From contig OY365813.1 of the NCBI GenBank assembly GCA_959347315.1, forward strand, positions 21,985,272 to 22,049,271: a stretch of 64,000 bases of DNA, written 5' to 3'. The DNA is from Bimastos eiseni (taxonomy: Eukaryota; Annelida; Clitellata; Crassiclitellata; Lumbricidae). Shown here in pieces: positions 1 to 64,000 of the stretch (position 1 is its first letter; each line of letters starts with the position of its first letter). Position numbers and translations under genes: made by a program. Below the pieces are notes generated by a model, which was not told the DNA's origin, searched no databases, and worked only from the letters and a program-made list of their open reading frames with translations.

Positions 1-210
1 TATGCGTCTATATGTCTATCTGTCCGTCCGTCCGTCTGTGTGTCTGTATGTCTGTCACTCTGTCATTCGGTCTCTGTCACTGACTTTGTCTCTGTTACTC
101 TCTGGGTCTGTCTCTGTTCGTCTGTCGGTCTCTTTCCCTCTCTATGTATCACTCTATTCCGCCTTCTCTCCTTCTATCTGTCGATGTGTCTGTCTGTTTG
201 GCTGTCTATA
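1..210. repeat. TCTG/TCTC-rich degenerate microsatellite
   Basis: Imperfect 4-bp repeats (TCTG, TCCG, TCTC) fill this stretch and create open frames rich in Ser, Val, Cys and Leu. I see no gene. Similar blocks recur near 5.0, 19.9, 41.5 and 48.0 kb. Confidence 0.85.
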
Positions 211-471
211 ATCGGTCCATTTAATTATCTCTGTAGATGCCCCTGTCCGTCTGTCCGACATACAACTGAAGCCAAACCTGACTCATCAAACGACAAAGAC
301 AAGCAGACGGACGAAGTGAGACAATGGAACATACTTAGACGGAATGTTGTCCAACTCGCTGTCTGTCCTAATTACATTACGTGGAACTGGTGCCATTATG
401 GGAACTCAATTAATTTCGCTTCTCACTTCCGAAAGGTGGTTGGGGAGACAGATGGATAGGTTGGAGGATGG

Positions 472-505
<34 letters not shown>

Positions 506-1310
506 TTTTATATATATATATATATTGTCCTCTTCTCCATCCTCTTAATTATTCTCTTCCTCTCATTCTCCTTCGACTCATTTCGATCCTCATCTGTATC
601 CACCTCTTCTCTCCTTATTCTTCTCATTCACTTTCTCACTTTCTTCTTCCTCCTCCTCCTCAGCCCATTAAATCCACCAACCCCTCATAAGCATCAAACC
701 CTTTTGGCCACCACCGCTAGGAGGCGCCTTCCGTCAGCGAATATTAACAGCATCCGGGTATCAATCTCAACCACGCTGAACAGACAGGGTCAACATCAGA
801 GGCACCAATAAATAAGACGGAAGCAAAAACAACAGCAAGGCAGAAGCTGAAGTGAAAAGCTGCATTAGAGGGAAGAACGAAGAAGCCGGAGCTTTATAGA
901 TGACCTCAGTCAAAAGCCGATGCTTTCAAAAGTCAAATGACAAAGGCTGAATAAAAAGACAAATCTTCGTCATCGTTAAAAGAGAAGAAGCTTCAGCTAC
1001 ATCTTGCTCAGAATGATAACAACTGAGGCTTTGCCATATCCAGTAATTAAAACCGAAATGATTCAAATATAGCAGAAACGTAGAATTCATTGCTTCACCA
1101 ATAACACAAGCAAAGAAGCCGACGCTTAAATAAATAACCCAAACGAAAAGCCGAGGCTTCTTAAACAGCAAACGCGAAAAGCTGAACGTTTTCAAATATA
1201 CAATCAACGAAAAAGCAGAAGCATCGTCAAAACCTTGAAGAAAGCAGCCGTCGATGATGAGACCAGCCTAGCCTTGCGTGTAGAGATATATTATGTAGAC
1301 CAGACGTACG
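211..1310. other. Non-coding stretch with TA and pyrimidine tracts
   Basis: A (TA)n run lies at about 473-528 and is followed by a CT-rich tract to about 665. From 800 to 1250 the sequence is A/G-rich with loosely repeated AAAAGC and GAAGC words. I recognise no gene, RNA or transposon here. Confidence 0.6.
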
Positions 1311-1435
1311 TTCGTTGGAGTGGATCAATGCCTGTCAGTGGCCGATGTCCAACGACAGACCGCTTAATTTACAGCCAACTGACCCGGGAATAGATGAGTG
1401 CGCGCAGAACTGTGACGAAGTGATAGGAAGAGGAA

Positions 1436-1533
1436 GGACGAGGAGGACGAGGAGGACGAGGAGGACGAGGAGGACGAGGAGGACGAGGAGGACGAGGAGG
1501 ACGAGGAGGACGAGGAGGACGAGGTGGAGTAGG
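1436..1533. repeat. 9-bp minisatellite (GAGGACGAG unit)
   Basis: About eleven near-perfect copies of a 9-bp GAGGACGAG unit. The period is a multiple of three, so both strands stay open: Arg-Arg-Thr on plus, Pro-Pro-Arg on minus. These frames are by-products of the repeat, not a gene. Confidence 0.85.
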
Positions 1534-1731
1534 AGGAGGGAAAGGGAAAGAGGGAAGGATAAAAGAAAAACAGCTGACGATGACAGAAAATTTTAGAAAA
1601 CGAACAGAGGAAGCAGAAGAAGAGTTAACAAAAAGAAGAAGACTTTGATCACGAAGAAACACAAGCTGATAGTTATTGTGATGTTGTGCATATGTGCGTA
1701 GAGTCATTACACAGCGTTTCGTTAGAGGTGC

Positions 1732-2890
1732 CTATAGACGGTTCAAATACACCATCCATTGTTTAACAACACCTAACGGCAAATTACCAAGGCCGACAAG
1801 TTTTCTGTTAACATCCAAACGTGGAATTGTAAATGCAGCAGCCACTAAATCATCTATCTTTGAACCATCTGTATAAACATGAATTTCAGTATTATATTTC
1901 AAAACTAGTTCCTGAGCAGCTAATTTCATGAATTCTAAATTAGTAGTCTTTTCATTTATCTGTTCATTAAGACTCATATCTATTTCAATTTGCTGATTAT
2001 TTCAAGGAGGGCATGAAGGAAACGAAGGTCCAATGAACGATGTATTCGTGATAGATGAAATGAATTCCTGGATATGAATAAAAATAGAGTTATTTTTATT
2101 CTGGGGTGTTTTATAGATGTCTGTCCAATGTAGTTTAGTGGTGGATGTACATGGATGATTTTTATTGCCTATTATTTTAATTTCCATTTTAATAGAGTTA
2201 TTTAATCTTCTTAGATTTAAAGGTAATTCCCCACATTCATTTTGTAATGTTACAGCAGAGGAGCACTTTGGCACACCACAACATAATCTTAAAACCTCAG
2301 TTTGGATTGTATCGAGTTTATTTAATATTGATTTTGAAGCTGATGAATATGTAACATCCCAATAGTCTATAATTGATTTAATTAGAGCTCTATAAATAGC
2401 CAATAAAGATTTCTTTGAAGCACCCCAATAATATTCTGAGAATGCTCTCATAAGATTTAATCTCTTCTTACATTTCTCTATTATATAATCTACATGACGT
2501 CTCCAACTTAATGTCTTATCAAAACTTACGCCTAAGAATTTAGCCTTTATTTCCATTTTTATGGTTTGTTGATCAACTTTAATATTTATATTGGGTGAAT
2601 GTATGCTATTAGTGAATGAAACTGGCAACTGTTTTATTTATTGAAGTTTTGAATCCATTTTCATTACACCAGTTATTTATTAAATTAATTGATTGGTGTA
2701 TTTTATTGTCCAATGTTTTTACATTCCAATGGCCTAAATTAATAGCACTGCCATCTGCAAAAAGTGACATATCAACTCCCTCTGGTCGTGATGGAATGTC
2801 AAAAATCTTCATAATTAGAAACAATAAAGGAGAAATTATTGAACGTTGAGGTGTGCCATTATGTTTCTTAAATTTAGTGGACATTTTAGG
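1732..2890 (-). mobile_element. Degenerate non-LTR retrotransposon: RT palm/thumb plus RNase H
   Basis: Read on the minus strand, three conceptual pieces occur in the right order. About 2884-2609 is RT palm, with a GTPQ...SPLLF motif and a catalytic box reading FADG where active elements have (Y/F)ADD. About 2628-2002 is RT thumb (KFLGV motif, WRRH, then a Cys- and Leu-rich connection). About 1977-1732 starts an RNase H domain with the YTDGSK motif. The pieces lie in different frames, with a frameshift near 2.62 kb and a stop between thumb and RNase H, and the 5' part (endonuclease) is absent. RT followed by RNase H is known from I-superfamily LINEs, so I infer that group. It is a dead 5'-truncated copy. 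Confidence 0.85.
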
Positions 2891-3692
2891 ATTAACTTTT
2901 ACTTGCGACTTTGCGATATGTCATTCATTCTGTTTATATGTAAAGTGGTAAAAAACGTTTTGAAGGTGTCTAAACCGAGCATTGCATTATACGCTTTCTT
3001 AAGGACAACTCATGACAACGGATATCGTTGATATGTCGATACAAAGAACTGTTTTCAATAGTTCTCGCCGCCCGTATGACATTATAGTTATTACACCACA
3101 AAGATGGTGATAATTGATATTATTAAAGTGTCATTTTTAACGCGCCTAAACAAAATAAGTGTTGCAAAAATTGTGTAATAGGAGTGTGTAGTCATGATTA
3201 TTTTGATAATATTGGACAGATATTTAGCCACGTCATCTAACTGCTGGATGTCCATCAATTCGTTATCCGGTTATATGCTGAATGTGTTACACTGGCTCCC
3301 ACTCCTACAGCGAATCTCGTACCTTGTCATCGCTTTAGTCTGTCTCACCCTTGCGTATCTTTAGCAATAATTTTAAAAGGCGCTATAGAAATCTTCGCCA
3401 TGAATGAAAAATAAATTTTGGATTCAGTTTGAGGAGCGATCATGTAGAAGATTTGCAAATAGAACTCAATGAGGCTCTGAGAGAGAAGGGCAATTAATAG
3501 AGTCTTGAATGGAGAAATTTTTATTTCTCAGAACGAGTCATTTTTATTTTGCGTCACAGTCTTGTTGCTGTCATCGACCACACCTTTCTTTATCTGACCT
3601 ACAATAGCTTAAAAGCCGTCGATGTCATTTTTTTTCAGAATGCCAAAAACGCATCAAAGAGACCATTAAGGCTATGTCGACAGCCAATGCAA
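2891..3692. other. Intergenic, nothing recognised
   Basis: AT-rich unique-looking sequence. It contains one match near 2960-3020 to a word (AGGTGTCTAAA...GAGCATTGC) that recurs at 52.6, 61.5 and 62.6 kb, so part of it belongs to an old dispersed repeat. Confidence 0.5.
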
Positions 3693-3806
3693 ACTCCACC
3701 GCCGTTCTCCATCTTACATAGCCAGTCCCAAGCCTGAAAAACGAAGGAGGGCGACGCCAAAGATCTTTGTTATCCTACAGTGTCGTTAAACTGAAACCAC
3801 TACTAT
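3693..3806 (+). repeat. Family A dispersed repeat, copy 1
   Basis: Matches the ~110 bp family found throughout the window: a CTCC-CC-CCACTG-like head, then GCCAGTCCCAAGCCTG, GGAGGGCGACG, GATCTTTGTTAT, CAGTGTCGTTAAACTG and an ACCACTACTA tail. Confidence 0.85.
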
Positions 3807-4977
3807 CAATACAGCCGTTGTATCCAAAACACCTCGTTAAACAACGAAGCCCTGTGTGGCCCACAAGAAGAGTTGCATCGCGGTCTGTGTGTTATTGATC
3901 GCTTACAGCTTGTACAGAGGTCCGATGTGTTTGGCCTGGACATGATCGCAGTCCTACGCGGTCCCAACTGTATCCCTCCCTTCGTCAATCCCATATTCAG
4001 CCGTCCATTGAATTTTATTGCGCCTTTTTCTCCAAGTCTCCTTTACAATCCGATGGCATAACAGACAGGCCGCGACGCAGGCGCCCCTAGCGGCCGCGAC
4101 GCCGAATTAGGGTCAACAGGATTAGAAACGAATCGCGTTTGTTAACTCTAAATTTATATATACTCATTCTTCCGCATTCATTCCTTAAACTCTACTGCAT
4201 GATGACCAAGCATCAATCTATGGAGCTTAAACAAACTGAATCGTGTGCAACGGAAGAGTCCAGTCCAAGGACTTATATAATACACAGGGTTGGAAACTCT
4301 CTATGTAACGTCGTGACGCTAGCTTTTCGGCGATAATCGAGAGGAGGAATGTTCACATGTTTTTGACGTCACAAGATGATACGTTACCTTTTAGTTATGA
4401 AGATTACTTCACGAATAAGTATGTCAGCAAAATAAAAAAATGATTGTGCAGGTTTAAAACGTCTTATTATCAAATAGAGGCAAAATTTAAATTTGGGTGA
4501 CACGTATGATTGAGAGTGAAACGTGTGCACGGATGTTTGACGAGTAACTATTCCTCTAATATAGATTCGTTCGTCTGGTAATAATAAATCTTGAACAAAT
4601 ATGTCTCAAAGTTTATTTTTAAGAACAATATTATCTGAGAGGATAACGCTATCATGAAGTGCCGTGCGTCGAAATTGGAATTACATATGGTTCCTATTTC
4701 GACAAACGGCACCCCATACCATCATTGATCCAATTCGATCATTTCTTCGATCCCAGGGGCCCCCTCATCGATTGGGGCTTTCAGGGTTTAATCATGGGCG
4801 TAAGGGGCCGCCTTGTGGCCGATCGTTCGCGGCTGATTATATCGAACGGTTTCAGTTTGAACCCTCTGAGACAGATTGAAGCTCGTGATAATATTCACAG
4901 ATGAAGAGAGGCGGTTAAAGGGAGGTCATTGGCCACTTGCATACGCCACAGCTCCATGCTCGACGCTTTCTATGCTC
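3807..4977. other. Intergenic, nothing recognised
   Basis: Ordinary intergenic sequence. 4660-4880 is more GC-rich and open in two plus frames (about 71-81 codons), but I see no family motif or splice structure. Confidence 0.5.
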
Positions 4978-5905
<928 letters not shown>

Positions 5906-6165
5906 AATTATGTGAAGGGAAAATCATGCGAAAGGAAAACTACGTGTAAATGAATATCAGGTTATTTTATAGGAAAGAAAAGCTTAAGGAAACCTATGTT
6001 ATAGGAATGTTAGGTGTAAGGAAACCTGTTTAAAAGGGAATTTTATGTGAAAGGAAAGCTGTGTAAAAGGAAAATTATGTGAAAAAACTTCATGTGAATG
6101 TAAAGATATGTGAAAGTGAGACTATGTGAACAGGAATCTTATGTGAAAGGAATTTTGTCCAGAAA
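5906..6165. repeat. Degenerate tandem repeat, ATGTGAAAGGAAA-type unit
   Basis: About fifteen diverged copies of a 13-17 bp unit close to TTATGTGAAAGGAAA. No coding potential. Confidence 0.7.
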
Positions 6166-6334
6166 ACATAGCTGTGATTTTAATAAATTTGCCGCGAAAT
6201 TGTAGCCTTTACCAGGTTTCTAGAAAAGGTTCAACAGGTTTTTTCAGTAGGCCCCCAATAGGGTCCTCAAAAGTTCGACAGAACGCTCCTTCATCTCAAT
6301 TTTATAGACAGTATTTCGATCTGAGGTGTTATGT

Positions 6335-6690
6335 TGTCCAGAATTTTCTCAACGTTATTCAACGTTGTACCAAAGTTGTCTAAAAACTGTTCCAACGTTG
6401 ACCGACAATGTTTCAGCGTTGTCCAACGTCGTTAGTCCTTGTGCCAATATTGTCCAACATTATCCCAACGTCGCTCAACATTTAACCAACAGTGTAGCAA
6501 TGTTGTCCAACATTATTCTAACGTATTCCAACACTGCACCAAAGAGTCCAACATTACCCTAACGTTGTCCAGCATTTTATCAATATGGTCCAACATTATT
6601 CTAACGCATTCTAGCATTGTACCGAAATTGTCCAACATCGTCCATGATTTGTTCAATATTTATCCAGCACAATCTTGCTCCAACATCAGA
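6335..6690. repeat. Degenerate tandem repeat, CAACRTTGTCC-type unit (block 1)
   Basis: Many diverged copies of a 10-15 bp unit such as TTGTCCAACATTATCC and CAACGTTGTACC. A second block of the same unit lies at 7185-7395. Confidence 0.75.
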
Positions 6691-6984
6691 CACTCAGACA
6701 GCATCAAATCCTTTACATTAACGAGATATTTCTATACGATGTCAGGAATTCTGTATGAAATATCTCCATTGTAAATTCCGCCTTATCGGCCGCGCGCATG
6801 CGCTGTGTTCGCTGTGGACGCGTTTGCTGTGAATACATGAGCGACTGGAGACTGCGTTTTAGTGCTTGCTTCCATTTGTCATGGTTGCGTTCTTTGTTCT
6901 GTTAGTTCGGTCTATATTTGTGTCGTTCTGTTTCTACTTGACTTCGTCCGTGTCCGCTGTCTGAGAAAAGAAATGAACTGAGAA

Positions 6985-7142
6985 GAGAGGGGACAGCGTG
7001 AGACAGAGAACGAGAGAACAAGAAGAGACATAGAATTACAGAAAGAAAGAAAGAAAGAGAGGCAGACAGACAGAGACAGAGACAGACAGATGAAGACAGA
7101 GACAGACAGACAGAGAGATATACAGACACAGAAAGAGGGGGA
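6985..7142. repeat. GA/GACA-rich microsatellite
   Basis: Purine-rich GAGACAGA and AGAAAGAAAG repeats sit between two blocks of the CAACRTTGTCC tandem repeat. Confidence 0.85.
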
Positions 7143-7184
7143 GGGATTCTTTCAACGAAAAAATACACACGCTAAATCAACGTT

Positions 7185-7395
7185 ATATAGCAGTTTATCC
7201 ATATTGTCCGGAATTCATTCAACGTTGTCCAGTGTTGTACCAAAGGTGGTTAAAACTGTCCCCACGTTGATCGACATAGTCAATATTTGTACCAATATTG
7301 TCCAACATTATCCTAACGTATTACAACATTTCATTAACATTGTATCAATGTCGTCTAACACTATACCAACGTATTCCAACATTTCACCCAACTGA
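7185..7395. repeat. Degenerate tandem repeat, CAACRTTGTCC-type unit (block 2)
   Basis: Same unit family as 6335-6690. Words such as TATTCCAACA and CCAATATTGTCC occur in the same local order, so the two blocks probably share an origin and were later separated by the GA-rich stretch. Confidence 0.7.
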
Positions 7396-7604
7396 CAATG
7401 TAGCCCAATCGCTAACGAGCTGTACTGTCAATCGAGAGTTTGAGAGCTCAAATTCCTGACATATATATGTAGCAGACATTTGTTTTACAATATTTTTCCA
7501 CCACGTCAGCTCCAGGTTAACTCAAGACGCTTCATTTCCTGTCATCTGAACTTAAAGAGATGATCCGACGACATTCTGCCGAGTATGTTCAACTTGCAAG
7601 TAAT

Positions 7605-7960
7605 TAATCCACTTAAGATCAATCCACACCAGGTTAATCTACATTAGGCTGATCTACATGAGGATAATCTACATAAGGTCAATCTATATAAAGTTAATCT
7701 AAACAAGCTTAATCTACATAGGGTTAATCCATTTAAATTTAATCTACATAAGACTAATCTACATAAGGCTAATCTATAGTTCTATACAAGGTTAATCTAC
7801 ATAAGGTTAATCTAAATAAGTTTAATTTACATAAGGCTAATCTACATAAGGTTAATTTGCATAAGGCTAATCTACATAAGGTACCGTTTTACTGCTTGTG
7901 AGCTCACATAGGATCAATCCACATAAAGTAAATCGACATAAGATCAATTCCGTATAAGAT
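7605..7960. repeat. Tandem ~15-bp repeat, TAATCTACATAAGGC unit
   Basis: About twenty variants of TAATCTACATAAGGY in one direction. No ORF of note. Confidence 0.85.
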
Positions 7961-7989
7961 CAGGCCATGGTGCGCATAAGGTAACTCTT

Positions 7990-8101
7990 CCCCTGCTAGT
8001 ACTCACGCAGTGCAAGTCCCAATCCAGGAGAAAGGAGGAGGGCGACGATAATGATCTCTGTTAGCACACATTGTCGTTAGACTGCAACCATCACCACCAC
8101 A
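7990..8101 (+). repeat. Family A dispersed repeat, copy 2
   Basis: Matches CAGTGCAAGTCCCAA, GAGGAGGGCGACG, TAATGATCTCTGTTA and TTGTCGTTAGACTGCAACC, then a CACCACCAC tail. Confidence 0.85.
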
Positions 8102-8394
8102 TAAGGTCAATTATATAATATAGGCAATTCTACATACATTGTAAGATTAATACCCAAGACAGGCTGTTGCTTTCCCCCTTCAGTCGTCTTTTCTGTCCAT
8201 ACAAATAATAACAAAGATTGAGATGTCATAGAAACCATACGAAGGTGAGCGGTCTTTACTTCAAGGCGCAATATTAGGTCCGGAAAGTTGAGAGAAACGT
8301 TGTTGAACCATGATTGGAACAATCGAAAAGTCCGGCGACTAAATGACCGATCGCTCAAATTAGGTTCCTCGTCGCTCGCCTCAAGGGACGTCAA

Positions 8395-8800
8395 AGTCCC
8401 CTTTCCAGTCCTATTCATCCTCCTTCTCCTCCTTTACTCTTCCGCCTCCTCCTCTTCTTCTTTCCTGCTTCTCGTCATGCTTCTCCTTTCCTCCTCTCCA
8501 TCCTCCTCACATTTTCCTACTCCTTCTTTTCTCCTTCTCCGTCTTTCTCTCTTGCTTTCCTCCTCCTACACCGCCTCGTCTCCTATTCGTCCTTCTCCTC
8601 CACTGCACCCACTCCTCTTCCTCCGCCTCCGCCTCCAACATCTTCTTCCATCCTCCCCATACTTTTCCTCCTCCTACTCTCCTACTCCTCCCACTCCTCC
8701 TTCCTCCCTCCTCCTCCTCCTCTCCTCCTATTCGCCTTCCTCCTCTTCCTCCTCCTACTCCTCCCACTCCTCCTCCTTCTACTACTCCTCACTTCCTCCA
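8395..8800. repeat. Polypyrimidine tract (plus strand)
   Basis: About 400 bp of CTCCTCCTTC-type sequence with few purines on the plus strand. Long open frames over it (Ser/Leu/Pro) are compositional artefacts. Confidence 0.85.
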
Positions 8801-9248
8801 GCCATGCCCTCAATTGGCGCCATATTAACCTCCCCAATCCAATCCAATCCCCTTCCCTTACACCCATTTTACTGTGGCTGACCTATTCGCCTCTCTCAAT
8901 CATGTCCAACATCGCGTGGATTTTTGCTGGCAGCGTTTTTGTCAGCAGACAAATAGATGAAACGTCTAGACATACTGAGTAACAAGTGGAGACGCATACA
9001 GGCACACATACCAGTACATGGCGATACAAACACGCAAACATGCCCAGATACACGCATGCATGCTAACACGTGATATGTACGCATGCCAACGCGCACTTAA
9101 TAGAGCGCCATTAAGACTCATAATAGCCACGCACTTAGGGTTTATGAATAAACGAGTGCGTAAAGGCAATAACTTAATAACATCGCCATTGACTGACTCG
9201 TGGAAGTGTAGGGTGGGGTGGACATGGATAAGAGAAAGCATTGAACGC

Positions 9249-9533
9249 GGATGATGATGATGGTGGTGGTGATGATGATGATAATGATGGTGATGATGAC
9301 AATGCTGATGATGGTGGTGGGGTGTAGCGGCTGGGGTGGTGGTGGTGGTGATGGTGGTGGTCATAATGATGGTGATGATGATAATGATTATGATAACTAT
9401 GACGATAATAGTGATAATGATAATGACGATGATAATGATGATGATAGTGAGAGTGACAGTAATAATAATACTAAAAAATAATAATAATAAAAATAATAGT
9501 AATAGCAACAAAAACAATAACAACAACAACAAC

Positions 9534-9574
<41 letters not shown>

Positions 9575-9725
9575 TAATGATAATGCTAATAATAATAATA
9601 ATAATTAATATAATAATAATAATTAATATAATAATAATAATAAAAATAATAATAATAACAACAAAAACAATAACAACAACAATAATAATAAAAATAATAA
9701 TAAAAATAATAATAAAAATAATAAA

Positions 9726-9798
<73 letters not shown>

Positions 9799-9800
9799 GT
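9249..9800. repeat. (GAT/GGT)n then (AAT)n microsatellites
   Basis: GATGATGGT-type triplets to about 9460 pass into AAT, AAC and AATAAT runs to about 9800. Triplet periodicity keeps all frames open (poly-Asn, poly-Ile, poly-Leu). Not a gene. Confidence 0.95.
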
Positions 9801-9911
9801 GATAATAGTAGAGACAGATAGACAGACAGAGAAAGAGACAGAGATAGAAACATAATTATACAGAAAGAGAGAGAGACATAGAGATGCAACAAAGAGATAA
9901 TGACAGAGAGA

Positions 9912-10334
9912 CTAACCCGCCGTGTGACTTCCATTATCCACTTCCGGTTCTCCATTTCCTGTCCTCGCAGCGACCACCGCCTTCCGATTGAGGCGCCCCC
10001 TATCGACGGGAACCCTCATCATGCGCCGGACATCCTCCGGCACCTCCGTGGCAGGAACAGGGTCAACCAGAACGACCTTGCAGGACCCCTCGTCCTCTAG
10101 ACGTCGACAAAGATCCAGCTGTGCGCTGTTCAGGGCGAACCACTGCCCGTCCTTCTGTACGGCTTGGATCTTGAGTAGCTCGCCAGCCTTCAAGGCGTTC
10201 TTCGATACCTCGATGATACTCTTGTCCAGTTCCGGTGAGATGATGTCCACAGCGTCAGAGTTGATGTGGTGAATCATAGATGGAGACATGGTAAGCATGG
10301 GACCAGGGCGTCGCTGACCACGTGACCTGTACAT
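9912..10334 (-). CDS. Small conserved-looking intronless protein, function unknown
   Basis: A 140-residue ORF with balanced composition between AT-rich repeats. The start chosen is the ATG at 10334, which has A at -3 (CCAAAATG). An upstream in-frame ATG at 10457 would place the promoter-like octamer and CCAAT boxes inside the protein. The middle (about residues 30-105) looks like a folded domain: a hydrophobic IISPEL...A-L-AGELL lead, then WFALNSAQLDLCRRLE, then a short CKVVLVDPVP strand and VPEDVRRMM. The pattern ALN--xL---R-LE--G with a following beta strand recalls ParB/sulfiredoxin-like domains, but this is inference. The C-terminus is Arg/Gly-rich and probably disordered. No signal peptide or TM helix. 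Confidence 0.6.
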   Translation of the reverse strand: MYRSRGQRRPGPMLTMSPSMIHHINSDAVDIISPELDKSIIEVSKNALKAGELLKIQAVQKDGQWFALNSAQLDLCRRLEDEGSCKVVLVDPVPATEVPEDVRRMMRVPVDRGRLNRKAVVAARTGNGEPEVDNGSHTAG

Positions 10335-10363
10335 TTTGGCCACTGACAAGGCGCGGTTTTGAC

Positions 10364-10430
10364 TTCGAATATATGCAAATCTGAGGAATTTAAATTTCAA
10401 CCAATACCAGTTGACTTGTCGTCCAATCAG
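10364..10430 (-). promoter_or_regulatory. Putative promoter: octamer plus CCAAT boxes
   Basis: Upstream of the ATG at 10334 the plus strand reads ATGCAAAT (10373-10380), an octamer motif, next to a weak TATATT. CCAAT boxes follow at 10401 and 10423. Octamer plus CCAAT is a known combination in histone-type and cell-cycle promoters. Its use here is inferred from position. Confidence 0.45.
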
Positions 10431-10439
10431 AATTCCTTG

Positions 10440-10715
10440 AGCAGCTGTTTCAGCCAATCAGAGTATGGCTATGCTGAAAAATTAACTAGTGGCGAATCTG
10501 AATTATAATTAATTTAATAAAGTAGCCGTTTCAACCAATCAGAGAGTATCGCTATGCTGGATAATCTACTATTGGCGAATCATAGCATAATTATTTTCAG
10601 AAAATAACTGTTACCGCCAATCAGAGAGAATCTCTAAGCTGAAAAACTTTGATATTGGCTAATCAGAATATAATTAAACTTTCATTCGAAGCTGTCTCAA
10701 CCAATCACAACATCA
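10440..10715. repeat. ~82-bp tandem repeat, each unit with a CCAATCA box
   Basis: Four diverged units start with a CAACCAATCAGAG-like word at 10454, 10535, 10617 and 10701 (spacing 81, 82, 84). Each also carries a TTGGCGAATC or TTGGCTAATC word and ATAATTA. The array stacks CCAAT boxes behind the small gene at 9912-10334. Confidence 0.8.
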
Positions 10716-11292
10716 ACAGACTCAAAGACTAAACTTCTTGACTGATCTGAATTTAATTTTATTCAGAAAATAGGTCAGGTCTCTCTTCAACCCGAATTAT
10801 CACTCATCTGAAAATTCAACTCTCTTACCCTGTCAGAATATCAATAAAATATTCAAAAATAAACTCCCTTTCAGATCACAATCTAACTAAACTCAAAACG
10901 CAACGCTTTAATAAATCCGAATTCACTCAGTTCAAGACAAATCGCTCAATTGGTTTACAGTAATCTCGTGGAACTGCCAGACGGTTATTTCAAATCAAAT
11001 TTCGGATGAATCGTCAAGCAATCACATCAATCAACATCTCGGCCAATCGGTCGCCACATCCTGCCTGTCCGAACGTTCGGTCTACAATCAAGAGCTGTCC
11101 TCAACTTCCGGCGCCGCTTCTCGGCTACTTCCGCTGCGTATTAGGAGCTTTTTTTATCACCAGATGTCGTTCAGTTAATGACGAATACGTTTCCTGACTA
11201 GCAATGACCAGGTCTTGTACGTCAGTGGCCAAGACTTAGCTGTCACTCACCCGGTTTCGGCTGACAAAAGAGCAGGTCTTAGACGTAACTGA

Positions 11293-11794
11293 AAGGGCTG
11301 CACCGAATATTCGCCTCGTATTCGCTAAGAAGCCGAATAGTGGGTCTAATGGCTACTTGGTATTATAATCGGCCGAATAGCATAGCAGTCGGATCGAATA
11401 CGAATAGTGGTAACGTGAAATCTGCTTCTGCACATGCGGTTGCTATATTGAGTGGATTGAAGTAGCTCTTTCATTAACATAATAGCTGTGGTTACGGTCA
11501 GGCGGTGCCTACTGCCTAGACCATGGTATCGCAGCGTCAGCCGTCTCATTTCTAAGTTTAATCAAAATGGTTCTATTCCTAGTTTACACAGATTGACAGA
11601 AGGATGCAGAAATTTCACGTATCTAACAGTTTACTTTAAGTGTGTGTAAGCTCTTGTTGAATTTACTGCTGAATTCACTAAGCTGAAACTTTTCCTTACA
11701 ATGGAAATTTTGAAATTTGTCGGTGTTAGACATATTTTGTATGCCATTCGTATTCGGCTGAATAGAAAAAAATCACCTATTCGGTACAGCCCTA
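11293..11794. mobile_element. hAT-like MITE with terminal inverted repeats
   Basis: The left end reads AAGGGCTGCACCGAATA. The right end, reverse-complemented, reads TAGGGCTGTACCGAATA. The flanks share TAACTGA on both sides (7 bp exact, with a 1-bp difference that could have reduced an 8-bp duplication). The AGGGCTGCACCGAAT terminus and ~8-bp duplication are typical of hAT elements. There is no transposase frame, so it is non-autonomous. Confidence 0.8.
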
Positions 11795-11799
11795 GCTAA

Positions 11800-11895
11800 C
11801 TGACCAGTTATCAGATATCACAGACCCGGTCTCAGATATCCTTGACCCGATCTCAGATATCACTGACCCGGTCTTGTATATCACTGACCGGGCGG
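11800..11895. repeat. ~21-bp tandem repeat, GACCCGGTCTCAGATATCACT unit
   Basis: Four to five copies of a unit built of CAGATATCACTGACCCGGTCT. Related words (GACCAGGTCTTG) occur just left of the hAT-like MITE, so the MITE may have inserted into this array. Confidence 0.75.
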
Positions 11896-12369
11896 GTCCT
11901 GGCTGACAAAGGACCAGGTCCTCTCCCATTCCATATTCAATACGTCGTCCAAAGAGTCACTGGCGTCGTCAAATACAAAACCCTATCGAGCTGTCTATAC
12001 AGCCGAACGACAACTAACCTGACCCTTATATAAGGCCATCGTCGGATGCGGGCATCGCTCCACTGCCTCTTATACAGCAGCTGGTGATGACTGTACCAGC
12101 GCATGCAATGCAGTACCATTGGACGATGCATAGCGATTCGGACGCTGGAGTACGGCTGTCCCAAAAGCAGGTGTGGAGCCAATTTTGGCCGGATGAAAAG
12201 GTTCCAGGTGACGAGCAGTGGGATCTCGAGAGGCGCTTGACAGAGTTGATTCGTGTTGCTGAAATAGAACGGTGTTGTTGATGCGAGTGGCTGGAGTTGA
12301 GCTTGAATGATGCGGTTTTGAAGGCGTTAGGTCTGATGATGGTCAGGCCGCATGGTCAAAATCACTTGA

Positions 12370-12500
12370 TGATGATGGTGATAAGATGATGATGATGACA
12401 ATGATGATAATGATGATGGTGATGGTGATGGTGGCGGTGACGGTGACGATGACGATGACGATAATGATGACGATATTAAAAATAATATCGATGAAATAAT
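12370..12500. repeat. (GAT)n microsatellite
   Basis: GATGATGATG, GGTGATGGTG and GACGATGACG triplet runs. No gene from 11.9 to 13.0 kb is supported. Confidence 0.85.
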
Positions 12501-12957
12501 AGTAATAGTAACAATAAAAATGGCAATGTTTCGATGAGTACGATGGTGACAATGATGATGACGGGAGGTCTAACCCTCCTTGCAGAACTGGACCCGGCTT
12601 GACACCACACCCACATGAGGCAGACAGGCGGGCGGGCAGGCACCATCCACCAGCCCCGGTCCCACGCAGTTGCCACGGCCCAATCGAAGAGGACCCGATG
12701 CATCGGACCATCAGGACCCAATCCCGTCTCATACCATCACCCTCTCCTCCCCTCCATCCGATCCTCTGATGCAGCAGCAGCAGCAGCTGTATTGGCCAAT
12801 GGATCTGTTGACACGAATAACGCTGCTTCCTTCGAGAGGAAGAGATGCATAAACGATGCAATGATGTAACCGACGACGGACTTGTTTTGTTCGGTCCAGG
12901 ATTCTGTTCGACCACGGTGACACTTCTGAACTCCCTGTGCGTTTGTGTGTGTCTGTC

Positions 12958-12958
12958 T

Positions 12959-13055
<97 letters not shown>
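12958..13055. repeat. (AC)n-(AT)n microsatellite
   Basis: About 31 AC units followed by about 16 AT units. Confidence 0.95.
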
Positions 13056-13056
<1 letters not shown>

Positions 13057-13216
13057 AACAGAAAAATAAATGAAAGTTAGACATCCAATAAAAGTAAATG
13101 TAAATATACATATGCAATATATAATATATATATATACCATATATACATATTTATTTATTTATTTTATTTTATTCTGAAATTTGAAATCGCCCTTCTTCCA
13201 ACATTTTTTGCTTAGA

Positions 13217-13397
13217 AGTGCATACACACGCCTCGATGGCGCAATTGCAGTTGTACTGCAGAGCAATTGTGCGCGAAGGACTTGCTCAAGGTCCCTACAC
13301 AGTGACTGACGCCTCGGACGAGGGTCGAACCCTCTCACTCAGAGCACACTGAACGTTACTGACCAATCGCTCTAACCTATCGGCCACCGTGCCACAA
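13217..13397 (-). mobile_element. tRNA-derived SINE
   Basis: On the minus strand the element opens with GGCACGGTGGCCGATAGGTTAGAGCG, i.e. an A-box-like TGGCCGATAGG followed by GTTAGAGC, then a B box GGGTTCGACCC, then a core with GGACCTTGAGCAAG and CAATTGCTCTGC and an end near CACTTC. The A/B box pair is the pol III promoter of tRNA-derived SINEs. The CCTTGAGCAAG core resembles cores shared among animal SINE superfamilies (inference). Further copies: 29213-29360, 49230-49396, 59305-59530. Confidence 0.85.
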
Positions 13398-13972
13398 TAT
13401 ATACATATGAATATATATATTATATTATATACGCATCATGCATATTATAACATATATATATATATATATATTGATGGTTTTGCTCGTGGCTTTGAGTAGT
13501 AATAGCCTGTGATGGTATTTCGTTCGTTCGAATCCTCTTATCATCTGGGTTCCACATCCAAACTACAGAATAATGAACGCAGCTTTGCACGCACAGATGA
13601 TGATGACGATGACGATGATGATGGTACTGCTGCTGCTGCTGCTGCTTTCCGCAGGTCACGTATCTCTATTCATCCACACGGCCATTCATCCGCTCGATCC
13701 ACCCATTCGCAAATCGATCTATCCGCATATTCGACAAAATATTTATCCATCTATTCGTACATTCATCTATTGCCTATCTTCTTCTAAACGACACATTCCA
13801 TGCCATTTAGACTCTGAACATCCATGCCATCTGTCAGCTGTCGACGAGAATCCGTTGTATGGTTCTACGCTTGTGCGAGGACCCACCAGTGATGACTCTT
13901 TTCGGTGTTTACTGTGTATGTAGTTTTGATAACAGACACACTTTACTCGGTCACAATGACATTTTACATCAT

Positions 13973-14045
13973 TGAGGCCAGGGCTGAAAGCACCTCTGAG
14001 TAGTTTTCTAGAAGGGGCGCTATATAAGTTCTCGATTACAAAACG
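13973..14045 (+). mobile_element. CR1/L2-like LINE 3' tail
   Basis: GGCTGAAAGCACCTCTGAGTAG...GGGGCGCTATATAAG matches the LINE-tail family seen with coding remnants at 41640-41756 and 43640-43865. Confidence 0.65.
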
Positions 14046-14109
14046 AATGTGTTTATCAATCCTTTGTTTTGTTCGCTCATCCGCTTACCAAGCCATGCAC
14101 GCATCCATC

Positions 14110-14185
14110 GTTCCATCAATCCATCCATCCATCCATCCATCTATCAATCCATCTATCTATCAATCCATCCATTCATCTACTACAG
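14110..14185. repeat. (ATCC)n microsatellite
   Basis: CATCCATCCATC and CTATCAATCC tetramers. They create the Ile-His-Pro-Ser frames, which are not genes. Confidence 0.9.
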
Positions 14186-14664
14186 CGCCAATTACAAGAT
14201 GACTACAGCGCCAATTACAGAGAGTCAAGAGGACTACAGCAACAATTACAGAGAATCGGGATGACTACGGCGCCAATTACGGAGATACATTATGAGCATT
14301 AGTTAGTGGTGTACATTTGAAGGCGGCTTGTCATCCTCAAATGAACTAGAACCACAACAAACAACAAATCGGATCGTTTTCGTCAGTTCATTTTATCGAT
14401 AAAGAACAAAACATTCCGACGTGAATTTGTGGCTTCGGACCCGTTTCGACGGAAGCCAAACAACGAAGCCTTCGTGCTTCATCGGCTCAATTTCTCCAAG
14501 TTCTCTGCCATTGCTGTCCATTCATGCGGAACCATTTCCTCGCGAAATTCGTCGGAGCGTGAACAAGTGTTTCGGTCGGTTGCATGATAAACAGTCGTCG
14601 TGGATCGCTTAGCGCAGCTTCTGCAGCACGCAAGGAGTTCGGGTATCTCGTAAAAACGGTTGTC

Positions 14665-14860
14665 CACAATAATAATAATGATAATAATGATAACAATGGT
14701 AGTAAAAACAATAGTAATAACAAACAACAACAACAACAGCAACAACAACAGCAACAACAAAAATAGCAACAAAAACAAAGATAACAATGACAACAACAAC
14801 AATAATAATAATAATAACAACAACAACAACAACAAAACAACAATAACAATAATTATTATT
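14665..14860. repeat. (AAT)n/(AAC)n microsatellite
   Basis: AATAATAATGATAAT passing into CAACAACAGCAACAA triplets. The open frames (poly-Asn, poly-Gln, poly-Leu) are compositional. Confidence 0.9.
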
Positions 14861-15437
14861 AAAAAAAGATCCATAAACAATAAAGAAAATGATTATCCGT
14901 AGAGCGCAAAATCTTAATTTTATAATGTTATTAGAGGAAGTATTGTCATGACAATGATGCTAATTAGAACAACAATCATAATAAAAAAACTATAAAAACT
15001 CAATAGCAGCAATACTTTAGCCATCCCATAGTTTTTTTATTCTCCGGACATTTTCTAATTCCGGAACAAGCAAATAAATGACCTCCATTGGCGTCGGTGA
15101 TTTGTCGAGTCCAGTGTTCCCTCTGTGTTAGTTAGTCCGTGCTTTGCAAGTCCCAGCTTTTCTTCAACGTCCAACGCAGTCTCGATCTTCGCTTGTTATC
15201 CTTCGAATTGCGTGGGATTCTCTCCACGTGAACAAACCATCGGGTCTTTGATAGACCACTCTGTCTCTCGGAGCAGGTGGCAGTGACCTGATAGGGTTTG
15301 TTTGACGACGATTTGTTTTCGGTGTTGCTAGATAGTGTAGCGGTCAGCGTGATCGATTTTCAATTGAAAGGTCGGTTTATTTCATGCGTGGAGATTCTGC
15401 CGCAGATACTTCTGCCTCTCAGCGAACGGAAAAATAA

Positions 15438-15633
15438 CTTCTGCGGCCGAAAATTCTTTTTATATGTCTAATAACGACACTAACCCTAACTCTTACTCTA
15501 AACGACTCTCACGACGATTAACCTGACACTAACCGACCCTCACGACGCATTTAAACAAATTTATATGTTCTTCTTAACAGTGCGCATGCGCCAAACGTTG
15601 CGCATGCGCAGAGGTCTTCTTCGACCGTAGAAG
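15438..15633. mobile_element. PIF/Harbinger-like MITE with TAA target duplication
   Basis: The left end CTTCTGCGGCCGAAAATTC is the inverse of the right end (reverse complement CTTCTACGGTCGAAGAAG). Both sides are flanked by TAA (15435-15437 and 15634-15636), the TWA-type duplication of PIF/Harbinger elements. The interior contains CTAACCCTAAC words, GACGCAT...AAATTTATATG, and two GCGCATGCGC palindromes near 15583 and 15599. The interior resembles that of the MITE at 52230-52403. Confidence 0.7.
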
Positions 15634-16659
15634 TAACATTATAATTTTCATTTATCCTTATTTTATACCCGCCAGTCGTCAGGGCAGAAAATTTGGTTCA
15701 AGATATAACTGTTCCACGAGCAACAATAGTCAAAGCAGTTGTGACGAGTGCAATGATCGTACGCTGTGGTTGGGAAGATTCGAGGACCAATGAGAGGACC
15801 GTCACACACTCATATATGCCGAGGTTGAGGAAGTGAAGTCGCTAACACTACAGACCTATTACTGCCTATCAATGCTAGAGTTTGATGGACACTTCTTCCT
15901 CTTCCTCTACTACTTCTCCTGCAGCTGCTACTACTTCTACTGCTACTGCTACAGCTACTTTCACTTCTACTGCTACAGCAATTGCTACTGCTACCTTCAG
16001 GGCTTGACGTGGGACGGACCTACTAATGCCACTACTACTATCAGTGACAGTGTTAGTGTTTGTAGCTTGTATACATTCCACTGTCTTTTCGATCGTATCA
16101 AATCTATGACTCGCTGCTAATATCATAGTATAAAAAATTACAATGAGCCAAAAACTAATTATCATTCTTATTTACAATTGTTGCCATCGGCTTATAATAA
16201 TAGGCCTAATGATAATTATATGTTTTCGTTTTATTGCAAATTGACAAACCGCATTATGACGACAAGTTACAGGAGTCGAAATTAACCGTCGGCAAGTACG
16301 CAGGTCGCCCATTACGCTACACATAGGCCCTATAATTTAATCAATGCCGCCGCCTATCGATATAGAAGAACTAGTCAACCTAACGGAGGATACGGGTCTC
16401 GAACTCGATTCCTCAGCTTTGTCCCCAGTGCGTTATTCATTACTCCAAGATACGACTCAGCATTCTTTATGAGAAAATATAAAAATTCATTCATAATTTA
16501 AAAAATACTCAATGCCCTAAAATGCGATTATATTGTTTCCGTGTAATAATTATATACAGATGGTTTCATTTGCAGGAGAATTAGCATTGTTGGCAGGAAG
16601 ACAAAATTGCACACACGTGAACAAGCTTTGCCACGTTTTTAGGATGAAAAATTCAAAAA
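15634..16659. other. Intergenic, nothing recognised
   Basis: A CTA/CTG triplet stretch (15885-16000) makes a Tyr/Cys/Phe-rich frame, which I discount. A TAGGCCTA word occurs at about 16202. Confidence 0.5.
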
Positions 16660-17358
16660 TCAATCCAACTGACTTAGCTCTGATGTCCCAGCGCTAGCAT
16701 GACTAGTCCTACTCAAAGTTACTGTTGCTGACTCATCGTCGTCTTCCCTATTCTCGCATGGTCTACGCATGAACACAGCCACTTCGTAGGGCGGGGGCAG
16801 AGCGCTCGTATCCGTAGATGGAACCGAGTCGCTACCGGACGTTCCTCGATCGTTTGAGATTCCGTGACCAGGATTGTCATGTCCGTTACTACCCGCCGTC
16901 CTTGTGCTAATCGCTTCGTCGTCTAGATCCTCCTCATCTTCTTTGCAACAGCAACAATCGTTTCCAAAATAGAATCGGAAAAATTTCGTTTCAACGAGCC
17001 AGTTTATGCCCGGATTGCGTCGGCAGCCGCGAGCGCACGAGCCGCACGTACCAGACGAGAAGTAGAACGCCTTGCACAGTTGGGTCCAAGCGAAACCGCA
17101 GCCGACAAATATGGCCACCCAGCATAGCACGCCAAGTACCATGTAGATCCAGCTCGTGGAGTCATCCTCGCTGGGTGCTGGAGATGTCGTGGTGTTCGCC
17201 GCGGTGGTGGTGGAAAATTTGGTGGTAGAGAACGAGAAGAAGGTGGTTTCAGAAAAGAAGTCGCTTGAGTTGTTTTCCATCAATACCCTCGAATGATTTG
17301 ATTGGTTCATGACAAGTCCAATGTGTTTGATTACCACCTGTATTCCTATTGATGGCAT
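16660..17358 (-). CDS. Single-pass membrane protein, Cys cluster and PPPY motif
   Basis: A 232-residue uninterrupted ORF with non-repetitive composition, far longer than chance in this AT-rich region. Residues 1-69 are Ser/Thr/Asn-rich with N-glycosylation sequons (NQS, NHS, NNS, NTT) and no classical signal peptide. Residues 70-92 form a hydrophobic TM helix (IYMVLGVLCWVAIFVGCGF). The juxtamembrane part has CGSCARGC (105-112), then a four-Cys run at 135-138 suited to palmitoylation, an acidic stretch, and PPPY at 188-191, a ligand for WW domains such as those of NEDD4-type ligases. Topology is probably N-out, C-in (type III), inferred. TM plus PPxY recalls Shisa-like adaptors, but the N-terminal Cys pattern of Shisa is missing, so I do not assign it. 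A possible 3' splice site at 17408/17407 (TTTGCATGCAG) suggests this is the terminal exon with a short 5' leader. Confidence 0.6.
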   Translation of the reverse strand: MPSIGIQVVIKHIGLVMNQSNHSRVLMENNSSDFFSETTFFSFSTTKFSTTTAANTTTSPAPSEDDSTSWIYMVLGVLCWVAIFVGCGFAWTQLCKAFYFSSGTCGSCARGCRRNPGINWLVETKFFRFYFGNDCCCCKEDEEDLDDEAISTRTAGSNGHDNPGHGISNDRGTSGSDSVPSTDTSALPPPYEVAVFMRRPCENREDDDESATVTLSRTSHASAGTSELSQLD

Positions 17359-17407
17359 CGTTGCGTCACTCTGAGTCGTAGTTTAAATGCGAAGTGAGTT
17401 CTTCATC
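17359..17407 (-). promoter_or_regulatory. Possible 5' leader with a short upstream ORF
   Basis: On the minus strand a polypyrimidine-AG (TTTTTCTTTGCATGCAG) ends at 17408. It is followed by an ATG at 17406 that opens only seven codons before TAA, upstream of the main ATG at 17358. If transcribed, this uORF could dampen translation. Confidence 0.3.
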
Positions 17408-17408
17408 C

Positions 17409-19449
17409 TGCATGCAAAGAAAAACATGAATGTTATCAGCAGTGCTTGCTCTAATTTGTTTGAGGTCTAATGGAGATAGGGTGCGCAAGAGATATTGTTT
17501 GTGCACAGGGACGGCGATCCCGGGCAGATGGAGGGGGACAGTTCCCTCTACCATTTACAGATAAGGAACACGTTGTACATTCCGTCCCAAAAAAATGTCC
17601 TACCCTCTCATTGGGTGTCCCCACCTCTCAAACGATATCACCTCCTTTGTGTGTGCAACATTTTATAAATGGTTGACACTTTTGTGCTGAGTCCGAGCTG
17701 AATACGATGATAGTTAAATGAAGACCATATCTAGAAGTCTATGGTGATAAGTTCTGATAACCTATGAAAAGTCCCTTGTCTAAAGATAAATAAGGGCCAT
17801 ATCAGCCAAGGAACCAAAGTTGTTGGCGCAAGGTAGGCTGCAGCTGGCTAGGTTACCCTAACCCTATATATAGGCGTACTATATTTTGTTTGCGTGAAAC
17901 CCTGAACATAAAAGCCACATGTCAATTAATGTCGACGCGGATGTCCACCCATCCGTCGTTTAGTTCTTCGTTGATGTTGTCTATATAGGCCTATAACTGC
18001 TGTTCCATTTTGGTCTGTTTTGTACATCCTTCTTCGACAAATAAATAACGAAATATTATTACTTGAAGCGTAGCAACATGGAGATTTATTTGACACCAGT
18101 TCTGGTAATCGGCATACGAAATGGCGGTTGAAATCTGTGATTGCCTCAAAATGAAGCAGTGAAAAAAGGCTAAGGCAATTTGGTCAAGTATTAATAGTCA
18201 GGCCAATCTATAACCTAAAGCCCCGCAATTATTTTCACAATAAATCTTGTTAGCATGGATTGTTCAATTTTCAGCAGATTTGCAATAATAAATAGACTTA
18301 CCTGTGGTCAAAATTTCATCACGTTTAGCCTAGACAATCTTCCTCTGTAGGCCTAACAGGAGACCTGTTCGACATGTTACTAGTTTCGTCTGTGTCGACT
18401 TGATCTCTTCATTAAACGAATATTGATTGATTACCTGCACATAACGATAAGAGTTCTTAATCAACGTTAAACTTTATACACTAGGGCGATAGGGCATTGG
18501 CGTTGCGAACGTACGAGACAGCACGATCTGCGCAGTCGAAACACTTGCAGTGTCTCTATTGCGAGTCCTGTGTATGTAAGTCTATATTATTGGTAGATAA
18601 ACCTGGGACTGATCGGCTAATCAGGAATTATACGCCAAGTCATATAGTTCAGTCTAAAGGAAGATGTCCTTCAGAGAGTTATATTTAGGGCGTAGGCCTA
18701 CACTGCAGAATAGCTCATCGTTAGCCTACTTATCTGTGATATCATAGGCTGTATGTGATTATACGCGCATGCATTTGGTGCCTGAAATGAATCATATACA
18801 TGGAAAACACTTCACTAGTTGTTGAAAAACTGCTGTATTCTCTATCTGTAGATTGTATTGGCGTATTTGTGTATATTACATTAGGCCTAGGCTTCGCGAT
18901 CATTCTAAGTCTTTAACTCTTTATTTCAATGCAGAAGTTCAAGACGTTTATTTGTTTGTTTAAATATTTGAGTAGGCCTAGACTTCTATGCCTTAAGAGT
19001 GTTTGAATCATAATTTCTATCTGTTTTAGTAGCTTGTTGGTTGTATCTTAGCATCGCCCACCTAGTTAATGCTTACTTGGAATTGGCTAGTGGCAATTAC
19101 ATACAGTTATATCTTCGTTTGTAATTATTATACCAGCTGACAAACCACTGTTGTTTACAATCAATAAAATAAAGAAAAATAGTATAATGCTAGTAAGAGT
19201 TAACGGCTATGCAACACTCTAGGAGTGAAAATATATCATCTTTATTTGCAAGTACAAATGGAGGCAGTCTATTGAAAGGAATTGACCGGCGGTGGACTTG
19301 AATATGGCACTTCATGACTGTAGCCCCACTCAATGAGTTTGATTGACAGGACAGTGGTAGCTCGTCACTAGCAACACCCAGTTTGTCGGTAAACCAACCG
19401 CCTCTAAAACCTGTCAAGTTTTTATAATTCCCTCAAGTATTTTTTCTTT
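17409..19449. other. Intergenic region with recurrent TAGGCCTA words
   Basis: No gene recognised. The words ATAGGCCTATA, GTAGGCCTAAC, GTAGGCCTACA, TTAGGCCTAGG and GTAGGCCTAGA occur at about 17985, 18350, 18694, 18883 and 18973. They may mark decayed copies of a repeat. Confidence 0.5.
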
Positions 19450-19454
19450 AGTCA

Positions 19455-19545
19455 TGGCTGGGTTGGGAGCGCTCCTGAGTAGGTTCTGCGAGGGGCGCTA
19501 TATAAATGCTCAGAATGAATTAATGCATGAATGAATGAATGAGCA
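19455..19545 (+). mobile_element. CR1/L2-like LINE 3' tail with GAAT repeats
   Basis: GGGAGCGCTCCTGAGTAGG...GAGGGGCGCTATATAAATGCT followed by (GAAT)n. The short tandem tail directly after the GCGCTATATAAA end fits a LINE 3' terminus. Confidence 0.7.
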
Positions 19546-19834
19546 CAGCCGTTGCCTTTGTGAATGGCTGTCAAATTCTCCGATTTAAGTGAATATCTCT
19601 GTCTGATACGATTCTCAGTTCTGACGGTTTGTTACCATCGCTCGAGTGTTGAAAACGACTGAAATCTCATTTACGATTGTCTTCCATCGAAGCAGACAGG
19701 ATTGTCTCTAGATTGATGGACTCCGTTCCGAATTTCACTTGCACAACCAGAAAACAACATATTTGCACCAAAATTGTGTTTAGGGAAAAATATATATATA
19801 CAGCAAGAGAACGTGAATAGAATGAGTTCTCTGT

Positions 19835-20165
19835 GTCTCTGTCTGTCTGTCTATCTGTCTGTCTCTCTCAGTCTCTGTCTCTCTCTGTCTCTGCCAGTCT
19901 GTCTCTCTCGCTCCCTCCTTATCCCTTTCTTCTTGCCTCCTTCCTCACTCACTCCCTCGCTTTTACCGTCCGTCTGTCTATGTCTGTCTGTGTCTGTCTC
20001 TCTGTATCCAATTCCTTCCGTCCCTCTGTCTCTTTTACTGTCTCTGTCTCTACCTCAGTTTCTGTCTCTGTATGTCTCCTTATCCCTCTCCTTTTGCCTC
20101 CTTCCTTCCTCAGTCACTCCCTCGCTTTCACCGTCTGTCCGTCCGTCTGTCTGTCTTCTTATCTG
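19835..20165. repeat. TCTG/TCTC-rich degenerate microsatellite
   Basis: Tetramer repeats with an internal partial duplication: CTCCTTATCCCT...TTGCCTCCTTCC...CTCCCTCGCTTT occurs near 19913-19970 and again near 20074-20130. Confidence 0.85.
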
Positions 20166-20945
20166 TCACCGCAAGCAACCACTTTCCGTAAATTAAGAAA
20201 AAATCCTCCTGAAAATGTGAAGCGTTTTCGTCGGAAAACACGATGGTTTGTCTGAGAGCGAGACGCACAAATTGTCATCGACGAGTATTCATTATAAACA
20301 TCTTCAAGCAGACGTCGTAATAAGCATAACACAAATAAATAAGCTCACGGCTCGTCTGTGCGTGACGCCCGAAGGTCTGAGGCCCTCGACGCTTCAGCGC
20401 TCGTGAACAAGCTGGTGCCTTCTATAATAACGCGTCAGCGTTGACGAGGTTAGGAACTTAGGATTACCTTGACCCATATTCTCATGTCGGATCCGTAGTG
20501 AAATGTATAGGAAATATGTAGGCCCATTATATGTTTAAGGACGCGCTGGAGGCTGGAGCAGTTATAGGCGTAGGGCCCTATACGCAACTATCTTTCAGCG
20601 ACATTTTGGATCGGGTCGTAGTAGAATAATGGTCCTCTAAAACCATATTTATTGGATCACGGTCTTAGCGGCCTATTGCGATCAAACAATTCTAAATCTA
20701 TGGGATATATATATATATATATATATAATTAAGAGATTTAGGAGATAAATTAATAGAATAGTTGATAACATGTAGACTTTGATTAAATCAACCACACGCT
20801 CTAGTGGTGTTCAGTGCATTTTGACAGCCTGCAGAAAACAACATCGATTTGAAGAGATTTATTTTTAAGTGGCAAAATAACAGGTCACAAATAACGTAAA
20901 TTTTTCCAACCATGGTTATTCTCAAGATCAGTCTCTGACTCTCTT
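20166..20945. other. Intergenic, nothing recognised
   Basis: Contains a family C fragment (CAGCGCTCGTGAACAAGCTGG, about 20395-20415) and a short (AT)n run at 20707-20728. Confidence 0.5.
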
Positions 20946-20947
20946 GT

Positions 20948-21030
20948 ATTAGCAGTTGCAGTTTAACAACACTGTGTGATATCAAAGATCATTCGCGTCG
21001 CCCATCTCATTCTTCCAGGCCATACAGAGC
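20948..21030 (-). repeat. Family A dispersed repeat, minus copy 1
   Basis: Reads GCAGTTTAACAACACTGTGTGATA, CAAAGATCATTCGCGTCGCCC and TCTTCCAGGCC, the reverse complement of the family A consensus. Confidence 0.75.
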
Positions 21031-21937
21031 TATCTCTTGTATTGCTCGCCCGTGTTCCTGAGTAAAGGAGAGAACACCAAAGCGTACACGGAGCGAATAT
21101 GGAATGCGCCCGCTGTAACTTGACGCCAGCGGTCACAACTCACAAGTAAGAATCACTGCTATGATTAGGAGAGTAATTGTTCTTCGTGACCTAATTAGGA
21201 CTCAATTAAATTCACATGGCTTGTTTTGGTCACGTTGGTTGTTTAACTTGTTTTGAACAGCACTGAAGGTCATGACCGTAGCAATGTTTTGCTTCGTACG
21301 TAACGGTACGTTCAGTGCATCTGGATCAATTTAGAAGTACGCCTGACTAGGCCTATCATTGTCATTGTCTCGAAAATCGAAATCAATAAGCGTAGATTAT
21401 TATTAATTAATTGTCAATGTCTATATGACGCCATATAAGGCTACCGAGCGTTTGGAATCGTAACCTCGAAATTCCAACAGTGCGCAAAACATGGCAAAAA
21501 TCGAAATTGCGTGAAATAGGCCTAGCTCTTATCACATGCGCTTAGTCAAAACATAATCGATCGAACAGATGAAAATCATGAAATCGGTTCCAGGTCAAGA
21601 CCAGAAACGGTCACTCTGGAAGGCGATGCGACGGCTAGCCTTGTCTATGCAGGCGTACAGCCCAGTTAGCAAACTTGCTGTCATCTTAAATCTCTTCTAG
21701 CGCTGTATTATTTCCAAGTGTATGATCACATGTTGTTGTCTTTCTATTCTGTTTGCAGTGACACTACTTTATTGAGCGTAAGTGCAGCGCACCTACCGAG
21801 TAGTAACGTGGACGCCCACTCACATAGCAACGTAGGGATTATTGCGCGTTACTAATGTCGATGGTTTCTTTGGCTGCGAAAGATTTGTTTTCGTGACACA
21901 AGTCGAGTCGTTGGGAAAAACATAGAAAACACCAAAA
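21031..21937. other. 5' flank of the CFAP107 gene
   Basis: No coding motif found. The CFAP107 promoter must lie here or in 20.9-21.9 kb. No TATA box stands out. TAGGCCTA-type words occur at about 21350 and 21522. Confidence 0.4.
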
Positions 21938-22036
21938 ATGATCACCGACATAGATTTTCGCAACCCCGGTTGGAAGATCGAGCCAAAATATTCGCCAAAG
22001 GTTTTAATTGGAAACTGGTATGAGGAGCGAATGAGG
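21938..22036 (+). CDS. CFAP107: CFAP107 exon 1
   Basis: Encodes residues 1-33 with the WKIEPKYS and LIGNWYEER blocks. The donor is AGG|GTAAGC at 22037, phase 0. Confidence 0.93.
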
Positions 22037-24031
22037 GTAAGCGGCTTTTAAAGCGGTCCGAGCATTTCATGAGCGATGTATTTAGCGCGTAGACGGACAT
22101 TATTAGATGATTTTTCAAAGTATTTTTACCATTTAAAAATGGTTTTTGAATGGTTATGTTAAACTGTTATATGATCTGATCTTGACAAATCTAATATATC
22201 TCTATGATCAATGGCTACGTTCTCTTCAAGTGAGATCGGAATAAAAAATTAAGGCAGCCAGGTTGAAATTCTAAAAGAGTGTAGATATTTGTCACAATCA
22301 TCTTTGTTATGACACAGTGTCCTAAGACAGCAGCTAGCCTCAGTGGTCGTCCAGCATGTGGTAGTGCCAGTCAAAATGCAAAATAATCCAAAAAGAGCAT
22401 AAATATTTTAGCATGCTGTTCTAACATAATTATTTTCAACAGCATTTTAACATTAGTGATAATAATGATTGTTATAATGATGATGATAATAATAATAATA
22501 AAGATTATAATAATGACACTTCTTCTGATAGTTTCTGAGAGCCTTATGGATCATACCTACCTCTGGCAAAAAAATAGTGATAATAATAATAATCAAATAA
22601 TAGTGACAATGATATTGATTATAATAGTAATGATAATAATAGTAATTACAATAATATAATAATAATAATAGCAATAATATAATAATGGTGATGATAATAA
22701 TTATGATAGTTATTATAATAATGATAAGATAATAATAATAATAATAATGATCGCTTCTATTCCTCTGTTTGCAGACAGATAGAAGTTTCTACGACCTGCA
22801 TTTCAACCCTCGTTGGTCGGACCGCAAGCCCTATGCCACTTGGGAGCCAGCTGTCACAGTTCAACGGAGTTTGACGGCCAGGAATGAAGACCTACCAAAA
22901 GGACATCTCCTCAACCATGACAATGGCACCAAAACAGATCAACCAGCGAGAGGTCGGTGGAGAATGGAACTTTGTAGGACAGTCATATCATAGGCTGACC
23001 AACTGACTTGGTTCTGTGAATAAGCTGGTTCCCGCGACTTGGCTTTTGGGGGCGTTGTAGAAATGCTGGTATTACGATTACAAATTGTTCAGCTGGGTAG
23101 AACAGGACCATTACCCTGTCTGTGGTAGTGTCAGTCCCAAGCCTACGAAAAGGCATCACCATCATCTTTGTTATGATACAGTGTCCTAAAACAGCAGCTA
23201 ACCTCAATGGTTGTCCAGCATGTGGTAGGGCCAGTCAAAGGCCTAGGAAAAGAAGGAAGGCGACACCAATCATATTTGTGAGAACACAATGTTGTTCAAC
23301 GGTTCCTAACCAACTGATACTGGTTTGACTATGTAACCAATGGTGGAACTGTGGTTTAAAACCGGAACAGATGATCAACCGATAGACTGAGTCACAAATG
23401 ATGGTTATGGAATGCTCTTTCCTTATCTCTGGGTTTCTTCCCTCCTCAATGCCTCTGAGTTTTCATATTTTTGCTATTATCGTTATTTTTATTATTATTT
23501 TATTGTTATTATCATTATTATTATTATGATTCGTTTGATCATCATTGTCATTATTAGTACTTATTACTATTGTTATTATTATTTTATTATTATTATTTTC
23601 ATCATTTTTATTAGGATTATTATTTTCATTATTATTATGATACTTTTGTTCATTATTGTAATTATTGCTATTGGTATCATTATTATTGCTATAATTGTTC
23701 GATTTTCGTTGCAGTTTCCGGGAACTATGGTCTGAAGGAAGAACTGCAGAAGAAATGGGGCGCGCAGAATTTTGGTTTGTCTCGCGGCGGTTTGAACACA
23801 ACCTACTCTGTCGACTACACGGATTGGCCAAGGAGGTCCCACTTTTACCGAATGGCCGCTCTTGGGGGCTCTGCTCGGCAGACAGTAAAGAGTGGATCAG
23901 TTCCAGTTCACTCTTTGGAAAGAAGCAACTACATCCCGACGACCTTGCATAACAGGTACTCTCTCGTGGCGAATGCACCGGAGTCCGGCGAAGGCTCCAC
24001 CAGATACAGCCGTCACATGGTGGTCAATTGA
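21938..24031 (+). CDS. CFAP107: CFAP107-like axonemal microtubule inner protein, 3 exons
   Basis: Exons 21938-22036, 22775-22952 and 23715-24031 join in phase (0 and 1) into 197 residues, close to the roughly 190-residue vertebrate protein (formerly C1orf158). The N-terminal signature PGWKIEPKYSPKVLIGNWYE and the C-terminal NYGLKEELQ plus a Tyr/Trp-rich tail ending in a VPVHS-type segment match that family as I know it. CFAP107 is a microtubule inner protein inside the A-tubule of ciliary doublets, so expression in ciliated cells and sperm is expected. There is no signal peptide or TM helix. The start is the only ATG in frame before the family signature (AAAAATGAT context). Introns are 738 and 762 bp and filled with AT microsatellite and family A copies. 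The gene is complete, and a hAT-like MITE lies within 100 bp of the stop. Confidence 0.93.
22293..22385 (+). repeat. Family A fragments in CFAP107 intron 1
   Basis: CACAATCATCTTTGTTATGACACAGTGTCC followed by GTGGTAGTGCCAGTC. The order is tail then head, so these are the end of one copy and the start of another. Related to 23117-23315. Confidence 0.65.
22450..22755. repeat. AAT/GAT-rich microsatellite in CFAP107 intron 1
   Basis: ATGATAATAATAATAAAG-type triplets in two blocks ending about 20 bp before the exon 2 acceptor. Confidence 0.85.
22775..22952 (+). CDS. CFAP107: CFAP107 exon 2
   Basis: Acceptor TCTGTTTGCAG|ACAGAT. Encodes residues 34-92 plus one base of residue 93. Donor GAGAG|GTCGGT, a somewhat weak site, phase 1. 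Confidence 0.9.
23018..23085 (+). repeat. Family C repeat (AATAAGCTGGTGC... type)
   Basis: GTGAATAAGCTGGTTCCCGCG...GGCGTTGTAGAAATGCTGG-TTACGATTACAA matches a family with better copies at 29508-29590 and 44062-44145. Probably a LINE 3' end by analogy. Confidence 0.6.
23117..23315 (+). repeat. Family A tandem pair in CFAP107 intron 2
   Basis: Two diverged copies in tandem, 23117-23204 (GTGTCAGTCCCAAGCCTACG...TTTGTTATGATACAGTGTCC) and 23215-23315 (GGGCCAGTCAAAGGCC...GGAAGGCGACACC). They share a CAGCAGCTAACCTCA linker with the intron 1 fragment, so the two introns exchanged or duplicated this block. Confidence 0.7.
23480..23700. repeat. ATT-rich microsatellite in CFAP107 intron 2
   Basis: TTATTATTATTTTC-type triplets up to 14 bp before exon 3, where they may serve as the polypyrimidine tract. 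Confidence 0.85.
23715..24031 (+). CDS. CFAP107: CFAP107 exon 3 (terminal)
   Basis: Acceptor TTTTCGTTGCAG|TTTCC. Completes residue 93 and encodes residues 94-197, stop TGA at 24029-24031. Contains the NYGL block and the Arg/Ser/Tyr-rich C-terminus. Confidence 0.93.
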
Positions 24032-24127
24032 GCAATGCTCGAGGTCTGTGAGCAGAGCACGGGATTCGGTGAGCAGAGATCAGGTGCTCTGTGGGACCGA
24101 ATCACAAACTTCTGTGTGTTTTTTATT

Positions 24128-24498
24128 AGGGATGAACTGAAACTCGGCTCGGACGCTTGGCCGAGTTTCATAGTACTCTGCATTACTCCGACTCGGACAA
24201 ACAATGGGTCCGAGTTTTAATCAAATTCTGCTTTCCGATTTCTTATTTTGAGAACATAAATAGAATGTCTTTAATGACAAAACAACAATTCACCTAACTA
24301 AATACACAAATACTTACTAGTTCCTATTCCCAAGAGTAAACTGAGGCAAAACGACAAATTCTTGAAAATTGTGCAAACCGTTCAGCCAAAAATTAAAAGA
24401 ACGAGACTTTTTAAATATTTAAAACTCGGATTCTGCACAACTTAAATTAGTAAAACTCGGACTCTGCAGAACATTGACACTCGGTTCATCCTTAATTT
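24128..24498. mobile_element. hAT-like MITE 3' of CFAP107
   Basis: Left end TAGGGATGAACTGAAACTCGG; right end reverse-complemented TAAGGATGAACCGAGTGTC. The interior repeats ACTCGGACTCTGCAGAACA words. The flanks are T-rich, so an 8-bp duplication is uncertain. It has no ORF. If the CFAP107 3' UTR extends past 24.13 kb the element is transcribed with it. Confidence 0.65.
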
Positions 24499-25560
24499 CT
24501 ATGTGTGAAGACTTAAACCTCAAAACTGATATCTTATCGGCTAACATTGTTTTGTTATACTGTATCGTGCTTTGTATCACATATCATGTTGCAAGAAAGG
24601 TATTTGGCCAAGGCTTGCCAGTGCTCTAAGTAGGATAAGCCAACCCTAATGAATTAATCATGGAATTTGCTACATAATCAAGATTTATGAGAATTCACAG
24701 TTTCTATCTGTATTAATGTTTTTCTATTGTTTTTTATAAAATACTTTTGTACTAAATATAATTAGTCTACGAAATCGTTAGTTTTTGCTGTTGAACACAT
24801 CTAAGATGGTTTGTGGCATTATGAGCGTACTTTTTTGCTCCAGTGGGCCTCTCACTATGCAATGACCTCTCCTGAGTAGGATTCTTGTGGGGATCTCATA
24901 TGCGTCTCTGCTTTGCCTGAATACCTTCCTTTTCACGAGCCTATCACACCAATGGCGCCTCAGAATAGTCTGCTGCAATAGGCACTTTTCAAATAATAAT
25001 AAAAGTAATAATAATAATAGTGGTAGAGTAGTTTAGAAGCATCATCTCGTTCTATATTTGCAACAAATCTTTGGTTATTAGTTGTGAGTTCCTTGTGGAT
25101 GGTCTGTGCCAATCTATGACGATAAATGCAAAATTTTTTTAACTTCTCTACTATAATATTTATGAATGTTTTGTATTGCTACTTTTCATACTCTAAAGGT
25201 TTGCTTCAAAATCTAAACAGTCTTAGACTTTCATACTTTTAGTAGTTTTAGTCTAACACTGTAAGGTATAGATGATGCTTTCATTTGTACAGAACAAATT
25301 ATTTCATTTCCTGTAAGTTTCGCCTGTATGGAACAGCAGATTTCGTCTGTATTGCAGTTGTAACCTAAGATTTCTATAAGTACCCTTGGGTTGACATCAG
25401 AGGTGCTTGCGATTTTCTAAATAACTTTATATTTGCTATAAATGATCAGTGATACTAACATGTTACACCACACAAGCCCATGTGTTCAAAATTATGCATC
25501 CTTAACTGATGTGTGAGTGACTGTATACTCCAGTCCTTGAATAAACTGGTCCATTACACA
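24499..25560. other. Intergenic; one degraded LINE tail
   Basis: CTCCTGAGTAGGATTCTTGTGGGG at 24868-24891 resembles the LINE tail CTCCTGAGTAGG...GGGGCGCTATATA, heavily decayed. Otherwise I recognise nothing. Confidence 0.45.
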
Positions 25561-25565
25561 AATGT

Positions 25566-25608
25566 TCACCATAGTGAGGTTTCTGAAGGCGCTAAATAAA
25601 TATTCTGA
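25566..25608 (+). mobile_element. LINE 3' tail fragment
   Basis: ATAGTGAGGTTTCTGAAGGCGCTAAATAAATATTC, the terminal part of the GCGCTATATAAAT family. Confidence 0.5.
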
Positions 25609-25847
25609 TATGTACATGCAAGAAAGCATGGAGAGAAACTGCAAAGATCTTATTTTGATGTCTGAGAATAAGTATTAATTTTAGAAGCGAATATCAAGTT
25701 TTGCTCTTTTGCTTCTCATATGTTTCTGTTTAATGACCTATTTCAGTTTAATGACCTGTTTCTGTTTGATGAGCTATTTCTGTTTAATGACCTCTGAGCT
25801 TTGGAATGAGGTACTATCATACAGTTGTATTGTATTGTGTTCTAGAG

Positions 25848-26100
25848 AGTGGCATTCTAGAGAGCATCATTTTAGAGCACAAGAACACTATTCGGGAGTG
25901 ATACTCTAGAAGAGAACTATTTGAGAGCACTATTCTAGAGAGCAATACTTGGAAGCACGATTCTACAGAGCATTTGTTGGGAGCACTATTCTATTGAACA
26001 TTATTTGGGAGCACTTTTCTAGAGAGAACTATTTTGGAGCAACTGTTATTGAGATCATTATTTGGGAGCACTATTCTATAGAGCATTATATATTTGTACT
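25848..26100. repeat. Degenerate ~28-bp minisatellite, GAGCACTATTCTAGAGAGCATTATTTGG unit
   Basis: About nine diverged copies of GGGAGCACTATTCTAGAGAGCA plus TTATTTG spacers. No coding potential. Confidence 0.8.
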
Positions 26101-27224
26101 CTTGCTGCAGATTGAAGTGTAACACGTCATTATTAATACAATGCCATGCACATCCTCTGTTCTTTGTGTGTAGGTCGTTTTAACATTTGAGAACTATTTT
26201 TCTTCAATATATAAAACCTAAAACTGCAGGACATAAAAACTGTTCGCTGTTTACATTATTAAATTACTTTGTGAATTTCATATTGACCGAAGTACATTAA
26301 GGAATTACAAGCATGGAACTGCTCGTTGATTGTAACTATAATCTAACATCTACAAAATTTAATGTGCTCATGCATATCATCATAAATAAGGCCTATGTGG
26401 TTAGCACTGATTGATTAAAAAAATACTTAATGAGCAGTTAGAAATTAATGTGACTTTCCCATCTGGCCTGGTATGGGCATTCGCAAATACTTTGAACGCT
26501 TGTGGGTCATACGACATAATAAGCTCAAGACTATTTCGAACCCCAAGCTATTGGCCAGCGTTAGCAGCAAGCAGGACCATACCGAGCTATAGCCTAGCAT
26601 CAATCTGGCTCCCCACATTTTTGAAAATAGAGCACTTTATGTTATAATAAGTTGTTCCATCCTGAAATTTGCACCCTTTCCACATTTGTACCCTGGGCCA
26701 CGGTCCCGCTGGCCCCCCTCAGAGCGGCCCTGACCACAAGAATATGACATCTTAATCAAAGGGACCAGTTTTGCAAGTGACTGCACAGAATCTTCAGATA
26801 AAGACAAAACAACTTGTAAATTATTAGGAAAAATAACGGACACATAAGGTAAATAATGTTTTTCCAACACTAACACGAAATGTGAAGTAATTGAACCTTA
26901 CATGGCACTACTAGGGAACTAGCGCACACCGCTAGCCTGAACGACAATATAGTGAATTACAATCAACAATTAATTTGAGATTGTCTGAAGCGCTTTTTGG
27001 CTGATTAAACAAAGGAAAAGAACGCTCGTGTTGCCTAGAGCGAAAACGCAGCTCTTGCTTCAAAATATTACACAACATATTTCACAAATTAAAATCACAG
27101 GTCATCATTATTGGCAAATGAAACGCGATTTGACAAGTCCAGGGTAAAGTCTTCATGTTATAGAGCATAAAAATACTAGTCGTCTCCTAGATGCTTGCAA
27201 AAAACCAATGCAAGTGTTTTTATG
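26101..27224. other. Intergenic, nothing recognised
   Basis: AT-rich, no gene or clear transposon seen. Confidence 0.45.
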
Positions 27225-27365
27225 CAAAAGAATACATGTACACAAAAAGACGTGTACACAGAAATTACATGAACACAAAAATTAGACGCACACAAAAAAC
27301 ATGTAAAAAATACATGTAGGCTTACACAAAAATTACATGTACACAGACACATATATAACAAACAC
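27225..27365. repeat. Degenerate ~17-bp repeat, ACATGTACACAAAAATT unit
   Basis: About eight variants of ACATGTACACAAAAATT. It generates a Cys/Phe/Val frame on the minus strand that is not a gene. Confidence 0.75.
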
Positions 27366-27529
27366 ATTTACACCTAGCTTATGTATACACAATCGTAAAC
27401 CTAACCTTCAGACTTCTAAAGTACTATTCTTAAGCTCGGCACGGGGCACCAGCTTATTCACAAGTGCTGCTTCATTTTGATAGGTTGTCCACATAAGCCA
27501 AGTGAAGTTTAACATCCAGTTGTCAAAGA

Positions 27530-27620
27530 GATCGAGACAGAGAGAGACAGAGAGAAAGAGAGACAGAGAGAGAGAAAGAGAGACAGAGAGAGAGAAAGAA
27601 GAGAGACAGAGAGAGTAGTG
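27530..27620. repeat. GAGA/GACA microsatellite
   Basis: GAGACAGAGAGAGAAAGAGA units. Confidence 0.9.
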
Positions 27621-28308
27621 TGGATTTCATTTAGGATGGGAAAAGAATGGGTAGATTATGGTACGAATGGGATTGTATACGCATATATACAGACACCAAC
27701 ACACACATACAAGGATATACACACATAAAGATACAAATGCAAACACACTTACAGGGCCACTATAAACAACATAGTATACAAACACACATGTACCTATGTT
27801 CGTGAACAAAATAAGTCTAGAGCATTAATTTCTGAACTGGTCGATATCTGAAGGACATTTGCAGGAGTGAAAATATACAGTAAAATATATACAATATTGT
27901 ACAGACAAAACGCATGCAAACATTCCCTACTACACTTGGCCCTCCTCCTCTTTACAACACCGGCTCCTTGCGTCATGTTCCGTTAAAGCATTGATTCTGA
28001 TATGATACAGTGACATCTATGATATGGATCTCAACTTTGGTTTTAACTTCATGAAATAAAATGAACTCAGTGTATAAGATTGTGCCTCTGAATCGTTGCT
28101 TCAAATGCGCATGAACTACGGCACTCACATCTCCATTATTATTATTATTGTTTACTCATTATTATAATTATTATTATTGTTTACTCAGTTGTGTTGTAAA
28201 GAGGTCGTGATATGGCTATCAAACACAGCGTTACAACTGCGCCAGGCAATGCTATATCAACACTAGAAGATCCAGATTTTGTACCTGATCTCATGCCATG
28301 GGAATATA

Positions 28309-28324
28309 CTGGGGGGGGGGGGGG
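28309..28324. repeat. Poly-G run
   Basis: Uninterrupted run of about 13-14 G. A similar 12-G run is at about 45342. Confidence 0.9.
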
Positions 28325-28351
28325 TCCAAGCAAGGCAGACCGAATAATATT

Positions 28352-28592
28352 ACACTAAAAACTTAGATATGTCTAAATTCTTAACTTCCCCTAACTGAGC
28401 CAAGATCTCTCAAATTGAATCCCTCCACTCCATTTCTTGGATAGAGCATTTGTTCAAAGGTTAATATGGCTGTATATTAAAAACTTAGATATGGCTAACT
28501 TCTTAACTTCCCCTTAATTGAGCAGAGATCTCTAAATTAAATCCCCCCCACCCTTTGTGGATGGAGCATTTGCTCAAAGGTCAATATGGATG
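28352..28592. repeat. Tandem duplication, ~120-bp unit x2
   Basis: AAAAACTTAGATATG...TTCTTAACTTCCCC...GAGC...GATCTCT...GAGCATTTG-TCAAAGGT-AATATGG occurs at 28352-28474 and again at 28477-28592 with about 15% difference by eye. Confidence 0.8.
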
Positions 28593-28597
28593 GCTTC

Positions 28598-28672
28598 AAT
28601 CAATGCAACTTGATATAGCGCCTCTTAAAGAAATTTACTCAGGCTTATCGCCTCTTTTCGACTCTAACTGAA
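28598..28672 (-). mobile_element. LINE 3' tail
   Basis: TTGATATAGCGCCTCTTAAAGAAATTTACTCAGG is the reverse complement of the GAGTA...AAGGCGCTATATCAA tail. Confidence 0.6.
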
Positions 28673-28878
28673 ACAATGACAATTTGTCAACTTGATCCAA
28701 GATCTGTAAAGTATACCCAAAATACTTACTAGTGGAAAACTTATTTAGAAGGACACATCAGATGCGCTTTCTCAAAAACACAGCAATGTAGAGAGGGGCC
28801 AGTGAACATATCTAGGTTCGTCAACAGATACATAAATACATATATTCGATTTAATCTTTCTTTAATTCAATTTAGCTA

Positions 28879-28884
28879 TTTATT
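28879..28884 (-). promoter_or_regulatory. Candidate polyadenylation signal for Eph
   Basis: AATAAA on the minus strand 10 bp after the Eph stop codon. This is unusually close, so a later signal may be used instead. Confidence 0.3.
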
Positions 28885-28894
28885 TCTACGGAAA

Positions 28895-29180
28895 TCACAC
28901 AAAGTAGTCGTTTGCTCCGGCGTAGGGTGCTTCGATTTTAAGGCATCGGATTGCTCGGAGCAGTGTTCTCTGATGCGCTGGAACAGTTATTCCCATCTGG
29001 TCGATGTCTATTTCGGTGAGATGAACGACGTGATTAACGGTACGGTAGCCTCTGTTGTGGAAATTCGGGGCGTAGCAGGCTAGCTGTAGCGAGGCCAGCC
29101 AATGACCGATCTCTTGGTTACCGTAGTGCTGCTGGGCGAGGCTGACTGGCGAAGTTCGAAGGTCTGGGGTTAGAGACGGA
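28895..29180 (-). CDS. EPH: Eph exon: SAM domain and C-terminus
   Basis: Acceptor TGTTTTTGTAG|T, first base completes Ser904. Encodes residues 905-998. The SAM fold is recognised by [18 protein letters not shown], then [20 protein letters not shown] and HQRTLLRAI. It ends ANDYFV, a hydrophobic tail that could be a class II PDZ ligand (inferred). Confidence 0.96.
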
Positions 29181-32100
29181 CTACAAAAACAGCACACGTC
29201 AAATAGATAGCTGGGTAAAGAATTGGTTAGAGCATTGACCTTGTAACGCAGAGAGCATTTATGGGTTCGATCGTCGTCCTCCCTAGAGAGGGTTACTGTG
29301 TAGGGACCTTGAGCAAGAACTCCTTCACTCACAGTTGCTCAGCGCCATCGAATGAGGTTTGATCATTAGTACATTACGTGGTTACGTTTCACAAGCAAAT
29401 AATTATAATAATAATAGATTTACCAGATATTCAAATTAATCAACAGTTGAACAACCAGACTATGACCTTCCTCGGACTAACCTTTTGATAACCCATTTGA
29501 TTTGACGCAGCGCTCGTGAATAAGCTGGTGCTCTGCGTTTGGCTTCCAAGTGGCGCTTTAGAAGTTTGGAGATTATGAAACGATTACTCATCAGATGATT
29601 CAGATCATCATTTAGGCCAGCAGTGCCCAGCACCGAGAGCACCTTTGAGCAGATATCGTGAAGGCGGCGGCGCTTTATAATATAGTCGCCCCTTCTCTCT
29701 GCTAATATCATTATTATTATTATTACTATTATTATCGTTATTATTTTTAATGCTCTGAGGTACTTCGTTTCCCCAGGGGCTTAGAAATTACTATTATGAT
29801 GTTGTCCGGAGGGTCAGGCCTCGTCTTCAGAGGTCAAAGGATTATTATTATTTTTATTATTATATTTACTCTCACTATTAGTGTTGCCGTTGTCATTATT
29901 ATTTTGGCAATCTCCGAATCTGTTAGTTCTCTCTCTCTCTCTCTCACCTGATAGATTCGTGCATTGATCCTCGTTGCGTTGGACCCTGTCTGAACGTCTG
30001 GAGGTTTCGGACTAAGTAACTAAATGATGGTCTCTGGTCTGGGATCTGAGCCCAACACTTGGTCATCAGCTGTGAGACAACCTCTGGACAGTTCTGTTTT
30101 CGACAAAACAAAAAAGAAGTTTATTCAGTTTTTATTTAAATTTTAAAGTTAATAATTGTGATATTGATATTATTTTCTGCTTTCGACACAACAAACGTCA
30201 GTTTATCCATACGATTATCTCAATTTTAATATTAAAAATTGTAGTGATATCTTATCTATATTACATGTTGCTAGACATACCTATTCATATCAAACTCCGA
30301 TACTGCTCGCAGTGCCAGTCCCAAGCTTGGATAAAGGAGGAGGGCGACGTTAATGATCTTTGTTATCAAACCAATGATCTGTTATTACAGTGTTGTTAAA
30401 CTGAAACCACTGGTCCAGTCTGCCACTATTCATATCTATACACCAAAATCATATTAAAGTCAAGCAATATCTTAACCCATGGAGATCATTCACGATATCT
30501 TCTCAAGCTATCCAGTAGCTCAAGTTATCCAGCGCCTTTTTCCGCACCTCTCCTATCCAAGTCAGACTCACCTGCGGCGCGTGGAGCCTGGTGCCGTTGA
30601 TGACGGCTCTGGCCACCTGTTCGTCGGGCCACGTGGTGTAAGGAGTTTCCCCGAGTGACATCACCTCCCACATGACGACGGCAAAGCTCCAGACGTCGGA
30701 GGCGACGGAGTAGCGTCGATGGGTGAGGACTTCCGGTGATGACCAACGGACCAGAACATTCTCCGTCTAAGACGATAAACAAGTAGAAGGGGCGGCGCTA
30801 TATAAATGCTCGATTACATTACACTTGATTTGTCCCTCCCATTACCTCGGATCGGAGACCAGAGCCAAACAAAGACGTCATTTTCCTCCATCTCACTCTG
30901 TCCCGCGCACTTCTGATGCAATCCGCTCTCGGCAGTCTCATCCACTCCTCGCTGTCATCCATCCACCGTCTTCTAGGTCTACCCCGTGCTCTTTTACCAT
31001 CCACCATTACACTACGTTCGCAAATAACAATGCTACAGCTGAGACTAATATGGAAGAGATATGAAGTCGACGAAAACTGGCAGATTTTGTGTGTGACTGC
31101 ATCCGGGACTTTTGCAGGATATATCGGCGTTTATTTTTGTTAACGAAATGAAACGACTTAATATATATAGAATTTGCAAAATAAATAAAATGTGTTCAAA
31201 TGAAGATTTTTGACTGGACTAGCGTAAATTTAGATGAACTTTTCGGCGATTATACGTTTAACGTTATCCTGCCAAGAACCCGGATGGTATTTCATTCATT
31301 AGCCTACATAGCCGATCACAGACATTGCCAGCAATGTATTAGAAAAGACGATCACTGATTGGCTGTCACGTTGCGACATTATACACCTTCCATATTAGCC
31401 AATGAGAAATGAGCAGTTGCTACAGCCATGTACAATGTGGAATTATATGATTGGGCCGAAATAATTTAACCGTCAGTGTGTACTCGCGATAACCGAATTG
31501 GCTCGGGGTGTACAACTGCATATGGGGCAAAAATCTTTAACCAAATCTGGGTGTGGGGTGATTTGAACCTCTGAAACTCCGAAAGATGGTTCAGCGAGCA
31601 AACCATTGCACCATCAGCACGATGAAATGCAATACGCAGAGTGGCAGAGTGTAGACCAGAGCAGAACGTAAGTGAAACATTGCACGCCAAGTGCAGACGA
31701 AGCCAAGCCACCCCAGCGCAACACATCCTCCTCATATCTAGATTAACCGACAAGAAACACACGAAAAACCTGGTCCAAAGATAAACAGGCGCCCTTCCCA
31801 GAACCAGAAGAAGATATGTTGATGAAAATGCTCATAAAGAAAGAACCGAATGAAGATAACACCCATCAGAATACACGTAGGTCCGAAAACGTACACCATC
31901 TGTCAAACATCTCCCAAAGAATAAGCATATTATAGGAAGCCCGCGAATGCTGCGCAGACGGACCCCAACGCAATCTGTCATAACAAGACATATGGACAGC
32001 TTGAAGGTGCCACATTAGGGTGTCATATAAAGGCGCTATATGATCCCTAGCCACCTCAGACCAATAATAATCGCTGTAGAGATCTTCTGACGTCGAATAT

Positions 32101-35100
32101 AAACCTGATAATCGGATAATAAAGCGATGTTTCTTGTACCGACGAAAATCAAGAAACACGATTATCATCGGATGATTAGCGTTTAACACATGGCCAGAAT
32201 GTTGTAAGTGAACTCTTAAACCATTCGGCAGACCAACAAAAAATAGCCATTCACTTCTTGCACCATTCATTTGTTCATTCATTCATTCATTTGCCCCTTT
32301 AATTCATTCACTCACCACTCATTGACTCACTCACTTACTCACTCATTCACTCACTCACTCACTCATTAACTCACTCACCCATTTATTCACGCATTGACTC
32401 ATTCATTCATTCATTCAGTACACAACAACTACATAAGTAAATTGCTTTCATTTGCATTTGACAGGGCAGCGATTCACCCATTCAGCCAGTGAATTAGCTA
32501 GCCAGTCAGTCAGTCACCTGGCTAATCTGGCAGCCACACCGCCATATAGTCAACCAAACAGACAGCCAGTCACCAAGTCAGTATCCCTCAACCTATCAAG
32601 CCAGTAAAGACAGCAGCCAATACCATAGTAAGACCCACCTGATCGTATTGAACTCCATCCGCATTCAAGAAGCAAAGCATCTCGAAGGAAGACAGTTTGC
32701 AGACGAGATTACCGTCCACCTGAACGCTCTTTGCCGACAAATCCTACGAATTTAAAAAACTGACAAATAAAATAGAAAAACACCACACAACGCAGCAACA
32801 ATTCATGATAGGAAAAACCATGAAATAATAAAAATAATAATAATGATGATAATAATAATAATCAAAGTAACTTTCGCCGTTCATGGGAACGAACAATATG
32901 GCCATTCCAGACAACCAACATATTTTAAGAAAATGAAGAAGAAGTAGAATAAGAAGAAGAAGGAGTCTAATTTCAAACTGACAGCATCGCAATATGATTA
33001 CAAGCACAGTGTGAAGGAATAATGACGAGTTGCTACGGGAGTAAAATTTAATTGTCGGCAGCAAAGAAGAGAACCTACTCTTAGAGTGTAACCCTGTTCC
33101 GTAATGTACTCCATGGCCGACGCCAATCCTTGCAGCATCTCGACTAAGTCACCCATCATCAATCGAAAGCCATTCTCCTATAGAGTCAAATAAATACAGT
33201 AAAGATTATAATGCTTAGCAATGAAAGACGACAATGTAAAAGGTTACAAGACTATGTTCAAGCTTCAAAGGCTAGCAGATCAGTTCAAAGGTTAATCAAT
33301 TCAGTTCAAAGGATAGATGATTCATTTTAAAGTTAGAAGTTCCAGTTGAAAGGTTAGAAGATTCATTAAACAGGCTAGAAGAATCAGTTTAACGGTTAGA
33401 GAATTCAGTTCAAAGGTTTGAAGATTCGGTTCAAAGGTCAGAAAAGCCAGTTCAGAGGTTAGAAGAATCAGTTCAAAGGTTGGTAGATTTAATTCAAAGG
33501 TTAGCAGATTCAGTTCAAAGGCTAGCAGATTCAGTTCAAAGGCTAGAAGATTCAGTTCAAAGGCTAGAAGAGTCAGTTCAAAGGCTAGGAGATTCAGTTC
33601 AAAGGCTAGCAGATTCAGTTCAAAGGTTAGAAGATTCAGTTCAAAGATTAGAAGATTCAGTTCAAAGATTAGAAGATTCAGTTCAAAGGCTAGAAGAGTC
33701 AGTTCAAAGGCTAGGAGATTCAGTTCAAAGGCTAGCAGATTCAGTTCAAAGGTTAGCAGATTCAGTTCAAAGGCTAGCAGATTCAGTTCAAAGGCTAGAA
33801 GATTCAGTTCAAAGGCTAGCAGATTCAGTTGAGTCCCACACATTGCGCTGCTTGCAAGGTATACAAAGAAAACGAGAAAGAAAGACAGACCAAGACCACC
33901 GTGAATGGACAACACAAATGCCGATTAATACATCTCTTCTACTAACGCAATAACGGACAACAGTAAACTTGACAAATGACCGACGACAATGGAGATCATT
34001 AATTCGTAAATTCCCGGCAAATGATTGGCGTCAGAAACTGATGATGAATTAGTTTCGGAGAATGGAATGACATAGAAACGAAGAAAGAGAACGATTACAT
34101 TCCTCAGATATTGAAAGAAATCTGTCAAACCTTGATGAAAAACGCCAGAGACCCGTTCGACATGAATTCCGTGACCATCATGTAGGGCGTCGTTTTTGAG
34201 ACGACCCCTAGGAGAGTGATGACGTTTGGGTGGCTTAGCCTCCACAGGATCTCGGCTTTCGATAGCAAGTGGATCCGATCCTCCTCCGAAGTGTTCTCGT
34301 TCAGACTTTCGATCATGATCGGGACTTCCGAGGTTCCTTGAGTCATGAGCTTGCCGACGCAGACGTTGCCGTAGGAACCTGGAGCAGTCAGGAAGCACTC
34401 CTGATTAAGCTGGTGCCCTGCACTTGACTCTCAAGTGGTGCTCTAGAAGTTTGGAGATTACTATTAGGAAGGGAAATAGATAATCCTGCCGAGGTATTGA
34501 GACCCAGACTCACTGGACCCACAATGTGGGTCATATTATATCACCTGCGATAATCCGCTCATCCATCCTTCAATCGATCCAGCTATCCATTCAGTTATCC
34601 ATTCATTCATCTATTCATCCATCCATCCATTCATGCCTCCCTCAATCGAACCATCCATCCATCCAACCATCTGACAATGCATCCAAATAAGCACACATCG
34701 TGTCATCCATTCATCCAACCATGCATCAGTATATGCAACCCTCCATCCACCCATCCATCCATCTAACGCCCCACCCACACATCCCCCCACCAACAACACG
34801 TCCCTTACCCTTGAGCAGTATGGATTCGATGGTGATGGCAGCTGGCTCTATCTCACAGACCCTTTCCCTAGTACAACTCAACGGATCTTCGTAGGCGAAG
34901 GGATCCGCGTAGATGTGCAGACTGTCCGTTCCAGACGTAGACGGAAGACTAGCTGAAAAGACATCAACACAACCTCAGGCCACGGGCGGAAACTTAGGGG
35001 GGGACAGCGGGGGACGGTCCCCCCCCAAAAAGTTGATAAAGCAGCCTATATCCCCCCCTCAAATTTCAGGCGAAGGGATCCGCGTAGGGCTGGTTCGTGG

Positions 35101-38100
35101 TGTGCCTGCCTGTCCTAGTTTGCGGGTTGTCTCAGGTCAGTGAGTGTCTCATCATCCTGAGGTGCAAGACACCAGGCCGAGAGATAAGAGGCCGACCTGC
35201 AAGTCAATTTAAAGTTCAGAGGCCGTGACCTCGCCTGGGTTTCGATGCTGTGTCTGGTAAACGTGTGCTTAGCTGTGTGTCGACTCTCTAGTATTGGCTA
35301 CACAGCGTGATGCTTAAGGTATAGTGTACTTAAGCAACCGACGGTGCAATCATATACATGCTGCAAGAGAGGGTATGATAAATTATAATGAATATTGAAT
35401 TGAAATCTTGACAAAATATTTTTAGGGCTTCGTAACATACATGCTTAAATTCACGCAGACCGAACTATCTTTTAAAATAAGTTTCAAAACTGATTATGCC
35501 TAATCAGCATGATGAAGGTTGAAATTGTTATAATTATACTTTTAAGGAGTAAGGCTATCCTTCGAACAATGAAATAAGGCGGCCCTTCACGGCCACCGTT
35601 GCTTCATCTGCTATCAACTCTTTTCACTTTGTTCCTAACAGTTTATGTGGTTAAATCCTCATCCATAAGTTTACTCATTTTATTGCATTGAGCGTCTTTT
35701 AATATTTGAGTGATTTAGTCTAGCGGCAGCGTTGGATTTTTGTGAAAAATGAAGCGAGATTATTATAGTAGTCAACAAACAATCTCATACTGGATGAGGT
35801 AAGCGTAGTTATCTGTAACATAATGTAAGTGTAAAACCATTTGGACTTGTATCCCATGTGCGACGGAATAACCGTGTATCTAGTGCGTATACGGTATTGT
35901 GGCAGTGACGACTTTAGCCATAGGCTCGGGCCAACTTACCTGCGTCTCTCCCGGTTGCATACCATGGCCCCTCAAAATCAGACCCACCCATCATGGTTGG
36001 CTAAGTTTAGAATTGCCAAAGTTTTTTATTATTATTATTTTCATGTGTTAGGCTTGCCAGTTACGGCGCTGTGCGTTGCATGGCTAGTGCATCTAATTGA
36101 AGAACATGGGCCTAATTACTTAGCTCTATTATTAGTATCAATAAAAAATTCACATTTTAGTTCTCTAGAGTCTAGATCTACGCTCAACTGTGCTTCAAGT
36201 ATTGCTGTTCTGATCATCTAAACCGTCGTTTAGTACGTAGTGGTCGATTGGCTGGAGTGGGAGAGACGCAGGGGTCTACAGCATACACAAGCCATGGGAG
36301 ACCATTGAGTATGGTCTCCACTTTTCGATTTTTATTTCATTAATCAAGATGAAACTTAAATTATCATCTCCCCTGAGCTATTCATTATTAAATACACTCA
36401 GCAGAACAGCAAACAAATGTAAATGAAAACGCTTTTATATTGCTACCGTATATACGCCTATAATATAACCTCGACCCATCTCATTTTTCAATAAGAATCT
36501 GATCCAGAGAGATCCCTCATCACCGCTCGTCCTTTGAATGGATGCCACGCCATCATTATACACTAGCCTTGCTCAAAATGAGATTTGTAACGTAATGGGC
36601 GCCATGCGTGGATGCCGACGGTTAAATTCGACTCCTGTAGTAAGGTTTTTATTAAATTAATAATAATAATAATTACTTAGGGTTCCCATGCAAGGACCGT
36701 ACTAAACCAAGATTTAAATATCTGAAATAATCCAGCATCGATAAGCGAACCGCAGTAATAATAAGATATTCCTTTATTTAGAAATAACAATATCGGACAA
36801 TTACTCAGAAATGCTTAGGCCTGCAGTCAGTCGCTAAAAGAAATTTAAAAAACTAGTAAATATTTTGTTATAATGATCTGGGGATAAATTTAGTCGTCTT
36901 GGGGTGGGAGAACATGGTTGTGTACTCTTAATTGGTGATTGGCGTGGGTACGGCGTGGAGGTAGGAGTTGGTTAAAACATGCTCGGGGTTATGTAAAATG
37001 GAAAAAAGGAGACGCACGAGACGCGGCCTATTTTTGTATTTTTGCTGCATCCATGATTGGGAATTAAAATTTCCTCCGACCTGTCCCCCGAACCAAATTT
37101 CTTCATCTGTCCCCCCCCCAAACCCGCGACCAAGTCTCCGCCTGAGCTCAGGCGCTATATAAACTAAGTTGAAACTGCCTGCACTTTGGCAGTGCCATTC
37201 TCAAGCCTGGATAAAGGAGGAGAGTGATGCTAATAATGACTTATTTATCACACAGTGTCATTAAACTGAAACTACTACCAGTATTTATCTGTAAAATTCC
37301 GCCACTGTAAAGTTCTTTCACAGTGCCAGTCCCGAGCCAGCGAAAAGGAGCAGGGCGACGCTAATAATCCTTATTATCACACAGTGTCGTTAAACAGAAA
37401 CCACTACTACTGCATCAATTGATCAGTATATGGAGGAGATACTTACAACTGCTCTGGTTGACGTGAACTCGACCAATTGACTGAGCGCCTACAACACATA
37501 AAACACCATTAATCAATCTCCTTCAAAGACGACCCATGACCTCTGTACCTATGAGCCATCTATTGATTGAAGCCTTTTCAACACAGGCAGCTTATATTAT
37601 ATTGAAGATTTTCAGACGATTGCTTAATTGCAATTCAGTGCTGGTGAATGTGCTTTCGAAGTTTTGATATTACAATTACGACAATGATCATAATTACAAT
37701 TACCGTTGATGTATTTCAGCATATCGCAGTCGCTGCTGTTGCCTTCGCAGCTACGTTTCTTTCGCCTGCAAACCATCACAACACATCTTAATAGCAATAT
37801 CATTGGCAGAACACGATATCCTATATCCAATTGGTCAGCGAGCTCACATTGTAACGGGTTCAAACCAAGCGTCGTATTCACCACTAGGCCAGCAAGGCCC
37901 TGGCCTAGTGGCAGAACATTTCAAGGGATGGCAAAACTGGATATAAATTTTTTTGAATGGAAGAAGTAAATGATAGCAAGCCAGTGGACTATACTGTTGT
38001 TACAATTTAAACCAATACTGTAATACACTCACAAAGTTAACACATTTAATTTAGTTTCGTTATTTAATAAAAACAGACTTGCATAGTGTTGCTTTCTCTT

Positions 38101-41100
38101 CTACTATGACGTCTGTTAAAATTTCTGGATTTCAATATGCAATTTCAATTTTGGGAGGGGTGACATAGAAATCTTGGCCTAGAGTAGGAATCCTCTCTCC
38201 CTTCCCCAATAAAGACAAGCCTAGGTTAATTAAATCTAAAACGAGGCCAAGCAAGAGTCTTTGTTCGAATTAATTAATGCATTGGCATATGATGATTCAT
38301 GATTCATCGTTGTCTTTCTTCTCAAGCCGACGCCACCGACGCAGGTGTTCAATAATCAAGCGACGAATGTTCGACGAATGTTCAATAAATGCGACCCAAA
38401 ATAAAGATAAAATCAAACGAGACACACCATCGATGTCATCAATAAACGGGCGGAGGGAAGTCTAGCAGGGCAAATGTAGCAGTTTCAGTTTAACAACACT
38501 GTGTTATAACAAAGATCATTGGCGTTGCCCTCCTCTTTTCCCCAGGCTTGGGACTGGCACTGCTATTTGTGCGAGCAGTGGTGTAGCAGTTAGTAGTATA
38601 TGTAGGTGCAGTTTAATGACACTGTGTCCAGCGTCGCCCTCCTCCTTATCGAGGCTTGGGACTGGCAATGCCTGAGTGCGAACGGGGGCGGACAATAGAT
38701 TCGATTACCAAAGAATAAATCACACTACAGGTAATAATTGATTGCATAATTCTGTTGCATACCTGTAGATGAGTACAACTGCGACAACGGCGATGATGAC
38801 AACGCAGACAACAACGCCAACCGCTGTACCTACGATTATTGCAACGATATTCGGAGACTGAGAGACAACCGGTAGATATGCTAAAACAACCAATTGACAA
38901 CACACCGTAAACTCTATATGCTACATTACACCTGGGAGTCTGGGACTAATATGGAAGTGATATGAAGCCGCAACGTGTCGATTTTATCCTGCAAAAGTCC
39001 CGGATGTAGTCACACACATAACCTTGGTCAGTGGATGCTAATAATAGGCTTCTATGTTAGTCCAGATAACGCGTATACACATAACAATCGTGACCTTAAC
39101 GGCGCTGCAGATCATCTTATACCCTTGTACACTCTGTAATATCACACAAGGGAGCTAGGGTAATCATATAATCCTAACCAGATAACAATCTGAGATATTT
39201 CCAAGTAATGGAAAGAAGACATTGTAATCTGATATAATACAAAGAAATGGATTTGGAATCAACTGAGAAGGCTCCTTGCAGGGGTTTTATACAAATAACC
39301 AAATCAACAACTCGGATGGTTTTGCAGCCAAGGTAGAGCTACGATAATAGACACACTTCACTATAGGACATTTTGCTGTTGAACACGAATTAGAGGAGAG
39401 ATACATTAGTACCAGAGAGAAAAAAATCAATAAACTTATCTAGACGATATCAGTTTCAGTAAGCGATATCTCTGATGATGGTTTCATCGGGGTTACTTTC
39501 TTGACTCTGGACAGAATCAAGTTAGGTCCGTATATCAACGAGGCCTACCGAGAGGAAGAGAGAGAGAGAGAATTGGGTGAGAGAGAGGGCGAGTGAGAGA
39601 GGGTGAGAGACTGAAGGTGAGGAAGAGAGAGACAGATACAGAGAGACAGAGACAGACAGACAGAAACAGACAAGACATAGAGAGCAAGGTAGATCCTCTT
39701 GGTTATTATCTGAAGTATAGGCCTATATGGAGGCTGTACTTTCAACGCAGTCTTTTGTCTGGTGTTGCACTCTGCCCTCTACTTCATCTCCAGAACGAGA
39801 CTGCCTCTTGTGAAACGCATACATTTGCTAGCAAACGGTTAATCTTTTCACACCTTCCCACCACAACAACTTCAATCTTTCGTCGAAATCTCTCCGATCT
39901 CGCCCTTCCTGCTCTCTCACCCCCTAAAGATGTCCTAACCCTCTCTTCCCGCCTTCAGATTCTTTTCCGGCTCCTTTAAACTGGGACAAAAATGGATATT
40001 GTCTCACATTTCTCCTCCTTCATTCATCCATTTCCGAAAAAATCTTTACCCAAAAATCTTCACCTCCACAGCCTCAAACCACCCTCTACCAGACACCCAC
40101 CTCACAACTCTCACCTCTCGTCACTCCCACCCTGTTAAACACCCACCTCCCATCTCACAATCTCTCACCAACAACACCCCTCTCACATTTCCCTCACATC
40201 GCTTCTTCCTTGCAATACACTCCTCTTCTCACACCTCCTTCTCACCTTCCTCATACCAAGCATCACCCTTTGCTGCAGCTTCCCATGCCCCATGCCCACT
40301 CTAGCCACCCTTAGCCGGTACCCTCTCTCTCCTCGTGTGTATATGTTAGACATATTAATGAATCAATGAAGCTTGATATAGCGCCTTTTCGAGAAATCTA
40401 CTCAGAGGCGGTCCCGGTCCAACCTCGGCCAAATAAGACAGATTTTATATGGAATGAAAAAAATGGGGTAGATATAGTTCATAGGTAAGAGCCGAAGATC
40501 CATTGGGAAGCTATTCCAGGCAGTCGACATGTATAGGTCTATATAAGAGATCCAGAGAGAAAATAAGTCAGGAAAATGAGGTAAACATAATCGTTATGAA
40601 CGCTTTTGTTACAGCGGCGACGAGTTAATTGGAGAGATGGCTCTTAAGAAAATCTGTTCCGTTAATTAAGAATTCGTCATCGACTCACTTTCGCTCGTTC
40701 CCGATCGCAGGTCGGTCTTAGCGGACACCGGGTTGCTGTAGTCGCCCCACGAGGACAACACCCTTCCTCTTACCTGCAAATAGGAAACATTTGAGAGTTC
40801 GTTTATGTCGCTTCTCATATAGGGCGTTTCACATAAAGCGTTTCACATAACACTGACACTGACAGAAGACATTTCACATAAGGCATTTCAGGTGAGACGT
40901 TTCACATATGACATTTCACATAGGGCGTCCAAGACATTTTACAAATCACACAAGACGATATTTCGCATATATATATTATAAATAATATATAAAAAAATAT
41001 ATAATATCGGGCGTTTCGTATAAAGGACAAACAACGCGCGCCAACCAACGCAGTAGGAAACTTCGAGAAGGCAATCACCACCTGAGAAAATCTCACCCTC

Positions 41101-41555
41101 GGTGCATTCGGGGGTCGACTGTATCGCCAGAGGGTGGGTGGGCTGCCCAATGCTCTACCCCGCCTGAGGTCGAGCTAAATGGGCGTTGAGACCATATGAA
41201 CACTATCCATGCTGTTCAATGCTCCCAGGAACTTAAGTGATATTCTGCCCTCGGCGTCCATCTTCGTTTTCAACAACGAATCTGTCCGTCTGTCTGTCTG
41301 TAGGCGGCGATCTCGTTTGACAGGCAGGGGGCATGAGGATGATGAGGGGTAAGAAATGTGGGGTAGGGGGTTAAACGTATAAAGTGTCCCCACTGTAAAA
41401 GGTGAGGAGACTTGTCCCACTCGACCCCCTCCCCGGAACGCCGCTCCTGTGTCTGTCTGTCTGTCTGTTATTTTGTCTCTCTCTGTCTGTCTCTCTGTCC
41501 GGCTGCTACCATTATTTCTCTGTACACAAGCATTGTTATTTCCTTTATGGGTGTA

Positions 41556-41589
<34 letters not shown>

Positions 41590-44500
41590 CGATTCTCTGC
41601 CATCTTCCCTTGTGTATGTCTGTCTAAACTAATGGCTGGATTCTCTCCATCGGCTTCTCGCTCTTTAAAGACGTTTCTTTTCCGTGGAATTTCTGGGCTG
41701 TACTCTGAATAGTTATTCTGTGAGAGGCGTTATATAAATCCAAAGAAAAGATACGATATATATCCGCCTATTTGTCCGTCTCGTTATCATTCTGTATCTA
41801 GTCTTTCCTTCCACCTATCCATCCACACAAAAACAAAAAAGTCCCTACTCAAATCAACGAATGATTACCGAGCCTCAAACCTACCTCCACCCCTCCCCTA
41901 GTGCAAAACAGTAGACTCGTCCACACTTCCACCCCTGCAAAACAATAGACCCGCCCGCCCCTCCCCAAACAAAGACACGGCACATCAAAACAATTCTTAT
42001 GGTAAGAGCAAACAACGCTAAAGGTCCAATGCATATACACCCACGCTCTAACGAGACAACAACGTACTACAGCCATCAAATCTCTGTACACAAACAGACA
42101 AAAAGCTATGGATTACATGTCGCTATTTACAGTCCTGACAGTCACAATTGTTGGGTCTACATTAGACACAGAAGCAAGCCACTATCAGACACCAAATAAG
42201 TATGGAGATTATTCATTTATGAGCTAGGAACCTGTCGCTTGGAAGTCCTGTCTAAATCCATGCTATAATGACGTCATTCGTTCAATACAATATTGTCCTA
42301 ACATGCTTAATTAAGTAATTATTTCATGTATTTCTTCGTATGTTTGTTTATTATCTCGCAACACAATCGCGTCATGTCAAATAAAAACAATTAATTAAAT
42401 CGCTCATACATTCGTTCATTTATGTATTCCAGAGGTGTCAAACTTTTTGTAATGGCGGGCCAGTAGCAATAATATTTTTCCAGACAAGAGTTCCGAAGGC
42501 GTATGAGGGAAATGGGGTAGAGATCTCAGAGGGGGCATACAAACACTTTAATTAGGCCTTTAAGACGTGATTATGATATGCATTATCAAAAACGCCTTAA
42601 AATGACAAACTATACCTTTTATGCTCAATAATTAATGTGTAGTCTCAAGACAAGGCTCCACGGGCAAGAAGTATCTCGTCCGCGAGCAAGAAATGATTAA
42701 TTCTCTCACCAACACTGCTTACAGTCCAGCAGTGCCAGTCCCAAGCCTGGATAAAGGAGGAGGGCGATCTTTGTTATCACACAGTGTCGTTAAACTGCAA
42801 CTAAAACCACCATCTCTCGTGTGTGATATTCATTACTCTACAGCCCCAATTCATCACCCTATGCCCCAATTCATCACCCTATGCCCCAATTCATCACCCT
42901 ATGCCCCAATTCATCACCCTATGCCCCTCTCCAACTGACCTGGAAGATGTAGACAGTGCTGGCAGAGAGACCGCTGACGGTAGCGTTGGGAAAGGCGGTG
43001 GAAAGGGAGTGCGTCATGTTCCCAGCTGTCATCTCCAGGTACCTCACTTCGAAGGAGTTCACAGAAGTTGGATTGACGTCTAGAACAGTCCAGACCAGAT
43101 CCAATGAATCTGTACCTATTCGAGCAACGTAGAGATTGGCGATCCGTGGCAGGCCTATGTAGAAGAACAGAACAATGTCGTTCAATATCAATTCATTCAT
43201 TCGTTCGTCCGTTCGTCCATCCATCCATCCATCCATTCATGCAGCTAACCATCCACTGATTAATTAAATCGTTCATTCATTCATTCACTCATACATTAAT
43301 CCATCCTTCGTCCATCCATGCATCCATCCGTACATTCAAAAATTTATATAGCTCTCTTTCCAGGTAAACTATCATTCATTCATTCAGTAATCCATCCATC
43401 CATCCATGCAGCTATTCCTCCATCCATCCATCAATTAATTTGTACATTCATGCATTCTTTCGTTCGTTCGTGTGTTCGTTCGTTCATTCATTCACTCAAA
43501 AATTGATATAGCATCATTTCCAGGTGACCTCTCATTCGTTCGGCGCACATATTCATTTATTAATTCATATTTTTATATAGGGCCTTTCAAGATAAATTAT
43601 TATTCATTCAAGGCACTTATTCATTCATTCATTAAAAACTTTATATAGCTCCCTTTCCAGGTACCTACTGAAAAGCGCTCCCAACTCCATCCCCGACAAA
43701 AAAGTAAGTTTTCAAGTGACCATAAAATGCACCACTGCACAATTTATGGAACATACGTAATTCCAGAGGTAGGCCATTCCAAACCCTAAGGCCTACCACA
43801 GAGAATGCAACCCTTTTGCATAGCTGCTGTACAGACAAATGGAACCCCAAAAATCCTATCAATACCTGGCCCTGAACGCCAGTAAAACACTCACCTCACT
43901 TTGAAATTTATATAGCGCCCACCGAAAAATGTCACTCGGAGGCGCTCCGAGCACAACCACAGCTCTACAGCCCACACTAATGCAAAAAAACTGTCAGACT
44001 ATTGAAGCCCCACAACCTGATATGAACCAAAATGACATCCACTTTAATTTGGACAACCCGTTTTATTTGATGCAAGCGCTCGTGAATAAGCTGGTTCTCC
44101 GCGCTTGACTTTCGAGTGACGCTTTAGAAGCTGGGAGATTACAATTACGATTATAATTACGCACTCCTCACTATAGCTTCACGGAAGCAGCGGTTGTTTT
44201 ACCTGAGTAGAAACTGGTCGTAGTGAACGCTATATCGGTGCCAACCGACGTCTGACCAGGAGATGAGGAAGAGGAGGAGGAACCAGTTGGTGATGTTTCC
44301 ACGTAGATAGTCACTCTATAGGTAGAGGAAGGCTGCAGTCCAATCAGGTTCACGCTATGAAATCAACGTAATTATGTAACCATCGTTACGCGATATATAA
44401 AAAAATGGAAGATTAGGGTGGGTATTATTCAAAGGGGCAGTGGAATAATCCTAGGTCAATGGGTTCTATAGCATCACTAAGGAGTTATTTACCTCAGCAC

Positions 44501-47500
44501 AAATGTCTAGATACGCATAATTTGTACATACATCTATAAACACACAAACATTCATTCATTCATGCATATACACACATAATAATGTAATGCATACAACATT
44601 ACACATAATCATACATGCGCACATACACACAAACATGCAAAAAAGCATATATATATACATGTATATATATATACATGTATATATATACAAGTATATATAT
44701 ATATATATATACATGTATATATATATACAAGTATATATATATATATACATGTATATATATACATGTATATATATATACATGTATATATATACATGTATAT
44801 GAGATGGTTTACGAAAGTCAATTATGCGAAATCCCGTGTTCAGCCACGTGACATATCACGTGACGCATCGGACAGGAGCAGTTTTACAGGTAAGACGATA
44901 ATTCCTACGGTAGATCATAGATGTCCGACGACCGATAATTATTCTTCGGCGGATGTTTACTGCTAATGGTTTATTGGAAACCTTTCTTCACGCCTCCTCT
45001 TCGATTACGTTATTTGTGTGTGGAATAATAATGATGCCCAGATATCTGGCGAAAACAGTTTTACCGCCGAATCTCGCATTGACCGGCCTTGGCCTGGGGC
45101 TGGTCAGAGGCTAAAGGTCAAAAGTCAGGGCTAAAGCAACCGTCAGAGGTCAAACGTCAACGGTCAGAGGCCAGTGGGAAACGGTCAGGGACTCATGGTG
45201 AAAAATCAGGGTCAATGGTCAAAAGTCAGGGACTAAGGACTAAGGGTCAAGGTTGAGGGTCAAAGGTCAGGGTTAGAGGTCAGACCGTAGTTGGCACTTT
45301 GGACTACTACAGCACGTTAGGGGTCGACTTGACGGAATCTCGGGGGGGGGGGGGTGATCACCCGGTCCCAGAGGCGTCCAGATAAGCAGGGGTGGGGCTC
45401 AGGAGGCAGATGCCTCCAATTTTACGTAGGGGGATATTTTTTTTACTCTTAGGGGCAATATTTTGCCTTCCTTATCCTTGGGACTGAGGGGTTTGTTTTG
45501 CCTTGCCTCCATCACTCAGAGGTATTGATGGCTCTGCCCGATTCAACATTGAGAGGTACGTGGGTCTGTTAGTCTTCATGGATCCTTAAAAAGCTGACAT
45601 TGCTGTACTATCTGAGAAGCGGAGTGGTGATGCAAATCTCCTTACAGACTGCCACCGAATAAGAGCGGGCCCTTTAATATAACAACCAGCGGCAGAAGTG
45701 GGCAGGATGCGGCCAATAGTTAGATCCCCTGCACCTCAACCTCTCCTCTTTCTTCTTCTCCTGCTCCTCTTCCGCCTCCTACCGCCTTCTACACCTCATA
45801 TTTTTCCTTCCTCTCTTCCTTTTCTTCCTCCTTATCCTCCTCTTTCCTCCTCTTTTCCTTCACATCCTTCTCTTCCTCATTCTTCCAATCTTCCTCCTCT
45901 TCATATTCTTCCATCCATATCCTCTCCTTCCATCTCCTCCTCCTCCCTCTTCTCCTCCACCTTATCCCTCCTCCCTCTTTCTTTCCATCTTCCTGAATTT
46001 CTTCCTCCTTCTCTTCCTACCCTCCTCCTCGTCGTCGTCCTCCTACTTCTCTTCCTCGTCCTCCTCCTCTCCCTGCTTCCTCTTCTTCTTCTTCTTCCAT
46101 TCCTTCCCCTCCTTCCCTTGCTTCTCCTCCTTCTCGCAGTCCAGTCCCTCTCTCCATCAAAGCGTCAACGCCGACACCCGACTAGACAAAGACCCCATCA
46201 TCGTACCTTGGGGAAATCAGTCCAGCCTGCTTCGGAGAGTAGGTGACGCCGATTGGGCAGGCCGTGCACTGCGCCCGATAGGAGAGAGGGGCGTCCTTGT
46301 AGTTGCCCGTTCGGTCGCTGGGCGGCTGCCACGAGAGACCCGCAAACGTCTGGTTGACGAAATTCACCCGAAGACCTTCGACCGGTCCAGGCAAATCTAA
46401 CATCAACCGGAAATAGACACGTGAAGAAAGGACAGCCAATTACAAAGCGTTAAACGAAGTCACAATTAATTAGGTCTGATACTATGATAAAAGAGGTGAA
46501 ACGAAAGCCAATTGCAAAACGTTAAAAATGACACAGGTCACATTTAATAAACAGGTCAATTTCAAACTGCTAAATGAGGACGCATTAAATTAGGTCAGTT
46601 ACAAATCGTTAAATGTGGCCGCATCAAATAATTCCATTAATTGCTTAGGCCCTGCATAACCTTGACCTTATTTGTCTCGCATTTGTCATCGCTCGCGAAT
46701 ACGCCGGTGCTCTGCTTTTGGTTATCGAGTGGTGCTTTAGAAGTTCGAAGCCTGCGATTACTATCACCATCTTTATCCATACAACCCGTATAGATCAGAA
46801 ACGCCTTCATACATTTGCATGTACACCCCAAACATCCCGGCATGCACCGGTTTCCCTTGGAGCGGTGAAAGTACATAATTACCACACCTCAGAGGTATGA
46901 CAAAAAAATAAAAAAAATATGCTCAGGACAGTTAAAAAAAACCTGTCTTACTCGTGCAGGAGGCGTTGACGCTGTCAAAGGCATGCCGTGAAAATCCGTC
47001 GTTACAGAGACACCCCGTGGATCCACTTGTCGTTGTGTTACTGTTGGCTGGACAGACGATGCATTGACTGTTTCCTGTGTTGGACTTGTACGTCTGAATA
47101 GGACATTCTGCAGAGAAGATACGATACAGAAAAGACAGCTATGTAATTACGACTACAGTATGAGCAATGAATGCTACTGGGTTTGATTAGGAAGAGGAAG
47201 CAAGTCATAGGCCAGCGTTAAAGGGACTACTCTTCCTCTGCTCCTACTGCTCCTTCTCCTGCTCTGCATTCTGTTCCTTCTCCTGCTTATCCCCGTCTTC
47301 TTTCTATTTCTCTTCCGCCTCCTTCTCCTCTTCTTCTACGGTTTCATCATCATCTTTCTCTTCTTCTTCTTCCTGCTTCCTCCTTTTCCCCTTCCTCCTT
47401 CTTCTTCCTCCACCTCTTCCTTCCTCTTTCTCCTACCCCTCTAATTCCTCTTCACATTCTCTTTCTCTTCCTTCTCTTTCCTCCTCCTCTTCAAGTTCTT

Positions 47501-50500
47501 TTTCTTCTTCAAATATTCACGGACACGCTCAAATGGACGAACTAAATTCTATGATGGTTCAGTCATTAATTTCCTTATATTCAGTCAGTCTCAAACCGAG
47601 GTACGTGGAGGGTTGAAAAGATGCGGAAGAGTGTAGGCGGGGTAGGGGCGGGCAGAAGTCGTACGGGGTAGGTCAGGAGAGGTACGAGGGAGGGTGGTTA
47701 TTTCACTTTAAAAAATCCGTCTGTCCGCAGGGCTGTTCGTCACTTGATTAGCAGCTAGGTCTAAAACAATTCTGCGAGACATCTGCTGCCGCTGTTCCGT
47801 GTAATCGGACGAGTGAGGTAGTTATTTGCCGCCAGCCTACAATCTATATGATTATAGTTCGGAGGCATAGACGAAGCGTTGCTATCAGCAAAAGGACAAC
47901 AGGAATGGGAGGAAAAACAGATCCCAACTAGATTCGGTGGGTTAATAGGGGAGGGGAGGAGAGAATTAAAATGCATGACTGTCTCGCTCTATGTCTGTCT
48001 GTCTGTCTGCCTGCGTGTCTATCTGTCTGCCTGTCTGATTGTCTATTTGCCTGTCTCTCACAGTTTGCCTATTTGCTTGCTTGTCTGTCTGTCTGTCTGT
48101 CTGTCTGTTCGTCTGCCCACCCACACCAAATATGTCAGCTGTCGTTCTGTCTCAATCAAGCAATTAGGAATAGGTCTGAGCTGAAACAAAACAACAACAG
48201 CAGAGCAATCAATCAACCAATCAACAATTCAATCATTAAGCTGTTAACATTGCATGAGAACCTGTCGCTGTTATAATCGACGCCATCATGGACAGCCGAC
48301 CTCTAGCGACGGGAGACCAAAAACCCCGAACGTCTGTTTAAGACTTACCCCTGTCGATTATACATATGAAACCGTATACCCATCGACCCAAGATACCCCC
48401 ACTCTCACAGCCCATTTCCCCCGCCCACAGACCCTCACCCTTAACCCATGCACTTTCTAGTTTATAGTCAAACTCAGACGGGAGCATCTGGCCAACATGA
48501 GCACCTTGCTGAATTTGCAGAGGCAGACATACAGACAGTTAGACAGATGGGCACACAGACAACAGACAAACACAAAGGCAGACAGACAAACAGTTAAACA
48601 GACATACATGTAGACATGCAGGCGGACAGTTAGACAGACAAATAGGAAGACAGACAAACAGGTAGACATTTCTATTTACACGCAGACAGTCAGGCACACA
48701 GAAACAGCAAAAGGCAGACACACACACAGACCGAGTCAGGCATACACGCACAGTGACAGACAAACGGACAAGACAGGATGAAACAATCGGAGGGCGTGGA
48801 AAAAACTCCAAGAGACCTTTACGATGCCCGGCTAAGATTAGGAAGGAGAAGATGAGGGCGGCACTCTGAGGCTAAGAGCAACAAGTGTCTATACCTCTCC
48901 CTTTCCAGGTGTCCGTTTCCCAAAGGATGCTCCTCCTTGGCATCCGTTTTGTAGCAGGAGGAGGAGGGGGAGTGGTCCTAACGCAGATTACATGTCATCT
49001 TAACCACTCGAGACTTGGCTCTGTGTTGCGGTATGTTGCAGCAGGTGGTTGGTTCGTTACTTCATATAGCTCGACTCTGGCTTTCTCCAGAGTACACTGA
49101 ACGATTTTAAACACTTGGAAGAAACTCTGTATAATAGGCTGCGCTAACAGGTGCCTCTTTAGTCAAGTGCGCTGTCATCTCCAATCGCAGACTCATACAG
49201 AGTAAGATACAACTGTTTATAATTAGTTCAGAAGTGCGCACACGCCTCGATGGTGTAATGGCAGTTATATTGCAGAGCAGTTATTGAGCGCGAAGGACTT
49301 GCTCAAGGTCCCTACACAGTAACTCCTCAGATGGGGATAGAACCCGTGCTATCCGCATTACAGGCCGACCGCTCTAACCAATCGGCCACCGTGCTGGGTT
49401 GAGCGGCCGTCCGAAATCTTGAAGACTGGGAACATAAACAAATTATTGTCCTGACGTTATGAGCTGCAAGATTTTTGTGTGCATGCATTGAGAGCAAAAT
49501 GCACTAATGGCGAAATGTATTAATGATATAATGTATTAAGGGCAAAATGTATTAAGGGCACGAATTAATAATAAGGGCACGAATGTATTAAGGCAGACGT
49601 TCTTAACAGGATTTGAGCCTCTAACCTCTCGCTAGACAGTCGAGCATGCTATCCACTATCAGCACCTCAGCACCATAATTCCCGAGAGAATTAACAGCGA
49701 GAGAGATTTAACAGCGAGAGAATTAACAGGCAAGCCACATGAATAGCCCACACGGATAGCCATCTGGACAGCTGCAAATGTAACTCCAACTTATAACTCA
49801 ATAATTCAATTAACTCCTTCGTTGTTTACAGAGCCACGAGTGATGGAAAATTATGCTGACAACAACGGGGAACCAGCGTTATCATCTATGCAGGCGATTT
49901 ATACAGCACCCCATTAAGATATATCAGTACTCAGACACGCTGACAGCACGGTATGGGGTGAAGAGGTCACCCAGAGGACACCCAGAACACCCCTGCAATG
50001 CTCTAAAATAAAGACCCAATGAAAGATATTAAGCAAATGATGCATTACCCGCAATCGTAAACTCTACCTCCTCCTCCTCATTTTCCTCCTCCTCCTTTTT
50101 CTCCTTCTGTTTCTCCCTCAATCTTCGACTCTGTTCCTCCTTCCTTTCCTCCTCCTTTGTCTTCTTCTACTTCCATTTGACCTTTCTCCCCTTCTTCCTC
50201 TATTATTCCTCCTTTTCTCCGTTTTCTACTTCCTACTCCCCTACTTCTTGTCATCTCTTCTTCCTCCTTCATTCCCTTCTTCGCTTTCCTACTCCTCCGC
50301 CTCCTTCATCTTCTGCCATTCCTCTGTTTCTTCTTTCTCTTCTTCTGTCTCATTCTTTTCCTTCCCTCTTCTTCCTCCTTCTCCTCCTCCTCCTCCTCCT
50401 TCGCATATTCCTCCTCTTCTTCCTCTTCCTTCCCTCCCCTCCCCTTCTCCTCCCACTTTCACCCCTCGACTTCCCTCCCACCCTTCCTCCCTCCCTCCCA

Positions 50501-53500
50501 AATTCCCCAACCCTTGCACTCACCTTCACACGTCCCTCTCTCCTCATTCTTCTGGAACCCGGCCACGCAGCGACATCCATCCACCACGAGGTCCATCCAG
50601 CTCCCATCGGCCATACACAGCGCGTACAGCGCCTGCTCGGCCACGGCATGAGGGGCGCACACGGCCCTCGCCTGCACAACAGACGTCAGCTCCGGCCCAG
50701 CCACAGTCCTCCCAAAGACCGTCAGATTGACCACGGCATCGGGACACACGACATAATACACCCTCACGGACAGCAGTGTCATGCAGGCTCCCTGATCGTG
50801 GAAAACCAAATAGATCCCACGCCTGGTAACAGCCACGCTTCGAGTGATCTCGTTTATGGTCGCATTATCGATCTCCGTGAACAGCTTATCGGCCGCGATT
50901 ACATCGACGCTACGGTAGGCGCTCTCGTCCCACGCAGTGGTGGCGTTGTCCGAGTCCGAGTCGGCCTCGCTGTAGAGCAACTTAAAGGATTCCTTGCAGA
51001 GCTGGACGCTCGAGGGGTCAGGGTGGCGGGAACAGCGCCGCATCGTGAAGCGCATCGTGATGTAGAGGCGGTTGGCGTCCTGGCGGGGGAGGAAAGGGGT
51101 TCGGGCCCAGTTGTCGGCCGCCGAGTAGTCGATGTTGCAGATCGTGTAGACGCGTAGGACTTCACCGCCTGAGGTGGAGTAGCTCGCCTCGCGCCACTGA
51201 AAAGATAAATGACAAGGTCAAATCGGTCTGTGTGCGTCGACGGATCATGTCTGGTTACGTAAGGTCAAGGTCGGGCGTCACAAGGTCAAGGGCAGATGAA
51301 GTAAGATCAAGGTCAGGTGTCGCATGATCATACATAAATGCGTCACATGATTAAGGTCAGGCTTCACAATGTCAATATCAGGCCTCACAATGTCAACACA
51401 AGATCTTACAAGTAATAGTACTTGAATACTGAGCATACACTTGCCATACTGCATTATAGTGCTGTATTGTATTTGAGCATTTATAATGCGCCTCTAGTAT
51501 GGGTGAATCGTTCAGAAGCACTGTCAGTGCACAAGGCCACGCGAGAAGAACCAGGTTGTGAAAAAAGCAAAACAGGACAAGAGACTGTGAGATAGAATTT
51601 TAGAGCGACCAGAAGGAGAGAGCACATTACAGAGTGAGGGACCATAAGATCAGTTTAATATAATATATTATTACCATCCGCATTCTTCAAATACTTTTAC
51701 CGTATAGTGGATCAGTATAATTACTCACTTAATATCAAATAATCTCGTTTTAGAGTGGTATGGTATCTTTCATTCATCGATTTCAATCATTCTTCAAATG
51801 CTCCTGGTATACAATTACATAATTCCTTCAATGCTACAATTAGCATACTTGGATAATCTGACCTTAAATAAACTAGTGCCCCACTTGTTCATTACGTCTG
51901 CAGCTGAGTTTAAGTAGCTCATAAAGAACGCTTTGTTGGAAAGTCCGTGAGCGGCGATAAGGATGGAAAGGAACGCCAGCAGACATCTATGGCAATAAAG
52001 GGAAGGCGAGATAACTCCGTCTCCTCCTAAAAGTGTTCTGCACTCGGAGGAGCATTGATAGCGGAGGTCTGACCCTACAATGGTCAGACAAACGGTGTCC
52101 ACTACCACCTCCTAACATACTGTGGCTTGATTCATGGTCCAGGCCTGTTGAACAGTTCTCGAGAGGTCGGGGTTTCTATTGACACCAGGACTTAAAGCTG
52201 TCTGGAGATAGTTCCGCCATTGGGTGTAACTGGAGTTCGTCAACACCCTATACAATATTTTTTCACGAAATTAATGTCTAAAAAAACTACACTAACCATA
52301 ATCCTGTTTAACCCGACCCTAACCGACGCATGTTACAAATTTATGTATGATTTGATTGACCTATAAAGCACGAATCGTTGGATAGGGTGTTGACGTACTC
52401 CAGTAATACCCCGCCACTGTTCGCACTCTAGCAGTGCCAGTCCCAAGCATGGATAAATGAGTAGGGCGACGCTAACTATGTTTGTCATTGCAGTGTCGTC
52501 AAACTGAGACCACGACTATTACATTCACTTCAGACGTCAAGGACTTTAGTTTCAATAATGATTATTAATGACATTGTCAAACAACGATTGATGATATGCT
52601 CCATTTAGACACCTTTAAAACGTTGTCGAACGGCTTATATTAGTGTCAGACTAAGTTCGACTATTCTCGACCCACACCAGGGCTAAATTGTGTAAGTCCG
52701 CCACTGTTTGCTCTCTGACAGTGCAAGCCTGGATAAAGAAGAAGGTGTCGTTATATTGCAACCACCACTACTCAGCGAAAGTCACACTGCCATTTGACTC
52801 GACATGCAATCGTTGAAACATGCAGAGTCCACTACCAAATTTGTAACCACTCTGCATTGCGTATGTCCTCATCAGACATTTGTATATCAACCCAGTTGTC
52901 TGATTATAATTAAGGTGCCCTCTAATTTTTTGGCGATGGTGTGCACAAGAAATGTTGCAACATCTTAAAATAGTTAAACAGCAACCAACAGTACTGTCTG
53001 AGGATTTCTGCTCTGACTGCACCTCTCCCCACCCAACTCGGCAACGATGAGTATACCGACCCTACACTGTCGGTGGGAAGATGAGACGGCGAAGGAGATG
53101 ACAGGCCAACCACCATCGTACGCCGAGGTCAAGAAAATAAATTCGCTAACACTTCGATCCGCGACTGCGACGGTGAGTAAGTATGCAAGGACCTTGAGCA
53201 AGTTTTTCACTCTCAATTGAAGCTCTTTCGTTAGATCCTGGCACTTAGGAAATGCCGAAATAATAATAATACAAATTGTTGTATCATAAGCACTCCAGTG
53301 TCTGCTTTGTTTCATCATTAGTATCGCCTGGCCCCAGACACAATGTTTTTACTATGGAACAGGTTGCCGCTACGCCGGTCTATATATAAGTTCTCTTTCA
53401 TCCACTGCCATGGCAGCCTCTGATTCCTCTCCTGCCACCATCTCTCCCTCTCTCTCCATTCTTCCTTCTCTCTCTTTCTCGTTCGATATCTCTGTCCGTC

Positions 53501-56500
53501 ACTCCCCGTCGCTCTATTTCTATTTCCCAGTCTCTCTCTTTCTCTCTCCCGCGCTGCCCTTCTTTCTTTCTGTCTGTCTGTCTGTTTCTTTCTCTCCCCT
53601 AGCCAGCTCAGCAACGACCCTTTAAACGCGTCGATTGATGTAAACCAGGTCCATCTGAAACCAAGCCACAGGTCGGCAACCAACCCAGCCTCCAATATCA
53701 CTACAACTTGTTTCTAACCCGATCAAGGCCCCTAGGACCGTTCAACAGACCACGAACTGATAAAGCAATCCCAGAATCTATCGGATTCTAACCTCCAACC
53801 GCTTGGGTCGAAACTCCAATAAATATTGCCAATGTTTTCCCGCAATTAAAATGCCAACGTCATTCGACAAACGCTGGTGCCCTGTCGTTCCCAGACAGGA
53901 CTTATGGTCCTCTTTTTGACCCATATAGCGCCCATAACATATTTTATCATAGAGCGTCTCCAGCATGGTGAACCGTTTAGAAGCGCTGCTAGTGCGCAAG
54001 GCTCTGCGAGATGAAACAGGTTTTCAAAAAAGCGATAGAGGAAGAGAGACAGCCATATAGAACTTATAGAGCGAATAAAAGAAGAAAGCGCACTACACAA
54101 AGAGGGACCAATTGAAGCAAAGGATCGAGACTGAGCCATGGTAGTTCTAGTGGGAGGAACCAAGAGGCCAATATGGTTGGAGGCATGGAGCCTAAGCAGC
54201 TAAAGGGGATCCGTTATAATATAAAAAATATTTAAAAAACCTAATAACAATATAAAACGATCGCAGAAATTCCGTGGGAAAGGTCATCAAAACGTAGATA
54301 AAAAATCTGACAGTGCCAAAAATCGTCAGGAATGCGGATAATCGAAACAGGGGCCGTCAAAAACGCTCTCCGCCGGGTCAAGTACAGCCTGGCCGATATG
54401 TTGGCCTCTTCGTAAACTGGATCCCCTTTAGGGCTAGCGTCGGTCTAGCCATTAGAACCGCGGCGGATCTGTTCCTTTTATCAGTACAGCCTTTCACCAG
54501 TTACTTGCCCGGATCCATTTCCATGCGTTCCATTAGGGAGACGGTAATACCGTCTGGAAAAGGACAGATGAAGCGGTAGAGTGGTCAGACGGTGGTGGAG
54601 GTGGTGATGGTGGCATAACCACTTGAAACAGAAGCGGCTGCTGCATTAAAGAACATGCCCGACGTCTAATCCAATGTTTAGTTGCAGGCGATGTCAAAAT
54701 AGAACGCAAGAGTCAACTGTGTTTCCTTAGAATGCCTGCAGTCCCTGCATGCACTTACTATCATGTACTTTTCATTATGTTACTATGTAGGGAGGGACCT
54801 TGATGAATTAGTCCTTTGCACACAATTGCCCTATATACTATGATTCCTCCTCCTCCTCCTCCGTATAAGAGCTAGGTTCCATCACATACTAACTCCGCAA
54901 CCGCCTAGCACTAAGGCATTGCCAGTCCCAAGGCTGGATAAAGCAGGAGGGCGGCACTATAATGATCCTTATTATCAAACAGTGTCGTTGAACTACTACT
55001 ACTCCACCACTGTTCGCACTCCGGCAGTGTAAGTCCCAAGCCCGGATAAGAGAGGAGGGCGACGCTAATAGTCCTTATTGTCATATACAGTGTCATTAAA
55101 CTACAACTAATACTAAGTCGTTAGATCTATATGAACTCCACCACTGCTCGCACTCCCGACAGTGTCAGTCCCAGACCCGGACCAATGAGGAGGGCGACGC
55201 TAATGATCCATGTCATCACACGGTGTCGTTAAACTGAAACCACTGCTCCTACTAACACAGAGGTCAGTGGTTTAAATAATTGCATCGTTGAAAACAGTTG
55301 CCTCCTGTTTAAATGATTAAAAAGACCACTGGCCATTCAATTCTCTCTCGTCTACCCCTTTTGCCCAACACATAACCGCCTTCTGTCATCGTCTCTAATG
55401 CCCCAACCCCTCTTCTACCTCCCCACTCATCGAAAGCGCCACTGGGTCGCTGGTCGCACTCCGGTCCCCAACCCCAAGGTTCTCGAATTCCTCTGTGCTC
55501 CCGTTCTGTGATGGTTCCTTAGGTACGGGGATGCACTGCCACCTGTTTCGAATAGCCAATCCTCGTCGGCCGCCATTCCCACTCAAAATGGAACCTTACT
55601 GATCTTTCTATCGCTGCTTCGAAGTGAAGCGAGCATACATACGAGAACAGCTGCTATGAGGTCATCTACCTTTGACCCACCAGTATTATAGAGAGAGAAA
55701 GAGAGAGAAAGAGATAGAAAGAGACAGACAGACAGAAAGAGAGAGAGACAGAGACAGCTAGACAGAGACAGAGAAAGACAGAGAGAGAAACAGACAGACA
55801 GACAGATAGAGAGACAGACAGACAGACAGACATAGAGAGAGAGCTGAACAGAGATAGAGAGAGATAGAGAGAGACAGAGAGAGACAGAGAGAGACAGAGA
55901 GAGACAGAGAGAGCCAGACAGAGTGGGAAAGAGACAGATAGAAAGTCAAAGACAGAGAGAAAGACAAAGACAGAGACAGAGGGAGCAAGATAGAGAGAGA
56001 CTGAGACGTAGAGAAAGACAGAGAGAGGCGGAGACAGAGACAAATAAAGATTGCTAATAAGGCATTGTTTTAAAACTTCCGGTTCATCAGCGTCGTATTT
56101 ATTTAATATCAATCTCTACAGAGTAAAGATTACGAACTAAGTCAACTTCTACCCGTTTGTTACACGAAGGAGTGGCAGAATTTGAAACGGAGAATTATTT
56201 TTGTACGGTCTATTCAGTTAGGGATAGACGTCCCAAGTATGAGCGATGGTGGAATGTCGACTACCATTAACTGTTGAAAAGAGAATTATGGGTGTCCAAA
56301 ACTCCAAATTCGCCTATATATATATATGTATGTATCATCACTCCTCCGCCTTCTCCTCCTGTTTCCACCACCTTCCCTACCTCCAATCCTACCCTCCTTC
56401 TCCTCCTCTTCTCTTCTTCCCATCACTCCGCCTCCGTGCCATCCATCCATCCATCCTCCTCCTCCTCCCATCCTCTTTTACCTCCTCCTCTTCCCTCATT

Positions 56501-57762
56501 CTCTTCCTTCTCCTTCGCCTCCTTCTCTGTCTATTCCTCTTTCTCTTCATCCTCCTTCCCTATACCTGCATTCCTTTACTCCTCCTACTTCTCTTTCTCC
56601 TGCCTACCCCTTCTCACCCCTCCTCCTCCTCTTCCTCTCATCCTCCTTACCCTACCTCTATCAACTTACCTAGAGTCCCTTCAATCCACAGCCTTTCAAC
56701 TGTTAACCTTTCAATACATAAACACCATCCACACTTCAACTGCCAAATATTTGCCTGGTCGTCGTAGCCCCTGCTTTAGCCGGGGAGCCTATGTCCGCCG
56801 GGGGCTAGACCAACCCTTCCCAGATGGACCGACCGATCCCTCTGTTTACCCGGCCACAGCTGAACCGAACGGACAATTATTGACAGGACTATATTGACGG
56901 TTGGCAACCTAGCTTGCACCAAATCACCTTTGTCTTCTTTGCCCTCCTGTGCTAATTTCCTACTCATTGTTGGCCTACATTCGCAACCATCCCTTCCCCA
57001 AACACATACCCTTTCTCCCCTCCATCCCTTTCCCAAAACACTCCATTCCCTCCACCCTTTCCCCATGTGCCTTCCCATTTCCCACCACCCCTTCTCAAGA
57101 ACCTCCCCATTCCCTCAACCCTGAAGCATATCTGGCATGATCATATTCTGAACAAATGACAATGGCGTCATTACATACTTCGATGGTCACTGATTACATC
57201 CGAACTAATATCATTAGATTCGACTCAGAGGGATTGTTTAGGAACAATGAACGTCGCTCCCTCCATTGTGTACAACATCAAACAATGGAGCAGGATGACA
57301 AGAAGAGAGAAGCAGAAGTGGAGAAAAAAATGATTGTCATAAAATTAAAATAATAAAATTATTACTATTATTTGTATTATTAATATTTATTATTATTTTA
57401 TCATCATCATTATTATCATTATTGCTACTGCTACCATTACTACTACTACTACTATAACAAATTTTATTATAACAATTACTATCACTATTACCATTGATAG
57501 TGATAGTAATTACTATTACGATTAGAATCTAATCCGATAGTTCGGATAGAATCGATCCGATGCGCAACTATCTAATCCGATAGTTCGGATAGAATCGATC
57601 CGATGCGCAACTATCTAATCCGATAGTTGCGCACCACTGATATGATTAGATTGCAGATTGTATTCGATTAGATCCTACTTACCCCAAGTCTATCAGCTAG
57701 AAGTCCTGGCGAGTAAGTCGTCCATCCAAGGGAATCGAGCTTCGTCGTGTCATAGAGAGTCA
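28895..57762 (-). CDS. EPH: Eph receptor with a degenerate (pseudokinase) kinase domain, 17 exons, 5' end missing
   Basis: Seventeen minus-strand exons (57762-57683, 51196-50524, 47107-46952, 46396-46207, 44354-44203, 43154-42940, 40773-40689, 38880-38763, 37765-37704, 37488-37447, 34952-34809, 34378-34131, 33177-33079, 32743-32639, 30766-30572, 30093-29948, 29180-28895) have GT-AG borders and matching phases. They give 998 residues. Numbering from the first visible residue: ephrin-binding domain ~1-185, Cys-rich region to ~303, FN3 ~305-417 and ~419-515, TM ~529-555, juxtamembrane Tyr606 and Tyr612, kinase-like ~632-895, SAM ~915-985, C-terminus DYFV. Eph receptors bind cell-surface ephrins and steer adhesion and repulsion. 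Here L638, M661, K680, L754, S761 and S774-F-E776 replace first Gly, VAIK Lys, alpha-C Glu, HRD His, catalytic-loop Asn and DFG. Asp756, the gatekeeper Thr, DVW and RP-F are kept. I infer a catalytically dead receptor that signals by scaffolding. No stops or frameshifts occur. The signal-peptide exon is not identified. Confidence 0.97.
29213..29360 (+). mobile_element. tRNA-derived SINE in Eph intron
   Basis: GGTTAGAGCATTGACC, B box GGGTTCGATCG, core GGGACCTTGAGCAAG and CAGTTGCTCAGCGCCATCGA. Same family as 13217-13397 in plus orientation, ~30 bp upstream (on the sense strand) of the last exon's acceptor. The A-box end is degraded. Confidence 0.75.
29508..29590 (+). repeat. Family C repeat
   Basis: GCAGCGCTCGTGAATAAGCTGG, TGCTCTGCGTTTGGCTTCCAAG, TGGCGCTTTAGAAGTTTGGAG. 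Best-preserved copies of this family are here and at 44062-44145. Confidence 0.75.
29615..29700 (+). mobile_element. LINE 3' tail
   Basis: CAGCACCGAGAGCACCTTTGAGCAG...GGCGGCGCTTTATAATATAG followed by ATTATTATT repeats. Confidence 0.6.
29948..30093 (-). CDS. EPH: Eph exon: kinase C-lobe end
   Basis: Acceptor CGAAAACAG|AACTGT, donor TCAG|GTGAGA, enters phase 0, leaves phase 2. Residues 856-903 contain [16 protein letters not shown] and DQRPSF, the conserved CW...RP.F of tyrosine kinase subdomain XI, so the structural Arg is kept. Confidence 0.96.
30297..30412 (+). repeat. Family A dispersed repeat, intronic copy
   Basis: CTCGCAGTGCCAGTCCCAAG, TGGATAAAGGAGGAGGGCGACG, TAATGATCTTTGTTATCA, with a short internal duplication of AATGATCTTGTTAT before ACAGTGTTGTTAAACTG. 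Confidence 0.85.
30572..30766 (-). CDS. EPH: Eph exon: kinase activation segment end and alpha-F
   Basis: Acceptor TCGTCTTAG|ACGGAG, donor CCGCAG|GTGAGT, both phase 0, 65 codons (residues 791-855). VRWSSPEV replaces IRWTAPEA (APE becomes SPE). [20 protein letters not shown] is well preserved. Confidence 0.97.
30785..30825 (+). mobile_element. LINE 3' tail fragment
   Basis: GGGGCGGCGCTATATAAATGCTCGATTACATTACA, 20 bp upstream of the sense-strand acceptor at 30767. Confidence 0.6.
30826..31012 (-). mobile_element. LINE RT C-terminal fragment
   Basis: Minus-strand frame reads [16 protein letters not shown]...[10 protein letters not shown]...[10 protein letters not shown]. The GRPRRRWxDD...ARDRxRWR signature is the C-terminal end of many non-LTR RTs. 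A close second copy is at 61900-62090. No ORF upstream, so truncated. Confidence 0.75.
31013..32255. other. Eph intron sequence, nothing recognised
   Basis: Two minus-strand frames of 98 and 138 codons occur (31466-31762, 31866-32282) but show no family motif or splice logic. Confidence 0.45.
32258..32425. repeat. (ATTC/ACTC)n microsatellite
   Basis: ATTCATTCATTC and ACTCACTCACTC tetramers. Confidence 0.9.
32639..32743 (-). CDS. EPH: Eph exon: catalytic loop and DFG position
   Basis: Acceptor AATTCGTAG|GATTTG, donor CGATCAG|GTGGGT, phase 0, 35 codons (756-790). Starts with the retained HRD aspartate (Asp756) and reads DLSAKS where DLAARN is expected. [12 protein letters not shown] stands where NLVCKVSDFGLS is expected, so the metal-binding Asp and Gly of DFG are Ser774 and Glu776. 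The activation loop that follows is short and lacks the usual YT(S/T) tyrosines, with only Tyr788. Confidence 0.97.
33079..33177 (-). CDS. EPH: Eph exon: alpha-D/alpha-E
   Basis: Acceptor GACTCTATAG|GAGAAT, donor CTAAGA|GTAGGT, phase 0, 33 codons (723-755). [20 protein letters not shown] matches the Eph alpha-E helix. It ends GYTLR where Eph has NYVHR, so the HRD His is Leu754. Confidence 0.96.
33244..33832. repeat. 21-bp minisatellite with heptad coding frame, in Eph intron
   Basis: About 28 copies of AGATTCAGTTCAAAGGCTAGC variants; the central ~360 bp are nearly perfect. The plus strand stays open (33480-33953, 157 codons) as V-Q-R-L-(A/E)-(D/E)-S heptads. The minus strand is open as L-L-A-F-E-L-N (33322-33915). 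Left copies are more diverged. Confidence 0.95.
34131..34378 (-). CDS. EPH: Eph exon: kinase N-lobe
   Basis: Acceptor ACTGCTCCAG|GTTCCT completes Gly640; donor ATCAAG|GTTTGA, phase 0, 82 codons (641-722). [10 protein letters not shown] follows the Gly-loop. EVPIMIESL replaces EVPVAIKTL, so the ATP-binding Lys is Met661. [21 protein letters not shown] places Lys680 at the alpha-C Glu. The hinge [13 protein letters not shown] keeps the gatekeeper Thr. Confidence 0.97.
34395..34462 (+). repeat. Family C repeat
   Basis: CTCCTGATTAAGCTGGTGCCCTGCACTTGACTCTCAAGTGGTGCTC, TAGAAGTTTGGAGATTAC, directly upstream of a kinase exon acceptor. Confidence 0.7.
34555..34785. repeat. (ATCC)n-rich microsatellite
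   Basis: CATCCATCCATTCATC tetramers, ending ~25 bp from the exon at 34809. Confidence 0.9.
34809..34952 (-). CDS. EPH: Eph exon: juxtamembrane YxDPFxYEDP and kinase entry
   Basis: Acceptor CTTTTCAG|CTAGTC, donor TCAAGG|GTAAGG, enters and leaves phase 1, residues 593-639. [12 protein letters not shown] retains both juxtamembrane tyrosines (606, 612) that relieve autoinhibition in active Eph kinases. [15 protein letters not shown] leads to the Gly-loop, whose first Gly is Leu638. Confidence 0.97.
34953..37179. other. Eph intron, nothing recognised
   Basis: Mostly unique AT-rich sequence. A short G/C homopolymer stretch is at 34995-35060. A GCGCTATATAAAC word at about 37150 is the end of a LINE tail. 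Confidence 0.45.
37180..37415 (+). repeat. Family A, two tandem copies
   Basis: Copies at 37180-37283 (GGCAGTGCCATTCTCAAGCC...) and 37307-37415 (CACAGTGCCAGTCCCGAGCC...GAGCAGGGCGACGCTAATAA...). Each ends with AAACTGAAAC or AAACAGAAACC plus ACTACTAC. Confidence 0.85.
37447..37488 (-). CDS. EPH: Eph micro-exon: juxtamembrane
   Basis: 42-bp exon, acceptor ATGTGTTGTAG|GCGCTC, donor GCAGTT|GTAAGT, phase 1 both sides, residues 579-591 ([13 protein letters not shown]). Supported by splice sites and phase rather than similarity. Confidence 0.8.
37704..37765 (-). CDS. EPH: Eph exon: cytoplasmic stop-transfer and linker
   Basis: Acceptor GGTTTGCAG|GCGAAA, donor CAACG|GTAATT. With the preceding exon it reads [21 protein letters not shown], a basic stop-transfer segment followed by a tyrosine in a typical Eph position. 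Confidence 0.9.
38477..38695 (-). repeat. Family A, two tandem minus copies next to the TM exon
   Basis: 38477-38587 (CAGTTTAACAACACTGTGTTATA...CCCAGGCTTGGGACTGGCACTGC...GCAGTGGTG) and 38596-38695 (GCAGTTTAATGACACTGTGT...GCGTCGCCCTCCTCC...). The second copy lacks the GATAACAAAGATCATT part. Confidence 0.85.
38763..38880 (-). CDS. EPH: Eph exon: transmembrane helix
   Basis: Acceptor TTGTTTTAG|CATATC, donor CTACAG|GTATGC. Residues 519-556. After SPN, residues 529-555 are all hydrophobic (Ile/Val/Ala/Gly-rich), then Y-R-R-K-K. Confidence 0.95.
38881..40359. other. Eph intron with GA and C-rich tracts
   Basis: GAGA/GACA repeats at 39549-39670 and a C/T-rich tract with ACACCCACCTCC words at about 39890-40310. 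No gene recognised. Confidence 0.6.
40362..40440 (-). mobile_element. LINE 3' tail
   Basis: GAAGCTTGATATAGCGCCTTTTCGAGAAATCTACTCAGAGGCGGTC. Further LINE-like words (ATTGGGAAGCTATTCCAGGCAG) follow at 40500-40525. Confidence 0.65.
40689..40773 (-). CDS. EPH: Eph exon: end of second FN3 domain
   Basis: Acceptor CTATTTGCAG|GTAAGA, donor GCGAAA|GTGAGT, enters phase 0, leaves phase 1. Residues 490-517: [20 protein letters not shown] is the last strand of FN3, then a short stalk. Confidence 0.92.
40815..40945. repeat. Tandem repeat, TTTCACATAAGGCG unit
   Basis: About eight variants of GACRTTTCACATAAGGCG immediately upstream (sense strand) of the exon at 40773. Confidence 0.75.
41448..41610. repeat. 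TCTG-rich microsatellite
   Basis: Runs of TCTG at 41450-41470 and 41558-41588. Another short run is at 41281-41303. Confidence 0.85.
41630..41756 (+). mobile_element. CR1/L2-like LINE: ORF2 C-terminus and 3' tail
   Basis: A plus frame ending [22 protein letters not shown] is the C-terminus typical of CR1/L2-type RTs. It is followed by the GAGAGGCGTTATATAAATCC tail, which ties the many GCGCTATATAAA fragments in this window to LINE 3' ends. Confidence 0.7.
42713..42815 (+). repeat. Family A dispersed repeat
   Basis: CAGCAGTGCCAGTCCCAAGCC, TGGATAAAGGAGGAGGGCG then directly ATCTTTGTTATCACACAGTG: the ACGCTAATG segment is deleted. Confidence 0.9.
42838..42929. repeat. 20-bp tandem repeat, CCCCAATTCATCACCCTATG
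   Basis: Four and a half perfect copies ending 11 bp from the exon border at 42940, i.e. just inside the intron 5' end on the sense strand. Confidence 0.95.
42940..43154 (-). CDS. EPH: Eph exon: second FN3 domain
   Basis: Acceptor TCTACATAG|GCCTGC completes Gly418, donor TTCCAG|GTCAGT, phase 0. Residues 419-489: [31 protein letters not shown] and [10 protein letters not shown] give the FN3 Trp/Tyr pattern. Confidence 0.95.
43185..43640. repeat. (ATTC)n/(ATCC)n microsatellites with LINE tail ends
   Basis: ATTCATTC and ATCCATCC runs alternate with TTTATATAGCTCTCTTTCCAGG words (43345, 43505, 43572), i.e. LINE 3' ends with tandem tails. Confidence 0.75.
43640..43870 (-). mobile_element. CR1/L2-like LINE: ORF2 C-terminal fragment
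   Basis: Minus frame: [20 protein letters not shown] then a Leu/Lys-rich GHLKTYFF end. The FSVxGxRxWNxLPLELR...LKTxFF pattern is the C-terminal hallmark of CR1/L2-type RTs. A TATATAGCTCCC tail follows. Confidence 0.85.
43905..43990 (-). mobile_element. LINE 3' tail
   Basis: AAATTTATATAGCGCCCACCGAAAAATGTCACTCGGAGGCGCTCCGAGC. Confidence 0.65.
44062..44145 (+). repeat. Family C repeat
   Basis: GCAAGCGCTCGTGAATAAGCTGG, TTCTCCGCGCTTGACTTTCG, AGTGACGCTTTAGAAGCTGG, GAGATTACAATTACGA. Confidence 0.75.
44203..44354 (-). CDS. EPH: Eph exon: first FN3 domain, second half
   Basis: Acceptor ATTTCATAG|CGTGAA completes Ser367, donor TACTCAG|GTAAAA. Residues 368-417: [20 protein letters not shown], a seven-Ser loop, then VGTDIAFTT. 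The Ser run may reflect replication slippage. Confidence 0.94.
44640..44805. repeat. (TA)n/TACATGTATA microsatellite
   Basis: TATATATACATG units in symmetrical arrangement. Both strands are open as Tyr/Ile/Met/His runs. Confidence 0.95.
45105..45290. repeat. GGTCA-rich degenerate repeat in Eph intron
   Basis: At least twelve GGTCA/AGTCA words (GAGGTCAAA, AAAGGTCAGGG, GGGTCAAGG) with variable spacing. Confidence 0.75.
45730..46145. repeat. Polypyrimidine (plus)/polypurine (Eph sense) tract
   Basis: CTCCTCTTCC-type tract of about 415 bp beginning about 60 bp into the intron after exon 46396-46207. On the Eph sense strand it is A/G-rich. Confidence 0.85.
46207..46396 (-). CDS. EPH: Eph exon: first FN3 domain, first half
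   Basis: Acceptor TTGATGTTAG|ATTTGC completes Asn304, donor CCCAAG|GTACGA. Residues 305-366: [27 protein letters not shown], then [16 protein letters not shown]. The two extra Cys in CTACP are of the sort found in Eph first FN3 domains (C-x-x-C). Confidence 0.95.
46688..46760 (+). repeat. Family C repeat
   Basis: CATCGCTCGCGAATACGCCGG, TGCTCTGCTTTTGGTTATCGAG, TGGTGCTTTAGAAGTTCG. Confidence 0.65.
46952..47107 (-). CDS. EPH: Eph exon: cysteine-rich (GCC2/GCC3-like) region
   Basis: Acceptor TTCTCTGCAG|AATGTC completes Glu252, donor TGCACGA|GTAAGA, phase 1 both sides. Residues 253-303: [43 protein letters not shown], i.e. the CPxGTYK...CxxCPxNS...GxxxCxCxxGF pattern of Eph receptors. Confidence 0.96.
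47240..47515. repeat. Polypyrimidine (plus)/polypurine (Eph sense) tract
   Basis: CTTCTTCTTCC-type tract ending about 130 bp upstream (sense strand) of exon 47107. Confidence 0.85.
47985..48120. repeat. TCTG-rich microsatellite
   Basis: GTCTGTCTGTCTGCC-type tetramers. Confidence 0.85.
48520..48775. repeat. CAGA/GACA-rich degenerate microsatellite
   Basis: AGACAGACAAACAGG-type tetramers, the complement-strand counterpart of the TCTG blocks. Confidence 0.85.
49230..49396 (-). mobile_element. tRNA-derived SINE
   Basis: On the minus strand: GCACGGTGGCCGATTGGTTAGAGCGG (A box), a GTAATGCGG segment, B box GGGTTCTATCC, then GGGACCTTGAGCAAGTCCTTCGCG and CATCGAGGCGTGTG. Probably the best-preserved copy in the window with 13217-13397. 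Confidence 0.85.
50070..50520. repeat. Polypyrimidine (plus)/polypurine (Eph sense) tract
   Basis: About 450 bp of CTCCTTCTTCC-type sequence that ends within 5 bp of the donor of exon 51196-50524, so the intron begins directly with a purine-rich tract on the sense strand. Confidence 0.9.
50524..51196 (-). CDS. EPH: Eph exon: ephrin-binding domain and sushi/EGF-like part
   Basis: Acceptor TATCTTTTCAG|TGGCGC phase 0, donor TGTGAAG|GTGAGT phase 1, residues 28-251. [73 protein letters not shown] are the jelly-roll ephrin-binding domain in order. VCAPHAV...CMADGSW...CRCVAGFQ starts the Cys-rich part. Several N-glycosylation sequons (NAT, NAT, NLT). Confidence 0.98.
51205..51420. repeat. AAGGTCA-rich degenerate repeat flanking exon
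   Basis: Words GACAAGGTCAAA, GTAAGGTCAAGGTCGGG, ACAAGGTCAAGGG, GATCAAGGTCAGG, TTAAGGTCAGG, CACAATGTCAA spaced about 20-35 bp in one direction, directly upstream (sense strand) of exon 51196. Confidence 0.75.
51475..51660 (-). mobile_element. CR1/L2-like LINE 3' fragment
   Basis: TTATAATGCGCCTC...GTGAATCGTTCAGAAGCACTGTCAGTGC...AGGTTGTGAAAAAAGC...GGGACCA parallels the copy at 53915-54190 word for word with decay. Confidence 0.65.
52230..52403. mobile_element. PIF/Harbinger-like MITE with TAA target duplication
   Basis: Ends CTGGAGTTCGTCAACACCC and, reverse-complemented, CTGGAGTACGTCAACACCC (18 of 19 match), flanked by TAA on both sides (52227-52229 and 52404-52406). The interior carries GTCTAA, ACACTAACC, CCCGACCCTAACCGACGCAT and CAAATTTATGTATG, shared with the MITE at 15438-15633. 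Confidence 0.8.
52407..52520 (+). repeat. Family A dispersed repeat
   Basis: Full copy with head CCCGCCACTGTTCGCACTC and AGCAGTGCCAGTCCCAAGC. Begins immediately after the MITE target duplication. Confidence 0.9.
52697..52772 (+). repeat. Family A dispersed repeat, internally deleted
   Basis: CCGCCACTGTTTGCTCTCTG, ACAGTGCAAGCCTGGATAAAG, then GTGTCGTTATATTGCAACCACC. The middle is missing. Confidence 0.8.
53185..53250 (+). mobile_element. SINE core fragment
   Basis: CAAGGACCTTGAGCAAGTTTTTCACTCTCAATTG matches the 3' core of the tRNA-derived SINE. The tRNA head is missing. Confidence 0.55.
53430..53605. repeat. TCTC-rich microsatellite
   Basis: CTCTCTCTCC and TCTGTCTG tetramers. Confidence 0.85.
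53915..54190 (-). mobile_element. CR1/L2-like LINE: ORF2 C-terminal fragment and tail
   Basis: Minus frame has [11 protein letters not shown]..., a serine/leucine-rich connection and [24 protein letters not shown] sequence is found near the C-terminus of such LINEs. The 3' end reads ATATGGG...CATATAGCGCCC-type tail. Decayed. Confidence 0.65.
54191..54890. other. Eph intron, nothing recognised
   Basis: 54310-54580 has an 88-codon plus frame without recognisable motifs and more GC than its surroundings. Possibly an old repeat. Confidence 0.4.
54893..55248 (+). repeat. Family A, three tandem copies
   Basis: Copies at 54893-55000, 55003-55112 and 55135-55248, each starting CTCC(A/G)C(C/A)ACTGYTCGCACTC. 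They define the head of the repeat and show that it can be amplified head to tail, joined through the ACTACTACTCC tail. Confidence 0.9.
55685..56045. repeat. GAGA/GACA microsatellite
   Basis: AGAGAGACAGAGAGAGACAG units over 360 bp. Open frames are Ser/Leu/Val/Cys runs on the minus strand. Confidence 0.95.
56338..56670. repeat. Polypyrimidine (plus)/polypurine (Eph sense) tract
   Basis: CTCCTCCTCTTC-type tract in the large first visible Eph intron. Three plus frames are open across it without gene character. A C-rich stretch continues to 57110. Confidence 0.85.
57355..57505. repeat. AT-triplet microsatellite
   Basis: TTATTATTATTTG and ACTACTACTAC triplets. Confidence 0.85.
57515..57650. repeat. 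~46-bp palindrome-rich tandem repeat next to Eph exon
   Basis: CTAATCCGATAGTTCGGATAG, AATCGATCCGATGCGCAACTAT repeats twice exactly and a third time partly, ending GATAGTTGCGCA, the inverse of TGCGCAACTATC. Each unit contains the hairpin ATCCGATAGTTCGGAT. It ends about 30 bp from the donor at 57682. Confidence 0.85.
57683..57762 (-). CDS. EPH: Eph exon: start of ephrin-binding domain
   Basis: Acceptor TTCTTTTTAG|TGACTC (first two bases complete a codon), donor CTTGGG|GTAAGT, phase 0. Residues 2-27, [20 protein letters not shown], match the V-x-L-L-D-T...GWxTYP opening of Eph ligand-binding domains. This is the most 5' exon I can assign firmly. Confidence 0.94.
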
Positions 57763-59139
57763 CTAAAAAGAACAAAGAAAATAGATTTTTTGAACACAAT
57801 CACAATAAGGTAACAGTAATCAGTAACTACCATCGCCATGACAGTGTAATGTAACTGTCACTGTCAATTTTGAAGCGTAAAGTAACGTGTCAAGCTTTTG
57901 CTGGCCGTAGGTGGGTACCTACGGCCAACAAAATTCTTCAAAAGTACGCAAACGACCAACGTACAGATGAAACCAAGTGACAAAAAAGAGAAAATAATGA
58001 ATAAGATAATAAATATATTGCACAACAATACAGATAATATCAATGATGTTAAAAACAGAGATCAAGGCATCTAAAGTTAGAAGCCTAAGGATACACGTTG
58101 ACACAATAATTGCATCCCGTCCCACGGCAGAGAGCAATTTAGTTAATAAAGTACAGCTAAACAAGATGGGATAATTATAGTCGTTCAGATGGTCACTTTT
58201 ACTTTAAAATGTCACCCATCCCTATTACACAGAGCCCATTAACCATACCCTAGCCCAAAGCTAAAAAAAACCAACAGGTAATTTATATTCGTTATTATAG
58301 TCCTCTTAAAAATGATAGAATATTTAGAACAGCATATTATTCCCAATCAATATATTAAACTGATTAAATCAATGAACAAGAAAGCCTTACTGATCGTAGC
58401 GTATCTTAGCATAAGTTGATCGAATCCCACTCAAGGATTAAAGAAGCAATGTCAGACGCAGACTACTACGCGAGATAGATAATAATTATAAACGAGGACA
58501 TAACATCGCTTGGACTAACACTACGGGGAGCAATGGGCACGACAAATATCCGACGACGGCGGAGGTAATTTATTCCTACCCATCACCAGCTGGCGATCAA
58601 CAGCTGGCGTCAGGAACTAACAGTGGCCGTGATGACGATGGTCTCAGTGCATGCAAATAAATACAGTTTGACCACTTAACGAGCTTGCTACCGTGGCAGC
58701 GGGCATAGGAACACTCCGCTTGCTTCAACATCGTGCCACACGCACGCCGTGTCTATTCTATTGATTGTCGGAGTGTTTTCGAAGGAAGACACAGTTGACC
58801 GTTTACGAGTTATGGAAAGAAGACAAACACTGTAGGAGAGGTCGAAAGAATTGTTTGCCAAGGCTTTCCAGACTTCCATTGGAATCCGATCATCTAAGTT
58901 GTTTGACAGTGGACTGACTGGTCTTAGGATAGGACTCTTAGGGGGAGGTTTCGTCTAGATCTCGATGGATAGAGAGAACTGGCGTTGGGGCAAGTGTTCC
59001 CTACTTAGATTAAGAAACATGGAGAGGATAAGCCAAGTTCGAACATGAAGAGGTGATATAAGTAATGAAAATGGGTGCCAAAGAAAAGAGCAATAACCAG
59101 TTTGGTAGTTAACAATAATATTATTAATTTGTTATCGTG
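57763..59139. other. Upstream Eph intron or flank, nothing recognised
   Basis: AT-rich. A hydrophobic 81-codon minus frame (57919-58164) starts with ATG, but lacks a signal-peptide cleavage context and an appropriate donor, so I do not call it the Eph first exon. Confidence 0.4.
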
Positions 59140-59235
59140 TCACAACAAGAAAAGGTGATCAGCAGCGCCCTCCTCCTTTCTCCAGGATTGAGACTGGTAC
59201 GGTCAGAGTACCGAGACTGGCAGAGTGATCAATAT
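59140..59235 (-). repeat. Family A dispersed repeat, decayed minus copy
   Basis: TGTCACAACAAGAAA, GATCAGCAGCGCCCTCCTCC, TTTCTCCAGGATTGAGACTGG, TACGGTCAGAGT. Confidence 0.7.
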
Positions 59236-59304
59236 TATCGTCTATTTTTAATTTCATCATTACTCGTTATTATATTTCAAGTGTCACTATCAAATACCCA
59301 AGTA

Positions 59305-59530
59305 TCTATCGATGGCGCCCAGCAATTGTTTGTAAATGACTTGCTCAAGGTTCCTACACAGTAACCGTCTCAGAGGAGGAGGAGGAGGACGAGGAATAGG
59401 AGAAGGAATAGGAGGAGGAGGACTATGAAGAGGAGGAGGCATAGGAGGAATAAGAGGAGGAGGAGGAAGAGGAGGAGGATCGAACCCATACTCTACGCAT
59501 TACAAGGTAACCAATCGGCCACTGTGTTCC
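59305..59530 (-). mobile_element. tRNA-derived SINE split by a GGA-repeat expansion
   Basis: Core ATCGATGGCGCCCAGCAATTG, GACTTGCTCAAGG, TTCCTACACAGTAACC, then about 100 bp of AGGAGGAGG repeats (59374-59478), then the tRNA head GGATCGAACCC...CCAATCGGCCACTGTG. The repeat probably grew from a GAG-rich site inside the element. Confidence 0.8.
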
Positions 59531-59542
59531 ATTTTTGACTTC

Positions 59543-59610
59543 ATTCATTCATATAGCGCCCATTCAAGCACCCACTCAGGTGTGCTCCAAACCCAGCGAC
59601 GACCAACGAA
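59543..59610 (-). mobile_element. LINE 3' tail
   Basis: CATTCATTCATATAGCGCCCATTCAAGCACCCACTCAGGTGTGC. Confidence 0.6.
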
Positions 59611-60600
59611 AAAAACGACTAGAGCGACTAGTTCTTAATAAACACAACTAATAAATCAACTGTCTGTGAGGTAATTAACCTCAGCGCATTAAGCGTCTAG
59701 TTCGAGATCTCTGCTCCACCTGCTCCACAATCCAACTCACCCATAATGAGTAGACCGACAGCCAACTATCGGTGGGAAGACGAGCCGGCGAGGGAGAGAG
59801 GACTGAGAACCCGGTCTCTTATGCTGAAACCATGAATATCAAGTCGCTAATGCTTCATACCGATGGCAGCCAATGAGGCTATAGCTTAAAGAACCGCTAT
59901 TCCCGTCTGCTAAACAAATACATAACACACGCGATATCGGTTTCACATCCGACAAACTATACCTACATTCCTACAAGCAATCACTTGCAGCCTCTCATCT
60001 GCAATTATACCAGTCGCAGATTTTTCTATGCAGATATTATTATTTCTTCAATAAATCGACTGCAAACATAAAATCTGAGTATGAGACTAATTTCCAAACG
60101 TCAAATTCCACAGCAAATTGCAAACGGTTTTGGCTTATCGGACCCTCAAAAGTCCCAGCCATGTATGCCACCTCAGAATGCGTATTCTGCAACACAGATT
60201 GCTAACGTTCCTCTGAGTCGATTAATTGGTGTGTTGACGGACTAATGACCTACCTAGCTTACAGATCCGCATCAAGAACACATTAAATCTCAGCTTTGAA
60301 ATCGAGATCCACACCCTTTAAAGGAGCCGCCGAACCTCAAAGTTATTGTCGTTGGCACCAGATATGACGTCAGCTATCATAAATGTGTTAGCAACGTCAA
60401 CTCTTTAATTTGGGCGTCGTATACCCGTTCAACGTGTCATTTGGGCTTGATAGACCGCCTGCTACTAAAATATAACGCGTATACGAGGTGGCAATTGGCA
60501 TGATGGCTAAGAATATCATTACGCACATGATTGCTTGGAATAACCAGTCAACTGTGTTGATAGAGTAGTGTCTGCATCAAACGTATACACTCAATGCAGT
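59611..60600. other. Intergenic, nothing recognised
   Basis: Unique-looking sequence. GTGGGAAGACGAGCCGGCGAGG near 59772 echoes GTGGGAAGATGAGACGGCGAAGG at 53071-53093 (and their flanks ATGAGTA-ACCGAC), so these two segments share another old repeat. Confidence 0.5.
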
Positions 60601-60607
60601 ATGGTCA

Positions 60608-60690
60608 TCAAGCGGTAGACGGGGACACAACGGTGTGGACTGTGCCTTTTAACCCGAAGATCGCAGGTTCGAATCTACCTCAAGACCAAG
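60608..60690 (+). mobile_element. tRNA-like SINE head
   Basis: CAAGCGGTAGACGGGG (A-box-like), then GGACTGTGCCTTTTAACCCGAAGATCGC and a good B box, AGGTTCGAATCTACC. The anticodon-arm-like part resembles a Lys- or Asn-type tRNA, but the 5' arm does not fold convincingly, so I do not call a functional tRNA gene. Confidence 0.45.
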
Positions 60691-60805
60691 GACACAGGTT
60701 GCCCACCCATAGTTCTCTGCGAGAAGAAGGAGGAGGAGGAGAATGATGAGAAGAAGAATAGGAGGTTAAAAACCATGCTCTTGGCGATACAGAAAAAATG
60801 ACATC

Positions 60806-60920
60806 TGGTGGTGGTTGTTGAAGTTTAACGACACTGTGTCATAACAAAGATCATTACGTCGCCCTCATCCTTTATCCAGGCTTTGGACTGGCACTGGCAG
60901 AGTACAACCAGCGGAGGAGT
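60806..60920 (-). repeat. Family A dispersed repeat, minus copy
   Basis: GAAGTTTAACGACACTGTGTC, ATAACAAAGATCATTACGTCGCCC, TTTATCCAGGCTTTGGACTGGC, AGCGGAGGAG end. Confidence 0.9.
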
Positions 60921-61025
60921 TAATCTATATCTTTAATTCATTGCCAGGTATATACAGCAATTCGACAACGTTTTACAGGTGTTCAAACCCATGCGCTCGA
61001 TATTACAGAAGAAGCAAACTACAGC

Positions 61026-61138
61026 TATTAGTAGTTTCAGCTCAACGACATTGTGTGACAACATAAATCGTTAGCGTCGCCCTACTCCTTTATCCAGTCT
61101 TGGGACTGGCACTGTCAGAGTGCAAATAGTGGTAGAAA
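61026..61138 (-). repeat. Family A dispersed repeat, minus copy
   Basis: GTAGTTTCAGCTCAACGACA, AAATCGTTAGCGTCGCCC, TTTATCCAGTCTTGGGACTGG, GAGTGCAAATAGTGGTAGA. Confidence 0.9.
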
Positions 61139-61869
61139 CATAGGAACTACAGCGTTGAGTTTTGCTCATATATACACTGCAGCTATTCGACAAGGTTTAA
61201 AAGGTGTTCAAACTATGCCATCGCCAATACAGAAGAAATAACAGTTTTAATTTTTGCCCATATTTATACAGCTGCTCATCAACGTTTTAATGGTATTGAA
61301 AACCATCAGCTAGACGTCCTGGAAGTAACAAGAGGATGGTTCCGGGAGTTTAACGACTGCTTTTACAACAAAGGCTGTTGAAGTCGACAGAAATTTGCTT
61401 GGCATATTACAGCACTTGCAGCATTAAATAACCTACTATACCCAGATACCTACAACAGTCTGGCGTTATAAAGGTGTCTAAATAAAGCATTGCGTCATCC
61501 CTTATTTAGTGACATCTTGCGGCGATAAAGCCCGATAGGATGAACGAACGGTATATAACGCCTTTAAAATAGACTATTATACAGAAGAAAAGTTAAGAAT
61601 CGGATGGATGGATGAATGGATGGACGGGTGGATTCAGAGTTTAACGACATCTTATGGCCACAAAGATCGTTAGCCATCAAAAGAAAATATTGTTATGACC
61701 AGTTCCCACCCTCTCCATGGTGAATCTTCTAGTCAGGACTATATTACAATAGCGCCTCTGAGAGGCACTACAAAATTCTAAGATGATATTCGATAATTGT
61801 ATGGAAAATTATAACCTTACGTGTGTGTGTAATAAGTTTATTTAACGATACATTCATGACAAGGATGAT

Positions 61870-62400
61870 ACGCGTTATGACTTGACTCGTCCTTCCTCAT
61901 TACTGCGGATCGGAGACCAGAGCCAAAGACGTCATTTTCCTCCATCTCACTCTGTCCCGCGCACTCATGATGCAATCCGCTCTCGGCAGTCTCATCCACT
62001 CCTCGATGTCATCCACCTGTCTTCTAGGTCTACCCCGTGTTCTTTTACCATCCACGTAACCCTGGAGTATGAAGGCCGGCACACCTGACAATGTGTCCGA
62101 AATAGTTCAACTTCCTTCCCTTCACCACCTCCAATAATCTATGGTCCAGTTGTACTTCCTGCAGTATGGATTCGTTTGTTCTGTGCTCCCTTCAGTTGAC
62201 TTTCAGCATCCTTCGGCATGTCATCATTTCGAAAGCTGGTATTCTTCTTTTGTCCTGCGCCTTCAGTGTCCATGTCTCGCACCCATACATCGCCACCGAC
62301 CACATAATTAGGCAATTATATTTGCGCATGATACACGTACATATTTTCTGAACATCCCCCTCCGCCCCACCATACGCACCCGTACGCAAAATCGCCGAAA
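61870..62400 (-). mobile_element. Non-LTR retrotransposon RT C-terminal fragment
   Basis: Minus strand, from 62390: a frame with VAMYGCETWTLKAQDKRRI and FEMMTCRRMLKVN, then in another frame (62091-61900) DGKRTRGRPRR...[11 protein letters not shown]...[10 protein letters not shown]. YGxExWTL...RRIxAFExxxxRRML and GRPRRRW are C-terminal RT signatures. The two frames show at least one indel. Related to 30826-31012. Confidence 0.85.
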
Positions 62401-62802
62401 TTCTAAACCACCCTCCCTCACTGCGTACGTAATATGTGGACGGCCCCTATGATGTTGCAAAGAGACATCTCGCGGCTGCTATGTGGTCGTTGACTTCGAC
62501 ACAGATTATTCTGAACCGTTATAATTGTTCGTATGGTTTCATCCTCCTGATTATTAATTAAAACGGTGACTCGGCTCGTTGTTTAAGTCAAAGATGTCAT
62601 CATATATATAGAGCGGTCAAAAACATACTAAAGGTGTCCAAATGGAGCATTGCGCCATCCGTTGTTTGACGATGCAAAAATTATCATGGCACAAAAATTA
62701 CTAATGATCAGCACGTTTTCAAAACAATCATGTACCTCTTTTAAATTTCGTGTTTCCTAATTTATTTAGGCTAGCAGAGTAAGAACAATAGCAAGAGCAG
62801 TA
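62401..62802. other. Intergenic, nothing recognised
   Basis: Contains the AAAGGTGTCCAAATGGAGCATTGCGCCATCC word (about 62625) of the dispersed repeat also found at 52.6 and 61.5 kb. Confidence 0.5.
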
Positions 62803-62905
62803 GCGTCAGTTTAACGACACTGTGTGATACAAAATTACATTAACGCCGCAATCCTCCTTTATCAACGCTTGGGACTGGCACTGCCACAGTGCCAACAGCG
62901 TCAAA
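62803..62905 (-). repeat. Family A dispersed repeat, minus copy
   Basis: CGTCAGTTTAACGACACTGTGTGATAC, TCCTCCTTTATCAACGCTTGG, GACTGGCACTGCCACAGTGCCAAC. Confidence 0.85.
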
Positions 62906-63595
62906 GTCATACCGAGTCTTTATTCCGCTTTTACTTATGTAGAGGAAATACACAACTTAAAAGGTGTTTAACTGTTATGAATACTTCTCACCGTTCTCAT
63001 AATCTCTAGGTCCAGATCACCTTAATTAATCCATCAAACTCTTGGTGGCCAACATCCGAGTTAGAGAGGGCACCCTCTTCCAATCCCGCACAGCCAAGGG
63101 CCAGCTGTGTTTTTAAAGGATGTTTCGAATTCATCCGAATGTATCAACTGTATTTGCAAAAGCAATACCGAGTGGGAGGTCACAGTATACACAGAACCGT
63201 TGCAGTATCTAATGAACTCCAGATTAACACCTTTCCAGCAAAAACCTCATCTTTGTTTGCTTTTTAGGGAGGCAAATTAGCTGATTTCTGATTTAGACCG
63301 GGTGGCTCAAAGAGTGGCAACGACGTTACTGTGGGACCGAACGTTCCAATATTCCAACCAGCATAGCGTTCAACAACCTCATTAAATTATTGAAACAATA
63401 CCCGTGTTGTTTTTACACGACCACCTCGATCATTATATGCCGTCATACGCTTTGGAACCTGGAGAAGATGGTTGGATAGGAAAAACATAAAATCGTGAAA
63501 TGAACTTAATCCTGCCGTCTGAAAACACAGGAAAGAGAAACAAATGCGTCACTGATGTTGGTATACCACACCATGATCAACAGAAAAGATCCAGG

Positions 63596-63685
63596 GCTCA
63601 CTGTGCGTCATAACAAAGACGTTTGGCATCGCCCTCCTCCTTTATCCAGGCTTGGGGCTGGCACTACCAGGGCACGGGCATTGAA
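63596..63685 (-). repeat. Family A dispersed repeat, minus copy
   Basis: GTGCGTCATAACAAAGACG, TTTGGCATCGCCCTCCTCCTT, TATCCAGGCTTGGGGCTGGCAC. Confidence 0.85.
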
Positions 63686-63785
63686 GTAGTCCATCGGTGA
63701 ATGGATGCATTGCTTTTTAAATCGTATAATTTATAAGTAAGGTGCAAAGACCATAAAACTTGTTGTAATCATCATATTCCTACAA

Positions 63786-63905
63786 AACTCCATCACTGCT
63801 TGCAGTCCAGCAGTGGAAGTGCCAGTCCCAATCCTGGACAAGGGAGTAGGGCGACGTTAATGATCTATGCTATCACACAGTGCCGTTAAACCGCAACTAA
63901 CCATA
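63786..63905 (+). repeat. Family A dispersed repeat
   Basis: CTCCATCACTGCTTGCAGTCC, AGTGCCAGTCCCAATCCTGG, TAGGGCGACGTTAATGATC, CAGTGCCGTTAAACCGCAACT. Confidence 0.9.
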
Positions 63906-63968
63906 TAAATACAGATGGTATTGTATGCCATTGCATTGCAAATATCGTGTTGCTTTGCATTTACATAC

Positions 63969-64000
63969 CTATAGGACTCTCCCAGTACAACCAAGTCAGA
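63969..64000 (-). CDS. Possible 3' end of the missing Eph 5' exon (tentative)
   Basis: On the minus strand a strong donor TATAG|GTATGT lies at 63968, and one upstream frame (LTWLYWESPI plus a leftover G) is open to the window edge. It leaves phase 1, the phase needed by the exon at 57762, where it would give Val before TLYDTT. With only 32 bp visible this could be chance. Confidence 0.22.

Follow-up and report, generated by a model that had tools for sequence, protein, structure and literature searches.

The window analysed here, a stretch of 64,000 nucleotides from Bimastos eiseni, contains an intact, kinase-dead Eph receptor gene with an open reading frame, GT-AG introns and both juxtamembrane tyrosines (JX1 Tyr591 and JX2 Tyr597), as the first-pass annotation had proposed. 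We consider it probable, at roughly 0.58, that this gene encodes a functional Eph pseudokinase which arose by duplication in the host lineage, and whose product would be a co-receptor that binds ephrins but no nucleotide and keeps its juxtamembrane tyrosines.

Gene structure and kinase motifs

Sixteen exons (E2 to E17) on the minus strand, running from 57762 to 28895, form one Eph receptor gene with consistent intron phases and no internal stops. The span originally given for it, 29948 to 34952, corresponds exactly to exons E11 to E16. Those exons stand, but the gene is longer, with transmembrane, FN3, cysteine-rich and ligand-binding exons upstream as far as 57762 and a SAM exon downstream to 28895. 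The predicted protein has the domain order of the Eph family (ephrin-binding, cysteine-rich, FN3 repeats, transmembrane, kinase, SAM), and a Pfam scan matched nine families, all above cut-offs, including PK_Tyr_Ser-Thr (228.6 bits, positions 2-258), Ephrin_lbd (163.4 bits) and SAM_1 (49.4 bits).

The ligand-binding domain starts in E2 (57683..57762), which was placed by its splice sites and lies within the Ephrin_lbd match at 1-177. E3 (50524..51196) encodes the ephrin-binding and cysteine-rich domains (Pfam Ephrin_lbd and Ephrin_CRD) and is 55% and 54% identical to two paralogs in the same genome, C8b and C14. An EGF-like/Ephrin_rec_like module (match 240-281) is encoded by E4 (46952..47107), the first FN3 repeat by E5 (46207..46396) and E6 (44203..44354), and the second by E7 (42940..43154; fn3 match 422-506) and E8 (40689..40773). 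The transmembrane segment (Pfam EphA2_TM) lies in E9 (38763..38880), followed by a basic stop-transfer or cytoplasmic linker (RRKKRS...) in E10 (37704..37765), an exon required to keep the frame. E11 (34809..34952) carries both juxtamembrane tyrosines and the beginning of the Gly loop, E12 (34131..34378) the kinase N-lobe, E13 (33079..33177) alphaD to alphaE up to the LR of LRD, and E14 (32639..32743) the catalytic loop and DFG equivalent (D-LSAKS...SFE) with a slightly shortened activation segment. The remaining kinase exons are E15 (30572..30766), from SPE to alphaG, and E16 (29948..30093), with alphaH, alphaI and the start of the SAM linker; E17 (28895..29180) encodes the SAM domain (Pfam SAM_1), a hydrophobic C-terminus (-NDYFV) and the stop. 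Scans for a signal-peptide exon (E1) found none, and four neighbouring ORFs had no Pfam match.

Transcripts using alternative exons with intact catalytic motifs had been named as evidence that would overturn a kinase-dead reading. A tblastn search with six Eph proteins (E 1), covering the window and a further 8.6 kb next to it on the upstream side, found no alternative intact kinase exon. The same search recovered exons E3-E9 and E11-E17, and its 13 weak matches elsewhere did not include any to the kinase part of a query.

The kinase motifs read LxGxxG, IMIE, alphaC Lys, LRDxxxxS, SFE and SPE. Most of these assignments agree with the first-pass annotation, whose residue numbers equal ours plus 15: the first Gly of the Gly loop is Leu623 (Leu638 in that numbering), the alphaC Glu is Lys665 (Lys680), HRD is LRD (754-756 there), the catalytic Asn is Ser746 (Ser761), DFG is SFE at 759-761 (774-776) and APE is SPE. 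However, the VAIK Lys had been equated with Met661, an assignment we reject: HMMER alignment to the EphB2 kinase 1jpa and two MAFFT alignments agree that this methionine (Met646) occupies the VAIK Ala position and that the beta3 Lys is Glu648 (Glu663). The pair of ATP-anchoring beta3 Lys and alphaC Glu is thus replaced by Glu/Lys (Glu648/Lys665), the Mg-binding DFG Asp by Ser759, and a bulky Met stands at the adenine-pocket position. The description of nearly every motif as lost holds for four core residues, but not for the HRD Asp (Asp741) and Arg, the DFG Phe, the APE Glu or the second and third Gly of the Gly loop, all of which are kept. Also kept are the alphaF Asp, the R-spine positions and, as originally described, the gatekeeper Thr, DVW, CW...RP.F, the frames and the splice sites. 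If a domain counts as a pseudokinase once any of beta3 Lys, HRD Asp and DFG Asp is missing, this one qualifies through Glu648 and Ser759, with HRD Asp741 retained.

Elements that couple the kinase to its flanking regions have also changed. The GQF pocket reads WRL (670-672, in E12), PELLR is absent from E16, and the SAM-linker contacts W, Y and P, which we placed on the alignment from the wording of a review (PMC8347583), are T819, T834 and H837 in E15. The activation loop is about three residues shorter than that of C8b, and its Tyr773 stands one place off the usual column. The equivalent of PKA L173, a position said to be always hydrophobic (PMC12721161), is Gln, so a C-spine completed by the methionine would not be clean.

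We surveyed five core residues (beta3 Lys, alphaC Glu, HRD Asp, catalytic Asn, DFG Asp) in 250 proteins. A match to the kinase seed was obtained for 247 of them and spanned more than 230 positions in 243, so that seven were dropped. The 243 rows comprised 239 Ephs taken as active (236 from the database and three own-genome paralogs), three non-Eph kinases and the window gene. All five residues were kept in 242 of the 243 rows and the window gene alone lost four, in a sample drawn from the top of similarity lists, with many isoforms and near-duplicates, where a degenerate Eph would stand far down the list and escape notice. One further paralog, C8c, lies outside this census and was included in only one set of trees.

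Eph and ephrin genes of the host genome

The suggestion that this might be the only Eph of its genome is rejected, as we found at least five Eph loci including the window gene, a lower bound drawn from the best candidates among the matches listed. When motifs were aligned within the genome, as had been recommended, the four paralogs (C8b, C8c, C14 and C16) all kept VAIK, HRD, LAARN and DFG, in contrast to the window gene with its four lost core residues. They resemble the window gene in their Eph domains and in where their kinase exons begin and end. C8b and C8c lie on the same chromosome and strand. The ligand-binding exon was not seen for C8c and was seen only in part for C16, and C16 was omitted from two ectodomain trees because its ligand-binding exon is split. 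Ephrin-family matches numbered 14, at about 10 places by our count, and 6 of the 14 had a stop within the match. Ephrin ligands are therefore likely to be present.

By its sequence the window gene belongs to the host lineage's own Eph expansion. In the trees that included C8c it fell inside a seven-row clade of that lineage's Ephs (bootstrap/SH-aLRT 100/99), paired with C8b at 83/92; without C8c the pairing stood at 96/86. Its exact place is less certain: neither grouping with C14 (p 0.231) nor a position outside the clade's other five rows (p 0.167) was rejected by AU tests. The ligand-binding exon grouped with C8b, C14 and a database Eph, P0001 (SH-aLRT/bootstrap 92.2/95), the rest of the ectodomain with P0014, and the SAM domain with Pomacea, Biomphalaria and Owenia (outer node 88.2/83). 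Vertebrate Ephs stood apart from the window gene in trees whose rows did not include EphB6 or EphA10, and forcing it together with four vertebrate Ephs cost 30.8 log units (AU p 0.046). In these trees, which had no EphB6 row, the window gene sits with lophotrochozoan rather than vertebrate Ephs, and we infer from this an origin independent of EphB6. One ortholog search gave 12 proteins, the best of them P0001, an active Eph (37%). No ortholog appeared among the best 120 of 3848 matches, nor, with P0001 as query, among the best 120 of 598 (about 8000 candidates scored in each case).

Constraint and alternative readings

The ligand-binding domain of the window gene is modestly changed, and the kinase and SAM domains far more so. 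Identity to C8b was 55% in the ligand-binding exon, 41% in the kinase and 24% in the SAM domain, against 67%, 76% and 52% between the active paralogs C8b and C14; in the FN3 parts it was 27-32% against 46% between active paralogs. All 16 ectodomain cysteine columns were kept (11 rows compared). Selection had been proposed to keep the fold but not catalysis. The evidence supports this only in part. A hydrophobic residue still stands at 60 of the 69 invariant hydrophobic positions of the kinase, but invariant sites were lost at 13 of 24 catalytic or nucleotide-binding columns, chosen by us, against 60 of 134 others, one of these 60 being an alignment-end gap (Fisher p 0.51). Since catalytic sites were lost no more often than other invariant sites, constraint fell across the whole kinase domain and not preferentially at catalytic positions, a pattern that fits plain relaxation as well as it fits a new function.

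The main rival to the co-receptor reading draws on this pattern. The protein might be an ephrin-binding decoy, or a receptor for adhesion or reverse signalling, in which only the ectodomain and its anchor matter, the intracellular half is relaxed and there is no scaffold role. The even loss of catalytic and other sites points this way, as do the missing GQF and SAM-linker couplings and the tip branches, which exceed those of C8b about 20-fold in the juxtamembrane and kinase region (2.17 vs 0.11) and about 11-fold in SAM (2.08 vs 0.19), compared with 2.4-fold in the ligand-binding exon (0.66 vs 0.27) and 2.8-fold in the rest of the ectodomain (1.65 vs 0.60). However, the intracellular part reads through 407 codons in seven exons without a stop, and in a simulation of neutral drift at 0.1 substitutions per site it stayed open in 1.6% of 1000 runs. 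The kept hydrophobic core, juxtamembrane tyrosines, R-spine positions and hydrophobic C-terminus also argue against a purely extracellular role, for which truncation would have been possible. We regard such a decoy as a serious but clearly less probable reading. An active kinase of atypical type, in which a non-standard Lys would serve alongside the retained HRD Asp in the manner of WNK-type exceptions, is far less probable still. In its favour are the intact gatekeeper Thr, alphaF Asp and Asp and Arg of HRD, and exceptions to the motif rules are on record (PMC4718504). Against it stand the joint loss of beta3 Lys, alphaC Glu, catalytic Asn and DFG Asp and the Met in place of the VAIK Ala.

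The fast evolution of the kinase and SAM domains would also be expected of a decaying pseudogene, which we consider just as improbable in view of the 16 intact exons, their canonical splice sites and the absence of internal stops. In the same drift simulation the whole CDS stayed open in 0 of 300 runs. Third-position GC is 0.66 in the gene compared with 0.42 for the GC of the window, and the ligand-binding domain shows dN 0.36 and dS 1.3 against C8b (NG86); kinase synonymous sites are saturated or nearly so against the paralogs (dS saturated or 2.82). Least probable of all is an artefact of assembly, annotation or masking, such as a chimera with the kinase exons of another gene. The exon chain was joined from genomic DNA alone, but all exons follow one another in the expected order on a single strand of the 64-kb stretch, the kinase exon borders match those of three own-genome paralogs piece by piece, and the losses are substitutions spread over five exons (E11-E15) with no frame errors.

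Proposed function and known Eph pseudokinases

On the co-receptor reading, duplication in the host lineage would have produced an Eph pseudokinase beside at least four Ephs with intact kinase motifs. It would bind ephrins on neighbouring cells and enter clusters with active Eph receptors, where its juxtamembrane tyrosines may be phosphorylated by these or by Src-type kinases; it could then recruit SH2 or PDZ partners, or merely hold cells together. The pseudokinase domain itself would serve as a nucleotide-free spacer or scaffold, uncoupled from the juxtamembrane (GQF pocket) and SAM-linker brakes. A more ambitious proposal, which we hold to be rather unlikely as it stands, is that this is a second Eph pseudokinase design, independently evolved in an invertebrate, with the adenine pocket plugged by Met, the first Gly gone and Lys-Glu turned into Glu-Lys. 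The reversed pair could hold the N-lobe together without nucleotide, and with both brakes gone the juxtamembrane tyrosines would stay permanently open as docking sites in clusters of at least four active sisters facing about 10 ephrin loci, making the protein a modulator of an expanded annelid Eph/ephrin code.

According to a survey of Eph history, the three catalytic motifs occur in every phylum and kinase-dead Ephs go back to jawed vertebrates; for some invertebrate groups it mentions no more than isoforms whose kinase activity is altered (PMC6993872). Elsewhere it was guessed that certain Eph-like proteins might be catalytically null (PMC6485061). Among the matches listed from the open-licence literature, at the level of titles and abstract starts, no invertebrate Eph pseudokinase gene was announced. 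Judged from its sequence, the kinase-dead Eph of the window is an independent invertebrate case, and dead Eph receptors are probably not solely a vertebrate invention. A whole gene of this kind beside active sisters would mean that expanding Eph families shed catalysis more than once.

A close counterpart is the mammalian Eph pseudokinase EphB6, which is reported to bind ephrinB1 in trans and co-cluster (PMC11021433), and whose juxtamembrane sites are phosphorylated by EphB4, with Abl, Src and Vav3 recruited (PMC13259870). As described in two sources (PMC13259870, PMC8347583), EphB6 shares with the window gene the Eph architecture, loss of the beta3 Lys and DFG Asp, the change of catalytic Asn to Ser, a basic residue for the alphaC Glu (Arg in EphB6, Lys here) and the retention of JX1 and JX2. 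However, where the window gene has Leu623 and Met646, EphB6 has an intact Gly loop and VAIK Ala and binds nucleotide, and it has lost the HRD Asp that the window gene keeps. EphB6 also retains GQF and the SAM-linker contacts, a Tyr to Phe change excepted, whereas GQF, W, Y and P are replaced here, and its placental form lacks 15 activation-loop residues compared with about three here relative to C8b. This partial convergence at the alphaC Glu and catalytic Asn, together with the plugged pocket, lost brakes and kept HRD Asp, would provide a natural experiment on the features that a dead Eph needs: ligand binding and juxtamembrane tyrosines must be kept, perhaps not nucleotide binding.

EphA10 is likewise a kinase-dead vertebrate Eph with active sisters. 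It is described as having VAVH, the alphaC Glu, HRGxxxxH, GFG, an intact Gly loop and no juxtamembrane tyrosines (PMC13259870), in contrast to IMIE, Lys, LRDxxxxS, SFE and the juxtamembrane tyrosines of the window gene. Titin kinase is a pseudokinase scaffold that belongs to an unrelated giant muscle protein and still has its VAIK Lys, but it resembles the window gene in its Met at VAIK position 2 and its replaced DFG Asp; this Met occludes the adenine pocket in a model, and is said to hinder the closed, ATP-bound form (PMC4042850).

Gene model and kinase motifs

The first-pass annotation had assigned the Eph receptor to 29948-34952, a span that lies inside an Eph gene on the minus strand but covers only its middle part. 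Rebuilt exon by exon, this gene has 16 exons, from E2 (57762-57683) to E17 (29180-28895, minus strand), encoding 983 residues; splice contexts and the full frame showed no internal stops, GT-AG at all introns and phases that agree from exon to exon. A scan for the signal-peptide exon did not locate it. Pfam domains Ephrin_lbd, Ephrin_CRD, Ephrin_rec_like, fn3, EphA2_TM, PK_Tyr_Ser-Thr and SAM were all matched above cut-off, the kinase match scoring 228.6 bits over profile positions 2-258 of 258. The C-terminus, -NDYFV (28895-28912), is hydrophobic and may serve as a class II PDZ ligand; some relatives terminate near SEGFL. In the E12-E13 intron, between kinase exons, approximately 27 copies of a 21-bp unit (33264-33830) are spanned by open frames of 186 and 200 codons, one per strand, the unit length being divisible by three.

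Kinase motifs were read by alignment with EphB2 (1jpa) and nine other Ephs; residue numbers used here are 15 lower than in the first-pass annotation. The Gly loop is L-K-G-S-Y-G, with the first Gly replaced by Leu623 and the second and third retained. VAIK is IMIE, the αC Glu is Lys665, HRD is LRD with Asp741 retained, the catalytic Asn is Ser746, the β7 Leu (PKA L173) is Gln748, DFG is SFE and APE is SPE. The VAIK Lys had previously been called as Met; that residue, Met646, aligns with the VAIK Ala, and the Lys position is Glu648. On this alignment the two charges of the ion pair that anchors ATP have traded places, giving Glu/Lys instead of Lys/Glu, so the pair is more than merely broken. 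In a model of titin kinase, a Met at this Ala position is described as occluding the adenine pocket (PMC4042850), and Phe there is a reported block to ATP in KSR1, RAF, PKC and Akt (PMC12721161). A clean C-spine is disfavoured, because the L173 position is Gln. The R-spine positions, which by PKA mapping we take to be Leu, Leu, Leu and Phe plus the αF Asp, are by position still usable. Our census of 243 kinase-domain rows, picked by similarity and including numerous isoforms, comprised 239 Ephs taken as active, three non-Eph kinases and the window gene. The β3 Lys, αC Glu, HRD Asp, catalytic Asn and DFG Asp were all present in 242 rows, and only the window gene lacked four of the five.

Paralogs and origin

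An ephrin-binding profile search of the genome found four loci: C8b (chromosome C8, 18.09 Mb), C14, the window gene (C8, 22.04 Mb) and C16. Searching with the window kinase revealed a fifth, C8c, which has kinase and SAM exons and lies at about 24.9 Mb on C8; its ligand-binding exon is not visible because a stretch of the locus reads N. The possibility that the species has only one Eph thus gives way to at least five loci, of which C8b, C14, C16 and C8c have VAIK, HR-DLAARN and DFG; kinase-dependent Eph signalling and active partners for the dead Eph are therefore available. With the C8b kinase as query, N-lobe exons of C8b, C8c, C16 and C14 headed the matches listed (74-90% identity), and the window gene (37%) ranked below two other tyrosine-kinase loci. 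Of the five Eph loci identified, three (at 18.06, 22.02 and 24.90 Mb) share C8 and strand within 7 Mb, which suggests dispersed tandem duplication. The ephrin ligand family also looks expanded, with 14 matches at about ten places, six of the 14 matches containing a stop.

In the tree including C8c, the window gene fell within a set of seven rows, five Ephs of this genome and two database proteins (bootstrap/SH-aLRT 100/99). Its pairing with C8b received 83/92, and 96/86 without C8c. AU tests did not reject pairing with C14 (p 0.231) or a position outside the other five rows of its clade (p 0.167), and weakly rejected grouping with four vertebrate Ephs (p 0.046). Domain trees placed the LBD exon with C8b, C14 and the database protein P0001 (SH-aLRT/bootstrap 92.2/95), the rest of the ectodomain with the database protein P0014, the kinase with C8b, and SAM with Pomacea, Biomphalaria and Owenia (outer node 88.2/83). 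Owenia is the best named relative of P0001 among the matches listed. Since the window gene branch is long (1.77 in the tree without C8c), we claim duplication inside its lineage and leave the exact sister aside.

Constraint along the receptor

Identity of the window gene to C8b, versus that of C8b to C14, was 55 versus 67% in the LBD exon, 27 versus 46% in FN3-1, 32 versus 46% in FN3-2, 39 versus 62% in the juxtamembrane region, 41 versus 76% in the kinase and 24 versus 52% in SAM. Tip branches for the window gene and C8b were 0.66 versus 0.27 (LBD), 1.65 versus 0.60 (rest of ectodomain), 2.17 versus 0.11 (juxtamembrane plus kinase) and 2.08 versus 0.19 (SAM), and their distances to Owenia were 1.40 versus 1.01 (LBD), 2.87 versus 1.76 (rest of ectodomain), 2.38 versus 0.32 (kinase) and 2.41 versus 0.89 (SAM). 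All 16 conserved ectodomain cysteine columns were retained (11 rows compared).

The proposal that selection kept the fold and not catalysis was supported only in part: 60 of 69 invariant hydrophobic kinase sites remain hydrophobic. However, among 158 columns invariant across 239 Ephs, the window gene retained 11/24 in the nucleotide/catalytic class, which we assigned ourselves, versus 74/134 others (Fisher p 0.51), so catalysis was not singled out for loss. Kinase NG86 comparisons with paralogs gave dN of 0.53-0.54 and a dS that was saturated or nearly so (not computable for C8b, 2.82 for C14); LBD values against C8b were dN 0.36 and dS 1.3. A pseudogene is very unlikely, because the frame is open where neutral-drift simulations rarely leave one: at 0.1 per site none of 300 simulations kept the whole CDS open, and 1.6% of 1000 did so for the 407 intracellular codons; at 0.05 per site the corresponding figures were 0.7% and 11.6%.

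Proposed function and known Eph pseudokinases

Judged from its sequence, the gene combines an intact LBD and juxtamembrane tyrosines (JX1, Tyr591; JX2, Tyr597) with loss of the catalytic motifs. The receptor would bind ephrin in trans and co-cluster with active Ephs, which would phosphorylate JX1 and JX2; it might then recruit SH2 partners, or act in adhesion instead. EphB6 offers a precedent (PMC11021433, PMC13259870). The main rival to this reading is a decoy whose tail is merely relaxed.

EphB6 has VAIQ, αC Arg, HRSxxxxS and RLG, and EphA10 has VAVH, αC Glu, HRGxxxxH and GFG and lacks the JX tyrosines; both keep GxGxxG (PMC13259870). The window gene resembles EphB6 in its basic αC residue, Asn-to-Ser change and JX1/JX2 tyrosines, the last also distinguishing it from EphA10. 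Unlike EphB6, it has a predicted plugged adenine pocket, retains the HRD Asp, and reads WRL in place of the GQF pocket, which holds JX1 in other Ephs (PMC8347583). Also unlike EphB6, its SAM-linker contacts W, Y and P, sites that we placed on the alignment from a review's wording, are T819, T834 and H837, and PELLR is absent. Among the literature matches listed, none announced a gene for an Eph pseudokinase in an invertebrate.

Elsewhere in the window, two minus-strand ORFs at 2005-2920 resemble by eye pieces of LINE-type reverse transcriptase; a Pfam scan of the longer gave no match. Two further minus-strand ORFs (9918-10457 and 16663-17382), also unmatched in Pfam, are non-repetitive in composition and possibly exons of an adjoining gene; the second contains a stretch that resembles a transmembrane segment. 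Eryth_link_C, which we take to be the linker of annelid erythrocruorin, has eleven matches in the genome; these and the relationship of P0001 to Owenia indicate that the host is probably an annelid. Six full-length COX1 matches with TGA as their sole 'stops' lie on chromosomes C4, C5, C6, C15 and C16, in addition to the likely mitochondrial contig C118, and look like mitochondrial DNA copied recently into the nucleus.
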